64,000 nucleotides of DNA, taken from positions 496,001 through 560,000 of the forward strand of contig JAVXUO010001116.1 in assembly GCA_033065855.1 (NCBI GenBank), read 5' to 3'. The notes under the pieces were generated by a model. It searched no databases. It worked only from the letters and a program-made list of their open reading frames with translations, and was not told the origin of the DNA. Source of the DNA: Escallonia rubra. Its lineage: Eukaryota; Streptophyta; Magnoliopsida; Escalloniales; Escalloniaceae. Positions 1 to 64,000 of this stretch are shown piece by piece. Both the position numbers and the translations under genes were made by a program. Numbering within the stretch: position 1 is the first letter of the stretch; every line of letters starts with the position of its first letter.

Positions 1-85
1 ATACATCCCAAGGCAGATTACCAATTCTATCTACCATTGTCGAGTAATCCATAACAAATTCACCTCAATCATGTTAGCCTATAAG

Positions 86-658
86 AACGGCCGGGTTTAC
101 TTATGTCCAACCCGGAAGTGTGCTCAAGGAAAAGTTAAGCCCGTTAGGTATAAGAAATAAACCCACAAACTTATTTTTGGCCGATATGAGGTATAAATCT
201 TAACAGTCGAATTGCCCATCGTCTCTCTCTCTCTCCAATGAAACTTAATTGCCTGGACATTTCAAATGTAATCGCAGTTAACAAGAATAACATAACTCAA
301 TAGAAAATTAAATTTTAGATTTAAATACAGCAGTCGTACGATGCAATAGAAGCATGAAAATACATCTATGTATAGCTTTGGCTTTCAGGAGATGAGAAAC
401 CTTTGGACAGATGAAACTAGTGCGCTTGGAAATTTGGAAGAATAGTAAGGTGAGTTTGGTGTGTCGGAGTAAAACTTACCTTGTAACTTCGCCACTTAAT
501 ACTTTATAGTGCAACATTCTCGCTGTCTTCCCAGGCAAGAGACCGACTCACATTAAATATTTGGTTCATATTTTATGTGTGACAGTTTTTATATTTTATC
601 ATTTTCTTGTTGTGCTAATTGTATTTTCTATTGAATTTATCTTTGAATACAGTAGCAG

Positions 659-731
<73 letters not shown>

Positions 732-735
732 AGCT
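86..735 (+). repeat. Left copy of ~640 bp direct repeat flanking MULE-1
   Basis: This segment recurs in the same orientation at about 6297-6927, with only scattered differences by eye. Both copies start at the string ACGGCCGGGTT and end in a (TA)n tract. The MULE (740-6299) lies exactly between the copies. The right copy begins where the right MULE end stops, and the left copy ends where the left MULE end starts. No coding potential is seen. Confidence 0.85.
661..729. repeat. (TA)n microsatellite
   Basis: Uninterrupted TA dinucleotide tract directly next to the left end of MULE-1. An equivalent tract ends the right direct-repeat copy. Confidence 0.97.
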
Positions 736-739
736 GATC

Positions 740-1165
740 CGTTGATAACGCTAGCAAAATAGGCCCAGATCGCGCCTTTTTCGAAAACTGTCAGTCGTCC
801 GCCATACAGTGTCGCGGACGGACTTTGTTTACCTTTTTGCCCATCCGCCCATGTCCGCTACACTATATAGCGGACAACATTAAAGTCCTGATGGGAGACA
901 GCAAAAAGACGTCCGCGACACTGTATAGCGGACGTCCCCCCAGGCTGACACTTTACCTTTTTGCCCCTCCACACCGTCCGCTATACTGTATCCCGGACGA
1001 TATTGAAGTCCTGACACGGACAGCAAAAAAGGAATCCGCTATACAGTGTAGCGGACGTCCCCTAGGCTGACACCTGTCAGGTCCTGTCAGGACTTTATTT
1101 CAGGGACTTTATTTCTGCACGTGTCAGAGTGTTGGGAATAATTTCCGCTATACAGTATCGCGGAC
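740..1165 (+). repeat. MULE-1 left TIR with palindrome array
   Basis: Left inverted arm. It holds six copies of a ~23 bp palindrome of form GTCCGC-N11-GCGGAC at about 797, 853, 911, 976, 1034 and 1143, mostly 56-65 bp apart. The centre is variable (TATACAGTATC and similar) while the outer six bases on each side are conserved. The right arm carries a matching set. Such subterminal repeats are typical transposase-binding candidates; binding itself is inference. Confidence 0.85.
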
Positions 1166-1782
1166 ATTATTTCCCGTATACCCCAAAGTTCCCTAATTCT
1201 CAGCTCTTTCGGCTAAATTTTCTTCTCCTTCGGATTCACTTGCTTCCATTTTCAGCTCCCCTCAAGCTTTGAGTAAAACTTGCTTCAATCTTCAGTCAAG
1301 CAAGGTAAGTTTCTGATCTCAAATATTTTTCTGGGTGGATTGACTAATAAAGTATATATATTTTTTTTGGACAAAAAAGTATAGATTTAGGATGATGTTC
1401 TAGAAATTTGTCACTCTATTCATCAACTTGTGATGTTCTAGAAATTAATTTGTTAACTTTAAAGAATTTTATTGTACTTAATATTGATTTTTTTAGGGGC
1501 ATTAACTTCGGCACATCTATCCTATTTAAATTCGAATTTTTTGAGATACGTTTGTTGTATTTTGGCATGATGAATTTGTCTATTTATCTTAGTAATTTTA
1601 ATTTGTTATGTTCAATAAATCTATAATTAGCAAAATGGGTGACTTTTGAGATTATGTATATGGTATATTTGTCATCCTAAATTGGTCTATTCGTCAAGAT
1701 AATTTTTAGGTAATATTTTCAGTTGAAAATGTCATTTGATTATTAAGCGTAGTCTATATTTCTACATAGGTCTTGTTTCATT
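1166..1782 (+). promoter_or_regulatory. Leader and 5'UTR intron of MULE-1 transposase
   Basis: AT-rich leader upstream of the FAR1 transposase start. A consensus splice donor (AAG/GTAAGT at about 1304/1305) and an acceptor (ACATAG at 1769) define a probable 465 bp 5'UTR intron ending 13 bases before the ATG at 1783. The short open frame inside this stretch (1408-1626) is AT-rich low complexity and is not considered coding. Confidence 0.6.
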
Positions 1783-3720
1783 ATGTCTGATTTCGTGTCG
1801 AGCTCCAACACCCCCGTAGATGCTAGTGATCCGTATCTAGGACGAACCTTTCAAACATTGGAAGAAGCTGGAAAATGTTTCCGAGCGTATTCATTGAGGG
1901 TTGGATTTGGCATTAGAATAAAGACTACAAGAACGAGCAGCGTAACGAAAAAGATATGCTCTCGCTTATACGAGTGCCATAGGGGCAGAAACCCAGTGCA
2001 AAATGAGACGGTCCTAGGCAACGATGACAGTGATGACGAAATAGGATATTCGTGCAGAAGATGGGACTGCTTTGCGCGAATGAATTGCCAGGTCAAGATG
2101 TTCGTAAGCTATAAAGCCAAGCAAGATCATTGGCTTATTACCAGCCTGGAACTGGCACACAATCACCCGTTAGTAACCCCTTATAAGGTGAGTCAGATGC
2201 ATCAACATAAGAAGATGGGTAAGGTCGCGAGGAGCCTCATTCACACAATGAGCGATGCACGGCTAGGACCTACCGACATGATTAATGTTCTTGCTGAACA
2301 GGCCGGGGGAATTCAAAATTTAAACTTTAACACGACAGACGTTCGTAACGCGGTCCGAACCCATAGACGAGCCGCGTATGACCTCAATGATGCCCAAGCC
2401 ACAATTAGCCTATTGAAGCGGATACAGATGGAGGACCCGCAATTTACCTTCGATTATAAACTTGACGACGAGCATCACGTTAGCACAATTTTTTGGGTCG
2501 ACGGTCGTTCGAGCTTGCTTATAAGCATTTTGGGGATGTCGTGACTTTCGACACCACATACCGTACCAACAAGTACTCGATGCCCGTTTGCCCCTTTCAC
2601 GGGGGTCAATCATCATTATCACTCCATCCTGTTCGGGTTCGCCTTGTTAAGGGACGAGAGCGAGAGTTCTTTTGAATGGTTGTTTAGGGCGTGGCTGGAA
2701 GCCATGAACTTCAAAGCACCCAACGTTATCATCACCGATCAAGATTTGGCAATGAAGAAGGCTATTGCCATCGTCTTCCCAGATACTCAACACAACTTGT
2801 GCACTTGGCACGTAAGCAACAAATACCCCGAACGTTTGCATCACGTGTACGCAAAGTTTCCAGACTTTAAACAGGATTTTGACACGTGCGTTAGCAAGTC
2901 GTTAACGATTGAGGAATTTGAGGAGAGGTGGGAAAAGCTTGTTGAGGATTACTCATTGCAAGACAACGGGTGGCTCCAGCACTTGTACGAGCTCAAAGAG
3001 CAATGGATTGGCGTTTACACGAGGAGGCATTTTTCTGCGGGCATGAAAACGACGGGCAGGAGTGAATCTATGAATGCCACGTTCGATAGTTACGTGGGTA
3101 CCGCTACCAATTTGAAGAGTTTCGTCACATCCGCACAGAAAGCGGTTGCGTCGTTGTTCGTGAAAGAAAGGGCTGCAGACTTTGCAACCACGTACAAACA
3201 GAGGAGAAGGTTGCTTGAGACCCCGCTGGAGCTGAACGGTGCCAAAGTCTATACGAAGGAGATCTTCTTGCTATACCAATTAGAGCTGCAGAAATCAGGA
3301 CGATACTGTATAAACAAGGTGGCAGAAAAGTCTACGCGTGAGTACAAGGTTTATTCACTCGTGAATGACCTCGTTCCTGAGAAGCTGCGCAGAATGTATA
3401 CGGTGAGCCACGACACATTGACGGACTCGGTGATATGTGTTTGCAAGAAGTTTGAGTTCTATGGCATCCTGTGTAGACATATTCTGCGATTTTTCACCCA
3501 GAAGAATATAAGGACAATCCCCGATAAATACGTCTTACCACGGTGGACGAAAGGTGCTAACAGGTTGCACGGTACCATTGCCTTTCCGGAGCACCCGTAT
3601 ACTGACTTTGAAGAATCGGAGACGTTGCGTTATAATCATCTGGTGACGATGTTCACCCGTTTGTCCGTAAAGGCTGCTGCTACAATGGTCGGTTATAAAC
3701 ATCTCCTTGAGGTAGCTTAG
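1783..3720 (+). pseudogene. FAR1/MURA-type MULE transposase, frameshifted
   Basis: DNA transposase that would bind the element ends and cut and rejoin DNA in the nucleus. Reading from ATG 1783, the first ~140 residues are a FAR1 (WRKY-GCM1-like) zinc-binding domain, with YSLRVGFGIRIKTT near the start, conserved Cys around ECHRG and MNCQVK, and the terminal AHNHPL. The MULE catalytic domain follows, with the Asp motifs TFDTTYRTNKY (about 2545) and IITDQDLAMKKAI (about 2730). A SWIM zinc finger, C-V-C with later C-R-H, lies near 3437-3482. The frame changes near 2515 and again near 2605, so the catalytic domain is split across frames. The stop at 3718-3720 is followed by 18 more in-frame codons and could be a CAG-to-TAG change. 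The C-terminal zinc knuckle present in the sister element is missing. A 5'UTR intron precedes the start. Confidence 0.9.
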
Positions 3721-3760
3721 CAGCAAGAGCCCATCGTCGACCAGTTGGAAGCAGCTTCAG

Positions 3761-5279
3761 TCACCAAAGTTCACTAGGCGCATACCTCTCCCCGCGTTTA
3801 AAGTTCACTGGGGCTACTCTCCTCCACGTGATGCGGGAGTACCACTCATCGTACTCCGCGATGCTGATAACGGGGTCCGGCTCCGAGACGATGGCCGCCA
3901 GTGTGTCCTGCCAAGAAGTCCAAAGCTCTAGTTTGACCGTGCACAATTCTTGCGCATTGGCCTTGCCAAACCGCCCGACAACCGGTGGGTCCCTGTTAAC
4001 CCTCATATCTGGGGCACCGACTGGCAAACCCTGCTCCAACTCAAAATGGCGCATTACTCGGTCTGGCAGCTGCCACTCTGCGACCTCGAAGTGGATGAGG
4101 GGTGTGCGCTGCAACCCGGAGAGCGTGAAAATGAACGACTCTTCTACCCGTCGCGCCAAACGTATGTACGGTGCCCAACGCAATTGGCCCGGAGATAGAC
4201 GGTCGAACTCTCCTCGATAGTACGTGATGTTGTGATGGGGATCGACTCTCCTGCTGTAGTGGCTATTCTTCCGGCTGTACTTCCAAGCACGCAACCGAGG
4301 CCACACTCTATCGGTTCCATCCCTACGCGTTGGTGCACCGGGAGCAAGGTGTTCATAAGACCACACCTGAGAACATGGGCAAATTATATTTATATCATCG
4401 ATTCAAAAAAAGCAAAAACAAAAAAAAAAACAATAACGAAGACATGATTTATATGATATACCTGCAATAGCCAGACATGCACATATGGCTTTGGAGTCGG
4501 GTCTCGTTGCCTTGTGCAATGCTCGGTACAGATACGGAAGAACCGCTGCACCCCATGCATAATCTCCAACCTCCGCCAGGTTACCCAACAACGATAAATA
4601 TCTCACGCTGACCGTGTTCTTCGACGTCGTTGGGAATAATATTGCCCCCACCACCCACCAGAGGAAGGCTCGTGTGTACAGCACAAGGTCACAGCCCGTA
4701 TAGTTTTCCGGCAAAACCCCGTAGGTATCTACCAACCATTTCAACTTGATACCACCACTGCTAAATTGATCCTGGGGTATCGAAGTTAAGAAGTCCCTAG
4801 CGGTTCTCTTATTCGTTGCTTCTGACGGAGGAACAATTACCGGCCGCCCCGTCACCGGCAACCCTAAGATGAACCCTACATCTTCTAGGGTAATTGTCAT
4901 CTCTCCGAACGGGAAGTGAAACGTATTCGTTTCACTTCTCCACCTCTCAACAAGGGCACCTATCAAGGCCCGGTCAAGCTGTTGAAATATCTGCCCATAC
5001 GTGAAAATCCCAAACCCAATTCCACGCAGTATCCTCTTCTAGGCGGTGTTCAGTTTCCACAATGTGAACTCGCGAGATACTTCTACGGTGTTGAGAAGTT
5101 CTCTTTCCTACGAATTAATCAATACAATTTAAGCAAAACAAACGGTATATACAACGTTCGTAAGAATAAGAAAGTCGATAAATAATGTATCTTACTCCAC
5201 CATCCCATATAAGCGTACTGATATGGTTGGCTTGGTCGTATAACACAGATGGGTCTTCTGGTCCAGGGTTAAATTCCAT
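3761..5279 (-). pseudogene. Plant mobile domain (PMD) protein gene of MULE-1
   Basis: PMD family, the domain shared with the Arabidopsis MAIN/MAIL proteins and often annotated as 'phosphatase 7 long form homolog'. Three exons can be inferred: 5279-5196 (starts MEFNPGPEDPSVLYDQ, donor GTAAG), 5107 to about 4463 (ALVERWRSETNTFHFPFGEM, then ITLEDVGFILGLPVTG and LYRALHKATR), and 4366-3761 (starts VWSYEHLAP after a CAG acceptor, with PLIHFEVAEWQLPDRVMRHF). An in-frame TAG at 5039-5041 and an apparent one-base frame slip just before the second donor near 4462 disable it. The third exon stops against the transposase 3' end, and no Ulp1 domain follows, unlike the copy at 17027-19821. It lies convergent to the transposase. 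Its cellular role is unknown; MAIN-type relatives act in nuclear silencing and genome stability. Confidence 0.85.
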
Positions 5280-5884
5280 TTTTTGCAACTGAAATTATGA
5301 AAAAACCTTCTCAGTTTGGATTTTGATAATCGCTCGCAAAAATACGACGCTAGCACATGCATAATACATATAACGCAAGCACATGCATGATGCATACAAT
5401 GTTAGCATATGTACTCATATGTATAATAGATATATATACATATACGGAATCGAATTTTACAAACGCTAGCACATGAACAAAAACATAGATATATAAAATG
5501 CAATATTCATCACAACTATCGATTACAAACAAAAGCTAGCACATGCATATTACATATAGCGCAAGCACATGCAAGAAATGCATACAATGTTAGCATATAT
5601 ACTCATATGTATAATAGATATATATACACATACGGAATCGGATTTTACAAACGCTTGCACATGAACAAAAACATACATATATAAAACGCAATATTCATCA
5701 CAACTATCGATTACAAACAAAAAAAAGTATAGATTTTGTGAACTTACGTGATCGATTTAGGGTATTAAAGGTGTTCTTAAGACGGAATTGCGCCGATCTG
5801 CTTGCCAACGCCGCTGAAAAATTTTGTGAGTAGAAAGAGTGGAGAAGAGTGTCGTAGTTACTGTTTTTTGAACGTATATTTAAC
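5280..5884. repeat. PMD leader region with a 186 bp tandem duplication
   Basis: Upstream of the MULE-1 PMD start. Two near-identical units begin at 5349 and 5535 with GCTAGCACATGC, each carrying ACATATATACATAT-like AT tracts and ending near GATTACAAAC. The unit is about 186 bp and the second copy ends near 5720. It lies where the PMD promoter or 5'UTR should be. No open frame of note. Confidence 0.8.
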
Positions 5885-6299
5885 GTCCGCTATACAGTAT
5901 CGCGGATGGCTATTACGTCCGCGATACAGTATCGTGGATGGCTATAACGTCCGCTACACTGTGTAGCAGACACTGTTGACGTGACAGATAAGGACAAGAT
6001 AACCGTCATTGCCGAAAAGAACTGAAGGGACAGGCCCTGACAGGTGTCAGCCTAGGGGACGTCCGCTACACTGTATCGCGGACGTCTTTTTGCTGTCTCC
6101 CATCAGGACTTTAATGTCCTCCGCCATACAGTGTAGCGGACAGGCGCGGAGGGGCCAAAAGGTAAAAAAGTCCGTCTGCGATATTGTATGGCGAACGACT
6201 GACAGTTTTCGAAAAAGGCACGATCTGGACCGTCCATCTTTCGGGATGGACGGTCAGATCGCGCTTGCAACTTCTCCTATTTTACTAGCGCTCTCAACG
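5885..6299 (-). repeat. MULE-1 right TIR with palindrome array
   Basis: Right inverted arm, holding six copies of the GTCCGC-N11-GCGGAC type palindrome at about 5885, 5917, 5949, 6061, 6119 and 6174, the first three only 32 bp apart. Compared with the left arm it has an additional hairpin segment near its outer end (6222-6260). Confidence 0.85.
6222..6260. repeat. Perfect-arm hairpin in right MULE-1 TIR
   Basis: Inverted repeat with arms GACCGTCCAT and ATGGACGGTC separated by a short loop, flanked by GATCTG and CAGATC, which extend the pairing. It is absent from the left arm. A diverged relative followed by GGCAACTT lies at about 46190-46235. Confidence 0.8.
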
Positions 6300-6864
6300 G
6301 CCGGGTTAACTTATGTCCAACCCAGAAGTGTGCTCAAGGAAAAGTTAAGCCCGCTCGGTATAAGAAATAAACCCACAAACTTATTTTTGGCCGATATGAG
6401 GTATAAATCTTAACAGTCGAATTGCCCGCGTCTCTCTCTCTCTAATGAAACTTAATTGCCTGGACAGTTCAAATGTAATCGCAATTAACAAGAATAACAT
6501 AACTCAATAGAAAATTAAATTTTAGATTTAAATACAACAGTCGTACGATGCAATAGAAGCATGAAAATACATCTATGTATAGCTTTGGCTTTCAGGAGAT
6601 GAGAAACCCTTGGACAGATGAAACTAGTGCGCTTGGAAATTTGGAAGAATAGTAAGGTGAGCTTGGTGTGTCGGAGTAAAACTTACCTTGTAACTTCGCC
6701 ACTTAATACTTTATAGTGCAACATTCTCGCTGTCTTCCCAGGCAAGAGACCGAATCACATTAAATATTTGGTTCATATTTTATGTGTGACAGTTTTTATA
6801 TTTTATCATTTTCTTGTTGTGCTAATTGTATTTTCTATTGAATTTATCTTTAAATACAGTAGCA

Positions 6865-6927
<63 letters not shown>
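6297..6927 (+). repeat. Right copy of ~640 bp direct repeat flanking MULE-1
   Basis: Same orientation and nearly the same sequence as 86-735, from ACGGCCGGGTT through to the (TA)n tract at about 6869-6926. Sequence beyond the TA tract differs between the copies. Confidence 0.85.
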
Positions 6928-8580
6928 TTTTGGCTGAATTCCTAGCACCAATTTAAATTATTTGAGCATTGATCAAGCTATGACAGACTCCCAGTGTCCA
7001 ACTAGAGCCACTCATTTTCATTATAACTCAAAACTTAGATCAACTCCTACACATATGTTGTCATTTAGTACATCACAAATCGAAACAGTGTTATGGTTTT
7101 AGAAGGGATGCAATGACACGCAGAAATTGAAAAATAGTGCATGCCACTCATCCGGGGATGAGGCAATGCCTAATCTGATACAAGAAGCTTTTGTCCGTTC
7201 TAATTACTACCGGACTGGCAGCATGGCTCATCTCTAACTATTGGGAATCTCTAGTCTTTGCTGCTGAGAAATCTGCTTAATTTGTTGTCAAACACATATT
7301 ACCAAGGCATTGTTAACAACCATGCAGAAATTTAATAAATCATAGCTCAGGATGCAACTTTCACAACCTTGATGGGAACTAATGTTTAATTTGCCACTTA
7401 TTTGAGTTTTCCTGCAGGTGACAGGTGAATTGGCTACATTCCTCGTAAGACAGGCGAATCTGAGAGTAATAGTAAGACATTGTTAAAGCACACATATTAA
7501 GATTTTCAGAAAGTTAGAGAACACCCAAATCCTACAAGTATTGAATGGGATATGCTTGTTTAAATATCAACACAAAATCTGCCCAGTTTAATCAGCTTCG
7601 ACCAGTTTCATATTTATGCAATTTCGGGCCGCATAAACTTCGAATCAGAGAGTGATCAAAGAAAAAAATGTTAAAGCTAACATCTTCAGCTTTCCAGAAA
7701 GTTATGGAACACTCAAATCCAACAAGTATTGAATGATATATGCATGTTTAAATATCAACCTAGAATCTTCCCAGATTTCTCTAATCCAATTCTAACACTC
7801 CATAAGCACATAACACACCATATATACATACCAACCATGATTAAAACCATGCTCAAAGCTGCTCATATGTAAAACCCACCTTTGACAAGATTAGGGTGTA
7901 GAACTCATCAAAAAATTCATCTTTTGTCAAGACAAGAAGAGAACAAACTGATCTGAAATATGTAACATCAAATTCTCCTTTTCTCTTCCTTCTTCAAGCT
8001 CTCAAGCCTCTTCTATAGTTTTCTCTAAAACTAGGCAGCTCCCTTCTCTTCTTCTTTTTACTTTAAAAAATAGAAGACATGAGTCACCAAACTTTGAAGA
8101 AATCTACTGAGTTTTCTCCCTAGAGAAACAAGTGTTTCAAGGGTATTAGACCCCTTCCAAGTCTTACCAATAAGAACATGACAACCCAAATCAATTTCTA
8201 GACTTAATAAGCTTAATTGGTACTAGTTAACCTAGATTAATAACTAAGTAATCACAATTAGCTTAATCAAGATTAGGGCAAACTAATCAAGCTTAGTCAC
8301 TAACTAATGACGATTAACCTTGACTAATCCAGATTAGCATAGTCGCGATAAGGCTCAACTAATCATGCTTAAGACCAACTAATCAGGATTAAGAATAAGC
8401 CAACCCACTAACTTGAGGTGCTTCTATGTCAACATAAGCATACAACTTGTTCTACATAAATAGGTCAGGAATACCACTCATATAATGCATAAGATCTTTC
8501 AACAAGAAGGATATTCACGCTACATGCATAATAACAAGCATCAACTGAGATTTATAGCTAGGTTAAACGAAGGTCCTCAC
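6928..8580. other. AT-rich intergenic DNA, no gene seen
   Basis: No open frame with recognisable similarity on either strand. The stretch 8200-8410 is an irregular run of short TAATCAAGATTAG-like words. Two blocks near 7480-7580 and 7680-7770 resemble each other (TTTCAGAAAGTTA, then AACACYCAAATCC, then AAGTATTGAATG), suggesting an old local duplication. Confidence 0.5.
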
Positions 8581-11500
8581 ACTTCCTATTTCTTCTATGT
8601 TCGCAAAAGTATTGTTTGATTCCGGTGCTACTAATTCCTTTGCGTCACGTGCTTTTGTTAAACGTCTAGGCAAGCGTTTAGAGCTCCTAGACGTGCCACT
8701 ATGTATTGCTACCCCAATGGGGACTCAGTTGTTGTGGACCAAGTGGCCAAGAACTGCCCATTAAAAATTAAGGGTAAAAGCGAACCTAATTTGTTTGGAC
8801 ATGTTTGAGTTTGGTGTTATATTGGGAATGGATTGGTTGGTGGCATTTCTTGCCTCTGTAGATTGCTTCCATAAGAGAGTGACTTTTAACATCCCAAGTC
8901 AAGCCTAATTGTTTTTCCAGGGATCTAGTATCATACCCCCTTCACCTATGGTTTCTGTCTTACAGGCAAGCCGACTCCTTAGAAAAGGTTGTCGTGGGTA
9001 CTTGGCTTATGTAACAGACACCCAACAGAAGGAGTTGAAGTTAGAGGATATTTTGGTGGTAAGGGAGTCTCCTAAGGTATTTCCAGAAGATTTTTTGGGG
9101 ATGCCACCCAATAGGGAAGTCGAATTTAATATTGATTTAATTGCTGGAACTGTCCCCATCTCTAAAGCACCATATCATATGGCACCTGTGGAGTTGAGAG
9201 AGTTAAAGACGCAACTGCAGGATCTTCTAGACAAAGGATTTATTCGCCCTAGTGCGTCACCCTATGGTGCACTGGTATTATTTGTAAAGAAGAAGGATGG
9301 GACGATGAGGTTATGCATCGACTATCGAGAGTTAAACAAGGTGACATAAGAAATTGTTACCCTTTGCCCCGTACAGACGATCTGTTTGATTAGTTTCAGG
9401 GGGCAAAGTGGTTTTCAAAGATTGACCTTCGTTCGGGGTATCACCAGCTAAAGATCAAGGTTGAAGATGTGCCCAAGACGACCCTTTGCACATGGGCACT
9501 ACAAATTTTTGGTTATGCCTTTTGGGTTGACTAATGCTCAAGCAGCGTTTATGGATTTAATGAATCGAGTATTCAAACCTTTCTTGGATTAATTTGTAGT
9601 GGTGTTCACTGATGATATACATAGACTCTAAGATGAGGGAAGACCACAAACAACACTTACGAACGGTATTAAAGATTCAAAGAGAAAAGAAATCGTATGC
9701 CAAACTTAAGAAGTGTGAGTTTTGGTTGGATAGGGTTGCATTCTTGGGGCATGTGGTGTTAGAAGAAGGGATACCATTCGACCAAAAAAGATAGAGACCG
9801 TCGTCGATTGGGACAGACCTACTACGGTGATGGAGGTTCGAAGCTTTTTAGGTTTGGTTGGATATTACAGAAGATTTGTGGAAGGGTTCTTACGGATAGT
9901 AACACCTTTAAATTTCCTAACCCAAAGGGGAGTCAAGTTTGAGTGGAACAAAGATTGTGAGAATAGCTTTCAAGAGTTGAAGAAGAGGTTGGTCACAGCC
10001 ACTATACTTACACTTCCAAGCGGGTCCGGTAGTTTCATGATTTATAGCGACGCCTTCCATAAGGGTCTGGGGTGCGTACTCATGTAGAATGGGAAGGTGA
10101 TTGCATACGCCTCTAGACAATTAAAACCATATGAGAAGAATTACCCAACCCATGACCTGGGGCTGGCGGCAATGATTTTTGCCTTAAAGATCTTGAGACA
10201 CTACCTATATGGAGAACCCTGTGAGATTTTCACTGACCATAAAAAGCATGAAGTACATATTTACCCAGAAGGAGTTAAATCTGAGACCGAGGCAATGGTT
10301 AGAACTACTGAAAGACTACGACCTTAATATCCAGTACCACCCAGGGAAGGCGAATGTGGTTGTCGATGCACTTAGCAAGAAGTCGTCTTCGTCAATGGCT
10401 ACCCTCATCACAAGACATAGACATTTATTAGAAGATATGAAGAAACTGGACTTGGATGTCAGAGTTAGAGGCTCGAACAAGAATAGTTCACTTAGAAACC
10501 TTGTGGTGCGACCCACTTTGATCGATAGAATTAAAACAGCTCAGGAGACCGATGAACACCTACTTAAGATAATGGGAGGAGTAAAGAGTGGAGATAAACC
10601 TGAGTACACGTTGCAAGATGGGATACTTTGTGTCCCTGATAACCCTAGCTTAAAAAGGGAGACCTTAGAGGAAGCTCACAGGTCAGATTACTCGATCCAT
10701 CCTGGGAGCACGAAAATGTATAAGGATCTTCATGAGACTTTTTGTTGGGGTAACATGAAGAGAGAGATTGTAGAGTTCGTGTCCAGATGCCTAGTATGCC
10801 AGCAGGTGAAAACAGAACATCAGAGACCCGTCGGCTCATTACAGCCTTTACCGATATCAGAATGGAAGTGGGTACACATAACTATGGATTTCGTTTCCAG
10901 ACTACCTAAAATCCGTTCTGGACATGATGCCATTTGGGTAGTAGTGGACCGACTGACAAAGTGTGCGCACTTCTTGCCTGTTCGGATGACCTATTCGATG
11001 TCTCAATTGTTTCGGATAGGGACCCTCATTTTGTGTCCAAATTCTGGGGAAGTTTGCAACATGCATTCGGTACTCGACTACAGTTTAGCACAGCTTTCCA
11101 CTCTCAAACGCACAGTCAGTCGGAAAGGAGTATCCAGTTACTGGAAGATCTATTGTGGGCTTGCGTGCTGGATTTCAAAGGTAGTTGGGATGATGATCTC
11201 CCACTAATAGATTTTTCTTCCAACAACAGTTATCAGAGTAGCATTGTGATGGCTCATTTCGAAGCCTTATATTTGGCAGGAAATGTAGATCACCACTATG
11301 TTGGGACGAGGTAGGGGAAAGGAAATTGTTGGGACCAGAGTTAGTGCAACTAACATCGGAGAAGGTCAGAGTAATTAAAGAGAAATTATGGGGTGCTCAA
11401 AGCAGATAGAAGAGTTATGCAAACATGCGCAGACGGGGGTTGGAATTCTAAGTAGGCGACCTGATATTTTAAGGGTATCACCGATGAAAGGAGTACTACG

Positions 11501-12231
11501 ATTTGGGAAGAAAGGAAAATTGAGCCTTAGGTATGTGGGACCCTTTAAGATACTGAACATAGTTGGTTCTCTCGCCTACCGAGTAGCTTTGCCGCTAGAG
11601 TTAGCCAATGTCCATAATGTAGTCCACGTGTCTATGCTGAGGAAGTACATCCCGAACCCCACACATGTATTACAAATGGAACCCTTACAGATTAGAGAAG
11701 ACTTCACCTATATTGAACACTCGTTTCGGATCATGGATCACAAGGAGCAGACACTCCGAATTAAGAAGATTCATTTGGAAAAGGTCCTGTGGAGGAACCA
11801 TGTGGTTGAAGAGCCACGTGTGAATGCGAAGACGAAGTCAGAAGCAAATACCCTCACCTATTTCAATCCTGAGGTACGCGAAATTTGGAGGACCAAATTC
11901 TTAAAAAGGAGGGGAGAATCTAATACCCCGAAACATTTTTTTAATTATTTTTTTCGGGCTAAATTAAAAATTTTAGCAACGAACTTTTAATTAGCATTGA
12001 TATTGTCCGAGCAACATTTAGCGACGATTAGAGTAGCGGGGTTTTGTAACACCTGTAAATTTTTTCCTAGCACATAAAATTATCGAAAATAATTACTTTG
12101 GGCCTTTTCGTAATAAAAAAATGTTTTGGGTAGACCTCGTATAACTATCAAAATTTGAGAGGAGGGGGGGGGGGGTTGTTAATTTTCAACCTAGGTTTGT
12201 TTATATATATATATATATATATATACATATA
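8581..12231 (+). mobile_element. Ty3/gypsy chromovirus pol fossil (Tekay/Del-like), broken
   Basis: Remains of an LTR retrotransposon. In order: a protease motif (LFDSGATNSF near 8605), reverse transcriptase (about 8909-9800, with [11 protein letters not shown] and [11 protein letters not shown]), RNase H (about 9830-10370, with SDAFHKGLGCVL), integrase (about 10650-11300, with WVVVDRLTKCAHFLPVR) and a C-terminal segment (about 11388-11900, with [18 protein letters not shown]). A purine-rich tract near 11909 precedes a probable 3' LTR start near 11925. gag and the 5' LTR are absent. The element is old and inactive, with many breaks. The giant MULE at 12232 lies in its LTR, which probably resumes at 28110 and again after the hAT element. 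Confidence 0.85.
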
Positions 12232-13285
12232 GGGGGCCGATCAGGATCGACCGGGGGATAATATCCACCCAACCGCAACACTTTGTTGCGGTTGGGTATC
12301 ATTGCCTTTTTACACCCACCCCCTCACCCACCGCCAACCACAACAAAGTGTTGCGGTTGGGTATCATTGCCTTTTTTTTTCTTTTCCTTCAACTTTTTGT
12401 GGCCCCCACCCCCCCACCCCCACCCCCAACCGTCCTTTACCCCAAACCGCAACAAAGTGTTGCGGTTCCCCCCTTCCCCTGCCTGCCACGTGGCATGCGG
12501 TCCCCCCAGTCCCCCTTCCCTACCTATCACGTGGCATGCGGGCGGTCCCCCCTTCCCCTGCCTGCCACGTGGCATGCGGTCCCCCCAGCCCCCCCTTCCA
12601 TGCCTGCCACGTGGCCCCCATGCGGTCCCCCTACCCAAACCGCAACAAGGTGTTGCGGTCCCCCCCCAATCCGTGACGCATTGTTGCGGTCCCCCCCCTC
12701 CCACGTGCCCCTTTCCCCCCTGCCACGTGCCCCTCTTTGCGGTTCCCCCTCGTCCTTTTTTCTGTCTTCTTTTTTTTTGAATTTTCCGTCTTTATAAGCC
12801 TTTCTCCCCGAACCATTTCTTCTACTCCCCATCATCTTTACCAACTCTCTTCATACTCCATATCTCACCTACATAATCTCCACAACAATACAAACAAAAA
12901 AAAATTTACGCTTGAAGATCGGTGGATAGACCGCTAGAAGATCGGTGAATTTTTCTTTAAATATATCAAGTTAAAACAAGTAAGTATTTTGAATTTTCTT
13001 ACAATTCAATGTTAATTTCAAATTGTTCGTACCAATGGATTGTTTAAATTGTGGTATGCTTAAATTGTTCTTACCATAGTCTAAAATTTGTGTTTTTTGA
13101 GAGTTTGAAATTAGGGATTGAATTAGCGTTTATTAGCGAATATTCATTCGAAGTCCAAAAATAGTCATTGTAGACTCAAATCGAAGATAACGAAAATTCA
13201 AATTGAACGAAACAAAAATCAGATCAATCGGAGATCGGATGAGCGAATTTTTAGGGCTTCAAAATTAGGTTTATACAAATCAGGG
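12232..13285 (+). repeat. MULE-2 left outer TIR: palindromes and G-box repeats
   Basis: Four palindromes of the form CCGCAACACTTTGTTGCGG, some with an AAG centre, lie at about 12271, 12336, 12445 and 12638. Between 12480 and 12620 are tandem units of about 55-60 bp, each with TGCCACGTGGCATGCGGTCC, which contains the palindromic G-box CACGTG. The rest is C-rich, then AT-rich from about 12840. Proline-rich open frames here are by-products of the C-rich DNA and are not annotated. The right arm (27064-28100) is the inverted match. Confidence 0.88.
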
Positions 13286-13619
13286 TATTACATTGGGTTA
13301 ATTTCAAAACTGTCCCCTGAGGTTTACACGTTTTTGCACTTTGCCCCCCCGTGTTTACAACTTTTGCAATAATGTCCCTCGAGGTTGACAAAACCGTTGC
13401 AAACAGCTCCAAAATTGGACGTCCGTCCAATTTTGGGCGTTAAGTCGTCATGTGCACAGCACATGCCGTTTTGGCATGGGCAAATCGGTCAATTCCCTTA
13501 CCAAAGCCCTCTGAAAACCCTAAACCCCATTACCCACCTATCTATCTCCTCTCTCTTCCTCTCTGCGGCAGCAGGCCCTAATCGGGCAACGCCTCTCCCA
13601 TCTCCGGCGTCCCCATTGC

Positions 13620-13735
13620 TGGCCACGTTCCTTACCGGCAATGAAGGCCAGAAGGCAATGAAGGCCACGTTCCTCTCTGCAGGCAGCAATGAAGGCAATG
13701 AAGGCCACGTTCCTCACCGGCAATCGGGCAGAGCT
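13620..13735. repeat. Short tandem repeat block in Pack-MULE
   Basis: Repeated words GGCCACGTTCCT and GGCAATGAAGGC occur three to four times over ~115 bp between the captured gene fragment and the left end. Origin unknown; possibly a second captured piece. Confidence 0.6.
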
Positions 13736-13828
13736 ATGCTCGTTCTTACGTTTATGTGCATTCCGATATCGCTCATCTGGACCTACACAGGGTGTATTTT
13801 CGCTAGCTGTGGACAGGACTTGGAAATA

Positions 13829-14236
13829 TTAACCCAAGCTGGAACCTATGCCCTGTGGTTGATCGACGGTGAGGTTAGACGGAAAGATGATCTTCATGTG
13901 GGTAGCCTTACTGTCGACGAGGTGCGAAGGGATGTCGAACTCGTCGAGCATGCAGAGAGAGATGGCGCCGCCGTAGGGCTTGGCGGCAGCAGGGTTGCGC
14001 TCGAAGAGAAGGGTCTCCACGCCGCCCCTCGCGAGGGATTCGGCGGTAAAAGATCCGGCGGGGCCCCCGCCGATGACAGCAACCCGCAGCTTCCGGCCGC
14101 CTAGTTTTGGACGGGGGTTTGATTTGGCGGCGACTATGAGCCTGCTCGGTTTTCTGAGCAGCTTTAGCGAGGCTGGTGAGGTTTTAATGGTGCGTGTGAA
14201 GGAGTGGAGAGGGTGGGGTTGGGATTGGGCGGCCAT
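13829..14236 (-). pseudogene. CHLP: Captured N-terminal fragment of chloroplast geranylgeranyl diphosphate reductase
   Basis: The 135-residue open frame opens with a Ser/Arg/Lys-rich, acid-poor leader (MAAQSQPHPLHSFTRTIK) like a chloroplast transit peptide. It continues with the FAD-binding Rossmann fold of geranylgeranyl reductase: LRVAVIGGGPAGSFTAESLA, then GGVETLLFER and KPYGGAISLCMLDEFDIPSH, ending around KIIFPSNLTVDQ. The full enzyme is roughly 450-470 residues and reduces geranylgeranyl groups to phytyl groups for chlorophyll and tocopherol. Only the first quarter is here, so it cannot be an active enzyme. The upstream segment to about 14300 resembles a 5'UTR, so promoter-proximal host DNA may also have been captured. 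Residues differ at several family-conserved places (for example KPYGG for KPCGG), suggesting decay or an old capture. Confidence 0.85.
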
Positions 14237-14682
14237 TTTTAGTGATGGGTTTTCTTGGTTAGCTCAGGTTTTGGATTTATGGGGATGATGAAAGACAGTA
14301 GTAGTGGAGTGTGGAATGAAGATGGTGGGTTTTATGGGTGATTGATTATATTAAGGGTTTATGTTTCTTTACTTTAGACAAGTGGGGAGTAAAAATTTAA
14401 GGTTTTCTTGAACATTTCTGGACTTCTTTCTGTACAGAACGAGAGAGAAGAAGAGTGGGGAAGAAGAGGTAGGGGATTGACCGATTTGCCCATGCCAAAA
14501 CGGCATGTGCTGTGCACATGACGACTTAACGCCCAAAATTGGACGGACGTCCAATTTTGGAGCTGTTTGCAACGGTTTTGTCAACCTCAAGGGACATTAT
14601 TGCAAAAGTTGTAAACACGGGGGGCAAAGTGCAAAAACGTGTAAACCTCAGGGGATAGTTTTGTAATTAACCCTATTACATT

Positions 14683-16860
14683 TATAGATTCCAAAATAGC
14701 GATTTTTAGGGCGTCAAAATTTGAATTTTTCACGAATTTATAAAAAATAGCTAGAGCTAGATTTTGCCAAAGTACAAAAAAGATACCCTAGTTATGTTTA
14801 AAAGATCTATATCAGGGAAATATTTCAGATTTTTCCAAAGACTGGAAAGGGGTCAACTGATACGGGGAACCTTGTAACTTCGCAGTGTAATTTAAAATAT
14901 CAAGCAAGCGCGATTTCATGCGAAACTTTTATGAGAACCCTAGGATGTTGGGAAGTTCCATTTCCCCGGAATTTGCGCCATTCCGAAGTCGTTAGCTATT
15001 TTTTTGGCCGAACGGGCTTTTAAGCACTCGATCCGGACACCGGTTTGGGATTTTTGGGCGAAAAATCTCGAAAAATACTTTTTAGATCAAGAATGAATTC
15101 ACGAAGCTTAAAATAGCATTTCAAAGCACTTTTGAGATTTTTCGATGCCAGGGGCATTTCGGTAATTTGCCACCCTGAGAGGGGTATTTTTGTAATTCTA
15201 CAATGTTAAGTTTTTCAAACGACTTTTTAGTCCAAAAATGTAAGTAAAACACCTGAAAGGTTGTGTTGAAGCTGATTTGGGGGCGTTAGGGTGATAATGA
15301 ATCCCCAGGGGCATTTCGATAATTTGCCGCTCATCGGCGGTATTTCGGTAATTTTTCTGTCAAAATTTTTCGGGATGGCCTTTAGTTCGAGAAGGGGTAT
15401 AAAACACCCGAAAAGTTATTTTAAAGTTGTTCTGAGATTCTTCCAAAGACTGGAAATGGGTCAAATGATACGGGGAACCTTGTAACTTTGTAATGTAATT
15501 TAAAATATCAAGCACGCGCAATTTCGCGCAAAACTTTTATGAGAACCCTAGGATGTTGGGAAGTTCCATTTTCCTGGAATTTGTGCCATTCTGAAGTCGT
15601 TAGCTATTTTTTTGGCCGAACGGGCTTTTAAGCGCTCGATCCGGACACCAGTTCGGGATTTTTGGACGAAACTTTTGTAAAATGCTTTTTAGATCAAGAA
15701 TGAATTCAGGAAGCTTAAAATAGCATTTTAAAGCACTTTTGAGATTTTCTGAAGCCATGGGCATTTTGGTAATTTGCCACCCCGAGAGGGGTGTTTTGGT
15801 AATTTTCCCGAGTCTCGTTTTTCGCAAGGACTTCTTAGTCCAGAAATGTAAGTAAAACACATGAAATGTTATTTTGAAGCTGATTGAGGGGCGTAATTGT
15901 CGCTAAAGGTGAAAACTTAATTAGACAGTTTTTCACGAATTTATAAAACATAGCTAGAGCTAGATTTTGCCAAAGTACAAAAAAGAGACCCTAGTTATTT
16001 TTTGAAGATCTATATCAGGGAAAAATTTCAGAGTTTTCGAAAGACTGGAAATGGGTTAACTGATATGCGAAACCTTGTAAGTTTGTAGTGTAATTTAAAA
16101 TATCAAGCTAGCGAAACTTTTATGAGAACCCTAGGATGTTGGGAAGTTCCACCCCCCAGGAATTCGGGCCATTCCGAAGTCGTTAGCTATTTTTTTGGCC
16201 GAACGGGCTTTTAAGCGCTCGATCTGGACACCGATTCAGGATTTTTGGGCAAAACTTTTGTAAAATACTTTTTAGATCAAGAATGAATTCAGGAAGCTTA
16301 AAATAGCATTTTAAAGCACTTTTGAGATTTTCTGAAGCCAGGGGGCATTTTGGTAATTTGCCACCCCTAGAGGGGTGTTTTGGTAATTTTCCCGAGTCTC
16401 GTTTTTCGCAAGGACTTCTTAGTCCAGAAATGTAAGTAAAACACCTGAAATATTGTTTTGAAGCTGATTGCGAGGCGTTAGGGTGATAATGAATCCCCGG
16501 GGGCATTTCGATAATTTGTCGCTCAGCGGGGGTATTTTGGTAATTTAACATTGTAAAATTTTCCGACTTAATTTTAGTTCGGGAAGGGGTGTAAGGCACC
16601 CGGAAAGTTATTTTTTCTAGTTGTTCTGAGATGTTTGTTGGGGCGATGGCTGTCAGGGGGTATTTTGCATAAGTTGGGGGTGTTTTGGTAACTTTCCCCT
16701 TTAAAATACCCTGAGGAAATATTTGGTAAATAATTGACGTAATACATTTAAAAAGTGGTTTTAAAGCGGTTTTGTGGTGTTGGTGGTGTAGCGGCCATCG
16801 GGGGGTATATTGGTAAATTGCCACGTTGGCTCTAAATTTTAGGGAAGTAGAGTAATTAAG
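14683..16860. repeat. MULE-2 left inner arm: ~600 bp LTR-like tandem units
   Basis: Three tandem units of roughly 600 bp, marked by AAAGACTGGAAA at about 14837, 15445 and 16041. Each contains GAACCCTAGGATGTTGGGAA, GAAGTCGTTAGCTATTTTTT and GGCATTT(C/T)GGTAATTTGCC. The right arm carries two such units inverted. Parts match the chromovirus LTR at 56400-56850 (CGATAGCTATTTT, GAGCGCTCGGTCTGGACAC and the repeated GGTAATTTTACC words), so the arm appears to contain LTR-derived sequence. No coding function; open frames here are by-products. Confidence 0.8.
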
Positions 16861-17026
16861 CGTTCGGAGCGGTGGGAAGTGAGGAATTGTTTTAATACAT
16901 TGAAATAATGAGATAATGACTATTGCTAACGCGTTGGTAAGATAGGTTTAAGATCCAGTTATATTTTTGGAATGTAAATATTATGGACGCTAAGTTGGTT
17001 TACGATTATATTTTGTTCTTAGAGAT

Positions 17027-19821
17027 ATGGATTTCAACCCCGGACCTCATGATACATCAATCATATACGATGACGATGACCACGTCGCGAGGTACGTATT
17101 TGACGGTGTCGATAGGGGTGTTTTGGAAACAATTCAAAGCACAAGTCACCTCGGAGAATGGATACTGAACGAGGAATAAATACAAATATGACACCGTCAA
17201 AATTTATCTATGTTCACCGATTGCGGGATTTGGTCTCGGCACAACGATTGCCTTATATCCGCTCTAGTTGAATGATGGAGGAGCGAGACGAACTCATTTC
17301 ACTTCGGGTTTGGTGAAATGACTATTACATTAGAGGATGTCGGATTTATACTTAGAATCCCATGTCACGGCAAACCCATTACTTCGAGCAAAACGTCTGC
17401 ATCCATAGCGAAGATGGCTAGGCAGTATTTCCCGGGAATTCTGAGGGAAGCTCTTACGTCTAACGGCATCAAACTTAAATGGCTGAGAGAGCAGTACGGC
17501 GTGCTACCGGATGAATACACTCCTCATGATTTGGTGACGTATACGAAGGCATTCCTTCTGTATATTATTGAAGCCATATTACTTCCGACGCATTCGAAAA
17601 ACACGGTGCATCCGAAGTATATGGTGTTCTTGGAGGAGCTTGAGGAGGTATACTCGTATTCGTGGGGTTCAGCTATCCTCGCCCACCTATATCGAGCACT
17701 GCACAAAGCTACGAGAAAGGGTGCCAAGTCCATTGCCGCTTGCATCACTCTATTACAGGTTTGAACATTTATATTCTTGGTTGATGTGTCAATATATTCG
17801 TGATTAATTACTAATTTCATATAATGTTTGCATTCACAGGTTTGGTCTTATGAGAGGCTACCCACGGGTCGTCCACAGCCCCTAGATGATTCCGATGAGA
17901 CGTGGCCTAGGGTGTGGGCCTGGGGGCCTACGACCAAATGAACGAGGAGACGGGTAAACCCTCACCACCATCTACAGTTCTATCGAGGGGAACTAGAGAT
18001 ACTGTATGCATCCCAGGTGACGTGGCAGCCATATGGCAAGGTGATGCATCGGTTGGATGAGTGGTGTTGGCAACTTCTGGTGTCGTACATGCTGGCAGGT
18101 TTGGTTCGGGTGCCGCTTATTCACTTCGAAGTATGTGAGTTTCAGATGCCCGGTCGAGCTATGAAACAAGATGGCTGTCTATAAGGGATACCAAAACCCG
18201 CTATAGACATGTGGCCATACAGGAGTGGTCGAGGGCCAAAATTCGAGGTGCCTGATGCCTTGAATTTGTTGAGTGACGAGGTGCAATTCAAGGGCACGAG
18301 GGTGAATCGCCCTTCCCAGGTGAGGAAGTCATCGTATGCGCCACGTTAGGTCTATGACCAGTTCTGGGAATTGAACATTGTAAGTCATGCTAGTGTTGTT
18401 TCAATTTTTATTTGTGCACCTTATCGACCATGCCTGAAATGATGACGGTGATTTTTCTATGCATGTTTTTTAGGTTGACCAGGGCACTGAGGTGTTCAAG
18501 CAGCTGGAGCGGTTTGACTGGTATGTCGTGCATGCTCCTGACAGTCTCAAGAGCTCCATTGAGAGGTACAAAACTGATCTTCACAACTTTAGTGTGAAGT
18601 ACCGGGGTTACCAAGGGGAGCCGTCTAGTCGCTTGCCTCCTGACGCGTACGACTCTCAGCCCCAGAGTCAGGTGTGGGAGCCGTCTAGTCGCTTGCCTCC
18701 TGACGTGAACGACTCGGTGCCCCAGAGTGTGGTGTGGGAGCTGTCTAGTCGCTTGCCTCCTGACGCGTCTTTGTCCCAGAGGGAATTCTGGGAGCAGTCT
18801 AGTCGCTTGCCTCTTGACACGTACGACTCTCAGCGCCAAAGTCAGGTGACCCAAGTAGGAATCCAGGCCTCGCGCCCAAGCATCCGGTCGTATAAAGGAC
18901 GAGCGACAAAGCCATTGAGGCCGGACAAGCGGGATTGGATCGACCGGCACTACTTCGGGCCTGAGCCCATTGTTACAACAGACTTTTCTCTTGCGACATT
19001 CCTAGGTCATGAGGATATGAGAACGTTGGCGCCGGAGACAGATATTTCAAATTTTGTCATGAACGCTTACATAGATCTGCTCCGGAGTAGAGAGCTACGT
19101 TATAACCACTCTGAAGATTTTACGCTTAAAATGTATCCCACTTATTTTGTGGAATTAATGGTGACCAGCATGAGGGAATTCACAGAATAGAGGAGGCGAG
19201 GGGCAGGCAGGGGTAAGTGGAAACCATCTGGAAACGTGTTAGGCATGTTGAACTCGGAATATCAATGTCACGCTGCTCATGCGAACCTTATCATGATACC
19301 TTGTCATCGTGCAAACCATTGGTTCCTATTAGTTCTCCATCCAGCGAACAGAGCGGTCCACATATACGATAGCCTAAGGGAGGACGGACCTGGATGGTTG
19401 CTGGCACAGATGTACAGCGAGTACATCACTGCAGTGGTTAGTTTTTATTTTCTGACATTGGCTCATAGTATATTCTTTCTTCTTGTTACATAGGCTTGAT
19501 AACCCTTTTTATTGTTGGATGCATACTACTATCCTCTCGCTAGCGTGCCAAGATTATTCGGGGGAATCCATCATCAGGAATTCGACGGTAGAGCCTTGGA
19601 CGGTCGTGATGATACAGGACCGACCAAAGCAATATAACAGTCACGATTGCGGGATATACGTCCTCAAGTACATGGACTACATTGCTCGCTCGGAGGTGCT
19701 AAAATATACGTCGTGGATCAGGAAGGATGCCTTGACGTTTAGGTATAGGATAGCCTGGGAGCTGAAAAAGAATGAAGCTAAACGCCTTCATTACCATTAT
19801 CATAATCAATATCCTAACTAG
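17027..19821 (+). pseudogene. PMD-Ulp1 fusion gene of MULE-2 (stop-ridden)
   Basis: The start is homologous to the MULE-1 gene (MDFNPGPHDTSIIYDDDDHV at 17027). Probable exons: 17027-17759 (PMD: SETNSFHFGFGEMTITLEDV, SWGSAILAHLYRALHKA, donor CAG/GTTTG), 17840-18378 (VWSYERLPTG, PLIHFEVCEFQMPGRAMKQ), 18474-19436, and 19494-19821. After the PMD comes a linker with four ~20-residue repeats of SSRLPPD (18614-18850). A C48/Ulp1 cysteine-protease domain follows, with the His of NHWFLLVLH, the Asp of HIYDSL, the Gln of RPKQYN and the Cys of SHDCGIYVLKYMDYI all present. Ulp1-type proteases cleave SUMO or ubiquitin-like conjugates. Seven in-frame stops occur, all explicable as CAA, CAG or CGA with C changed to T. 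The last two exons do not join in phase as drawn, so that boundary is uncertain. Confidence 0.87.
18614..18850 (+). repeat. In-frame 57-63 bp coding repeat in PMD-Ulp1 linker
   Basis: Four tandem copies of a unit encoding about PSSRLPPD-x3-DS-x-PQS-x-VWE link the PMD and Ulp1 domains. The unit starts GAGCCGTCTAGTCGCTTGCC. The copies differ by indels in multiples of three, which suggests the frame was under selection when they expanded. Confidence 0.88.
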
Positions 19822-22015
19822 CGTGGCTAAGGTGCAATGAGCAAAGAGCACTGCACAAAAAAGAAATGTACAACATTTTTCTCAAGCTAAGCATTGGGCG
19901 CTAAAGTGTGCGCGAATAGGCCTTTCATAGGAAAATCTCAAAAAATACCGAGTCTCGTTTTTTGCCGAAATTCATAGAAACGGGTTAAGTAGCGTGCATG
20001 AGGTGCAATGAGCGAAAAAAAACTGACAAAAAAAATTACAACATTTTTCGCAAGCTAAGCATTGGGCGCTAAAGTGTGCTCGAATAGGCCCTTCATAGGA
20101 GAACCTGAAAAAATAATTTGTCACGTTTTTTGCCGAAATTCATAGAAATGGGTTAAGTAGCGTGCATGAGGTGCAATGAGCGGAAAAAAACTGACAAAAA
20201 AAATTACAACATTTTTCGCAAGCTAGGCATTAGGCGCTAAAGTGTGCCCGAATAGGCCCTTCATAGGAAAACCTGAAAAAATAATTTGTCTCGTTTTTTG
20301 CCGAAATTCATAGAAACGGGTTAAGTAGCGTGCATGAAGTGAATTGAGTGAAAAAAAAAGTGACAAAAAAAATTACAACATTTTTTGCAAGCTAAGCATT
20401 GGGCGCTATAAAGTGTGCGCGAATAGGCCTTTCATAGGTAAATCCCAAAAAATACCGAGTCCCGTTTTTTGCCGAAATTCATAGAAACGGGTTAAGTAGC
20501 GTGCATGAGGTGAAATGAGCGAAAAAAAAAACTGACAAAAAAAATTACAACATTTTTCGCAAGCTAAGCAGTGGGCGCTAAAATGTGCCCGAATAGGCCA
20601 TTCATAGGAAAACCTGAAAAAATAATTTGTCTCGTTTTTTGCCGAAATTCATAGAAATGGGCTAAGTAGCGTGCATGAGGTGCAATGAGCGAAAAAAAAC
20701 TAACAAAAAAAATTACAACATTTTTCGCAAGCTAAGCATTGGGCGCTAAAGTGTGCCCGAATAGGCCCTTCATAGGAAAACCTGAAAAAATAATTTGTCT
20801 CGTTTTTTGCCGAAATTCATAGAAACGGGTTAAGTAGCGTGCATGAGGTGAATTCAGCGAAAAAAAACTGACAAAAAAAATTACAACATTTTTCGCAAGA
20901 TAAGCATTTGGCACTAAAGTATGCGCGAATAGACCTTTCATAGGAAAATTCCAAAAAATACCGAGTCTCGTTTTTTGCCGAAATTCATAGAAACGGGTTA
21001 AGTAGCGTGCATGAGGTGCAATGAGCGAAAAAAAAAATCACAAAAAAAATTACAACATTTTTCGCAAGCTAAGCAGTGGGCGCTAAAGTGTGCCCGAATA
21101 GGCCATTCATAGGAAAACCTGAAAAAATAATTTGTCTCGTTTTTTGCCGAAATTCATAGAAATGGGTTAAGTAGCGTGCATGAGGTGCAATGAGCGGAAA
21201 AAAACTGACAAAAAAAATTACAACATTTTTCGCAATCTAAGCATTGGGCGCTAGGAAAATCCCAAAAAATAATTTGTCTCGTTTTTTTGCCGAAATTCAT
21301 AGAAATGGGCTTAGTAGCGTGCATGAGGTGCAATGAGTGAAAAAAAACTGACAAAAAAAATTACAACATTTTTCACAAGCTAAGCATTGGGCGCTAAAGT
21401 GTGCCCGAATAAGCCCTTCATAGAAAAACCCAAAAAATTGTTTGTCTTGATTTTTGCCGAAATTCATAGAAATGGGCTAATTAGCGTGCCTAAGGTATAT
21501 TGAGCAAAAAAAAAATTGACAAAAAAATATACAAGATTTCTCAGAAGCTATGAATTAGGCGATAAAGTGTGCGCGAATACGCCCTTCATAGGAAAAACAA
21601 AAAAAAAAAATTTGTCTCGATTTTCACCGAAATTCATAGAAATGGGCTACTTAGCGTGCCTAAGGTATATTGAGCAAAAAAAAAACTGACAAAAAAATAT
21701 ACAAGATTTTTCGGAAGCTATGAATTGAGCGATAAAGTGTGCGCGAATAGGCGCTTCATAGGAAAACCAAAGAAATTATTTGTTTATGAATTTCGCCGAA
21801 ATTGATAAAAATGGGCTACCTAGCGTGCCTACAGTGCAATGAGCAAAAAAGGAAGTGATAAAAAAAATTACAAGATTTTTCGTAAGTTATGAATTGGGCG
21901 CTAAAGTGTGCGCGAATAGACCCTTCATAGGAAAACCAAAGAAATTATTTGTCTCGATTTTTTCCGAAATTCATAGAAATGAGCTAATTAGCGTGCCTAA
22001 GGTGCAATTTAAAAA
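19820..22015 (+). repeat. ~169 bp satellite-like tandem array in MULE-2
   Basis: Units begin TAGCGTGCATGAGGTGCAAT. Starts lie near 19820, 19991, 20159, 20327, 20498, 20668, 20836, 21004, 21173, 21316, 21483, 21653, 21822 and 21990, giving 13 full units of 167-171 bp (one of 143 bp) and a partial one. Each has ACAAAAAAAATTACAACATT, AAGTGTGCCCGAATAGGCC and TTTTTTGCCGAAATTCATAG. Central units are very similar, while the first and the last four are more diverged. The array begins at the stop codon of the PMD-Ulp1 gene and ends just before the 3' end of the convergent transposase, so it separates the two gene ends. Open frames within it are artefacts of the repeat. Confidence 0.95.
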
Positions 22016-22065
22016 AAACTGACAAGAATCCACAAACCAAATCACAGATTTAAACATTATAAAAG

Positions 22066-22133
22066 TTCAATTTAAACAACTGAAACATTAATTTAAACAA
22101 CTGAAACATTAATTTAAACAACTGAAACATTAA
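22066..22133. repeat. Three 21 bp direct repeats downstream of transposase
   Basis: Three copies of AATTTAAACAACTGAAACAT lie directly after the transposase stop codon, in its presumed 3'UTR. Confidence 0.85.
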
Positions 22134-22135
22134 CC

Positions 22136-25100
22136 CTAACACTCTTCCTCATCATCGTCCTCCTCGACCATACTGCCAGGTTCGATACCTAGCACTTTAT
22201 AATGGTTTCTCTTGTCATGATCAGTCATCTTATTACACAACGCACACTTTCGTAATTTTTTTTGACCCGTTGCTTCTTCAATCGGATTCTTCATACGTAT
22301 TGCACGTTTTCGCCCTTTTGTTTGAGAAATAATTGGATCAAAAATATCGTCGTCCTCCCCTTGCAGCTAGTGCTGTCAATGACTGGCTGTGAAGCTCGAG
22401 TGAATCTACCGGCTGGAATCGCCCGAGTAGTCGGATTGTCCCGACTTTCTGGTAATGCCATCCTAAAATGTGCAATATTAGCCTTATCCCGTGCGGCTGC
22501 TTCAACTTGATACCTGTACTCATCAAATGTTGACGCTGCATCCAATGATACACCGTACATGATGTTACAAAGGTGATTATATCGCAGCGTCTCAGATTGC
22601 TCGAAATCAACTGAAACATTGGGCACGTAAGGAATGTGACCGTGGACTCTATTGGCTTCCTTCGTCCACCGATCCAAGATATACTCTGGAGGGATTTCAC
22701 GAGCATTCTTGGCGCTAAAAAACTCAACGCGTGTCGACAGAGTATACCTTTATGCTCAAATAGTTGACAGTTGCAATTAACAACTCCGGTCTCCATACAC
22801 GCTGCTACGGTAAAATGTCTTCTGTTCTTCGGAGCCGACGAAGAGCACGGATTGGCAAAATTCGTCACATTTGTCAAAGCATAAACCTTGAGATATCTGT
22901 TGCATAGCTCGTGCAACTTTGTCATGCTATATTGATTCGACCTTAGTAGTTCATCTTGAAACTGTCTAAACATTTCCTTGGTATAGACTTGAGCCGCATG
23001 AGCCTCCAAAGGTGAAAAAACTACTATTTGTCTTTCTCTGTAAACTGTAGCTGCGTCGGCTTCTCTCTCAAGGAAAAATTGCCTGTCAAGGGCTTTCTGC
23101 ATCTCTAGTACGAACTCTGTTATACTTGAAGAAGAGCGTACGTACCCATCAAAGAATGCATTCATACCTTCGTTTCTCGAGGTCCTAGTCATTCCGGTGG
23201 CAAATTTGTTTTTGGTGTAGGCACCGATCCACTGTGTCCTGATCTCATACAACGCTTGCAACCATTCATGACTGTGCAAATAGTAGTCATCCATTAACTT
23301 CGCCCACCTCTCCTCGAACACGTCTACCGTCAACGATTTCTTCACACATGTATTAAAGTCACTCTTAAATGTCGGATGGTTTGCATATACATTGTAAAGC
23401 CGTTCGGGATATTTGTTGCTTATGTGCCATGTGCACAGGCCATGGTGAGTATCTGGAAGGACTTTAGCGATTGCATTTTTCATTGCCAGATCTTGGTCGG
23501 TGATGATGGTTTTTTACGGAATACGATACATTGCTTCAAGCCACGTTTCAAATAACCACGTAAATGACTCCTCCGTCTCATCCCTAAGCAGGGCAAAGCC
23601 AAACAAGATTGACTGATAGTGGTGGTTCATCCTGGTGAACGGCGCAAAAGGCATAGAGTACTTATTTGTGCGGTATGTGGTGTCAAACGTCACAACATCG
23701 CCAAAATTTTGGTAAGCAGCTCTAGAACGGGCATCCGACCAAAATATATTAGTAATGCGGTTCTCGTCATCCAGTTGGAGACTATAGAAAAAGCCAGAAT
23801 TTTGACTCTGAAGGCGCCTGAAGATATCAAGTGTAGCTTGAGAATCACTCCTACAGGAAGACTCTCTCCTCTGAGCACGAAGTTCATTTCGGAGGTCTAC
23901 TTCATTGAAGCTCAACTTGTCAACCCCCCCCAGCCTGGCTTGAGAAAACCCCCATCATTCTAGAAGGTGGAATTTTAGCCTCGGCCATTGTAAATATCAG
24001 TTGTCTGTGTGCCGCGCTTATTTCTCGGTGCTGATGAATTTGACCAATCTTACTAGGGGTCATCAACTGATGGTTATGGCTCAACTCCACTCCCGTCACA
24101 ACCCAATGATTTTCATTTTTCCGGTGTACTGCATACACATGGGCCTTGCAGCCGGTACCCGGAAATGTGTCCCGTTTTCTTTGTCTTGATGGCCCTTCGT
24201 CACTGATCCGAAGGGTTAATTTTACGCTACACCCTCTACTTAGGGGTCAGTTGCACCCAGCACCCTAGGATTTTAAAATTGGCACCCAACACCAAATGAC
24301 GGTCAAAATGACCTTTGACCAGATGTCCGTTAATTTTTTGGGGGCAAAATGGTCTGTTCACCCGTGGAATCCACCTGCCATCCTAGTCAGCTACTATAAA
24401 CACCACGTCATCATTTTCCCTCAACAGCCATAACTCTCTTCCCCCCCCCCCCCCACTCTCACGTTCACTGATTAACCCATTTCCCCAGTTTATCACCATA
24501 GCCAACCACTGCATCCCATCACCACCTGTTACATCCGCAAACCACCACCAATCTCTGCCCTCCCCCTTTACCCCCTAGCATAACCAACCACCATCTCCCC
24601 TCTTCCCACCACTGCCACCCACTACAAATTGGCCCACCAAGTGCCGACCTAGATTTGCAGATCCCCACCACTCCGCTGCAAATCCTGCAGTAGCAATCAA
24701 CTCATTTGATCACCAAATCTGTTGCCGAAGACCACGAGCTAGCATGCTAACCAAGGTCAGCCCCCGAAGAGCCCCATTGGCCTTCGCTGCCATCATCATG
24801 TGCCATTCGTTGACCCATCGCGGTCGCCATCATCGATTAATCACCGGATGAAGACTTTTTTTCTTACAGGCGTGCACTTTCGGCACCGGCAGAGAGACCC
24901 GGCAGTTGAGTGGCGGCAAGGCAGTGTCGAGGTGGTTGACCGGTGAAGAGAAAAAGAGAGACCCAGCACTGGTTACTCAGCTGATGGCCAGTGGTCCATG
25001 GATCCGTCGATAGATGGCGTAGGAGAGGAAAATGCCGTTGCAGGCGTCGGAGGCCGGGGCCGGAGCTTGGGCCGCTGTCGCGTTCTGGGCCTTCGTGTTT

Positions 25101-25660
25101 TACTCGTTAAACTTGAGTTCTTCTTCCCTCTAATGACAGCCACGGTATGAGTCTGTATGTGTGTGGGTGTGCGTGAAGAGGGAAATGACGTGGAGTGCCA
25201 ATTGAGACATGTAAAGCTGACTGTGGTGACATGTAAGCTTTGGTTGGTTGATAAGACCTTTTTGCCCCTAAAATACTAACAGTCGTTTGGTCAACATATA
25301 TTTTGACCGTCATTTGGTGATGGAAGTCAAGATTTTTGAATTGTTTGGTGTTGGGTGCCAATTTTAAAATCCTGGGGTACTGGGTGCAACTGACCCCTAA
25401 GTATAGGGTGTAGCGTAAAATTAACCCTTGATCCGAACAACCGGGGGTACATGCGGTGCTCCTCTATGACACTCAAATAGTCTTCCACAAATTTGATTTG
25501 TATTCGCCCATTTTCTAGTCATCTTAATTCTAATACCGAAACCTATCATTTTCGAATATACTCTATAGTATGCTTCAACTTCGTCCAGTGTTTGAAAAAC
25601 TTGACCCAAGTAAGGTGGATCAGAATCTTCACAAAAATTATTTCCTCCAGTTGCATCCAT
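22136..25660 (-). pseudogene. FAR1/MURA-type transposase of MULE-2, split by an insertion
   Basis: Transposase of the giant element, homologous to the one in MULE-1. It starts at 25660 (MDATGGNNFCEDSDPPYLGQ). The FAR1 zinc-binding domain is interrupted at 25437 by the nested MULE and resumes at 24202 (TGCKAHVYAVHRKNENHW, VELSHNHQLMTPSKIGQIHQ). The catalytic domain shows DVVTFDTTYRTNKYSMPFAP and TIITDQDLAMKNAIAKVLP. The SWIM finger reads NCNCQLFEHKGILCRHALSF near 22750. The C-terminus has a basic stretch and a short Cys/His knuckle (CALCNKMTDHDKRNHY), then an acidic tail ending at 22136. Lesions besides the insertion: a frame slip in the poly-C run at 23923-23930, an in-frame TAA at 23514-23516, and a frame slip in a T run near 22716. 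It cannot make active protein from this copy. Confidence 0.9.
24213..25427. mobile_element. Small MULE-type element nested in the transposase
   Basis: Inverted ends of about 100 bp start GGGTTAATTTTACGCTACAC; the right end is the near-exact complement at 25427. The flanks CTGATCCGAA (24203-24212) and TTGATCCGAA (25428-25437) form a 10 bp target duplication with one transition. The first ten bases of its ends match those of the element at 13295-14673. The interior (24400-25130) is C-rich then mixed. A short minus-to-plus unrelated frame at 25032 encodes about 33 residues with a hydrophobic stretch (AAVAFWAFVFYSL) that may be a captured gene start, but I do not recognise it. No transposase. Confidence 0.9.
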
Positions 25661-25757
25661 ATTTATACTGAAATCTAAAAAATAAAAATTATATCATTTT
25701 CCACAAGTCATAGAATTAAATAAAATATGTATAAAAATTATTTCCTCCAGTTGTGTG

Positions 25758-27054
25758 GAATATTTTGACAGAAAAATTACCGAAATACCCCCGGTGGGCG
25801 GCAAATTACCGAAATGCCCCTGGGGGTTCATTATCACCCTAACGCCCCAAATCAGCTTCAAAATAGCCTTTTAGGTGTTTTACTTAGGTTTCTGGACTAA
25901 AAAGTCATTTGGAAAACCTAAAATTGTAGAATTACCAAAATACCCCTCTCGGGGTGGCAAATTACTGAAATGCCCCATGGCATCGGAAAATCTCAAAAGT
26001 GCTTTGAAATGCTATTTTAAGCTTCCTGAATTCATTCTTGATCTAAAAAGTATATTTCGGGAATTTTCGTCGAAAAATCCCGAATCGGTGTCCGGATCGA
26101 GCGCTTAACAGCCCGTTCGGCCAAAAAAATAGCTAACGACTTCGGAATGGCGCAAAATCTGGGGAAATGGAACTTCCCAACATCCTAGGCTTCTCATAAA
26201 ATTTTCGCGCAAAATTGCGCGTGCTTCATATTTTAAATTACAGTGCAAAGTTACAAGGTTCCCCGTATCAGTTGACCCCTTTCCAGTCTTTGGAAGAATC
26301 TCAGAACAACTTTAAAATAACTTTTTCGGGTGTCTTACACCCTTTCCCGAACTAAAGGCCATCCTGGAAAATTTTGACAGAAAAATTACCGAAATACCCC
26401 CGATGAGCGGCAAATTACCGAAATGCCCCCAGGGATTCATTATCACCCTAACGCCCCTAAATCAGCTTCAACACAACCTTTCAGGTATTTTACTTACATT
26501 TCTGGACTAAAAAGTCGTTTGAAAAACTTAACATTGTAGAATTACCAAAATACCCCTCTTGGGGTGGCAAATTACCGAAATGCCCCCTGGCATCGGAAAA
26601 TCTCAAAAGTACTTTGAAATGATATTTTAAGCTTTCTGAATTCATTCTTGATTTAAAAAGTATTTTTTGGGATTTTTGCCGAAAAATCCCGAACAGGTAT
26701 CCGGATCGAGCGCTTAAAAGCCTGCTCGGCCAAAAAAATAGCTAACAACTTCGGAATGGCGCAAATTCGGGGGAAATGGAACTTCCCAACATCCTAGGGT
26801 TCTCATAAAAGTTTCGCATGAAATCGCGCTTGCTTGATATTTTAAATTACACTACGAAGTTACAAGGTTCCCGTATCAGTTGACCCCTTTCCAGTCATTG
26901 GAAAAATCTGAAATTTTTTCCTGATATAAATCTTTTAAACATAACTAGGGTTTTTTTTTTGTACTTTGGCAAAATCTAGCTCTAGCTATTTTTTATAAAT
27001 TCGTGAAAAATCCAAATTTTGACGCCCTAAAAAATTGCTATTTTGGAATCTATA
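25758..27054. repeat. MULE-2 right inner arm: two LTR-like ~600 bp units
   Basis: Inverted counterpart of 14683-16860, with two units marked by TTTCCAGTC at about 26280 and 26888. The left arm has three, so the arms differ by unit number. Similarity to the chromovirus LTR at 56400-56850 is the same as for the left arm. Confidence 0.8.
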
Positions 27055-27063
27055 AATGTAATA

Positions 27064-28100
27064 CCCTGATTTGTATAAACCTAATTTTGACGCCCTAAAA
27101 AACCGCTCATCCGATCTCCGATTGATCTGATTTTTGTTTCGTTCAATTTGAATTTTCGTTATCTTCGATTTGAGTTTACAATGACTATTTTTGGACTTCG
27201 AATGAATATTCGCTAATAAACGCTAGTTCAATCCCTAATTTCAAACTCTCAAAAACCATGAATTTTAGACTATGGTAAGAACAATTTAAGCATAACACAA
27301 TTTAAACAATCCATTGGTACGAACAATTTGAAATTAACATTGAATTGTAAGAAAATTCAAAATACTTACTTGTTTTAACTTGATATATTTAAAGAAAAAT
27401 CCACCGATCTTCTAGCGGTCTATCCACCGATCTTCTAGCGTAATTTTTGTTTGTTTGTATTGTTGTGGAGATTATGTAGGTGAGATATGGAGTATGAAGA
27501 GAGGTGGTAAAGATGATGGGGAGTAGAAGAAATGGTTCGGGGACAAGGGCTTATAAAGACGGAAAATTCAAAAAAAGAGAAGAAAGAAGACAGAAAAAAG
27601 GACGAGGGGGAACCGCAAAGAGGGGCACGTGGCAGGGGGACCGCAACAATGCGTCACGGATTGGGGGGGGGGATCGCAACACCTTGTTGCGGTTTGGGCA
27701 AGGGGGGACCGTAGGGGGGCCACGTGGCAGGCAGGGAAGGGGGGCTGGGGGGACCGCATGCCACGTGGCAGGCAGGGAAGGGGGACTGGGGGGACCACCC
27801 GCATGCCATATGGCAGGCAGGGAAGTGGGGACTGGGGGGACCGCATGCCACGTGGCAGGTAGGGGAAGGGGGGGGAACCGCAACACTTTGTTGCGGTTTG
27901 GGGTAAAGGACGCTTGGGGGGTGGGGGCCACAAAGGGTTGGAAGAAGAGAAAAAAAAGGCAATGATACCCAACCGCAACACTTTGTTGCGGTTGGCGGGG
28001 GTGGGTGGGTGGGTGGGTGTAAAAAGGCAATGATACCCAACCGTAACAAAGTGTTGCGGTTGGGTGGATATTATCCCCCGGTCGATCCTGATCGGCCCCC
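27064..28100 (-). repeat. MULE-2 right outer TIR
   Basis: Inverted match of 12232-13285. Four CCGCAACACTTTGTTGCGG-type palindromes lie at about 27673, 27876, 27971 and 28039, and the tandem TGCCACGTGGCA G-box units at 27720-27865. The empty site of the nested Pack-MULE (TATTACATT complement) is kept at 27055-27063, just inside this arm. Confidence 0.9.
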
Positions 28101-29218
28101 ATATATATATATATATAGACACACACACACACACACACACTAATATAGGTCAGCCGACCCTAATTTTCTCTACATCTCTGGAAACGACAGAGGCAGAGAA
28201 AAGGCGTGAATAAATGATTTTTCTGGCTAAATTTTTCAGTAAGCTTTAATTGATATACATGATTGTTCTATACACATACATATATATAGGTGGCTATGGA
28301 TATATATGAATGGGTCTCGATTTTGGGAAGAATTGTTAAAGGGGTGGCCGCGGGTGATGGCTGCCGTAGGAGGGATGTTTTTGTGCCTTGTGGTTTGAGG
28401 ATGTGGCAGCCATGCTTACCGAGGGAAAGAGAGACACTAGGGCAGTCAAGGGGCTGCTGTGAGACAGAGGGTAAGCAGCCATCAGAGACTGCTGAATTTA
28501 AAGAGAGAAAATGGTTATAAGGGACTGTGGGTGGTATAGAGAGAGAAACGGTCGCTACCGACATGAACGGTGTGGTTTGGACGAGAAGACAATCCTACTT
28601 CTGTGTGATAGTGGGTGTAGATGTGTTGTGAGTGATCATGTCTGAGTGTGAGAATGGATGAGTGTGTGTGTTTTGTGTGTGGAGCAGAAGAACACCACTG
28701 CCGTGAGGTTAGTGGGTTCAAAGGCAAGTCTGCCGTGAGGCAGTTGGAGGGGTGTGCATGAGTGTGTGATTGTGTGGATTCATGGGTGTGTATGAGAGAG
28801 GGAGAGATATTAAAGATGCAGCCATGGGTATTGTGTGTGTGTGAGTGTGATTTGTGTGTGCTCGTATGTGTTGTGTGCATGCGTTAGTGTGTGCTGTGTG
28901 TGTATATGTGTGAGTGTGTGAAGCTGCCTAGGCAACTATGTGTGTGTGTGTGAGTTATGTGCTCCTGTGTGTGTGTGCGCGTGTACTATGGGTTTGGTGT
29001 GTGTATATAAGTGTGTGTACTATGTGTTTGGTGTGCGGGTGTGTGTATATAAGTGTGTGTGTGTACTGTGTGTTTGGTGTGCGGGTGTGTGTATATAAGT
29101 GTGTGTGTGTGTGTACTGTGTGTTTGATGTGCAGGTGTGTGTATATAAGTGTGAGTGTGTTGAGTGAATAACCTTGTAAATTGTAAGGTTATGAGTGGTC
29201 TACGAGGGAGTTAGACTG
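28101..29218. other. LTR-like flank with GT-rich microsatellite tract
   Basis: No gene. From 28590 to 29170 the sequence is dominated by GTGTGT words with variant ~60 bp units (TGTGTTTGGTGTGCGGGTGT followed by TATATAAGTG) repeated near 28990-29150. The start (GTCAGCCGACCCTAATTTTC, then GACAGAGGCAGAG) and a CACTGCCGTGAGG segment resemble the leader parts of the chromovirus-type LTRs at 41842-44697 and 49109-58113. This is probably the continuation of the LTR interrupted at 12232. Confidence 0.5.
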
Positions 29219-29602
29219 GGTGCAGATAGGGATGGCAAAAAGATCCGCAACCGGCGGACCTCCGACCCGCTCCGATCCGATAGGAGCGGGTTATTTTGAC
29301 TTTGACCGGGTCACGGGGCGGGTATGGTATTTTTTTTTCTGAAATCCGCAGCGGGTTAGGGGCGGGTACGGTATTCTGTCCAACCCGCCCCGGTATCCGA
29401 CCCGCCCCGCGACCCGTGCCCCCTGTATAATTACCATATGTATCATGCAATCTTAGCCGTCCATCCTTTAGTATATATATGTTTGTAAAGAAACCCTAGA
29501 TTCTATCTTCTCAGTCCTCTCTCACTCTCTGCCTCGATCAGTGCCTCTCTCGACTTTCCATTACCACGCCGGCCGCTGCACCTCGTCTCTCCCTCTCTGC
29601 CG

Positions 29603-30707
29603 ATGGATCCACAACCGGCCGCCGCCGCTGCCTCCTGCTTCTTCTCTCCTTCTTATCCCGAATCCAAGGTAGCTATAATCTTCTTTTCATTTCAGTAACA
29701 TGATTCTTGCCTATATTCTTCTTATCATTTCTGTTGAGCATCCATCCAAATTAGGTTATTTTTCTGTTGAATCAAGGGAATTGGGTTCTCTATTTTTTTT
29801 CTTATCATTTCTGTCGAACATCTGTCCAGATAAATCACGTTCTTTTCATCATTTATGTGATTAATCTTGTTTATAATTGATTTTTGAATGATGTGGGTAT
29901 GTAATTTCATAGTTGTACTTCTCTATTTCTTTCTGTGCGTGAAGGGAATTCAATTTCATAGTTGTACTTCTGTTTTTCCTAAAATGGTAAAAGGTTGCTG
30001 TAGTGGATGATGGGCATGAAACACAGGACTCTTGGTTTGAAAGACTTAATCTGAAAATTGATCGTGGGATTGAAAGTCTATGTTATCCAAATCTTACATC
30101 AAATTAGAGATATCCTCAACTAATTGTAGTCAAAGCTTGATGATGAACCATGGACCAATGATGGATTTAATCTTATTGAATTAAAGGAGCCTTGAAAATG
30201 AGAAGGGAAATGCCTCACGAAACAGCACTTCGGATTGCTGTAGTGAATGATAGGACCATGGATTTAGTATGTGAAAGGTTGCTGATAGGCATGAACTAGT
30301 ATTTTTTTTAGATTTTGTTTCTAAATTGGTTTTGAATGATGGGGATGAACTGCTATGAGTTGTGTTTCTCTGTCCCTTTATGTGAATTAAGGGAATTGAT
30401 TTTTTCGTGTAATTGCTTATTGCTCGCAATGTTCTGAGTCTTTTTGGGAAATGAGTTTTTATTGCTTAGGTACTAATGATACTTATACTGGAAAATCATA
30501 TGTGTATAATTGCAGGGAACATAGTCTTGCGTAATTTTCGTATCTTTTAATTAATTCAAGCTTTGCGTAATTTCATTTATTTTAGTGATCAAGTTTTCTT
30601 TGTGTTCAAATGTATATGCAGATAAAATCATGTCTTCCAATGAAATTACGACTTTTCCCATCGCATCATCTCCGGTGCAAACCCCTAGAGCTACATTGGA
30701 GGATTAG
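29603..30707 (+). pseudogene. 5' remnant of hAT transposase gene
   Basis: A short first-exon candidate starts at 29603 (MDPQPAAAAASCFFSPSYPE) and ends at a GTAGCT donor at 29669. A ~950 bp T-rich intron follows, with an acceptor TATATGCAG near 30621. The frame from ATG 30630 reads MSSNEITTFPIASSPVQTP and stops at TAG 30705, continuing in frame as ISHPSTPNASVGVSG. Ser/Thr/Pro-rich starts like this are usual upstream of the BED zinc finger in plant hAT proteins, but the zinc finger and all later domains are missing. Assignment rests mainly on position inside the hAT ends. Confidence 0.5.
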
Positions 30708-30782
30708 ATTTCTCATCCATCAACACCAAATGCAAGCGTGGGAGTCTCTGGACTAGCTTGCTTTGGAATTTTTTTTTATTAC

Positions 30783-33053
30783 TGTTCATAACCTATTCTG
30801 GACCGCACCCCGGGGCCCGCTAAGAGATCCTAGTGGCACGACACGTCACCCATTTGGCGGTCAACATCGCTCAACAAGATTGCTCGGTCAAAGTGCTCCG
30901 CGCCTTAGGCATTCAAACGGCGATCGAAAGTGCATTTCCCCCCCGAGGGGTCGGCCATCCCCCTAAGAAGGGGGTCGGCCACCCACTTTGTAAGGGGGTC
31001 GGCCACCCCCCTAAGAAGGGGGTCGGCCACCCCCCTAAGAAGGGGGTCGGCCACCCACTTTGTAAGGGGGTCGGCCACCCCCCTAAGGAGGGGGTCGGCC
31101 ACCCCAAGGGGGTCGGCCTCCATTTCCCTGCGAAGGGGGGAACTTGACGAGTGGCACTGACTTCGCGCTCCAACAACACTCAGACGTTATCTTCAGTAGC
31201 GCGACGCTCTGTCGCAGGCTCAATCAAAGTGACTGGGCTCCGGCCTTCGCAGCGGGACGGGTTCGCAACCATGAAGCCCTCGTCGGCTCAATCAAAGTGA
31301 CGGGGCTCCGGCCCTCGCGGCGGGACGGGCTCGCAACCATGAAGCCCTCGCCGGCTCAATCAGACTGACGGGGCTCCGGCCCTCACGGCGGGACGGGCTT
31401 GCAACCATGAAGCCCTCGCCGGCTCAATCAAACTCGCGGCGGGACGGGCTCGCAACCATGAAGCCCTCGTCGGCTCAATCAAAGTGACGGGGCTCCGGCC
31501 CTCGCGGCGGGACGGGCTCACAACCATGAAGCCCTCGCCGGCTCAATCAGACTGACGGGGCTCCGGCCCTCACGGCGGGACGGGCTTGCAACCATGAAGC
31601 CCTCACCGGCTCAATCAAACTCGCGGCGGGACGGGCTCACAACCATGAACCCCTCGCCGGCTCAATCAAACTGACGGGGCTCCGGCCCTCGCGGTGGGAC
31701 GGGCTCGCAACCATGAAGCCCTCGCCGGCTCAATCAAACCGACGGGCTCCGGCCCTCGCAGGCACAATCAACCGGGGGCTCCGGCCCTCGCCAGCACAAT
31801 CAACCGACGGGCTCCGGCCCTCGCAGGCACAATCAACCGGGGGCTCCGGCCCTCGCCAGCACAATCAACCGACGGGCTCTGGCCCTCGCGGGCATAATCA
31901 ACCGGAGGCTCCGGCCCTCGCCAGCACAATCAACCGACGGGCTCCGGCCATCGCAGGCATAATCAACCGGGGGCTCCGGCCCTCGCCAGCACAATCAACC
32001 GACGGGCTCCGGCCATCGCAGGCATAATCAACCGGGGGCTCCGGCCCTCGCCAGCACAATCAACCGACGGGCTCTGGCCCTCGCGGGCACAATCAACCGG
32101 GGGCTCCGGCCCTCGCCAGCACAATCAACCGACGGGCTCCGGCCCTCGCGGACACAATCAACCGGAGGCTCCGGCCTTCGCAACAAGGATGGGCTTACAA
32201 CCCTAAGGCCATCGCCGGCACAATCACCCGACGGACTCACGGGGGGCTCCGCTCGTAGTGCTCCGGCACGAGGACCCCTCGTCACGGACCCTAAGCATAG
32301 CATGTGCACTCATGTTATCATTGATCATCGACACCACCAGGGCAATGAACCGCGAGTCACTGCGGGACGGGAGCAGGTCCTCGGAAGGCATCGTGTCCGG
32401 CACGCCTAGCAGTTGGCTGCAGGGGCAACCCTCACCGCTGCCAGGATCTCGGCGCGTCTCTTGACGCATCTCGTGGGATTCAGCAAGGGCTTGGACTGGA
32501 GGCTGGGGCAACGGGCTACTCTGACCATGCTACCGCAGTGTGGTCAGTCTCCTCAGACAGGCAGAGGGACGCTGCAAGGGCAGGGCGGCACGAACCCGGG
32601 GACTGGCAATCCGACGGACAATCAATACTGCGGGACCCTCTACGGCGACGTGTCGCTCCCGGAGGACGACACGTGTCGGCTGATGACACGCGCGCATTTG
32701 TGCCTATATATAGTGGACTTTGGAGCTTATTCAAGGACTTCTCTCTCATTTCAACATTTCACTTTCTCTCTCTAAAGCTCATTCTCTCTGGCTTTCTAGT
32801 GAGAGAAAGACATTTGGATCCCTGACATCGGACTCTTGACGCTGCACCCTTGACACGGACTGTCAACCGCTGGCCCTGTTCGTCGTCACCCTGCCTGCGC
32901 GGTTCTGCCAGCCCTCGCGATCTGTCTGGGGAGCCTTGCTCTCAGCCCTTGCTCCATCCTTGCTGTCTCCCACTTTGCCTACTTGGAAGCCAACGCAGAC
33001 TGCATCCTTTGTGGCACCTCACGTGGCATGCGAACCATCTTTCCTCGGCAACA
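30783..33053 (+). repeat. 5' LTR with minisatellite core
   Basis: In order: a block of GGGGGTCGGCCACCC repeats (about 30940-31130); ~69 bp units with GGCTCCGGCCCTCG and GACGGGCTCGCAACCATGAA (about 31200-31730); shorter 30-60 bp units with AGCACAATCAACCGACGGGC (to about 32180); a TATA box CTATATATAG at 32704 in a conventional U3/R setting; and the end CGGCAACA at 33053. The repeats produce open frames on both strands that are not genes. Confidence 0.9.
32704..32713 (+). promoter_or_regulatory. LTR TATA box
   Basis: CTATATATAG in the 5' LTR, followed about 35-60 bp later by a TC-rich stretch typical of a retrotransposon transcription start. The same motif occurs in the 3' LTR near 40663. Confidence 0.65.
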
Positions 33054-33073
33054 TTTGGCGACTCCGCTGGGGA
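33054..33073 (+). other. Primer-binding site of gag-only element
   Basis: TTTGGCGACTCCGCTGGGGA directly abuts the 5' LTR. Closely similar sites follow the 5' LTR in plant Tat/Ogre-type Ty3/gypsy elements. Confidence 0.75.
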
Positions 33074-33112
33074 GGTGAACATCGTGTTGCAGTCTGCCTC
33101 ACCCGAGCGACC

Positions 33113-34849
33113 ATGCCCGTACAAGGGAGAGCTACCAGGTCAACCAGCCAAGGCCTCAACCCCACTATCCGAGAGGAGCGTCGCCTTGACGACCAAGAGG
33201 GGACTAGCGATACACGCCTCCAAGATCCTCCCACACCTGACGTGCAAGTTGCAGTCAATGCGGCCATCCAGCAGTTCACTCCCACCATAGCCAGCCTACA
33301 AGACTCGCAGACCACTCTCATCGCCGCCATTATGGAAATGCAAAGATCTATACAGGCGTTGGCCTCGCAACAACCCAGTGCACCAATCCGACCTTCAGGA
33401 CCTGGGTTGGCTCCTGACGCCGCTCAGGCCACAGTGTCGCGACCACCGCCGCCTCGATCATCCAGACCCTTGGCGATAGGACTCGCGGAATCTTCACCAC
33501 CTATAGCTGATACACCGCATCCCGTGATGCCGTCACACAGACCGCAAGCAGACCTCGGACCAGTATTGCAACAAGTCCTCCCTGTTGTTGCACCTCAACA
33601 TGTGCCAGCCAGAAGCTCTTCCAAAACCCACGAATCCATTGAGATGGAACCTAACCCCTACCCAACGGAGCAACATCAAACAATCGGTCAACTGGTGGAT
33701 ATGTCTCGCCCACCCAACCATACCACCATACACTTGCCATTATCAGCACCTACCGTATATCACCCTTCAGTTGTTCCTGCTCATCAAGTTACACCGTCAG
33801 GGGGCTCGGGGGCTCGCGGTGCCCTAGCCAGCCACCAACCCTTTGTTGGCCATGAAGAACCATCGTCCTACTATGTCTCCAAGTCAGACTTCGACGCACT
33901 CCTCCACCGACTGTCACAGAATTCTGCACTCGACTCATCGGCTCAACTAACAGGCCATGCGCCATATGCCAACGACATAGCCATCACACCATACCCACTC
34001 AAATACAAGCAACCGACCTTTGCGCTCTTTAACGGACGCGAGGGCAACGCCCGTGAGCACTTAACAAGATTCGTCGGCTCATTAGAGCAATATGGCCCGG
34101 GTGACACTTTGAAGCTTCGGGAATTTCACAAGTCCTTGACTGGCCTTGCCTACTCTTGGTACCACAAGATCCCTGACGGCACTATCCACTCCTGGTCTGA
34201 CATGGTTAAGCTCTTTTATGACAAGTTTCACTATGAGACGGAACGTGTGACCATCGTTGACATTGCCGGAATCCGTCAAAACCCCGGGGAGGACCTCAAT
34301 GCCTATGTTACGCGATTTCATCACAAGTGCTTGGAGTGCACTGACTTCAGTAAAGATGAAACCCTTGTCCCCATTTGTATCAAGAACATGAAAGACACCT
34401 ATAGGGTCTACCTCGAAAACCTCAAACTTCGGTCTTGGGGACATCTCAAAGAAGCCGCACGACGCACATATGACTCAGTCGGTTCGTCAAAGACCCCGAA
34501 GCCCCAAACTCAGTTCGTCTCGGCCGTGACAATAGCAGCAACCAGTAACGACGACACCAACCGCAAGCGTCAGTCCCAAAGAAGGGATGAACGCCCTGAC
34601 AAGAGAGGGCAGCCGACACCTGCCCCAGAATACCCGTGTGACTTGAAGACTGTCAGTGATCTCCTCGAGACATGGATCGACGACAATGCCATAACCCTGC
34701 CCAATGTCGACAATGAACCTACCCCGGAAGACTTAACTCGTCCCAACTACTGCCCATATCACCGGAAGGTCGGTCACGGTCTCAAGTGGTGTAGGGGCCT
34801 CAAGTTCGTCTTCGCAGACAAGATTGCATGTGGCGAACTCAAGCTCTAA
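33113..34849 (+). CDS. gag: gag polyprotein of the non-autonomous LTR element
   Basis: One open frame of 578 codons from ATG 33113, the first Met after the primer site that gives a sensible start; the frame is open further upstream into the LTR. The first ~280 residues are Pro/Ser/Gln-rich and probably disordered. Then comes a Ty3-type retrotransposon gag (capsid) core at about 300-450, with FNGREGNAREHLTRFVGSLE, GLAYSWYHKIPDGTIHSWSD and NPGEDLNAYVTRFHHKC. A basic stretch and a knuckle-like YCPYHRKVGHGLKWC follow near the C-terminus. Gag forms the particle that packages the element RNA. No protease or pol follows, so this protein could package RNA only if a partner supplies the enzymes. Confidence 0.88.
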   Translation: MPVQGRATRSTSQGLNPTIREERRLDDQEGTSDTRLQDPPTPDVQVAVNAAIQQFTPTIASLQDSQTTLIAAIMEMQRSIQALASQQPSAPIRPSGPGLAPDAAQATVSRPPPPRSSRPLAIGLAESSPPIADTPHPVMPSHRPQADLGPVLQQVLPVVAPQHVPARSSSKTHESIEMEPNPYPTEQHQTIGQLVDMSRPPNHTTIHLPLSAPTVYHPSVVPAHQVTPSGGSGARGALASHQPFVGHEEPSSYYVSKSDFDALLHRLSQNSALDSSAQLTGHAPYANDIAITPYPLKYKQPTFALFNGREGNAREHLTRFVGSLEQYGPGDTLKLREFHKSLTGLAYSWYHKIPDGTIHSWSDMVKLFYDKFHYETERVTIVDIAGIRQNPGEDLNAYVTRFHHKCLECTDFSKDETLVPICIKNMKDTYRVYLENLKLRSWGHLKEAARRTYDSVGSSKTPKPQTQFVSAVTIAATSNDDTNRKRQSQRRDERPDKRGQPTPAPEYPCDLKTVSDLLETWIDDNAITLPNVDNEPTPEDLTRPNYCPYHRKVGHGLKWCRGLKFVFADKIACGELKL

Positions 34850-36180
34850 GTCCGGAACATGTGAACCAACCATCCAAGTCCTAGCCTGCCCTAAGTGCAT
34901 TTTCTACACTTGTATTTTTTCCGTCATTTCGCCACTTTTTATGTACTCAATCCCCATGTACCCCCGCATATCGCCTACTTTTGTTATCAATGAAGTTGCA
35001 TTTCCCATACTTAGAGAATTTTCATGCTATATTGCTCTTGCACAAGTCTTCTAGCACCACCTTTGATGCCATCACCCAGTCCCTTGGGGGCTTCACCACT
35101 CCCTAACCCTTTCTGCCTCAAATTGCAGCAACTTGGTACGTGGTGCGCGGGGTGGCTCGAGCCACACTAGCTATCGCCTCTGTGACTTAGTCGGTCGTCC
35201 ATACCTGCCCGCCGTCCTAAGTCCCCCCTCCCTCTCATCTCAACCCCTCGTGGTCGTGGTCGTGATCGCGGTCACATCGCCTCCTCATGCCCTTTTCCTC
35301 TCACTTTTCCAGACTTAGAAAAATTTCTTCGTTTTTCGCGGTCGGGTCACCACCCCCGCGACTTCACTCCGCTCCCTCTTCACTTTTCCAGACTTAGAAA
35401 AATTTCTTCGTTTTTCGCGGTCGGGTCACCACCCCCGCGACATCACTCCGCTCCCTTCACTTTTCCAGACTTAGAAAAATTTCTTCAATTTTCGCGGTCG
35501 GGTCATCACCCCCGCGGCTTCACTCCACCCTCTTCACTTCTCCAGACTTAGAAAAATTTCTCCGTTTTTCGCGGACGGGTCACCACCCCCGCGACTTCAC
35601 TCCGCTCCCTCTTCACTTTTCCAGACTTAGAAAATTTTCTTCGTTTTTCGCGATCTGGTCATCACCCCTCGCGGCTCCCCTCGGCACCCTTGCCCCAGCT
35701 CAACACTTAGCAAGGTCCTCAACACTTAAAAAAAAATTAAAAAATTTCAACACTTAGATTTTTTTCGAACCGCCCTCGCACCCTGCATGCTTGTGGTCGA
35801 GTCATCACTCTCATCCTCATTCTACACTTAGAAAAATTTTCACAAAATTTTTCACCATTTGGTTCTCTTTCCAACACTTAGATTTTTTTCCAAAAAATTT
35901 TCGTCACTCTCCAACCTCCCTCTTCCTCTCCCTTTCACTTCAAGCTTATTATTCATCAAGATTTTTCATCCCCTCTCATGCTCCTTTTATAGGCTCCAAA
36001 AAAAAAAAAAAAAAAAAATCGCACTTCATTTTTCATTTGCTAAGTCAAACAGCAAAAGCATTGGTCCAGTGGGCAGAACCCACCCGCGCGGGCCCCCGAC
36101 CCGCACCGACCCATCTCTTCTCTCTTCCATCAGCCTGAAAACGGGTCACCCACCCGCCCGCTTGCCCGACACCCGACCCG
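34850..36180 (+). repeat. Non-coding internal region with five ~78 bp repeats
   Basis: After gag there is no pol. Units marked by CCAGACTTAGAAAAATTTCT followed by CGCGGTCGGGTCACCACCCC begin near 35311, 35390, 35467, 35544 and 35623. A poly-A run lies at about 35998-36018. No coding frame that I would support. Confidence 0.8.
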
Positions 36181-38148
36181 CGCCCAACCCTAACCCTAAA
36201 TCTTTTCCTTCTCTCTTTCCATGCGCCGCACTCTCCTTGCGCCGCCAGCCATCTTCGGCAGCACCATCTCGGCCTTCGCCTTCGGCCGGCCGCCCCTCCC
36301 CGCCTCCCCGGCGTCGACCCTTCTCCCGCCGATCTCCCTCCTCCCGACCCCTCCACCCCACCGCCTTCCTTCCTCGGGCCGACCGCCCACGGTAGCTCCA
36401 CGCCGAGCAGCCGAGATTCCTCCTCCCCATCTCTCCTCTTCCCATCCACCACCACGCCGACCCACCTCCGCCGACCCCCTGCTATCCCGACCCCCCCTGG
36501 CCGACCCCTCATCCCCGCCGACCTCGGCCTCTCTCTCCTCTCCCCCGACCCCGGAAACCGCCGCGACGCCATGGCAGGCCATTGCCGCCGCCGACCCTCT
36601 TCCCCTTCGCCCTTTTTTTATTCTTCTTCTTGCTTCGGCCACTCTCCCCGCGACCCCCCTGGCCGACCCAACTCCCCACCCCGACCCCCCCTGCTATCCC
36701 GACCCCCCTGGCCGACCCCTCATCCCTGGCCGACCCCCCACTCGGCCCCTTTCTCTCTCTCTTCCCCGACCCCGTAAGCCTGCCGTCGCGCGGCCGAAGG
36801 CGCTGCGCCGCCGACCCCCACCACCCCGCCGACCCCATGGCCGACCCACCCACCTTCGGCCACCCTCTCGGCCACTCTCTTCAGCACTTACCCATCGCCC
36901 CAACACCACCATCTTCATGGCCACGTCCACTCGTGACGGCCGAACAACATCGCGACGTTCGTCGCCCATCGCCCGGGCAACGTCTTCGCGACCTTCGTCG
37001 CCCGGACGCCGTTTTCGCGACCCTCGTCCCCAGCGCTCATGCACTCTCTCCGCGACGCTCGACGCCTATCGCCCGGGCAACGTCTTCGCGACCTTCGTCG
37101 CCCGTCGTCCGGGCGCCGTCTTCGCGACCCTCGTCGCCAGCGCCTATGCGCCCTATCAGCGACGCTCGTCGCCTATCTTCGCGACCTTCGTCGCCAGCGC
37201 CCGCGCGCTATCTTCGCGACCTTCGTCGCCATCTCCGCGACATTCGTCGCCCGCGTCCGCGCGCCAGCTGTGCGACTCTCGTCGCCAGCGCATCATCTCC
37301 GCGACTCTCGTCGCCAGTACACCATCTCCGCGGCTCTCGTCGCCAGTACACCATCTCTGGGCAACGTCTTCGCGACCCTCGTCGCTAGCGCCCGGGCGCC
37401 GTCTCCGCGACCCTCGTCGCCAGCGCCAGTGCTCTCTCTCTCTCCACGACCTTCGTCGCCCGCTTCCGTGCGCGCGCGCCATCTCCGTAACATTCGTCGT
37501 GAACACACCATCTCCGCGACCTTCGTCGCCTGCATCCGCGCGCCAGCTCCGCGACTCTCGTCTCTGCGACCTTCGTTGCCGGCGCCCGCGCACCGCACTC
37601 TCACACGTCGTCATGCCCATGCTCCGCATCACTGATACATCCCATCCCACTGACTCTCTGTCGCACTACGTGCCCCAAGCACCAAATATCATCCCGCGAC
37701 ACTCGTCCCCGCTCTCATGCACCTTTCTCATGATAAGCGCCTCCGGCGCCAAGCATCGTACCGCGACACTCGTCGCTGCTCTCATGCACCATTCTCATCA
37801 TATGTGCCCCCGGCACTAAGTATCGTCCCGCGACACTCGTCGATGCTCTCATGCACCACCGGGCACTAGGTATTGTCTCGCGACGGTAGTCGCCGCACCC
37901 GTGCGTCATAATCATATTACATGCCCACCGGGCACCGCACTCATTCACCACCCCATGCGCACCTTGCCTTGGTCGTGGAACATGCTTCAACCCACTCTCC
38001 AGAGTGTGCAACATCCCGCGGGAATAGACGACTCCTCCGGGACACATATTTTCAACTCCCCTTCCGCCAGGTAGACGGCTCCTCCGGGATGCTACCTCGG
38101 CCAGTCGGGTAGACGGCTCCTCCGGGATGCTACCTTGACGCGCTCCGA
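36181..38148 (+). other. GC-rich low-complexity internal region
   Basis: Very C-rich sequence with many CGCGACC(C/T)TCGTCGCC-type degenerate repeats from about 36940 to 37610. A telo-box-like AACCCTAACCCTAAA lies at 36185-36199. Overlapping long open frames exist on both strands, the longest being Pro/Ser/Arg-rich (36221-37819). All are compositional and show no domain, so I do not call a gene. Confidence 0.6.
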
Positions 38149-38724
38149 GTGCTCTGGCATAAGGACTCCTCGCGGCGGGACGGGCTCACAACCTTAAAGC
38201 CCTCGCCGGCACAATCAACCGGGGGCTCCGGCCCTCACCTGCTCAATCAAGCGACGGGGCTCCGACCCTCGCATCCGGGATGGGCTCACAACCTTATAGC
38301 CATCGCCGTCTCAATCAAAGCGACGGGGCTCCGGCCCTCGCATCCGGGATGGGCTCACAACCTTATAGCCATCGCCGTCTCAATCAAAGCGACGGGGCTC
38401 CGGCCCTCGCATCCGGGATGGGCTCACAACCTTATAGCCATCGCCGTCTCAATCAAAGCGACGGGGCTCCGGCCCTCGCATCCGGGATGGGCTCACAACC
38501 TTATAGCCATCGCCGTCTCAATCAAAGCGACGGGGCTCCGGCCCTCGCATTCGGGATCGGCTCACAACCTTATAGCCATAGCCGACACAATCAACCGGGG
38601 GCTCCGGCCCTCGCAGCGGGCTTTAAGCACTAAGCGACGACCATGCCGAGTGCATCCAACACCGTTTCTGCGTACGGCGCCCGCTCGGGTTGCCCCTCCG
38701 CGCACCCCGCACGCAGGGGGCTTA
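38149..38724 (+). repeat. LTR-related 69 bp tandem repeats before the 3' LTR
   Basis: Five units starting GCATCCGGGATGGGCTCACA at 38272, 38341, 38410, 38479 and 38548, exactly 69 bp apart. They share GACGGGGCTCCGGCCCTCG with the minisatellite inside the LTRs. A purine-rich CGCAGGGGG lies just before the 3' LTR and could serve as polypurine tract. Confidence 0.9.
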
Positions 38725-41012
38725 TGTTCATAACCTATTCTGGACCTCACCCCGGGGCCCGCTAAGAGATCCTAGTGGCACGACACGTCACCCATTTGGC
38801 GGTCAACATCGCTCAACAAGATTGCTCGGTCAAAGTGCTCCGCGCCTTAGGCATTCAAACGGCGATCGAAAGTGCATTTCCCCCCCGAGGGGTCGGCCAT
38901 CCCCCTAAGAAGGGGGTCGGCCACCCACTTTGTAAGGGGGTCGACCACCCCCCTAAGAAGGGGGTCGGCCACCCCCCTAAGAAGGGGGTCGGCCACCCAC
39001 TTTGTAAGGGGGTCGGCCACCCCCCTAAGGAGGGGGTCGGCCACCCAAGGGGGTCGGCCACCCCAAGGGGGTCGGCCTCCATTTCCCTGCGAAGGGGGGA
39101 ACTTGACGAGTGGCACTGACTTCGCGCTCCAACAACACTCAGACGTTATCTTCAGTAGCGCGACGCTCTGTCGCAGGCTCAATCAAAGTGACTGGGCTCC
39201 GGCCTTCGCGGCGGGACGGGTTCGCAACCATGAAGCCCTCGTCGGCTCAATCAAAGTGACGGGGCTCCGGCCCTCGCGGCGGGACGGGCTCGCAACCATG
39301 AAGCCCTCGCCGGCTCAATCAGACTGACGGGGCTCCGGCCCTCACGGCGGGACGGGCTTGCAACCATGAAGCCCTCGCCGACTCAATCAAACTCGCGGCG
39401 GAACGGGCTCGCAACCATGAAGCCCTCGTCGGCTCAATCAAAGTGACGGGGCTCCGGCCCTCGTGGCGGGACGGGCTCACAACCATGAAGCCCTCGCCGG
39501 CTCAATCAGACTGACGGGGCTCCGGCCCTCACAGCGGGACGGGCTTGCAACCATGAAGCCCTCGCCGGCTCAATCAAACTCGCGGCGGGACGGGCTCACA
39601 ACCATGAACCCCTCGCCGGCTCAATCAAACTGACGGGGCTCCGGCCCTCGCGGTGGGACGGGCTCGCAACCATGAAGCCCTCGCCGGCTCAATCAAACCG
39701 ACGGGCTCCGGCCCTCGCAGGCACAATCAATCGGGGGCTCCGGCCCTCGCCAGCACAATCAACCGACGGGCTCCGGCCCTCGCAGGCACAATCAACCGGG
39801 GGCTCCGGCCCTCGCCAGCACAATCAACCGACGGGCTCTGGCCCTCGCGGGCATAATCAACCGGAGGCTCCGGCCCTCGCCAGCACAATCAACCGACGGG
39901 CTCCGGCCATCGCAGGCATAATCAACCGGGGGCTCCGGCCCTCGCCAGCACAATCAACCGACGGGGTCCGGCCATCGCAGGCATAATCAACCGGGGGCTC
40001 CGGCCCTCGCCAGCACAATCAACCGACGGGCTCTGGCCCTCGCGGGCACAATCAACCGGGGGCTCCGGCCCTCGCCAGCACAATCAACCGACGGGCTCCG
40101 GCCCTCGCGGACACAATCAACCGGAGGCTCCGGCCTTCGCAACAAGGATGGGCTTACAACCCTAAGGCCATCGCCGGCACAATCACCCGACGGACTCACG
40201 GGGGGCTCCGCTCGTAGTGCTCCGGCACGAGGACCCCTCGTCACGGACCCTAAGCATAGCATGTGCACTCATGTTATCATTGATCATCGACACCACCAGG
40301 GCAATGAACCGCGAGTCACTCCGGGACGGGAGCAGGTCCTCGGAAGGCATCGTGTCCGGCACGCCTAGCAGTTGGCTGCAGGGGTAACCCTCACCGCTGC
40401 CAGGATCTCGGCGCGTCTCTTGACGCATCTCGTGGGATTCAGCAAGGGCTTGGACTGGAGGCTGGGGCAACGGGCTACTCTGACCATGCTACCGCAGTGT
40501 GGTCAGTCTCCTCAGACAGGCAGAGGGACGCTGCAAGGGCAGGGCGGCACGAACTCGGGGACCGGCAAGCCGACGGACAATCAATACTGCGGGACCCTCT
40601 ACGGCGACGTGTCGCTCCCGGAGGACGACACGTGTCGGCTGATGACACGCGCGCATTTGTGCCTATATATAGTGGACTTTGGAGCTTATTCAAGGACTTC
40701 TCTCTCATTTCAACATTTCACTTTCTCTCTCTAAAGCTCATTCTCTCTGGCTTTCTAGTGAGAGAAAGACATTTGGATCCCTGACATCGGACTCTTGACG
40801 CTGCACCCTTGACACGGACTGTCAACCGCTGGCCCTGTTCGTCGTCACCCTGCCTGCGCGGTGCTGCCAGCCCTCGCGATCTGTCTGGGGAGCCTTGCTC
40901 TCAGCCCTTGCTCCATCCTTGCTGTCTCCCACTTTGCCTACTTGGAAGCCAACGCAGACTGCATCCTTTGTGGCACCTCACGTGGCATGCGAACCATCTT
41001 TCCTCGGCAACA
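38725..41012 (+). repeat. 3' LTR of gag-only element
   Basis: Near-identical to 30783-33053 over its full length, with the same repeats, TATA box and terminal CGGCAACA. Followed directly by the target duplication ATTAC and the 3' part of the hAT element. Confidence 0.93.
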
Positions 41013-41434
41013 ATTACTTTGTTGTATTTGTGTTGTAATTAAACTATTTCGTAAATGTGGTATAATCTATTTGAACGGTAATTTGAATTGTGGTGTAATT
41101 TATTTGAAATGTGTTGTAATCTATTAATCTCTCCTTTAAAAATTTTGGACATCAATTTAATATTTGTCTAGTTTATTTTTTGTGATATGGTTTTGTGCAA
41201 CTTTTGTAATACATGTTTAAGGAGTAAAAAAGAATTATGCCAAACCAAGTGGAACGGGGCGGGGCGGGGCGGGGCGGGTTTTCCAACTACCCTTAGGATC
41301 GGATATGGTATTGTTCATAAATGACCCGGTGGCGGGGCGGGGCTGGGCGGGGCGAGGTTTCAGGACTAGCGGGGCGGGTTCGGATTTTGTAAGATCCGCA
41401 TCCGACCCGCCCCATTGCCATCCCTAGGTGCAGA

Positions 41435-41841
41435 GAATAGAGGAGAGAGTGAAGTGGGTTTAGGGCCAGTGTTGTACAGTGGTACCCTATTTTGCACAGG
41501 TATACCACGGGTTAACGTTAGGTACAACACGAGCATCGAATAGTGTACAGTGATTGTCAGCATGTGAAATCTTACAGTACAATACCTTAGGGCGTATCAA
41601 AATTTCTAGAAAATTTTTATAATTTTTTGAAATCGTATGTATTTTTAATATTTTTTGCAAATTCAGATTTGTAAAATCATTTGGAGTCTTTAAACCTCAT
41701 GAAAAAGTTCTAGAAAAATTAGAGTAGTGTTTTTATGGTATAAATAAGACCCATATTAAGTGTCATGATTTTTAGAGTTCATTTACTATTCATCATGTAT
41801 CACATTGGATTTAGCAAAACAAAAAATTTAAAAATAGTTTT
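41435..41841. other. AT-rich flank of hAT, probable LTR remainder
   Basis: Continues the sequence interrupted at 29218 once the hAT and its target duplication are set aside. No open frame. Phrases such as CAATACCTTAGGGCGTATC look like chromovirus LTR sequence, but the match is loose. Confidence 0.35.
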
Positions 41842-44697
41842 TGTCACGACCCGAACCCACGGGCAGGTCCGCGAGCTAGGCACGTGACCGGCCGCAGACC
41901 CAATACACTCCAACCAAAGGCTCTGTCAGGCCTTACTACAATCCTGTGACTCCAAAATAATTCTAATTTACGGACCTCCAAAAATTCGAATAAAACTCTC
42001 ATTACATGTCTTTAAAACTTATAAAGAAAACTCGAGGAGACCTAAGCTCCTTACATCAGATCAAGCATAACGTAAATTAACATAGACTAAAATGTTCGAA
42101 TAATGGACACTCATTATTCTAAAAGTTCTCTTCGGGCACTACTCCCCCGTGTGGCTCATATGGCTCCGCTTCCCTTAAGTCGTCACCTGAAAAATAAGGA
42201 ATGAGCGAAAGCCCAGCAAATACACCAGCCATGTTCCTAAAATAAGTTTGAAATTTCTAAAACATGCCATGGGTTTTCTTTCAACAAATCAAACATTCGG
42301 TTATTGTCATTCGTAAAAACGTCCTTCATATACATATACACATATACATGAAATTTACGAAGAAAAGATGTTCAAATCTGAGTACAACCATCGTTCATTC
42401 CATTCACATCAGAAACATATATTTCTTTTTGTAGGTATGCTGCAGTCAGCGTACGAGCCCCCCTGACTAGGGCCCGAAATCCCTCCTACACCCGGGATAA
42501 AATAATCATGTGGACATAAGGGCGTACCACCAGCCATAGTACTATGCATCAACGTATGAGCCCCGTTGACCAGGGCCTGAAATCCAACATTCCCCCGTTG
42601 GATATGGGGCACAGCAACCAAGACGAGTTTCATAGCTCATTTCACATGTACTCAGAAAAATTATATGACTCACACAACATTCCATGGCATTCTTTCAAAT
42701 TACGTTTCTCATCAAATACTTTAGAAATAAAACATATGCAGAATAAAACTTTAAACTTCAAATGATCAAATCATAAATACATATTATAGGTTTTGCAAAT
42801 AAGTATACGGAGGAACATGACAGGGGTACTTACCTTGCTCAAAAACGGCTTCTGGTATTTGCTCAAATGCCGGCCCTAACTCTTGACTATCAAAACCTAA
42901 ATAAGAAATCACATGAATGTCATTTATTGTCGCTCGAGCACGTTTAAGTATTAGGTTTCTTTTAAATGAGTCAAAGAAAGAAACTGTTTACAAGAATAGC
43001 CCTTTTTAGCGACACTTCTTTGTTAATTTCTTAAAACTAGACTTTCCCTCTCTAAACACAATGCCTTCTTCTCCACCATTAATCCCATTTGTCTCTTCCC
43101 ACTTCACCAGTTTATATTACACCCTCACATACATTTTATACCCATTTCTATACATCACTCATACACTTACTCCTCCCAAAGCTCAACACCCATTACAAGC
43201 ACTCTTGCACTACTGGTCACACACACTAAACCATAGAGAAATACACGCATACTCTCACCACACTCATGCACTTCACAGTTTCCACCTACACAACCCCCCA
43301 CTTCCACCTTCTCTCATAAGCACACAACTAACCACACATACAATACACACACATACAATACACACACACCCAGTACACTTACCTGCGCAGACTACACACC
43401 ACCTTGTTCACACACACACATACACGTTCACCCTAATGGTCACAAACCAACATACTCACAAGTCAATACCCTTTCCCTGTGCACGCCCCATCATCCTTGC
43501 CAACCCACAGCAACACCATCAACTTATACACCATAAAATACCCAGTACAAGCACACCCCCACTACTGCCTTACGGCAGCTCATCTCCTTCCCCAGTTTCG
43601 TTTCTCTCTTGCTGTTACACTCACCCCTTTATCTCATCCAAGAAATATTACACTACACAACACTCACGCACAGCTACAACTCACTCATATACCTACACAA
43701 TGTACCATATATTTTCCCACTGCAGTCCCCATATACAAGGCATACTCATTCGACACTACATCGCAGGTTTCTTTCTCTCTCTCTCTCTCCCTGAACCCAC
43801 AACTCCGTCATAGATACTGTCTTTATCTCGGCCGCAGCTATTGGGTTTGCTTCTACCTTCATGCGATCCTTGACGGTGCGGTAAGTCGTATTCCCGACAG
43901 CCATGGCCGTTCATGGCTCCAACCCGTACACCCGTGACCGCCATGCACTCACCCTACCCAGCACTCTCATGGCATTATACTAAACCCATTAAAAACACTC
44001 AGCGATTTCCTCCTCTCTTTCACATATTCTCACAGCCAAAAGTGTACGTACCCATGGTCATATATACAATACAATATTGAAATCTAACTAAATTCTGGAA
44101 GATAAGAGAGAAAAAGCCAAGAGAGAGCTTACCAAATTGCTATTGATCGCCTAGCTCTCCTCTGTCTCCCGATGTCTCCCTCTAGGTAGAGTCTGACGGC
44201 TAAGGTTGGCTGCCCCCCCCCCCCCCCCACAATCTTATATATTTATATAAGGGGGTGAAAACCCTAGTTAGAATTGTAAGGAACCCTATAAATCATTTGT
44301 CGCTAAAACTTCTAACCCAACTTATTATCATAAAATAAAATGATCCAAGAATAAAATACTTACGACGAATCATGTGTTAGCAAACTTATTAAAGACTGTC
44401 ACGCTAACCCACTGACTACTTGTCGCTTAAAATGTCATAAGTTATTGATTCGCTAATTGCTACTAGTACCTCAATCGTTGTTGTTCATAATTTTTATCAT
44501 AATTTATATCTTATGATTTCAAATTTATTTCTAAGATCGTAATTATATGTTCCCCAATTTTGTCGCTGTAAGCCGCTCAAGACTAATAATAAACCAAGCT
44601 AGGTGAGGGTTCGACGTTAAAAGTTTATTTCGATCTAAGTGAGTACTAATAATTATAAAAGAAAAAAAGAAAAGAAAATTTCGGGCATCATAATTTT
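41842..44697 (-). mobile_element. Chromovirus-type LTR (minus orientation), solo or detached
   Basis: Read on the minus strand, the piece ends GGGTTCGGGTCGTGACA at 41842, a common 3' end of Tekay/Del-type LTRs. No primer site follows, so this is a solo or 3' LTR. Internal landmarks: a TATA-like TTATATAAATATATAAG near 44240, a poly-C/G run at 44213-44229, a CA-rich leader (43100-43700) and ACTGCCTTACGGCAG at about 43564, shared with the LTR at 57380. The upstream end near 44697 is approximate. His/Thr/Pro-rich frames here come from the CA repeats. Old and non-coding. Confidence 0.65.
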
Positions 44698-44899
44698 GTT
44701 GCCTCTTAAATTCAGATTTCAATTTTTATAAATGTTATGAATATTTTAAAGCTGTTACAAAAATTATGGGACTTTCTTTTCTGCTATAAACAATTATGGC
44801 TATTTATTATATTTAAAGAAGTTATTTTAATTAAAAAATATTTGAAAATTCAGAAAACTTCATATTTTTACTTATTATGTTGCTTTAAGCTATAAAAGT

Positions 44900-46178
44900 A
44901 TTTTATAAGGATTTATTATGAATTTTGGGTATCTTAATGCGTTATAGAGTCTGTGGGGATAATTTGGTAATTTTACACAAGTCTGGGGGTATTTTGGTAA
45001 TTTCACTCGCTTGAGGAAATTTAGCACCTAGGCATAATTGAATGGTAATTAATAACATCCAGATGATTTATTGTTTAGGTTCCGATAGGCAAGAGCTAGG
45101 GCAGACTTGGGAACCAGAACCGCTTAACTATTCAAGTAAGTACTCCAGCCATATTCTTCCGTACAAACTATTTTCTAATATATATATGTACCTATACGTT
45201 GTTTTAGCAAATGAAAGTTTTAAAGTGTTTGTTATACTTCTACTCTTGTGCAAATAGTTGATGAGAAATTGAATTAAAATTGCCATGGTTTGTGATGTGT
45301 TGTTTTGAGAACTCTGTGTGAATCGTGGTATGGTATTGAGAGGTTAATAGTGGTTGATGTGCCCCATATCCACGGGAGAAAGTGAATTCTAGGTCCTGGT
45401 CAATGGGAGCATACATTGACGCACAGTACTATTGCATCGTGGTTCGCCCTTGCGTCCACAATATTGTTTATCCTGAGTAGAGGAGGAATTTTGGGTCCTA
45501 GTCAGTGGGACTATACGCTGACCGCAGCACCATGATAATAGTTAGAATATCACTCCAAGTTTAATCACTATTGTTATGCAATTGCCTTGGAAGAGTTCTT
45601 CTAAAGCATGATTGGCCTTTATAAAGTATACGTGTATAGTATTCTCTGTGAATTTGTTACCAGTTTTAACACGAAGAAAATCATGACATGTTTTTATGAA
45701 TCCCAAAACCTATTTTAAGGATATGATATGTGTACTTATTGGGGCCCCATCTCACTCTTTTATAAATATTTTCTGGTGATCACTTAGATGAACCCGAGAA
45801 CTATGAAGGTAACAAGGATGGAGTCGCATGAGATGGTCGTTAGGGATTTAATTTACGCCCTTTCAAAAAATCGTTAGTAGCCGGATATAATTGTAGTACT
45901 ATTTTGTTTATGTTTTGAGGATTGTTCGAAGCTTAGATCTCCACGAGATTTTCTATGATTTGTGTTAGTCATTCATGGAGGAAATCAGTAGAGACATATT
46001 TGAGAGATCTATAAGTATTATTGTAGAAGTCTTGTTAAGGTGTTAGTTAAACGCATGGCTATATATTTATATACAGATTGTAGTAAGGCTTGATAGAGTC
46101 CTGAGTAGATGTTCGAATGGGTCTGCGGCCGGTCACAGACTTAGCTCATGGGCTCACCCGTGGGTTCGGGTCATGACA
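44900..46178 (+). mobile_element. Chromovirus-type LTR fragment (plus orientation)
   Basis: Inverted relative to 41842-44697. It ends GGGTTCGGGTCATGACA at 46178 and contains the same landmarks reversed: GTTTAGGTTCCGATAGGCAA near 45075, then CCATATCCACGGG, GGTCCTGGTCAATGGGAGCA and GGTCCGCGGCC-type sequence near the end. Similarity to 61673-62880 is stronger than to the neighbouring piece. The 5' part is missing or too diverged to place. Confidence 0.6.
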
Positions 46179-48740
46179 AAGTTATATCTGATTCGTCCAT
46201 CTACTATGGATGGACGACCAGACCGCGTTGGCAACTTGACTTAAGTTGCCTGCAGGGACATGGGATCATGGCACACACACATTATATTTGAATGAATGTT
46301 GGCATATTTATCCATACAGTAACATATTGAACCCAAAACCAATGTGAAGGAAGCGGCTCTTAAATCATTGTTCAACATTCCAAACCTGTCACCATTGTTG
46401 TTTGTAACCTCAAATTTGGCCACCGAATCATTTCACATAAAGGGAAATACTTCATCGATTCTGCAACTTCCAAATCATTCGCCAACAATTTCTAGGATTC
46501 CAAAAATCCATCAAATACATTACCCCCCCCCCCAACACACACACACACACTTGTATCCCATGGTCTGTTAGATTTTGAGATCCTGATAAGTTTATCTCCC
46601 TATGTTATCCTTGATGAATTTTTTTTTTCTGTCAAGAACTTTTTGTGACCAAATTTGTTGTGACACATGATGGTGGTGATGGGTTTGGGGTGGTGAGGGA
46701 GGCTATTTTTCCTTAACATTGGTTTTGGATTTAATGCATGTGCATATAGATGGTTATGTTAATATGATTTAATGTATATTAATGTTGAGAGCAGCCTGAT
46801 GGGTGACAAAAGGTGGATCTTGAATTGCTGTAATGGTGGAATAATGGCGAAGATGGTGAATCAAAAAATCAGTTTACTTATTTGGTGAGTGACCCAATAA
46901 ATGAGTCGTGCACCTGACTCAAGCAATAAGCCGATTTATGTTCTTGACTAGGCAAAACGATATTTTGTCCATTGAAATGGGTCACATGTGTAACCCAGTT
47001 TTTTTTTAACGGGCTACTTGTGTAAGTAATTAGAATGGTATTGTGACTTTGGCTTAAATGGTGGGCCTTAGAGATATGTTTGGAAGTATTTTAGTTATGA
47101 ATTTTGCATTTGATATTATTTAGTTGCTGATGTAATTAGATTAGACATTGAAATGCATTTTGACTTAGATAAGGACTTTATGTTATATTATAATTACATT
47201 AGCAACTATATAAGAGCGAGGAAGACATGAAAGTCTTCATATATTATTTGAGAGACAGAGGAGATGAAAAAGAGAAAAAAAGCTTAGTTAAAGACTTTTG
47301 GGTTTCAAGGATAAGGTTATACCGATCTAAGTAAATTTGATACTTTGAGGTTAGGATTTTCTCACGTATTAACTCCATCTGAAATTTGATGATCTATCCA
47401 TTCATGAACTAGAATTTTGGTAATATTTTGTTACAACATGTCATACTTTGGCAATCATAATTGTATTGATCTTTTGTAAATTTTGACCGGTAAGGGTTTA
47501 ATTGTCACATATGTACTACTTTCGTCTCTCCATTCATTTAGTGCTAGTAAATGATTCACCGATGCTCTAGAACTCAAATTACATGCTTGATCATTACAAT
47601 GAATGCATTATTTAGTTCAATGTGCTTTTATTATTTATTTTGATTCACAATCTTTTTGCTACTAAGTTTTGCAGTAAACTTAAGAGTTCATATCTTATTC
47701 GTTCTTTGTTCAATTTTAGTAATCTTACACTTGTTGGAAACACTAAATAGTCTACTACAACTTTCTAGTTTTGAGTTTTCTGAAATCTAATTGATTACTA
47801 GTAGAAAATAGATTGGAACATATTTATACTTATGTTTCTAGCAGTTCAACTCAACCAATTTCGATTTGCTCTATCTCCTTTATTTCTCATTAGTTTTTGA
47901 AGATCAACATTCTGAAATTGCTACATCTCCTTTGCTAATTTTTGATGATCATAAAATCCATACGTTGTTGAAGTTGCCCTTTAATAAAACTACTTTGTGT
48001 AGAATTACGTGAAAGAGAATGACTTTACTGACTTTAAATTCTTGGTGTTTATTAGATTTATTGGGTGAATGTCCTTGTATTCTGGTAGCCAGGTGACAAT
48101 ATATGTGATATTTGTTTCTGGCTTACATGATTTGGAATGTGGGCTAACTCAGCAGAATGAATTAGATATCATGATCTTAATTTATGAACCTTATCTAAAC
48201 GTGTCAGTGATGGCACATGTGACGCATTTCTGAATGGTCCCTTGGTTTCCATCTTCGAACTAATTGAATATTTAGATTTCGACATTTGATCTATTTGAAA
48301 AACAATTTGAACTTATTTAAAGTATTGTTGAACTTTTTGGAGTCTTTTTGAATTATGAAATATTGCTATCTAAACATTAAATTGCAGTTTACCTATGAAA
48401 GTACATTACTTTGACATTCAATTGTCCGCTGGTACAAGCTATTTGATTTTGTTGCTAGTCGTGATTGTTGATTGAAAGTTAGTGCGTTTGTTTTGGTATT
48501 CGCCATGTACCTTGGTATCGTGTTTTGTTAATTCCAAGTATTGTTACTAATATTTAGCATGCTTTGTACTCTGTGGGTGAGTTCTTGTGTTAATCTTTAT
48601 CAGGCTCTATGCTCATCCTGCTTACTTTCAGGTTATCAACAAGTGTTCGGAGTTGTGCAAAGGATTACAAGACATGGCTAAGTAAGAAACTTTCTAGTGA
48701 AGATTTTTGTTTTATATTTATTGTTTATAGCATATTTCTC
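46179..48740. other. AT-rich DNA, no gene recognised
   Basis: No frame with recognisable domains on either strand; T-rich and intron-like in places. An imperfect hairpin TCGTCCAT...ATGGACGA at about 46198-46216, followed by CCGCGTTGGCAACTT, resembles the hairpin at 6222-6260. A short (CA)n tract follows a C run near 46530. Confidence 0.45.
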
Positions 48741-49089
48741 AATCTAAGGATTGTTTGGTCAAGTCTTTCCAATGCCAGGGATAGGATCCCTACTCATCTT
48801 ATACAACCTATTGGAGTCTCATCTATCAGGGACCTCCGGCCCTCTGTACTATCTCCACTGCCAATACTTCGAGTGCGGACCATACTGATACAATTAACAG
48901 TTAATGATGTTATACTAACACGTGTCTAAAGAACAATACAACTACAAATTAAAGGCAGACTCCTTAAATCTACCATCATCCTACCCCACTCTTATTAACC
49001 GAAATACGATTCTACAGAATCGTGTTACCTATACTCTATGATTTCGTGCCTACAAAATCATATACCTATACTCTTAGTATCACAAGACT

Positions 49090-49108
49090 GAACTGCGATG
49101 ATACCAAC
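49090..49108 (-). other. Primer-binding site, initiator-Met tRNA type
   Basis: Read on the minus strand: GTTGGTATCATCGCAGTTC directly after the LTR end. It resembles the usual TGGTATCAGAGC site with differences. Confidence 0.65.
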
Positions 49109-50615
49109 TGTAGCATCCTGAAAATCCGGAGCTCCATCGTCCTGAACTCCTAGAGCGTTAACCTACCACATCACATCAAGCCTATCAATCCCTGTTTACT
49201 AACACATACTTCAGAGCATCTAACTAGACATCAACTCAAATTCTTCAAAAAAACAAGATTACATAACTCATTAAATTTAAATTATTAAAACTTAGGTTCT
49301 TTACAAAATCAAGTTCTTATAGAACGAGTTAACGGTACCGACCCACGCAGGGGTCTCACTGCGCACTAGTGATGGCTCACCGTAATCTCACACAGACTCT
49401 AAACCCATTCTCGAGCATTCCACAGTTGATTACTTGCAGAAGGGAGTCAAACGAAGGGTGAGCTTTTGAGAGCTCAGTAAGGTCGTTCAAGGAACAACCG
49501 AAGGAATTACAAGCGATTCAAAAGAGTCCATTCGATGATAATGTTTCAAAACATTTCAACAATTATGAATAGTTTGATAAATTCCAAAACGATCCTAATC
49601 AGTCATAAGCATACACCAAAAATGACCAACAACAATCATAGACAGACACCAAAACAAACATTAACCATCATCCCAATTTCCAAGACAAACATTAACAATC
49701 ATAACCAAATACCAAAATGATCATTTGAAGATCATTTTCAAAGCCATCATTTTAAAATACAATGATGATTTTTTAACGGGTTTCAAAACGAGCCCAAATA
49801 CTTCAAAGGGCAATAGAGGAAGGTTTCGGACAATAACAAACAGTTTGATCACAATATGGGGAGGAGTTTCACTCAATCCCATCCAATCAGATAACAAGAC
49901 ATTCATTTGACCATCATTTTCAAAACAATCATTGTAAAATACTATGTAAATAAATTCAAAGATATTGATCTTGGGCAGAGGCAATACTATTCAGGCAAAG
50001 TGTACATATGCATAATGTACGATAATTACACCTTCATGTTACCCTATGGTTGGATAACCTAGGTTTACATCTTGTTTTGATGATAACTACACATTGATTA
50101 TGTTCTAATGTGCTTTGAGTGTATTTTTAGTAGGTGTTTACATGCACACTCATGAAGACACATTTGATAAGTTGGATAGATGGATTAAAGCCAAAGAAGC
50201 TTAAAGTTATAGTAAACATGCTATAGAAACTTCATCAAGTCCAATGTCGAAGAGTAACAAAGAATGCATCGGCTAAGTTACTATCGATTATAATTGATCT
50301 TTACTATTATTTAATAGTCTTGGTTTGATGCTTGGATTGATTACTATGACCTAAAAAGACCTTAGGACACCTTGTGCATTGCATGTGAGTTCATAACCAT
50401 TCACACAAGTGTGGTTCTTGAAAATGAGTGAACTTTGGAGCTTACTCAGATTTTCTCAAAAACATTTTTGGTTCTAATCATTTCATATCTTGATAAAACT
50501 TTTCATTATATTTCCAACGCAAAAAATGGCACCTCAATCCGATTTTTCTAAAGAAAGTTATGCCCAAAATAGGAAAGAGGGTTTCGTGACGCAGCCGATA
50601 GGCAGTAGGGTAATA

Positions 50616-50754
50616 CAGTCGACTGCATTTGAATCCGAATGCAGTCGACTGTGTTGGTCAAAATTCAACTCCAACGGCTATTTTTGAGGACAAGACTCCA
50701 ACGGCTATTTTAGAGGGAACCCAGTCGACTGCATTGGGAATATAGTCGACTGCA
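50616..50754. repeat. Clustered TGCAGTCGACTGCA palindromes in copia LTR
   Basis: Four copies of the palindromic core CAGTCGACTG or a one-base variant within 140 bp, about 60-200 bp before the TATA-like CCCTATATAAATG (50805). The 3' LTR has the same cluster at about 54897-55032. Their position upstream of the TATA box suggests a U3 regulatory role (inference). Confidence 0.75.
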
Positions 50755-51540
50755 ATGATAATTTTGGCCATATTATGCCTATAACGGCTATATTTCATTT
50801 GCTCCCTATATAAATGATTTAGGGCTTCATCATACACCATGGAAAACACATTATAAGCCTTCATTCATTAGAGAAACATCAAGGCTCATAGATTAAACTT
50901 ATCTCTCTTCATCTTCATGATTTTACATCATTAAAGAGAGCATCTTTGTGATCAATTCTTTGATTGAGAGTGAGCATCCTTCAAGTCATCAATTATCTCA
51001 TCTCTCTATTGCACTAGAGCTTTATTTGTACTCATTTCCTTTCAAGAGGTTTTCTTTGTACACATTTGATCTTTGTCAAAATGATTGTGATCAAGGCTTG
51101 GGTTTGTCAAGTCTTGGGTGAGCTTTGTGGATTCAAGGCTTGTGCTTGGTGTGGGGATATCACCAAGTGTTGTAAGGGTTTTGATCTTGACCCGGAAGAA
51201 GATTTTTACTAGTGGATTCTAGTGCTCTTGCAAGGGACTTCCTTGAAGAGGTGGATGTAGGCTTGAGGGTAGTTCAAGCCAAACCATTTAAATCTCCTTG
51301 TCAAGTATCTCTAACTCAATCTCTTTACTTATTGCTCTTTAATTGTTTGAGATTGTTTGGTTAGCATCTTCATTGAAGTATTACTTGGTTTGATTGAGAT
51401 TTATGATTGTGCTTAGTTTAAATTCCCCATTAATTTTCAAAAACCCTATTCACCCCCTCTAGGGTTGTTTTATTGGGTTTAAGTGGTATCAGAGCCTCAG
51501 CTCTTGATTTTTTGGTTAACACCTAGAGAGTTAAAAGATC

Positions 51541-53251
51541 ATGAGGTTTCCTAGTCTTGAGGGGAGTTCTATTACTAGACCTCCACTTTTTTATGGGTCT
51601 TCATATAGTATATGGAAAATTAAGATGCGAGTATTTTTAGAATCGTTAGATTATGAAATGTGGGGAATCGTTGAAGATGGCCCTTATGTTCCAACCAAGA
51701 AGATTAGGAATAAGCTTGTGCCAAAGGAGAAATCCGAATTTAATGACTATGATAGAAATATGCTTTGCATGAATTCTAGAGCTAAAAATTGTCTTGTTTG
51801 TGGTCTAAACACAAATGAACTCAATCGAGTTATTATGTGTGATTCGACTAAGAGTATGTGGGATACACTTCAAGTCACTCATGAAGAGACTTTTCTTCTA
51901 AGAGATTCAAAGATGAATTTATAGCATAGAGAATATGAATTGTTTCAAATGTTTTCCGTTGAATCTATTATGCAAATGAATTTTTGTTTCACTAAAATTG
52001 TTAATACTTTGAAACAATTAGGAAAAGATTTCTCTAATGGTGATCTTGTGAGAAAGGTAATTAGGTCATTACCTAGAGAATAGGATACAAAAATCACCAC
52101 AGTTCAAGAATCAAAGGATCTCAATACCTTTTCGTTGGATGAATTAATTTGCTCCTTGATGACCTATGAAATGCAACTCGAATCATCCGGGCAAAAAGTT
52201 CCAAAGAAGAAGACGAAGTGCATTGCTCTTAAAGCTTCATCAACAACGGATCAATCTTCATGTGCGGAGGAGAAAGACTTGAATAACAAAGAGATTGATA
52301 TAATTGCAAATGAATTTAATGAGTATCTCAAAATGAAGAAAGATGAAAACTTGCACATGATCAAGAACGAGTCAAGTATGGAGAGTACCTCAAAGTAGAA
52401 TAACAAGAAGAACGAGGCAAGAAACAAGCACTCCATAAAGACATCAATTAAAGCCATTATTTGGAGCGATAATGACTCAAGTGGAGATGAATGTGGTGAT
52501 TTCGATGATAGAGATTCAAATCTATGCTTCATGGCTCAAAAAGAAGATGAGATAAATTCTTCATATAGTGATAGTGATAGCAATTTCTCCAATGATGATA
52601 TTTATGATGCTTACGCTCTTTTCTATGAAGAATCCATGAAATTAGCCAAGAAAATTTGTGCTTTAAAAAAACAAGTGCGTGCGATTTCAAAAGAGCTAGA
52701 TGACTTAAAAAGTGAAAATAACGAGTTGCATGCCAAGAATGAATGCATATCTAGCCATTTATATGTAGAGCATGTGAATAATGATTTGGTTGAATTGATT
52801 GTGAGCATTCCTAGCACAAAACAAATCTCTTGTAATATTTCAATTTTAGAAAAACAAAATGAAATTTTAAAGCTTGAGATTTGTGATTTGAAAAGATGCC
52901 TTGAAAAATTTGTTGATGGTAAAAACAACTTGGATGTCATGCTTGGACACTAAAAAGTTGGTCTTAACAAAGGCGGTGTTGGATTAGATCCCTTCACCTT
53001 GTCTCCTAAAGTTTTTAAATAACAAGCTAGATTAAATGTTCATTCAAAACAACCAAAGAACTATTGCACACCATTTACACATTGTGGTTGGTGCAACAAG
53101 AAAGGGCATATGACTAATTATTGTCCTTGTAAAATTGTTTATGTAAGAGGTAGAAAGAAAATGTGGGTTGTTAAAGAGTTTCTTAATGTTGCTAAGACTA
53201 ACACTTATGGACCCAAGAAAATGTGGGTACCAAAAGTTAGACCTAAATTGT
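51541..53251 (+). pseudogene. copia gag region, fossil
   Basis: Copia-type gag. It starts at 51541 with a DUF4219/UBN2-like region (LFYGSSYSIWKIKMRVFLES, MWDTLQVTHE) and continues through a Lys/Glu-rich coiled-coil-like stretch (about 52530-52950). A CCHC zinc knuckle (CGWCNKKGHMTNYC) lies near 53086-53130, and basic residues end near 53251. The order is that of a SIRE/Tork-type gag. The frame is broken in several places, so I treat it as a fossil. The segment 53252-54310 carries no coding frame and ends with GGGGGAG-rich purine tracts. Confidence 0.8.
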
Positions 53252-56200
53252 GATTGTAGGTTGTTCAAAGCAAAGGCACGTAGCAACAAGGAGAAAACTC
53301 CAAGAAAATTTTGAGAAGGAGGAGCAACAAGCTAAATCTTAAGGGGGAGTAAGCATTCCAAGATTGGACATGCTACTTTAAATTTGGAGAGCCTCAAAGC
53401 TTGTCAAGAAAATGGACTTCAAGAATGATCACTCATGAGCTCAATTCCTTGGTAATTCATCAAGAGGGTAAAACTTGGCTCTATTCAACATTGTTCTATA
53501 CACTAAACTTATATGTCATGAAGCATGCATAAATGGTCATACTTATTTCTCATGATATAAATAGCTTGCTTGTTGAGAATTAATGTGAACCTTGCCGATA
53601 AATGGTCCTCTTGAACTTATATTGAAAATATTGATTGTTGATGACCATTATTCGCTTTGTGAAAATTCCATGTTGAAATTATGTTATCTTAATGCTTCAC
53701 AATGCCATTCATACACACACCCCTTTTGGTAATGCCAAAAAGGGAATATGACTCGGTTAGACATTCAGTTGTGTTTGCTGGCATGCTTTGATTGAGGGGG
53801 AGCATACATTATGATGGAATATGCATAAGATAACTTGATAGGGGGAGCTTACATGCTTGAATCATGTACTATCTTGTTACTCTTGAAATATGCATAAAGT
53901 AGAAGAGATTATTAAGCTCCATTATATATCTTTCTTTGGATCATGAAGGAACTCTTGATGTCATCTGTATGAGTTCATGAGTTATATGCACTTCACGCCA
54001 TTATCTTTCTTATAAATATCTCTTCACACATGCATACCCTTGTCTTTTTTGTTGATGACAAAGGGGGAGAAATAATCTTGATTCTATATGCTATGTGATT
54101 GTGTGAGAACATTAGAAGAAGAGCATATCTTGTTTTAGCTAGGGGAAGCTAGCTATGAGCTTAATTGCTATATGAGATAAATGGACACGTCTTGAGTATA
54201 CAAGAAATGATTGAATTTTCTATGTGAGATTGTTGTGCTTAATTGACTACCATATGATACATCTTACCTTATATAGAATCAATTTTTGTCATCATCAAAA
54301 AGGGGGAGATTGTTAGCCCTATGGTTGGATAACCTAGTTTTACATCTTGTTTTGATGATAACTACACATTGATTATGTTCTAATGTGTGCTTTGAGTGTA
54401 TTTTTAGTAGGTGTATACATGCACACTCATGAAGACACATTTGATAAGTTGGATAGATGGATTAAAGCCAAAGAAGCTTAAAGTTATAGTGGACATGCTA
54501 TAGAAGCTTCATCAAGTCCAATGTCGAAGAGTAACAAAGAATGCATCGGCTAAGTTACTATCGATTATAATTGATCTTTACTATTATGTAATAGTCTTGG
54601 TTTGATGCTTGGATTGATGACTATGACCTAAAAAGACCTTAAGACACCTTGTGCATTGCATGTGAGTTCATAACCATTCACACAAGTGCGGTTCTTGAAA
54701 ATGAGTGAACTTTGGAGCTTACTCAGATTTTTTCAAAAACGTTTTTTAATTCTAATCATTTCATATCTTGATAAAAAATTTCATTAGCTTTCCAACGCAA
54801 AAAACGGCACCTCAATCCAATTTTTCTAAAGAAAGTTATGCCCAAAATAGGAAAGGAAGGGGGTTCCGTGAGGCAGCCGATAGGCAGCAGGGTAATACAG
54901 TCGACTGTATTTGAATGCAGTCGACTGCATTGGTCAAAATTCAGCTACAACGGCTATTTTCGAGGACAAGACTCCAACGGCTATTTTAGAGGGAACCCAG
55001 TTGACTGCATTGGGAATACAGTCGATTGCAATGGCAGTTTTGGCCATATTATGCCTATAACGGCTATATTTCATTTGCTCCCTATATAAATGATTTGGGG
55101 CTTCATCATACACCATGGAAACCACATTATAAGCCTTCATTAATTAGAGAAACATCAAGGCTCATAGATTAAACTTATCTCTCTTCATCTTCATGATTTT
55201 ACATCATTAAAGAGAGCATCTTTGTGAGCAATTCTTTGATTGAGAGTGAGCATCCTTCAAGTCATCAATTCTCTCATCTCTCTATTGCACTAGAGCTTTA
55301 TTTGTACTAATTTCCTTTCAAGAGGGTTTCTTTGTACACATTTGATCTTTGTAAAATGATTGTGATCAAGGCTTGGGTTTGTCAAGTCTTGGATGAGCTT
55401 TGTGGATTCAAGGCTTGTGCTTGGTGTGTGGATATCACCAAGTGTTGTAAGGGTTTTGATCTTGACCCGGAAGAAGTTTGTTACTAGTGGATTCTAGTGC
55501 TCTTGCAAGGGACTTTCTTGAAGAGGTGGATGTAGGCTTGAGGGTAGTTCAAGCCGAACCATTTAAATATCCTTGTCAAGTATCTCTAACTCAATCTCTT
55601 TACTTATTGCTCTTTAATTGTTTAAGATTGTTTGGTTAGCATCTTCATTGAAGTATTACTTGGTTTGATTGAGATTTATGATTGTGCTTAGTTTAAATTA
55701 CTCATTAATTTTCAAAAACCCTATTCACCCCCCTGTAGGGTTGTTTTATTGGTTTCACTTGCCATTAAGGTACCAGTCCTGCATAATTACGCAGGTTCAG
55801 ACCCTTTATAACGCCTCCCCACAGAACAGATTCTTAGGTCACTACAGAAAACAACAATCATAGAATCAACAAGAAATTCAATGTTTGACATGCAATAGAA
55901 TGAACATTAACATGAGTTCAAATAACTGAAATCAATTAAGGTTTCAATAACAGTTAAGCACGCTGATATAATTCATCACTCAAAATTCCAGAATAACCAT
56001 AAACAAATAGCAAGAATAAATACGAACATTTATTGAATTTAGGCATAACAATTTAGAAGAACAAATCCAAACAATTATCGAATTTGTTTAGCATGTGATA
56101 CAAGGCGATCATCGATAAGATTTCCAAACAACCGATTCAGGTTCAATGTTAGGGTTTGTTTGACAATGACATTCTGATATAAATGCATATCTCAATATTC

Positions 56201-57075
56201 AACAATAGCCATAACCAAATCGAAAGAATACTTATGAACACATGTTCTCGGAATTAGGGTTCAGGTAAAAGTCCTTACCAAGGATTTCAGATAGAAACTC
56301 CTACCTGAATCCAAAGCTAAGCTAGTCTAACCAGAAAGTCCTTTACTTTAGCCTAAACGAAAAAATCAAATGGTTAGAATATAGTCTACACTATGATATT
56401 ATAAATTCAATATTGACTCACGCATACTCCCAAAATGACCCCTTATCGGGTGTGTAAAATTACCAAAATGCCTCTTATGTGTAAAATTACTAAAAGCACC
56501 CCTCATACTTAAATAACAAAAATAGTCTTTCCATAAATAGAATCACTAAAATATCCTTACCGTCTGTGAATTTACCCCAAAAAATACCTTTTATAGGTAA
56601 AATTACCAAAATAGCCCCTCTAGGTGGTAAATTACCAAAATACCCCTAAAAATTCTAGGCACTGAAAAAATCTCAACATATTAAAACACTAATTTAAGCA
56701 TCTTGAAGTCATTTTTAGGCTAAAATGTATTTTAAAATTTTTTTGCCCGAAAATTCCGAACTAGTGTCCAGACCGAGCGCTCAAAAGTCGATTCTGTTAA
56801 AATAGCTATCGACTTCAAAATGGCACGAAATTTTAGGAAATAAAATATCTCAGTAAAATAAGGTTTCCCCCAAAATTTTTAGATTCAAATAACTTGATTT
56901 ACTATATTGAATAAATCAAGAATACTTTTTAATCGATACCCTAATTTAGCATCCTTTGCAGACACCGAAAATTCCCAAAATAATTCCCTATCTTTGTGAC
57001 AAAAACAATTACTATTCAAATTAAAACACCTACAATTTCACCTTAAGCTACACACAATCCTTCCTCTTCTATAAA

Positions 57076-57216
57076 TTGCAGAGACATACACAGAATTTCA
57101 CACTCATTTTACACACACGGCCACTCTCCAAACACACCCAAAACACCTACCTATATATAATCATACCTAAATACACACACACACTAATACACCACCTAAT
57201 CAAAACATATAGACAC

Positions 57217-57257
<41 letters not shown>

Positions 57258-57580
57258 TCACTCACACTATACTTATAGAATTTTTCCATTACACCCCCTA
57301 ATTTTAATACCTAAACACTGAATTCATACACCCTTGCACCACCAAAACACCCACTCCATTACAGCACCACTGCTGCCGTAGCAGTAGTGTGCATCCTCCA
57401 CACACGCAGAGCACATAACACACACACACACACCCCCCACAATACAACACCCCCACCCACTAAAACACAGGTTCATACCCAAACACACACTAAATCACTG
57501 CACTATCACACATATTTGCACATGCAGAAACACATAACCACACGATTTCACACACTGAAACTCATACATACACACAATTA
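57076..57580. repeat. CA-rich microsatellite tract in chromovirus LTR
   Basis: ACACAC words with CT runs dominate, giving His/Thr-rich frames that are not genes. A dyad CTGCTGCCGTAGCAGTAG lies near 57370. The same layout, CA-rich leader plus this dyad, recurs in the LTR at 43100-43700. Confidence 0.8.
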
Positions 57581-58113
57581 ATTAACACACTAAATTTTGC
57601 AAACTACTGTGAAAGACTTCTTCCAATTTCCCTTTCTCTTCCTCGTTCAGTTTCCCCCTCTGTTCTTTTTCTTCTCGAAGTTTTGTTTTTGCTTCTTCTT
57701 CTCGGTTTTGTTCTTGTTTCACTGTTCTTTCTTCTGTTACTCTTTTCTGTTTCTCTCTTTTTTTCCTCTTTCAAAATTTCTTTCTATTTCCAAAAAAATA
57801 TAATAAACTATTACTTTATAATTTAATCTGATTAGTCAGCAACAATTTAAGTAGGAGGTGGCCTCATGTTATGATACATTTCTCTAAAAGTTGACACATA
57901 ATGCCTAACTTTTCAAAATTACAATTTAGCCCCCAAAGTTTTTCAAAATTACAAAATGCCCCCGAAAGTTTTAAAATCTGTATTTTTGCCCCAAAAATCA
58001 TTTTAACATTTCATGCTCTACTAATCTCCGAGTATTTCTCAAATTTATCACCCGTTTCTTTTTCTGATCACCAATAATTGTTTTAAACTGCTCGAAAAGT
58101 GCAGGATATTACA

Positions 58114-58490
58114 CTGATAAATCCTATATGGAGGAGTTTCATGACTTCCTCCTTGACTTTAAGGGACCACCGGGCATGTCACTACATGATCAAGCAAATA
58201 CATATATCAATTCTTTGAGGAGCCCAATGATATCTCCTCTCTCTCCCTCTTCTAGGCTAGCCTCTAATTTAATTTCTTTCACATTTTTAGGCATGCCTAT
58301 GTTGACTTTGACTGTTTCTTCTGCCACTGATTTCACTCGACTAGACTCTCGATTTTTAATTTCTTTCAAGTATTTTTTATCTTCTTCGTTTGATAGTTGT
58401 GACTCATCATAAAATGTGTTGATTAACACATCATAACTTAAATCAGCAACCAAAGAGTAATCAAAATTGAACATCACATTATTAATTAAA
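58114..58490 (-). mobile_element. Ty3/gypsy (Tat-like) pol fossil
   Basis: Minus-strand sequence resembling the segment just before and at the start of reverse transcriptase in Tat/Ogre-type elements (ETVKVNIGMPKNVKEIKLEA, LLKELIYVFA followed by a SDMPG motif). It is cut at 58113 by the chromovirus LTR. Old and broken; no LTR of its own is recognised in the window. Confidence 0.65.
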
Positions 58491-60800
58491 AAGTCAGGAA
58501 AAACATAGTAGGTAAGAATTCAGATTGTCTAAGGAAACATAAGCATCTAGGTCTTTCGGTTCAAGAATAGTCTTAGCAACAGGACGACCCTTGGTGATCT
58601 CCTTCACAGCCAGCGGTCTGCACTCGACCTTCTAATTTTGCATACTGCTCTCTACTAAAGTGATCAGGATTGTTAGGTCAGTAGTCTGGTCATTCACCCT
58701 GAGATAAGCACAAGGATGTGCATATCGTTGAAACAAGCCGTCATTTCCTCAGCCTCCATAAAGTCCATCCAATCACGAGTTTTCTCTTTCTCGGCACAAT
58801 CAGGCTTGGTAGTTCTTCATTCTCAACCCACTCATAGTCGTAAAAGATCTCTCATCTGTTCATCAACTTCCTCGTCTTTGTGTTATAGACCGGCTATATG
58901 AATCGTTAGTAAGGTCCCTCTTTTCCTTCCTTAACAAAGTATCCATTCATTGTAAGGACCTTAGACATTGTGTACTCTATGAGCCGTTCTTACTCCCTGG
59001 CTTTCTTGGCATAAGTCATCTTCAGAGGGCTTCTTTCTTCTCTTTCTTGGTCAGCTTGTATCTCAACCCAAACTGGACTTTCTTGCTTTCTAACACCGGA
59101 AATAGGAGAGGCACCAGCTCTGTCTGTAGAAATGGAGTAGGCTCAAGGGCAGGTCGACCGGGTGAGGGTGTCAGTTGGTACCTATTTCAGTAGCTGCTCA
59201 CGCAACCTCGACCCATGGTGTCTGGCGTGGACACCTCCCTAGGCAAGAGGCAAGGAATTTGAGGCTCCAGCCCACTCATGGTCCTGCGATAGTACTCTCG
59301 CCCAGGTAAAACTATTGGTTGGAGAAGCCAACCAATAGTGACTAACTCCTTGACAGCCTTAGTCCCTCAGCATATTGAGCCTCGGTTCAGCACTTTGTAA
59401 TCGATCCCTAAAAAAAGACATTAACGATAGATAAAACAGGAAAAATATTTTGAACAAAAACTTCTGAGAATTACGATCGCTAAGTTTAGTTGTTCGTACA
59501 CTCGTGGTAAACGGCAGCGACGGGAGTCCTCTTTCCATTTCCTCCAGCAGATAACCAGTTCCTTTGTCCATGGCCTTTGGGACCAAAGTCAAAGGGTGTA
59601 GCGAAAATATCTCATAAGCCGATATATATGCTAAGAACAGAACAAAGATTAGAGCATTTTAAAATAAATATAGATAAATGTTGAGATAGAAGACGTAGAA
59701 GGGGGTTTAGAACATACTTCACATATGTTGTTGTATCCCATAAAACTCGATGTCACAAGACGTGACAAAGTCCATCGAGTGGTATAGCTGTACGAGTGCT
59801 GGCATTCCCAAGTTGTACTCCTTGATCTGGCCGACGTTCTCCAGCGCCCTCAAGCACCAAAGATAGACAGGGTCATCTCTAGTGCTGAACAACATCTCCC
59901 CGAGCATGTACAACAAAAATACCTAGACATAATGATATACTTTAGCCTCCTCGATACCCACTAGCTCTATCTCCTCATACTGCTCTCGGATGGAGGGAAG
60001 CAAGATCGAACCCCTCTAATTGAACGTCAAGATGTATCCGAGCATCCTCTATACAGATCCTTGATCTCTGTCCACATCGTAACACTAGAGATTGGGCGAC
60101 CTCTCACCCTTACCCCGATGATGTTGACAACCATATGGGGTGAATGTCACGTTTCTAAATGATAGGTGGAATGTGTTTGTGGTATCCCATCAACGCTCAG
60201 CGAAAGTCAGGAGGAGCCACTTGTTTTGATTGAACATATGCAGCCCAATCAGGAAAGGGCAAACCCTGTGGCCTCCACTTTATCTGCACCTCATCGGGGA
60301 TCTTACTCCACCAAACCCCAACTAGGTTTGGTGATCCTTTAAGTCTAATGTTCGTAGTGTGAGGCTAAAATAAAAAAAGTGGGAAAAAGCGGCATACGGT
60401 TTCATTGAGGCACATCATCGAGCACTTTGTGCCCACTATGTTTAGGGCATTGTTCTTCTAAAATTCTTTGATAAAATTGATGTACATAGAATGTACTTCA
60501 TAGATATGATCATTTCTGTGAGCATTATATCAATTTATGTGTGTAATTTAAGCAACTACATGCAAAATTTCATCCTAAACAATGTGCCATAGAATAGTGC
60601 AAGAAGGTAGTAGCGTAAAAGCATACTTTGGTGGTGAAGAAAAGACATGAGCTACGCGTTTTTTGATCCTTCACTAGAATGCTCTTGTCACTTGGCTTAG
60701 CGATGGGGTGAAACTGCTTGAGATGCGTAACTTTTGGACCTCCCTCGTGGCCTCTTTTCTATCGATTTGGTTGGTTTGGTGTTTGATTTATGGGGATTTA
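58491..60800 (-). pseudogene. Decayed PMD-like sequence upstream of Ty3 pol remnant
   Basis: On the minus strand, pieces similar to plant mobile domain proteins appear in the expected order: TNTFHLSFRNVTFTPYG near 60155-60185 (compare SETNTFHFPFGEMTITLED in the other copies), then LYMLGEMLFSTRDDPVYLWC and ALENVGQIKEYNLGMPALVQ LYHSMDF at 59760-59915, matching the 'LYxRALxK' part of PMD. Many stops and frame changes separate them. Sequence between 59600 and 58500 is Lys/Glu-rich in the same direction and runs into the Ty3 pol remnant. PMD sequences carried by Ty3/gypsy elements are known in plants, so this may be part of the same retroelement; that is inference. Confidence 0.55.
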
Positions 60801-61266
60801 TAGCCTTCGTTGTCGAATTAGGGGATAGCTTCAAGGGGAATTTTCTCCCAAAGTTTGAGAGAGAAGAAGAGATGAAAAAAATGAGAACTAATTCCGTGAA
60901 CTAGGGCTATTTTCTGGTAAGAGAATTGACCAGTACTCTTTTGCCCAAAATAATTATGTGGTTTACCGGCCGGTTTGTTCCTTTGATTTTCTCGCTACAT
61001 GTACTCGCCGATTTCAACAAAGAACTGACCTGTACACTTAGCAAACAGGCCAATATGTTCGCCTTAAAAAAACTTCAAAAATTAAAAAAATAAATAAAAG
61101 GGAAAGTTTGGATTTCGCTTTTAGGTCAAGTCTCTTATCCTTCTTGACTCTGCAAAGGAGTTGATCTATCCCGATTCCTTTGCCCAATGCAACCATTTTC
61201 CCTCGTTGTTGGCTCTAATTGACTCCTCTGCAATCATTTTTAGGTACATCTAGGCGACTACGCTTT
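60801..61266. other. No gene seen
   Basis: AT-rich sequence with short purine-rich stretches (AGAGAGAAGAAGAGATGAAA near 60858) and no coding frame that I recognise. Confidence 0.5.
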
Positions 61267-61672
61267 GTTACTATTGGCTCAGGCTTCTAAATCCGTATAG
61301 CCAAGCAACCAATCATCGTTACTGTTGGTCCCAACTTTTAGTCGTAAGTCCATTGTGCGCCTTGATGACCAGTCGTCGCTACTGTTAGCTCTGACTTCTA
61401 CAAATATTGTTCTCCTCATTTGCCTAAATGACCAATCATCGTTACTGTTAGCTCCAGATATTAGGCGGTGAGTTTAACGTATCCTTATACAACTAATCAA
61501 TGTTACTGTTGGCTCTGTCTTCTAGAACTGTATCCTTGTGGTTAGGTGACCAATCAATGTTACTGTTAGCTCTGGTTTTTAAATGACCAAACATTTTTAT
61601 TGTTGGCTCCGGCTATTAGACATTGCAGTATGCGGATGACCAATCGTTGTTACTGTTGGTTCTGGCTTCTAG
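61267..61672. repeat. ~60 bp minisatellite, about eight copies
   Basis: Units share ATGACCAATCATCGTTACTG followed by TTGGCTC(T/C)GGCTTCTA. They are marked near 61267, 61318, 61378, 61441, 61502, 61559, 61596 and 61649, with spacing 37-63 bp. It ends exactly where the LTR at 61673 begins. Confidence 0.85.
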
Positions 61673-64000
61673 TGTCATGACCTGAACCCACGGGTGGGCC
61701 CGTGAGCTAGATACGTGACCGGCCGCAGATCCAATGGACTCCAACCGAGGGCTCTGCCAGGCCTTACGACAACCTGTACACAAGAATCTATAACCAAGTA
61801 ATTTAAATCTATCTCCTTAATAATATTTCTAAAATCACGCTTATAATTTCTCAATAAATCTCCAATGACATTCTTTATTGAACGACTAACATAGATCATT
61901 TTAAATCCGGTGGAGTCTAAGCTTCGAATAAATCTCTAAGTACAAATTTAGTACTAGCATACCACCTAATGATTTATTAAATAATCTAAGAGGACTGCAA
62001 CTCCTCTGGCAGTCGCCTACCATAATCCTCGTGGCCTTCATCAGTTCTGGTTCCATCTAGATCATCGCCTGAAAATATTTAAAAGAGTGAGCTTGGGGCC
62101 CAATAAGTACACATACCATATCCCTAAAATAGGTTTTGGGATTTATAAAAACATGCCATGGGTTTTTTGGATTTAAAACTGGTAAACATTTTCACAAGAG
62201 ATACTATACATATATCTACTTTATGAAAGCAATTCATCCAAGATTCTTAGAAACGAAGTATGACATCAAATATGCTCATTAACAACTATCACAGTTCATC
62301 ATAACTTAAGTATGCTGCGGTCAACGTACATTCCCCCCCTGACTAGGGCCCACAATCCCTACTCCACCCGGGATAAATATTATTCGGTCAGGGTATGCAC
62401 CCCTCTGACTAGGGCCCACAATCCCTCCTTCGTCCGGGATACATATTATTGTGGACGCAAGGGCAAACCACGAGCAACAATACTGTGCGTCAACGTATTG
62501 TCCCGTTGACGAGGACCCAACAATCCAACTTTCCTCTGTGGATATAGGGCACAACAACCAAGCCAGAAATATCGTCTCATTCAACATAAGCCAACTTTAA
62601 AACACTACTCATAGAAACATTCCATGGCATTTTTTATTCATTTTCTCATCAACCAATTTACACAAAAGCAGTAGTGTGTGAAAGGCTTTAAAATATCTAA
62701 TTGGAACAAATCATTTATAAATATACATAGACGGAAAATAGGGTATACGGAGGAATATGGCAGGAGTACTTACCTGGATAGCTAAGCGGTTCTGGTTCTT
62801 GTTCCCAAACCTGCCCTAGCTTTTGTCTATCGAAACCTAAACAATAAACATATGTTATTTATTGCCGATCAATCATGCCTAGGTGCTAAATTTTCCCCCG
62901 GACTCCACCCGGAATAAATATTATTCGGTCAGGGTATGCGCCCCCCTGACTAGGGCCCACAATCCCTCCTTTGTCTGGGATACATTTTATTGTGGACGCA
63001 AGGGCGAATCACGAGCAACAGTACTGTGTGTCAACGTATCGTCCCTTTGACCAGGACCCAACAATCCAACTTTCCCCCGTGAATATGGGGCATAACAACC
63101 AAGCCAGAAATACCGTCTTATTCAACATAAGCCAACTTTAAAACACTACTCATAGAAACATTCTATGGCATTTTTTACAAAATTACCAAAATACTCCTAG
63201 ACTTATGTAAAATTACCAAATTACCCCCGATGCCTAACGTACTGTTACACATCTAATATAACTCAAAACGTCTTTTTAAACAACTAGGTGGGTTTTTCGG
63301 ACAAAAATTGCCTTTTTGGGAATTCTCCATTCGGAACCCTAAATCGTTCCTTAAATTGAGTGCTAAGGTTCCTATTCCAAAGTATATCCAAACGGCACGA
63401 AAATATCACAAACTTTCAGATGCTCAAGTGTCTCAATATGTTTAGATCACTATAATTTTTTTGGCTACAAATAATTTTATTTATTATATCAAATAGTTCA
63501 AAATCCTATTTTCAAAATAAGATCATTTCAAGCATTTTTCCTATCTAGAAAAATCTCATAAATTTCTACATCGAAGGTTTGACAAAAATAAGGCTAGTTT
63601 CAGTTTTGCACTTTGCCCAAATATGCTAAAAAATGGCATAAAAAGTCTTGGGCAATAGACTAATCTATAATTCTAGAAACAACATTTTTTCAGCAAACCC
63701 TAATTTTGTACATTTACCATTTTGAGCCTGAAACATGACGAATCTTAGAAAACTCAAAACTACAATGTTAAAGTAGCTGATCAAAGCAACACATCTCTGT
63801 GCAGACCAATTTTGTTCGATGGTTATTTTAGAGCTGAAACACTACGAATCTCAAAAACCTCAAAACTGAAAGGTTAAGGAGGACTTTCTGATCTTTCTAG
63901 AAATATAAATTTCACAAAAACCCCATAAGTAATTAAGTTTCTATGACAAATCGAAGTGGGTGCCAGAAACCGAAAATTTTGAACTTCTACAGTGAATTGA
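61673..64000 (-). mobile_element. Chromovirus-type LTR (minus orientation), runs off window
   Basis: The minus-strand end GGGTTCAGGTCATGACA at 61673 matches the LTR ends at 41842 and 46178. A block of about 270-300 bp containing CCCACAATCCCTCCTT, TTGTGGACGCAAGGGC and CATAGAAACATTC(C/T)ATGGCA occurs at about 62330-62640 and again at 62905-63175, an internal duplication not present in the other LTR copies. The usual AAATTACCAAAATACYCC words follow at 63178-63230. No coding frame. No primer site follows the end at 61673, so it is a solo or 3' LTR. Confidence 0.65.
62330..63175. repeat. Internal duplication within the LTR at 61673
   Basis: Two direct copies (about 62330-62640 and 62905-63175) of the segment with CTGACTAGGGCCCACAATCC and CAACCAAGCCAGAAATA. 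The second copy interrupts what is one continuous block in the LTR at 44900-46178. Confidence 0.75.

Follow-up and report, generated by a model that had tools for sequence, protein, structure and literature searches.

The window analysed here is a stretch of 64,000 nucleotides of the Escallonia rubra genome, and positions are counted from its first letter. Positions 12232-28100 are a single Mutator-like element (MULE) of 15.9 kb. A PMD-Ulp1 gene on the + strand and a FAR1/SWIM transposase gene on the - strand, each adjoining one of two long inverted arms (about 2.3 kb each), converge on a 168-bp tandem array (Table 1). The two inverted ends, starting at 12232 and 28100, match exactly over 56 bp and are near-identical beyond that, which bears out the exact inverted ends reported by an earlier reading of the letters alone (the sequence-only reading). 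The arms pair at 12214-13294/28117-27055 (90% identity) and at 14674-15894/27063-25842 (92% identity). That reading gave them more than 2 kb, and this length does pair, but the left arm is interrupted by a foreign transposon. The extent of 15.9 kb that it gave also holds, although about 2.6 kb of it is two foreign nested transposons, and the one in the left arm seems to hold a captured gene fragment. The window copy is a decayed pseudo-element, one of the many copies that its MULE family has in the genome. Its defects are stops, a deletion of about 93 bp, a nested insert and frameshifts.

Table 1. Features of the element and its flanks, in window coordinates
Feature	Position	Strand	Remarks
TA microsatellite, left end	12202..12231	.	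insertion target
Left arm	12232..17026	+	terminal inverted repeat, subterminal repeats of about 600 bp, PMD-Ulp1 upstream region
Foreign nested MULE-type element in left arm	13295..14673	.	outside the family; 9-bp TSD TATTACATT
PMD-Ulp1 exon 1	17027..17758	+	first half of PMD; stops in window copy; limits projected from the related copy L046
PMD-Ulp1 exon 2	17840..18379	+	second half of PMD
PMD-Ulp1 exon 3	18474..19420	+	repetitive linker and first half of C48 domain (triad His and Asp)
Tandem repeats in linker	18616..18848	+	60-bp (20-aa) units
PMD-Ulp1 exon 4	19494..19821	+	second half of C48 (Gln and Cys in RPKQYNSHDCGIY); predicted splice site
Tandem array between 3' ends of both genes	19815..22008	.	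167-169-bp units, 13 counted
Transposase, main part	22136..24211	-	RNase H-like MULE domain, SWIM finger
Foreign nested element splitting transposase gene	about 24212..25428	.	86-bp inverted repeats; TSD TGATCCGA
Transposase, 5' part	25429..25660	-	start codon near 25660
Right arm	25661..28100	-	transposase upstream region and terminal inverted repeat
TA microsatellite, right end	28101..28118	.	

A PMD joined to a Ulp1-type protease on one strand had been claimed, and profile matches to PMD (17276-17764, E 4e-36) and Peptidase_C48 (19456-19821, E 4e-10) are indeed both found on the + strand. Exon 2 of the window copy is without the deleted 93 bp or so, near 18287, that other copies have, and the number of 60-bp linker repeats differs from element to element. 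Nine of 11 PMD-Ulp1 copies are broken by stops or a frame-breaking gap. The frames without stops or breaks are those of L046 and L048, given the predicted last splice, and with this splice the stop-free relatives encode an 874-aa protein with PMD (236 bits) and C48 (68 bits; PF02902, 68.3 bits, for the Ulp1 domain). The C48 match is independent of that splice, as single frames give 61.0 bits (L008) and 69.6 bits (L002). In the 874-aa protein PMD lies above its curated cut-off and DUF1985, at 25.1 bits, lies under its own of 35.1. Exon 1 is weak for DUF1985 in all four translations scored (25.1-32.6 bits), and some 256-aa frames, a length that fits exon 1, reach 35-36 bits in the genome search only when summed with their neighbours.

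Exons 3 and 4 could be taken as one exon, and this frame is open in L002, L005 and L008 and has an in-frame stop in L046, L048, L068 and L069. The segment between them varies by 4 bp between copies and the flanks stay in frame. Because of the in-frame stops and this length difference we treat the segment as a probable intron. The segments with His, Asp, Gln and Cys align with SENP2 (E 9e-9). We take His-Asp-Cys to be the catalytic triad and Gln the oxyanion residue. By this alignment a triad with oxyanion Gln of the SENP/Ulp1 type is present, and SUMO cleavage is a predicted activity. All 14 copies compared retain His, Asp and Cys, and 10 of these also retain Gln; in a long open copy, L005, Tyr replaces the active-site Cys. 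The family has two natural Ulp1 types (type I and type II) on nearly one backbone. Structure prediction of linker plus Ulp1 gave no reliable fold for the three sequences submitted (mean pLDDT 35).

The transposase was placed on the opposite strand, and this is where the MULE, SWIM and ZSWIM RNaseH-like domains lie (22338-23954). Its FAR1 part is split by the nested insert in the window and is recognised through an uninterrupted relative, which has PF03101 (FAR1, 54.2 bits), PF10551 (MULE, 113.9 bits) and PF04434 (SWIM, 25.2 bits). The window pieces give 60.8 and 36.5 bits for PF10551, and the window frame has a stop at 23514 and breaks near 22740 and 23927. Stop-free relatives encode a 763-aa FAR1-MULE-SWIM transposase; two of 10 transposase loci, L051 and L057, have frames without stops or breaks. 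The dN/dS of two uninterrupted copies is 0.80, with an uninformative interval (0.45-1.34). Terminal inverted repeats are typical of most MULEs, and the family has these together with an RNase H-like transposase domain. A FAR1/Jittery-type MULE combines a FAR1 DNA-binding domain with MULE and SWIM domains, and the predicted protein has all three.

Thirty end loci were read, and setting aside L032 and L035 as internal partial matches leaves 28 complete ends. All 28 are in microsatellites. As judged by eye, 26 border directly on a TA run, in a few cases with a single aberrant base, and L011 and L027 abut mixed repeats (TG/TA or CATA/TA). A MULE makes a target-site duplication of 8-11 bp, and such a duplication is indistinguishable from the repeat at these ends. 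None is readable for the window element because both of its ends are in TA microsatellites. It is very probable that the family inserts into TA microsatellites by TA targeting, and the transposase would be what moves the element there.

The 169-bp array said to lie between the two 3' ends is there, with units of 167-169 bp. The PMD-Ulp1 stop codon (19819-19821) falls within its first unit. Each of the 16 stretches searched has the array, at 1-17 units, some of them cut at the stretch edge. Array divergence correlates with that of Ulp1 (Mantel r 0.43, p 0.0002, 15 elements), PMD exon 2 (r 0.26, p 0.01) and the linker (r 0.20, p 0.04); there is no correlation with PMD exon 1 (r 0.04, p 0.34). 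On smaller sets the Ulp1 value is 0.35 (p 0.04, 9 elements) or 0.31 (p 0.06, 8 elements). Linkage by itself can produce such a pattern. The arms have a motif, TTTGGTAA, at 11- to 21-fold over Markov expectation in 6/6 elements examined, but the enrichment test is not independent, given the post hoc choice of the motif from the window and the relatedness of the elements. The motif is absent from the arrays of the elements examined for it.

The same 566-Mb genome was searched for further copies. An initial scan gave 1,148 candidate places for PMD-Ulp1 and 1,429 for the transposase, of which 40 of each were scored. Eight large elements could be paired by their ends alone (the window element, C1013, C2269, C2508, C1826, C2239, C1712 and C1019), and all eight have all parts in the same order and orientation. 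This test was set beforehand, and it upholds the multi-gene mobile system that the sequence-only reading had proposed. It also rules out that PMD-Ulp1 arrived by an insertion of its own, which had been raised as a possibility. Two cases look like exceptions: the ends of C2370 enclose about 0.6 kb, which leaves no room for genes, and the transposase copy C1663/L052 has no Ulp1 match in the roughly 0.9 kb read past its short array. Twelve other end loci have the end match alone within about 1.5 kb read inward, which is too short to tell. The array is on the 3' side in 10/10 transposase loci, and the sequence of six of them extends as far as Ulp1 exon 4. At least 12 of the 40 transposase matches have a listed Ulp1 or PMD match within 8 kb. 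One can imagine that chance nesting united the three parts in the window, and nested inserts do occur in this element, but the identical layout in all eight large elements refutes such a scenario.

The following dN/dS pairs are free of stops over the part compared, and bootstrap ranges are given in brackets. PMD exon 2 has 0.29 (0.18-0.49, L046-L008) and 0.32 (0.16-0.57, L046-C1826), and PMD exon 1 has 0.49 (0.30-0.87, L069-C2508). Two of three Ulp1 pairs have 0.53 (0.38-0.76, L008-C2239) and 0.57 (0.37-0.90, L002-C2239); the third is not distinguishable from 1 (0.77, 0.55-1.13, L046-L008). The value for exons 1 and 2 of L069-C2508 (0.42, 0.28-0.60) has less weight because two stops in C2508 exon 2 were skipped, as does the 0.51 over 11 mostly broken copies because living and dead lineages are mixed. 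The PMD half is under purifying selection. We are confident that PMD-Ulp1 is an integral and selected gene of the element.

The window has a second family at 730-6301, where a FAR1 transposase (49% aa identity) is convergent with a PMD gene (41% aa identity). Its exon 1 has only 12.7 bits for DUF1985. It could be taken as a PMD-only family without Ulp1, but L071, a related copy, continues into a Ulp1-like region (E 2e-12, two-sequence test), which makes it more likely that the window copy is a deletion derivative.

It is worth comparing the family with known systems. MuDR of maize also has two convergent genes starting from inverted ends, but its transposase has a DNA-binding domain different from the FAR1 type, and neither PMD nor Ulp1 is known from mudrB. 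AutoMuTAnT, TAFT and SaTar are described as inserting in TA runs, and the TA-flanked insertions place our family among the TA-microsatellite-targeting MULEs (TAFT, MuTAnT, SaTar). AutoMuTAnT is also similar in its Jittery-like transposase and an end starting GGGG, but it is 4.9 kb with one ORF, and the available part of its description mentions no second gene or array. The ULP-carrying MULEs of melon, rice and grapevine (MuDR-like and Jittery-like) have a Ulp1 gene downstream of the transposase, also reversed, and here too a Ulp1/C48 gene is inside a MULE beside the transposase. Unlike our case, no PMD joined to Ulp1 is mentioned in the available portion of those accounts. The PMD-C MULEs of grasses and Amborella carry PMD as well, but as far as the excerpted text of Ikeda et al. 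2017 goes it is fused to the transposase, whereas in E. rubra its fusion partner is Ulp1, and the fused gene stands apart from the transposase gene, convergent with it on the opposite strand. VANDALs with VANC, especially the Ulp1-bearing ones (Kaonashi, KIU), share a second gene with a DUF1985-like or PMD-like half and a Ulp1 half. Protein repeats beside non-coding repeats and the weak DUF1985 score of PMD exon 1 are further parallels. However, VANDALs are defined as lacking terminal inverted repeats in the sections available of PMC13317346, and the E. rubra family has long ones, a FAR1-type transposase and TA-microsatellite insertion. Its gene passes the curated cut-off for PMD and falls short of that for DUF1985, and anti-silencing is only proposed for it. 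The family has a KIU-type Ulp1 domain but lies outside the VANDALs.

The analogy with VANC/Kaonashi makes it plausible that PMD-Ulp1 counters silencing or modifies the transposase. We favour PMD-Ulp1 as a VANC/Kaonashi-like anti-silencing factor, although we put this a little short of an even chance. Through its PMD and linker half the protein would bind the non-coding repeats of the element itself, in the arms, the array or both, and would strip SUMO from, or otherwise act on, silencing proteins there. Expression of the family would thereby be maintained, in the way that VANC/Kaonashi proteins maintain it for VANDAL transposons. This mechanism is the least certain part of the explanation. Anti-silencing by PMD in MULEs is a speculation voiced in Ikeda et al. 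2017 (PMC5418596), and the relevant section of PMC13317346 reports that some of the VANC genes have a Ulp1 domain and work as anti-silencers. It must be noted that MAIN/MAIL1 PMD proteins are described as promoting silencing in Arabidopsis (PMC5418596, PMC7156037), which is the opposite direction and counts against the proposal. So do the neutral-like Ulp1 pair, the incomplete retention of Gln (10/14), the Tyr in L005 and the judgement, in the part of PMC6117577 at hand, that Kaonashi Ulp1 domains are unlikely to be SUMO-active.

The main rival is that PMD-Ulp1 is not an anti-silencer but a transposition co-factor in mudrB's place, which de-SUMOylates or modifies the transposase or host repair/chromatin proteins at the integration site. 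We think this rather unlikely. The gene's position matches that of mudrB, the convergent second gene of MuDR. The C48 residues are largely kept, the PMD is under purifying selection, and Ulp1 genes are reported to recur in distantly related MULEs and CACTA elements (PMC2528002). The function of mudrB is itself called not well defined (PMC4486113). On the other hand, Jittery and AutoMuTAnT are described as single-gene elements (PMC4486113, PMC9569675), so such transposases do not generally depend on such a gene, and the faster-evolving linker suits target recognition at least equally well. PMD-Ulp1 could also be a functionless passenger captured by transduplication. MULEs often capture gene pieces, the element nested in the left arm seems to have done so, most PMD-Ulp1 copies are broken (9/11) and one Ulp1 pair is no different from neutral. 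However, PMD and two of the three Ulp1 pairs have dN/dS values clearly under 1, the gene is retained in 8/8 large elements, and a PMD partner also sits beside the transposase of the second family, which is only 49% identical. A passenger is largely contradicted and quite improbable.

Whatever PMD-Ulp1 does, the array may be no binding target, and with the convergent layout it may instead serve RNA 3'-end formation or insulation against double-stranded RNA. It runs from the stop codon of PMD-Ulp1 to within about 130 bp of the transposase stop and is present in every stretch searched, but its unit number varies widely, which is needless for a simple terminator. We consider this account possible and lean against it. 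The best explanation overall is a decayed MULE copy with an integral PMD-Ulp1 gene, TA insertion and proposed anti-silencing, and taken whole we would call it evenly balanced. A wider scenario can be built on the anti-silencing reading. FAR1-type TA-targeting MULEs would carry their own sequence-specific anti-silencing system, in which PMD-Ulp1 reads the arm repeats or the internal array and lineages alter specificity by exchanging the Ulp1 module. Its assembly, starting from PMD and not from DUF1985, would have been independent of the VANC/Kaonashi system found in VANDALs. We offer this tentatively and regard it as doubtful.

A 2026 review calls the precise function of the Ulp1 domain in MULEs unknown in its section on the subject (PMC13317346). 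The E. rubra family is a concrete test case, with many candidate copies, some of them stop-free, two Ulp1 types and a related second family. Should PMD-Ulp1 turn out to be an anti-silencer, the Ulp1 domain in MULEs would have a testable role, and two transposon lineages would have reached the same weapon from related domains.

The element at 12232-28100 has the structure that the sequence-only reading claimed for it. The outermost 56 bp of its inverted ends are identical, and its arms pair across about 2.3 kb, which agrees with the exact ends and arms of more than 2 kb noticed there. Domain matches likewise put a PMD and a Ulp1-type protease on one strand and a transposase on the other, and the claimed 169 bp array does lie between the two genes. 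TA runs adjoin both ends. The left arm owes its greater length to another transposon inserted there. The Pfam matches of the fragment captured by this nested element are FAD/NAD-binding, and it resembles the N-terminus of a geranylgeranyl reductase. This looks like a Pack-MULE within a MULE arm. The ends of the second nested element (GGGTTAATTT...) are similar to those of the first. The window copy is dead. A stop at 23514 and frame breaks interrupt its transposase; in its PMD-Ulp1 gene there are six stops, and about 93 bp are missing.

Positions and properties of features in the window
Feature	Position	Strand	Details
Second-family FAR1-MULE-SWIM transposase	within ~730-6301, left part of the window	+	49% aa identity to first family
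Second-family PMD gene	~730-6301	-	faces the transposase; 41% identity to first family
Repeated flank	86-718; 6296-6925		630 bp at 97%; duplicated on both sides of second-family element
Nested MULE-type element	13295-14673		left arm; 207-bp inverted repeats at 97%; 9-bp target duplication TATTACATT
PMD and Peptidase_C48	between arms of window element	+	
Tandem array	19815-22008		between arms of window element; 167-169-bp units
MULE, SWIM, ZSWIM RNase H-like domains	between arms of window element	-	
Second nested element	~24212-25428		splits transposase 5' half; 86-bp inverted repeats; duplication TGATCCGA
Direct repeats	30779-33053; 38722-41012		2.3 kb, 98.5% identical; contain many 65-68-bp tandem arrays; resemble long terminal repeats or else a tandem duplication
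Direct repeats	50037-51480; 54311-55755		1.45 kb, 95% identical; LTR-like pair

The 566-Mb genome that contains the window was searched with DNA queries. The first look gave 466 candidates with the 249-bp end as query, 1148 with the PMD-Ulp1 gene and 1429 with the transposase; these are candidate places rather than counted copies, and 40 were scored per query. Large elements were defined by facing ends paired within 20 kb. Eight were found: the window element, C1013 (10.3 kb), C2269 (13.8 kb), C2508 (17.6 kb), C1826 (13.0 kb), C2239 (14.4 kb), C1712 (13.7 kb) and C1019 (15.7 kb). The PMD-Ulp1 gene, array and transposase have the same order and orientations in all eight, with C2239 read from PMD exon 2 onward. 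The expectation of further copies with the same ends and all three parts in order therefore holds, and the PMD-Ulp1 gene is missing from none of these large elements. A ninth end pair (C2581, 32.6 kb) has the gene and the array in the part read. The ends of a tenth (C2370) are about 0.6 kb apart, too short for genes, and twelve further end loci show the end alone over the roughly 1.5 kb read inward of the match. Ten transposase loci were read together with 1.5 kb of flank on either side, and all ten have the array at the 3' side of the transposase. Ulp1 exon 4 is reached in 6 of them and the stretch ends inside the array in 3; the locus on C1663 (L052) has no Ulp1 match in the roughly 0.9 kb beyond its short array. 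These elements are autonomous-type MULEs with two convergent genes adjoining inverted arms. Thirty end loci were read, two of which were set aside as internal partial matches. Judged by eye, a TA run (with an odd base in a few) adjoins 26 of the remaining 28 ends, and the other two adjoin mixed TG/TA or CATA/TA repeats (L011, L027). TAFT, MuTAnT and SaTar MULEs show the same TA-run insertion behaviour (PMC4486113, PMC5907723).

The transposase frame is uninterrupted at two of the ten loci, L051 and L057. The L057 protein has 763 aa, and its scores (FAR1 54.2 bits, MULE 113.9, ZSWIM RNase H-like 51.7, SWIM 25.2) confirm the proposed FAR1/SWIM type. Three exons of the PMD-Ulp1 gene are clear, and a fourth is likely. 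Given the fourth-exon splice, 2 of 11 copies (L046, L048) are without stop or frame break. The L046 protein, which uses this likely splice, has 874 aa, of which 72-421 match PMD (236.3 bits) and 649-858 match C48 (68.3 bits). C48 is also matched in single frames without any splice (L002, 69.6 bits; L008, 61.0 bits). The Ulp1 half matches SENP2 (E 9e-9) with the segments aligned that hold His, Asp, Gln and Cys, the catalytic residues of such proteases. His, Asp and Cys are conserved in all 14 copies printed and Gln in 10; a further open copy, L005, has Tyr in place of Cys. The linker between PMD and C48 consists of 20-aa repeats in variable number. The first Met of exon 3 falls within the C48 region or close to where it begins, so it is unlikely that a Ulp1 protein is produced on its own.

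One can imagine that the PMD-Ulp1 gene is a captured passenger. We computed dN/dS between copy pairs where the compared part has no stop, with ranges from bootstrap. The PMD gives 0.29 (0.18-0.49, L046-L008) and 0.32 (0.16-0.57, L046-C1826) for exon 2 and 0.49 (0.30-0.87, L069-C2508) for exon 1. Ulp1 gives 0.53 (0.38-0.76, L008-C2239) and 0.57 (0.37-0.90, L002-C2239). The PMD, and Ulp1 over longer distances, were therefore kept by selection, which is not what a passenger predicts. However, Ulp1 does not differ from neutral for L046-L008 (0.77, 0.55-1.13), as a passenger would allow. The linker of that pair gives 0.75 (0.48-1.22), and the linker and part of Ulp1 evolve faster than the PMD. By these ratios the gene is not a neutral passenger, with weaker evidence for Ulp1 than for the PMD. 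We argue with high confidence that it is integral to the element and selected. Because of the one near-neutral Ulp1 pair we leave the passenger a slim chance.

The modules have not diverged equally. The Ulp1 half of C2239, C1712 and C2508 is 13-24% different from other elements, whereas PMD exon 1 of the Ulp1-divergent elements differs by about 4-7% (C2239 is outside this measurement) and the transposase 3' part by about 2-6% among whole elements. This pattern suggests that the Ulp1 module has been swapped. Array units are similar within an element and up to 15% apart between elements (C1712a, with one unit, excluded). Array distance correlates with Ulp1 distance (Mantel r 0.43, p 0.0002, 15 elements; 0.35, p 0.04, on 9 and 0.31, p 0.06, on 8), with PMD exon 2 (0.26, p 0.01) and with the linker (0.20, p 0.04). 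It shows no correlation with PMD exon 1 (0.04, p 0.34) or the transposase 3' part (0.13, p 0.20, 9 elements). Co-evolution of array and Ulp1 is possible, and physical linkage with recombination could also explain their correlation. The 8-mer TTTGGTAA is 11- to 21-fold over first-order Markov expectation in the arms of six of six elements, occurs once per element in gene intervals and is absent from the arrays of elements examined. Because the window was viewed before this motif was picked, and because the elements are related by descent, its apparent enrichment is a lead only.

The second-family element in the window has a TA run at its left and has apparently lost Ulp1 and the array by deletion. 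A related copy, L071 on C1171, has 84% DNA identity to it over 1.56 kb. Past the PMD of L071 a region matches the first-family linker and N-terminal Ulp1 (25% identity, E 2e-12 in a two-sequence test); Pfam calls no C48 there within the stretch read. Given the PMD of the second family and the Ulp1-like region of L071, the PMD-Ulp1/transposase arrangement is probably older than the first family. A PF10536 genome search turned up dozens of PMD places that share one score and a 468-aa open frame; they apparently represent the PMD-bearing family of L071, amplified recently. Four neighbouring PMD genes at C922:1278226-1296817 (open frames of 643-689 aa, 373-384 bits) were the best among 112 scored of 5238 PMD candidates and may be MAIL-type genes of the host or belong to a different class of transposon. 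In the first family, PMD exon 1 matches DUF1985 weakly (25-33 bits, cut-off 35.1). Of the 150 genomic places scored for DUF1985, L070 (C2826:101800-105400) matches it best (41.5 bits), and L070 in turn matches the PMD weakly (28 bits, cut-off 34.9). These reciprocal weak matches suggest that the two Pfam families are relatives.

ULP genes are reported in grapevine MULEs of the MuDR-like and Jittery-like kinds, in MULEs of melon and rice, and also in CACTA elements (PMC2528002). The first description of the PMD came with a rice MULE. In grasses and Amborella, PMD-C forms a fusion with MULE transposases, and it has been speculated that the PMD serves MULEs in anti-silencing (PMC5418596; also PMC8616336). 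PMD genes ('plant-mobile domains') and a Ulp1 gene are listed in one cassette in PMC5240378. A literature search, which spelling variants can escape, found no description of a PMD with Ulp1/C48 in a MULE or transposon.

VANC is the nearest worked case. VANC proteins have DUF1985, often with variable repeat-bearing regions. They bind to tandem repeats within the non-coding DNA of their own VANDAL elements and cause loss of DNA methylation (PMC5735166, PMC10398659). Some VANC genes have Ulp1 (Kaonashi) and are reported to have the same effect (PMC13317346). Compared with VANDAL features, the first family differs in two: it has TIRs, and its DUF1985 match is under the cut-off. We do not file it as VANC/KIU. 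The main rival reading makes PMD-Ulp1 a co-factor of transposition that takes the place of mudrB, and it is a point against anti-silencing that MAIN and MAIL1 promote silencing. We nevertheless favour, by analogy, an anti-silencing role for the second gene. The PMD-Ulp1 protein would act as an anti-silencing factor for its element, and the system may work like VANC/KIU.
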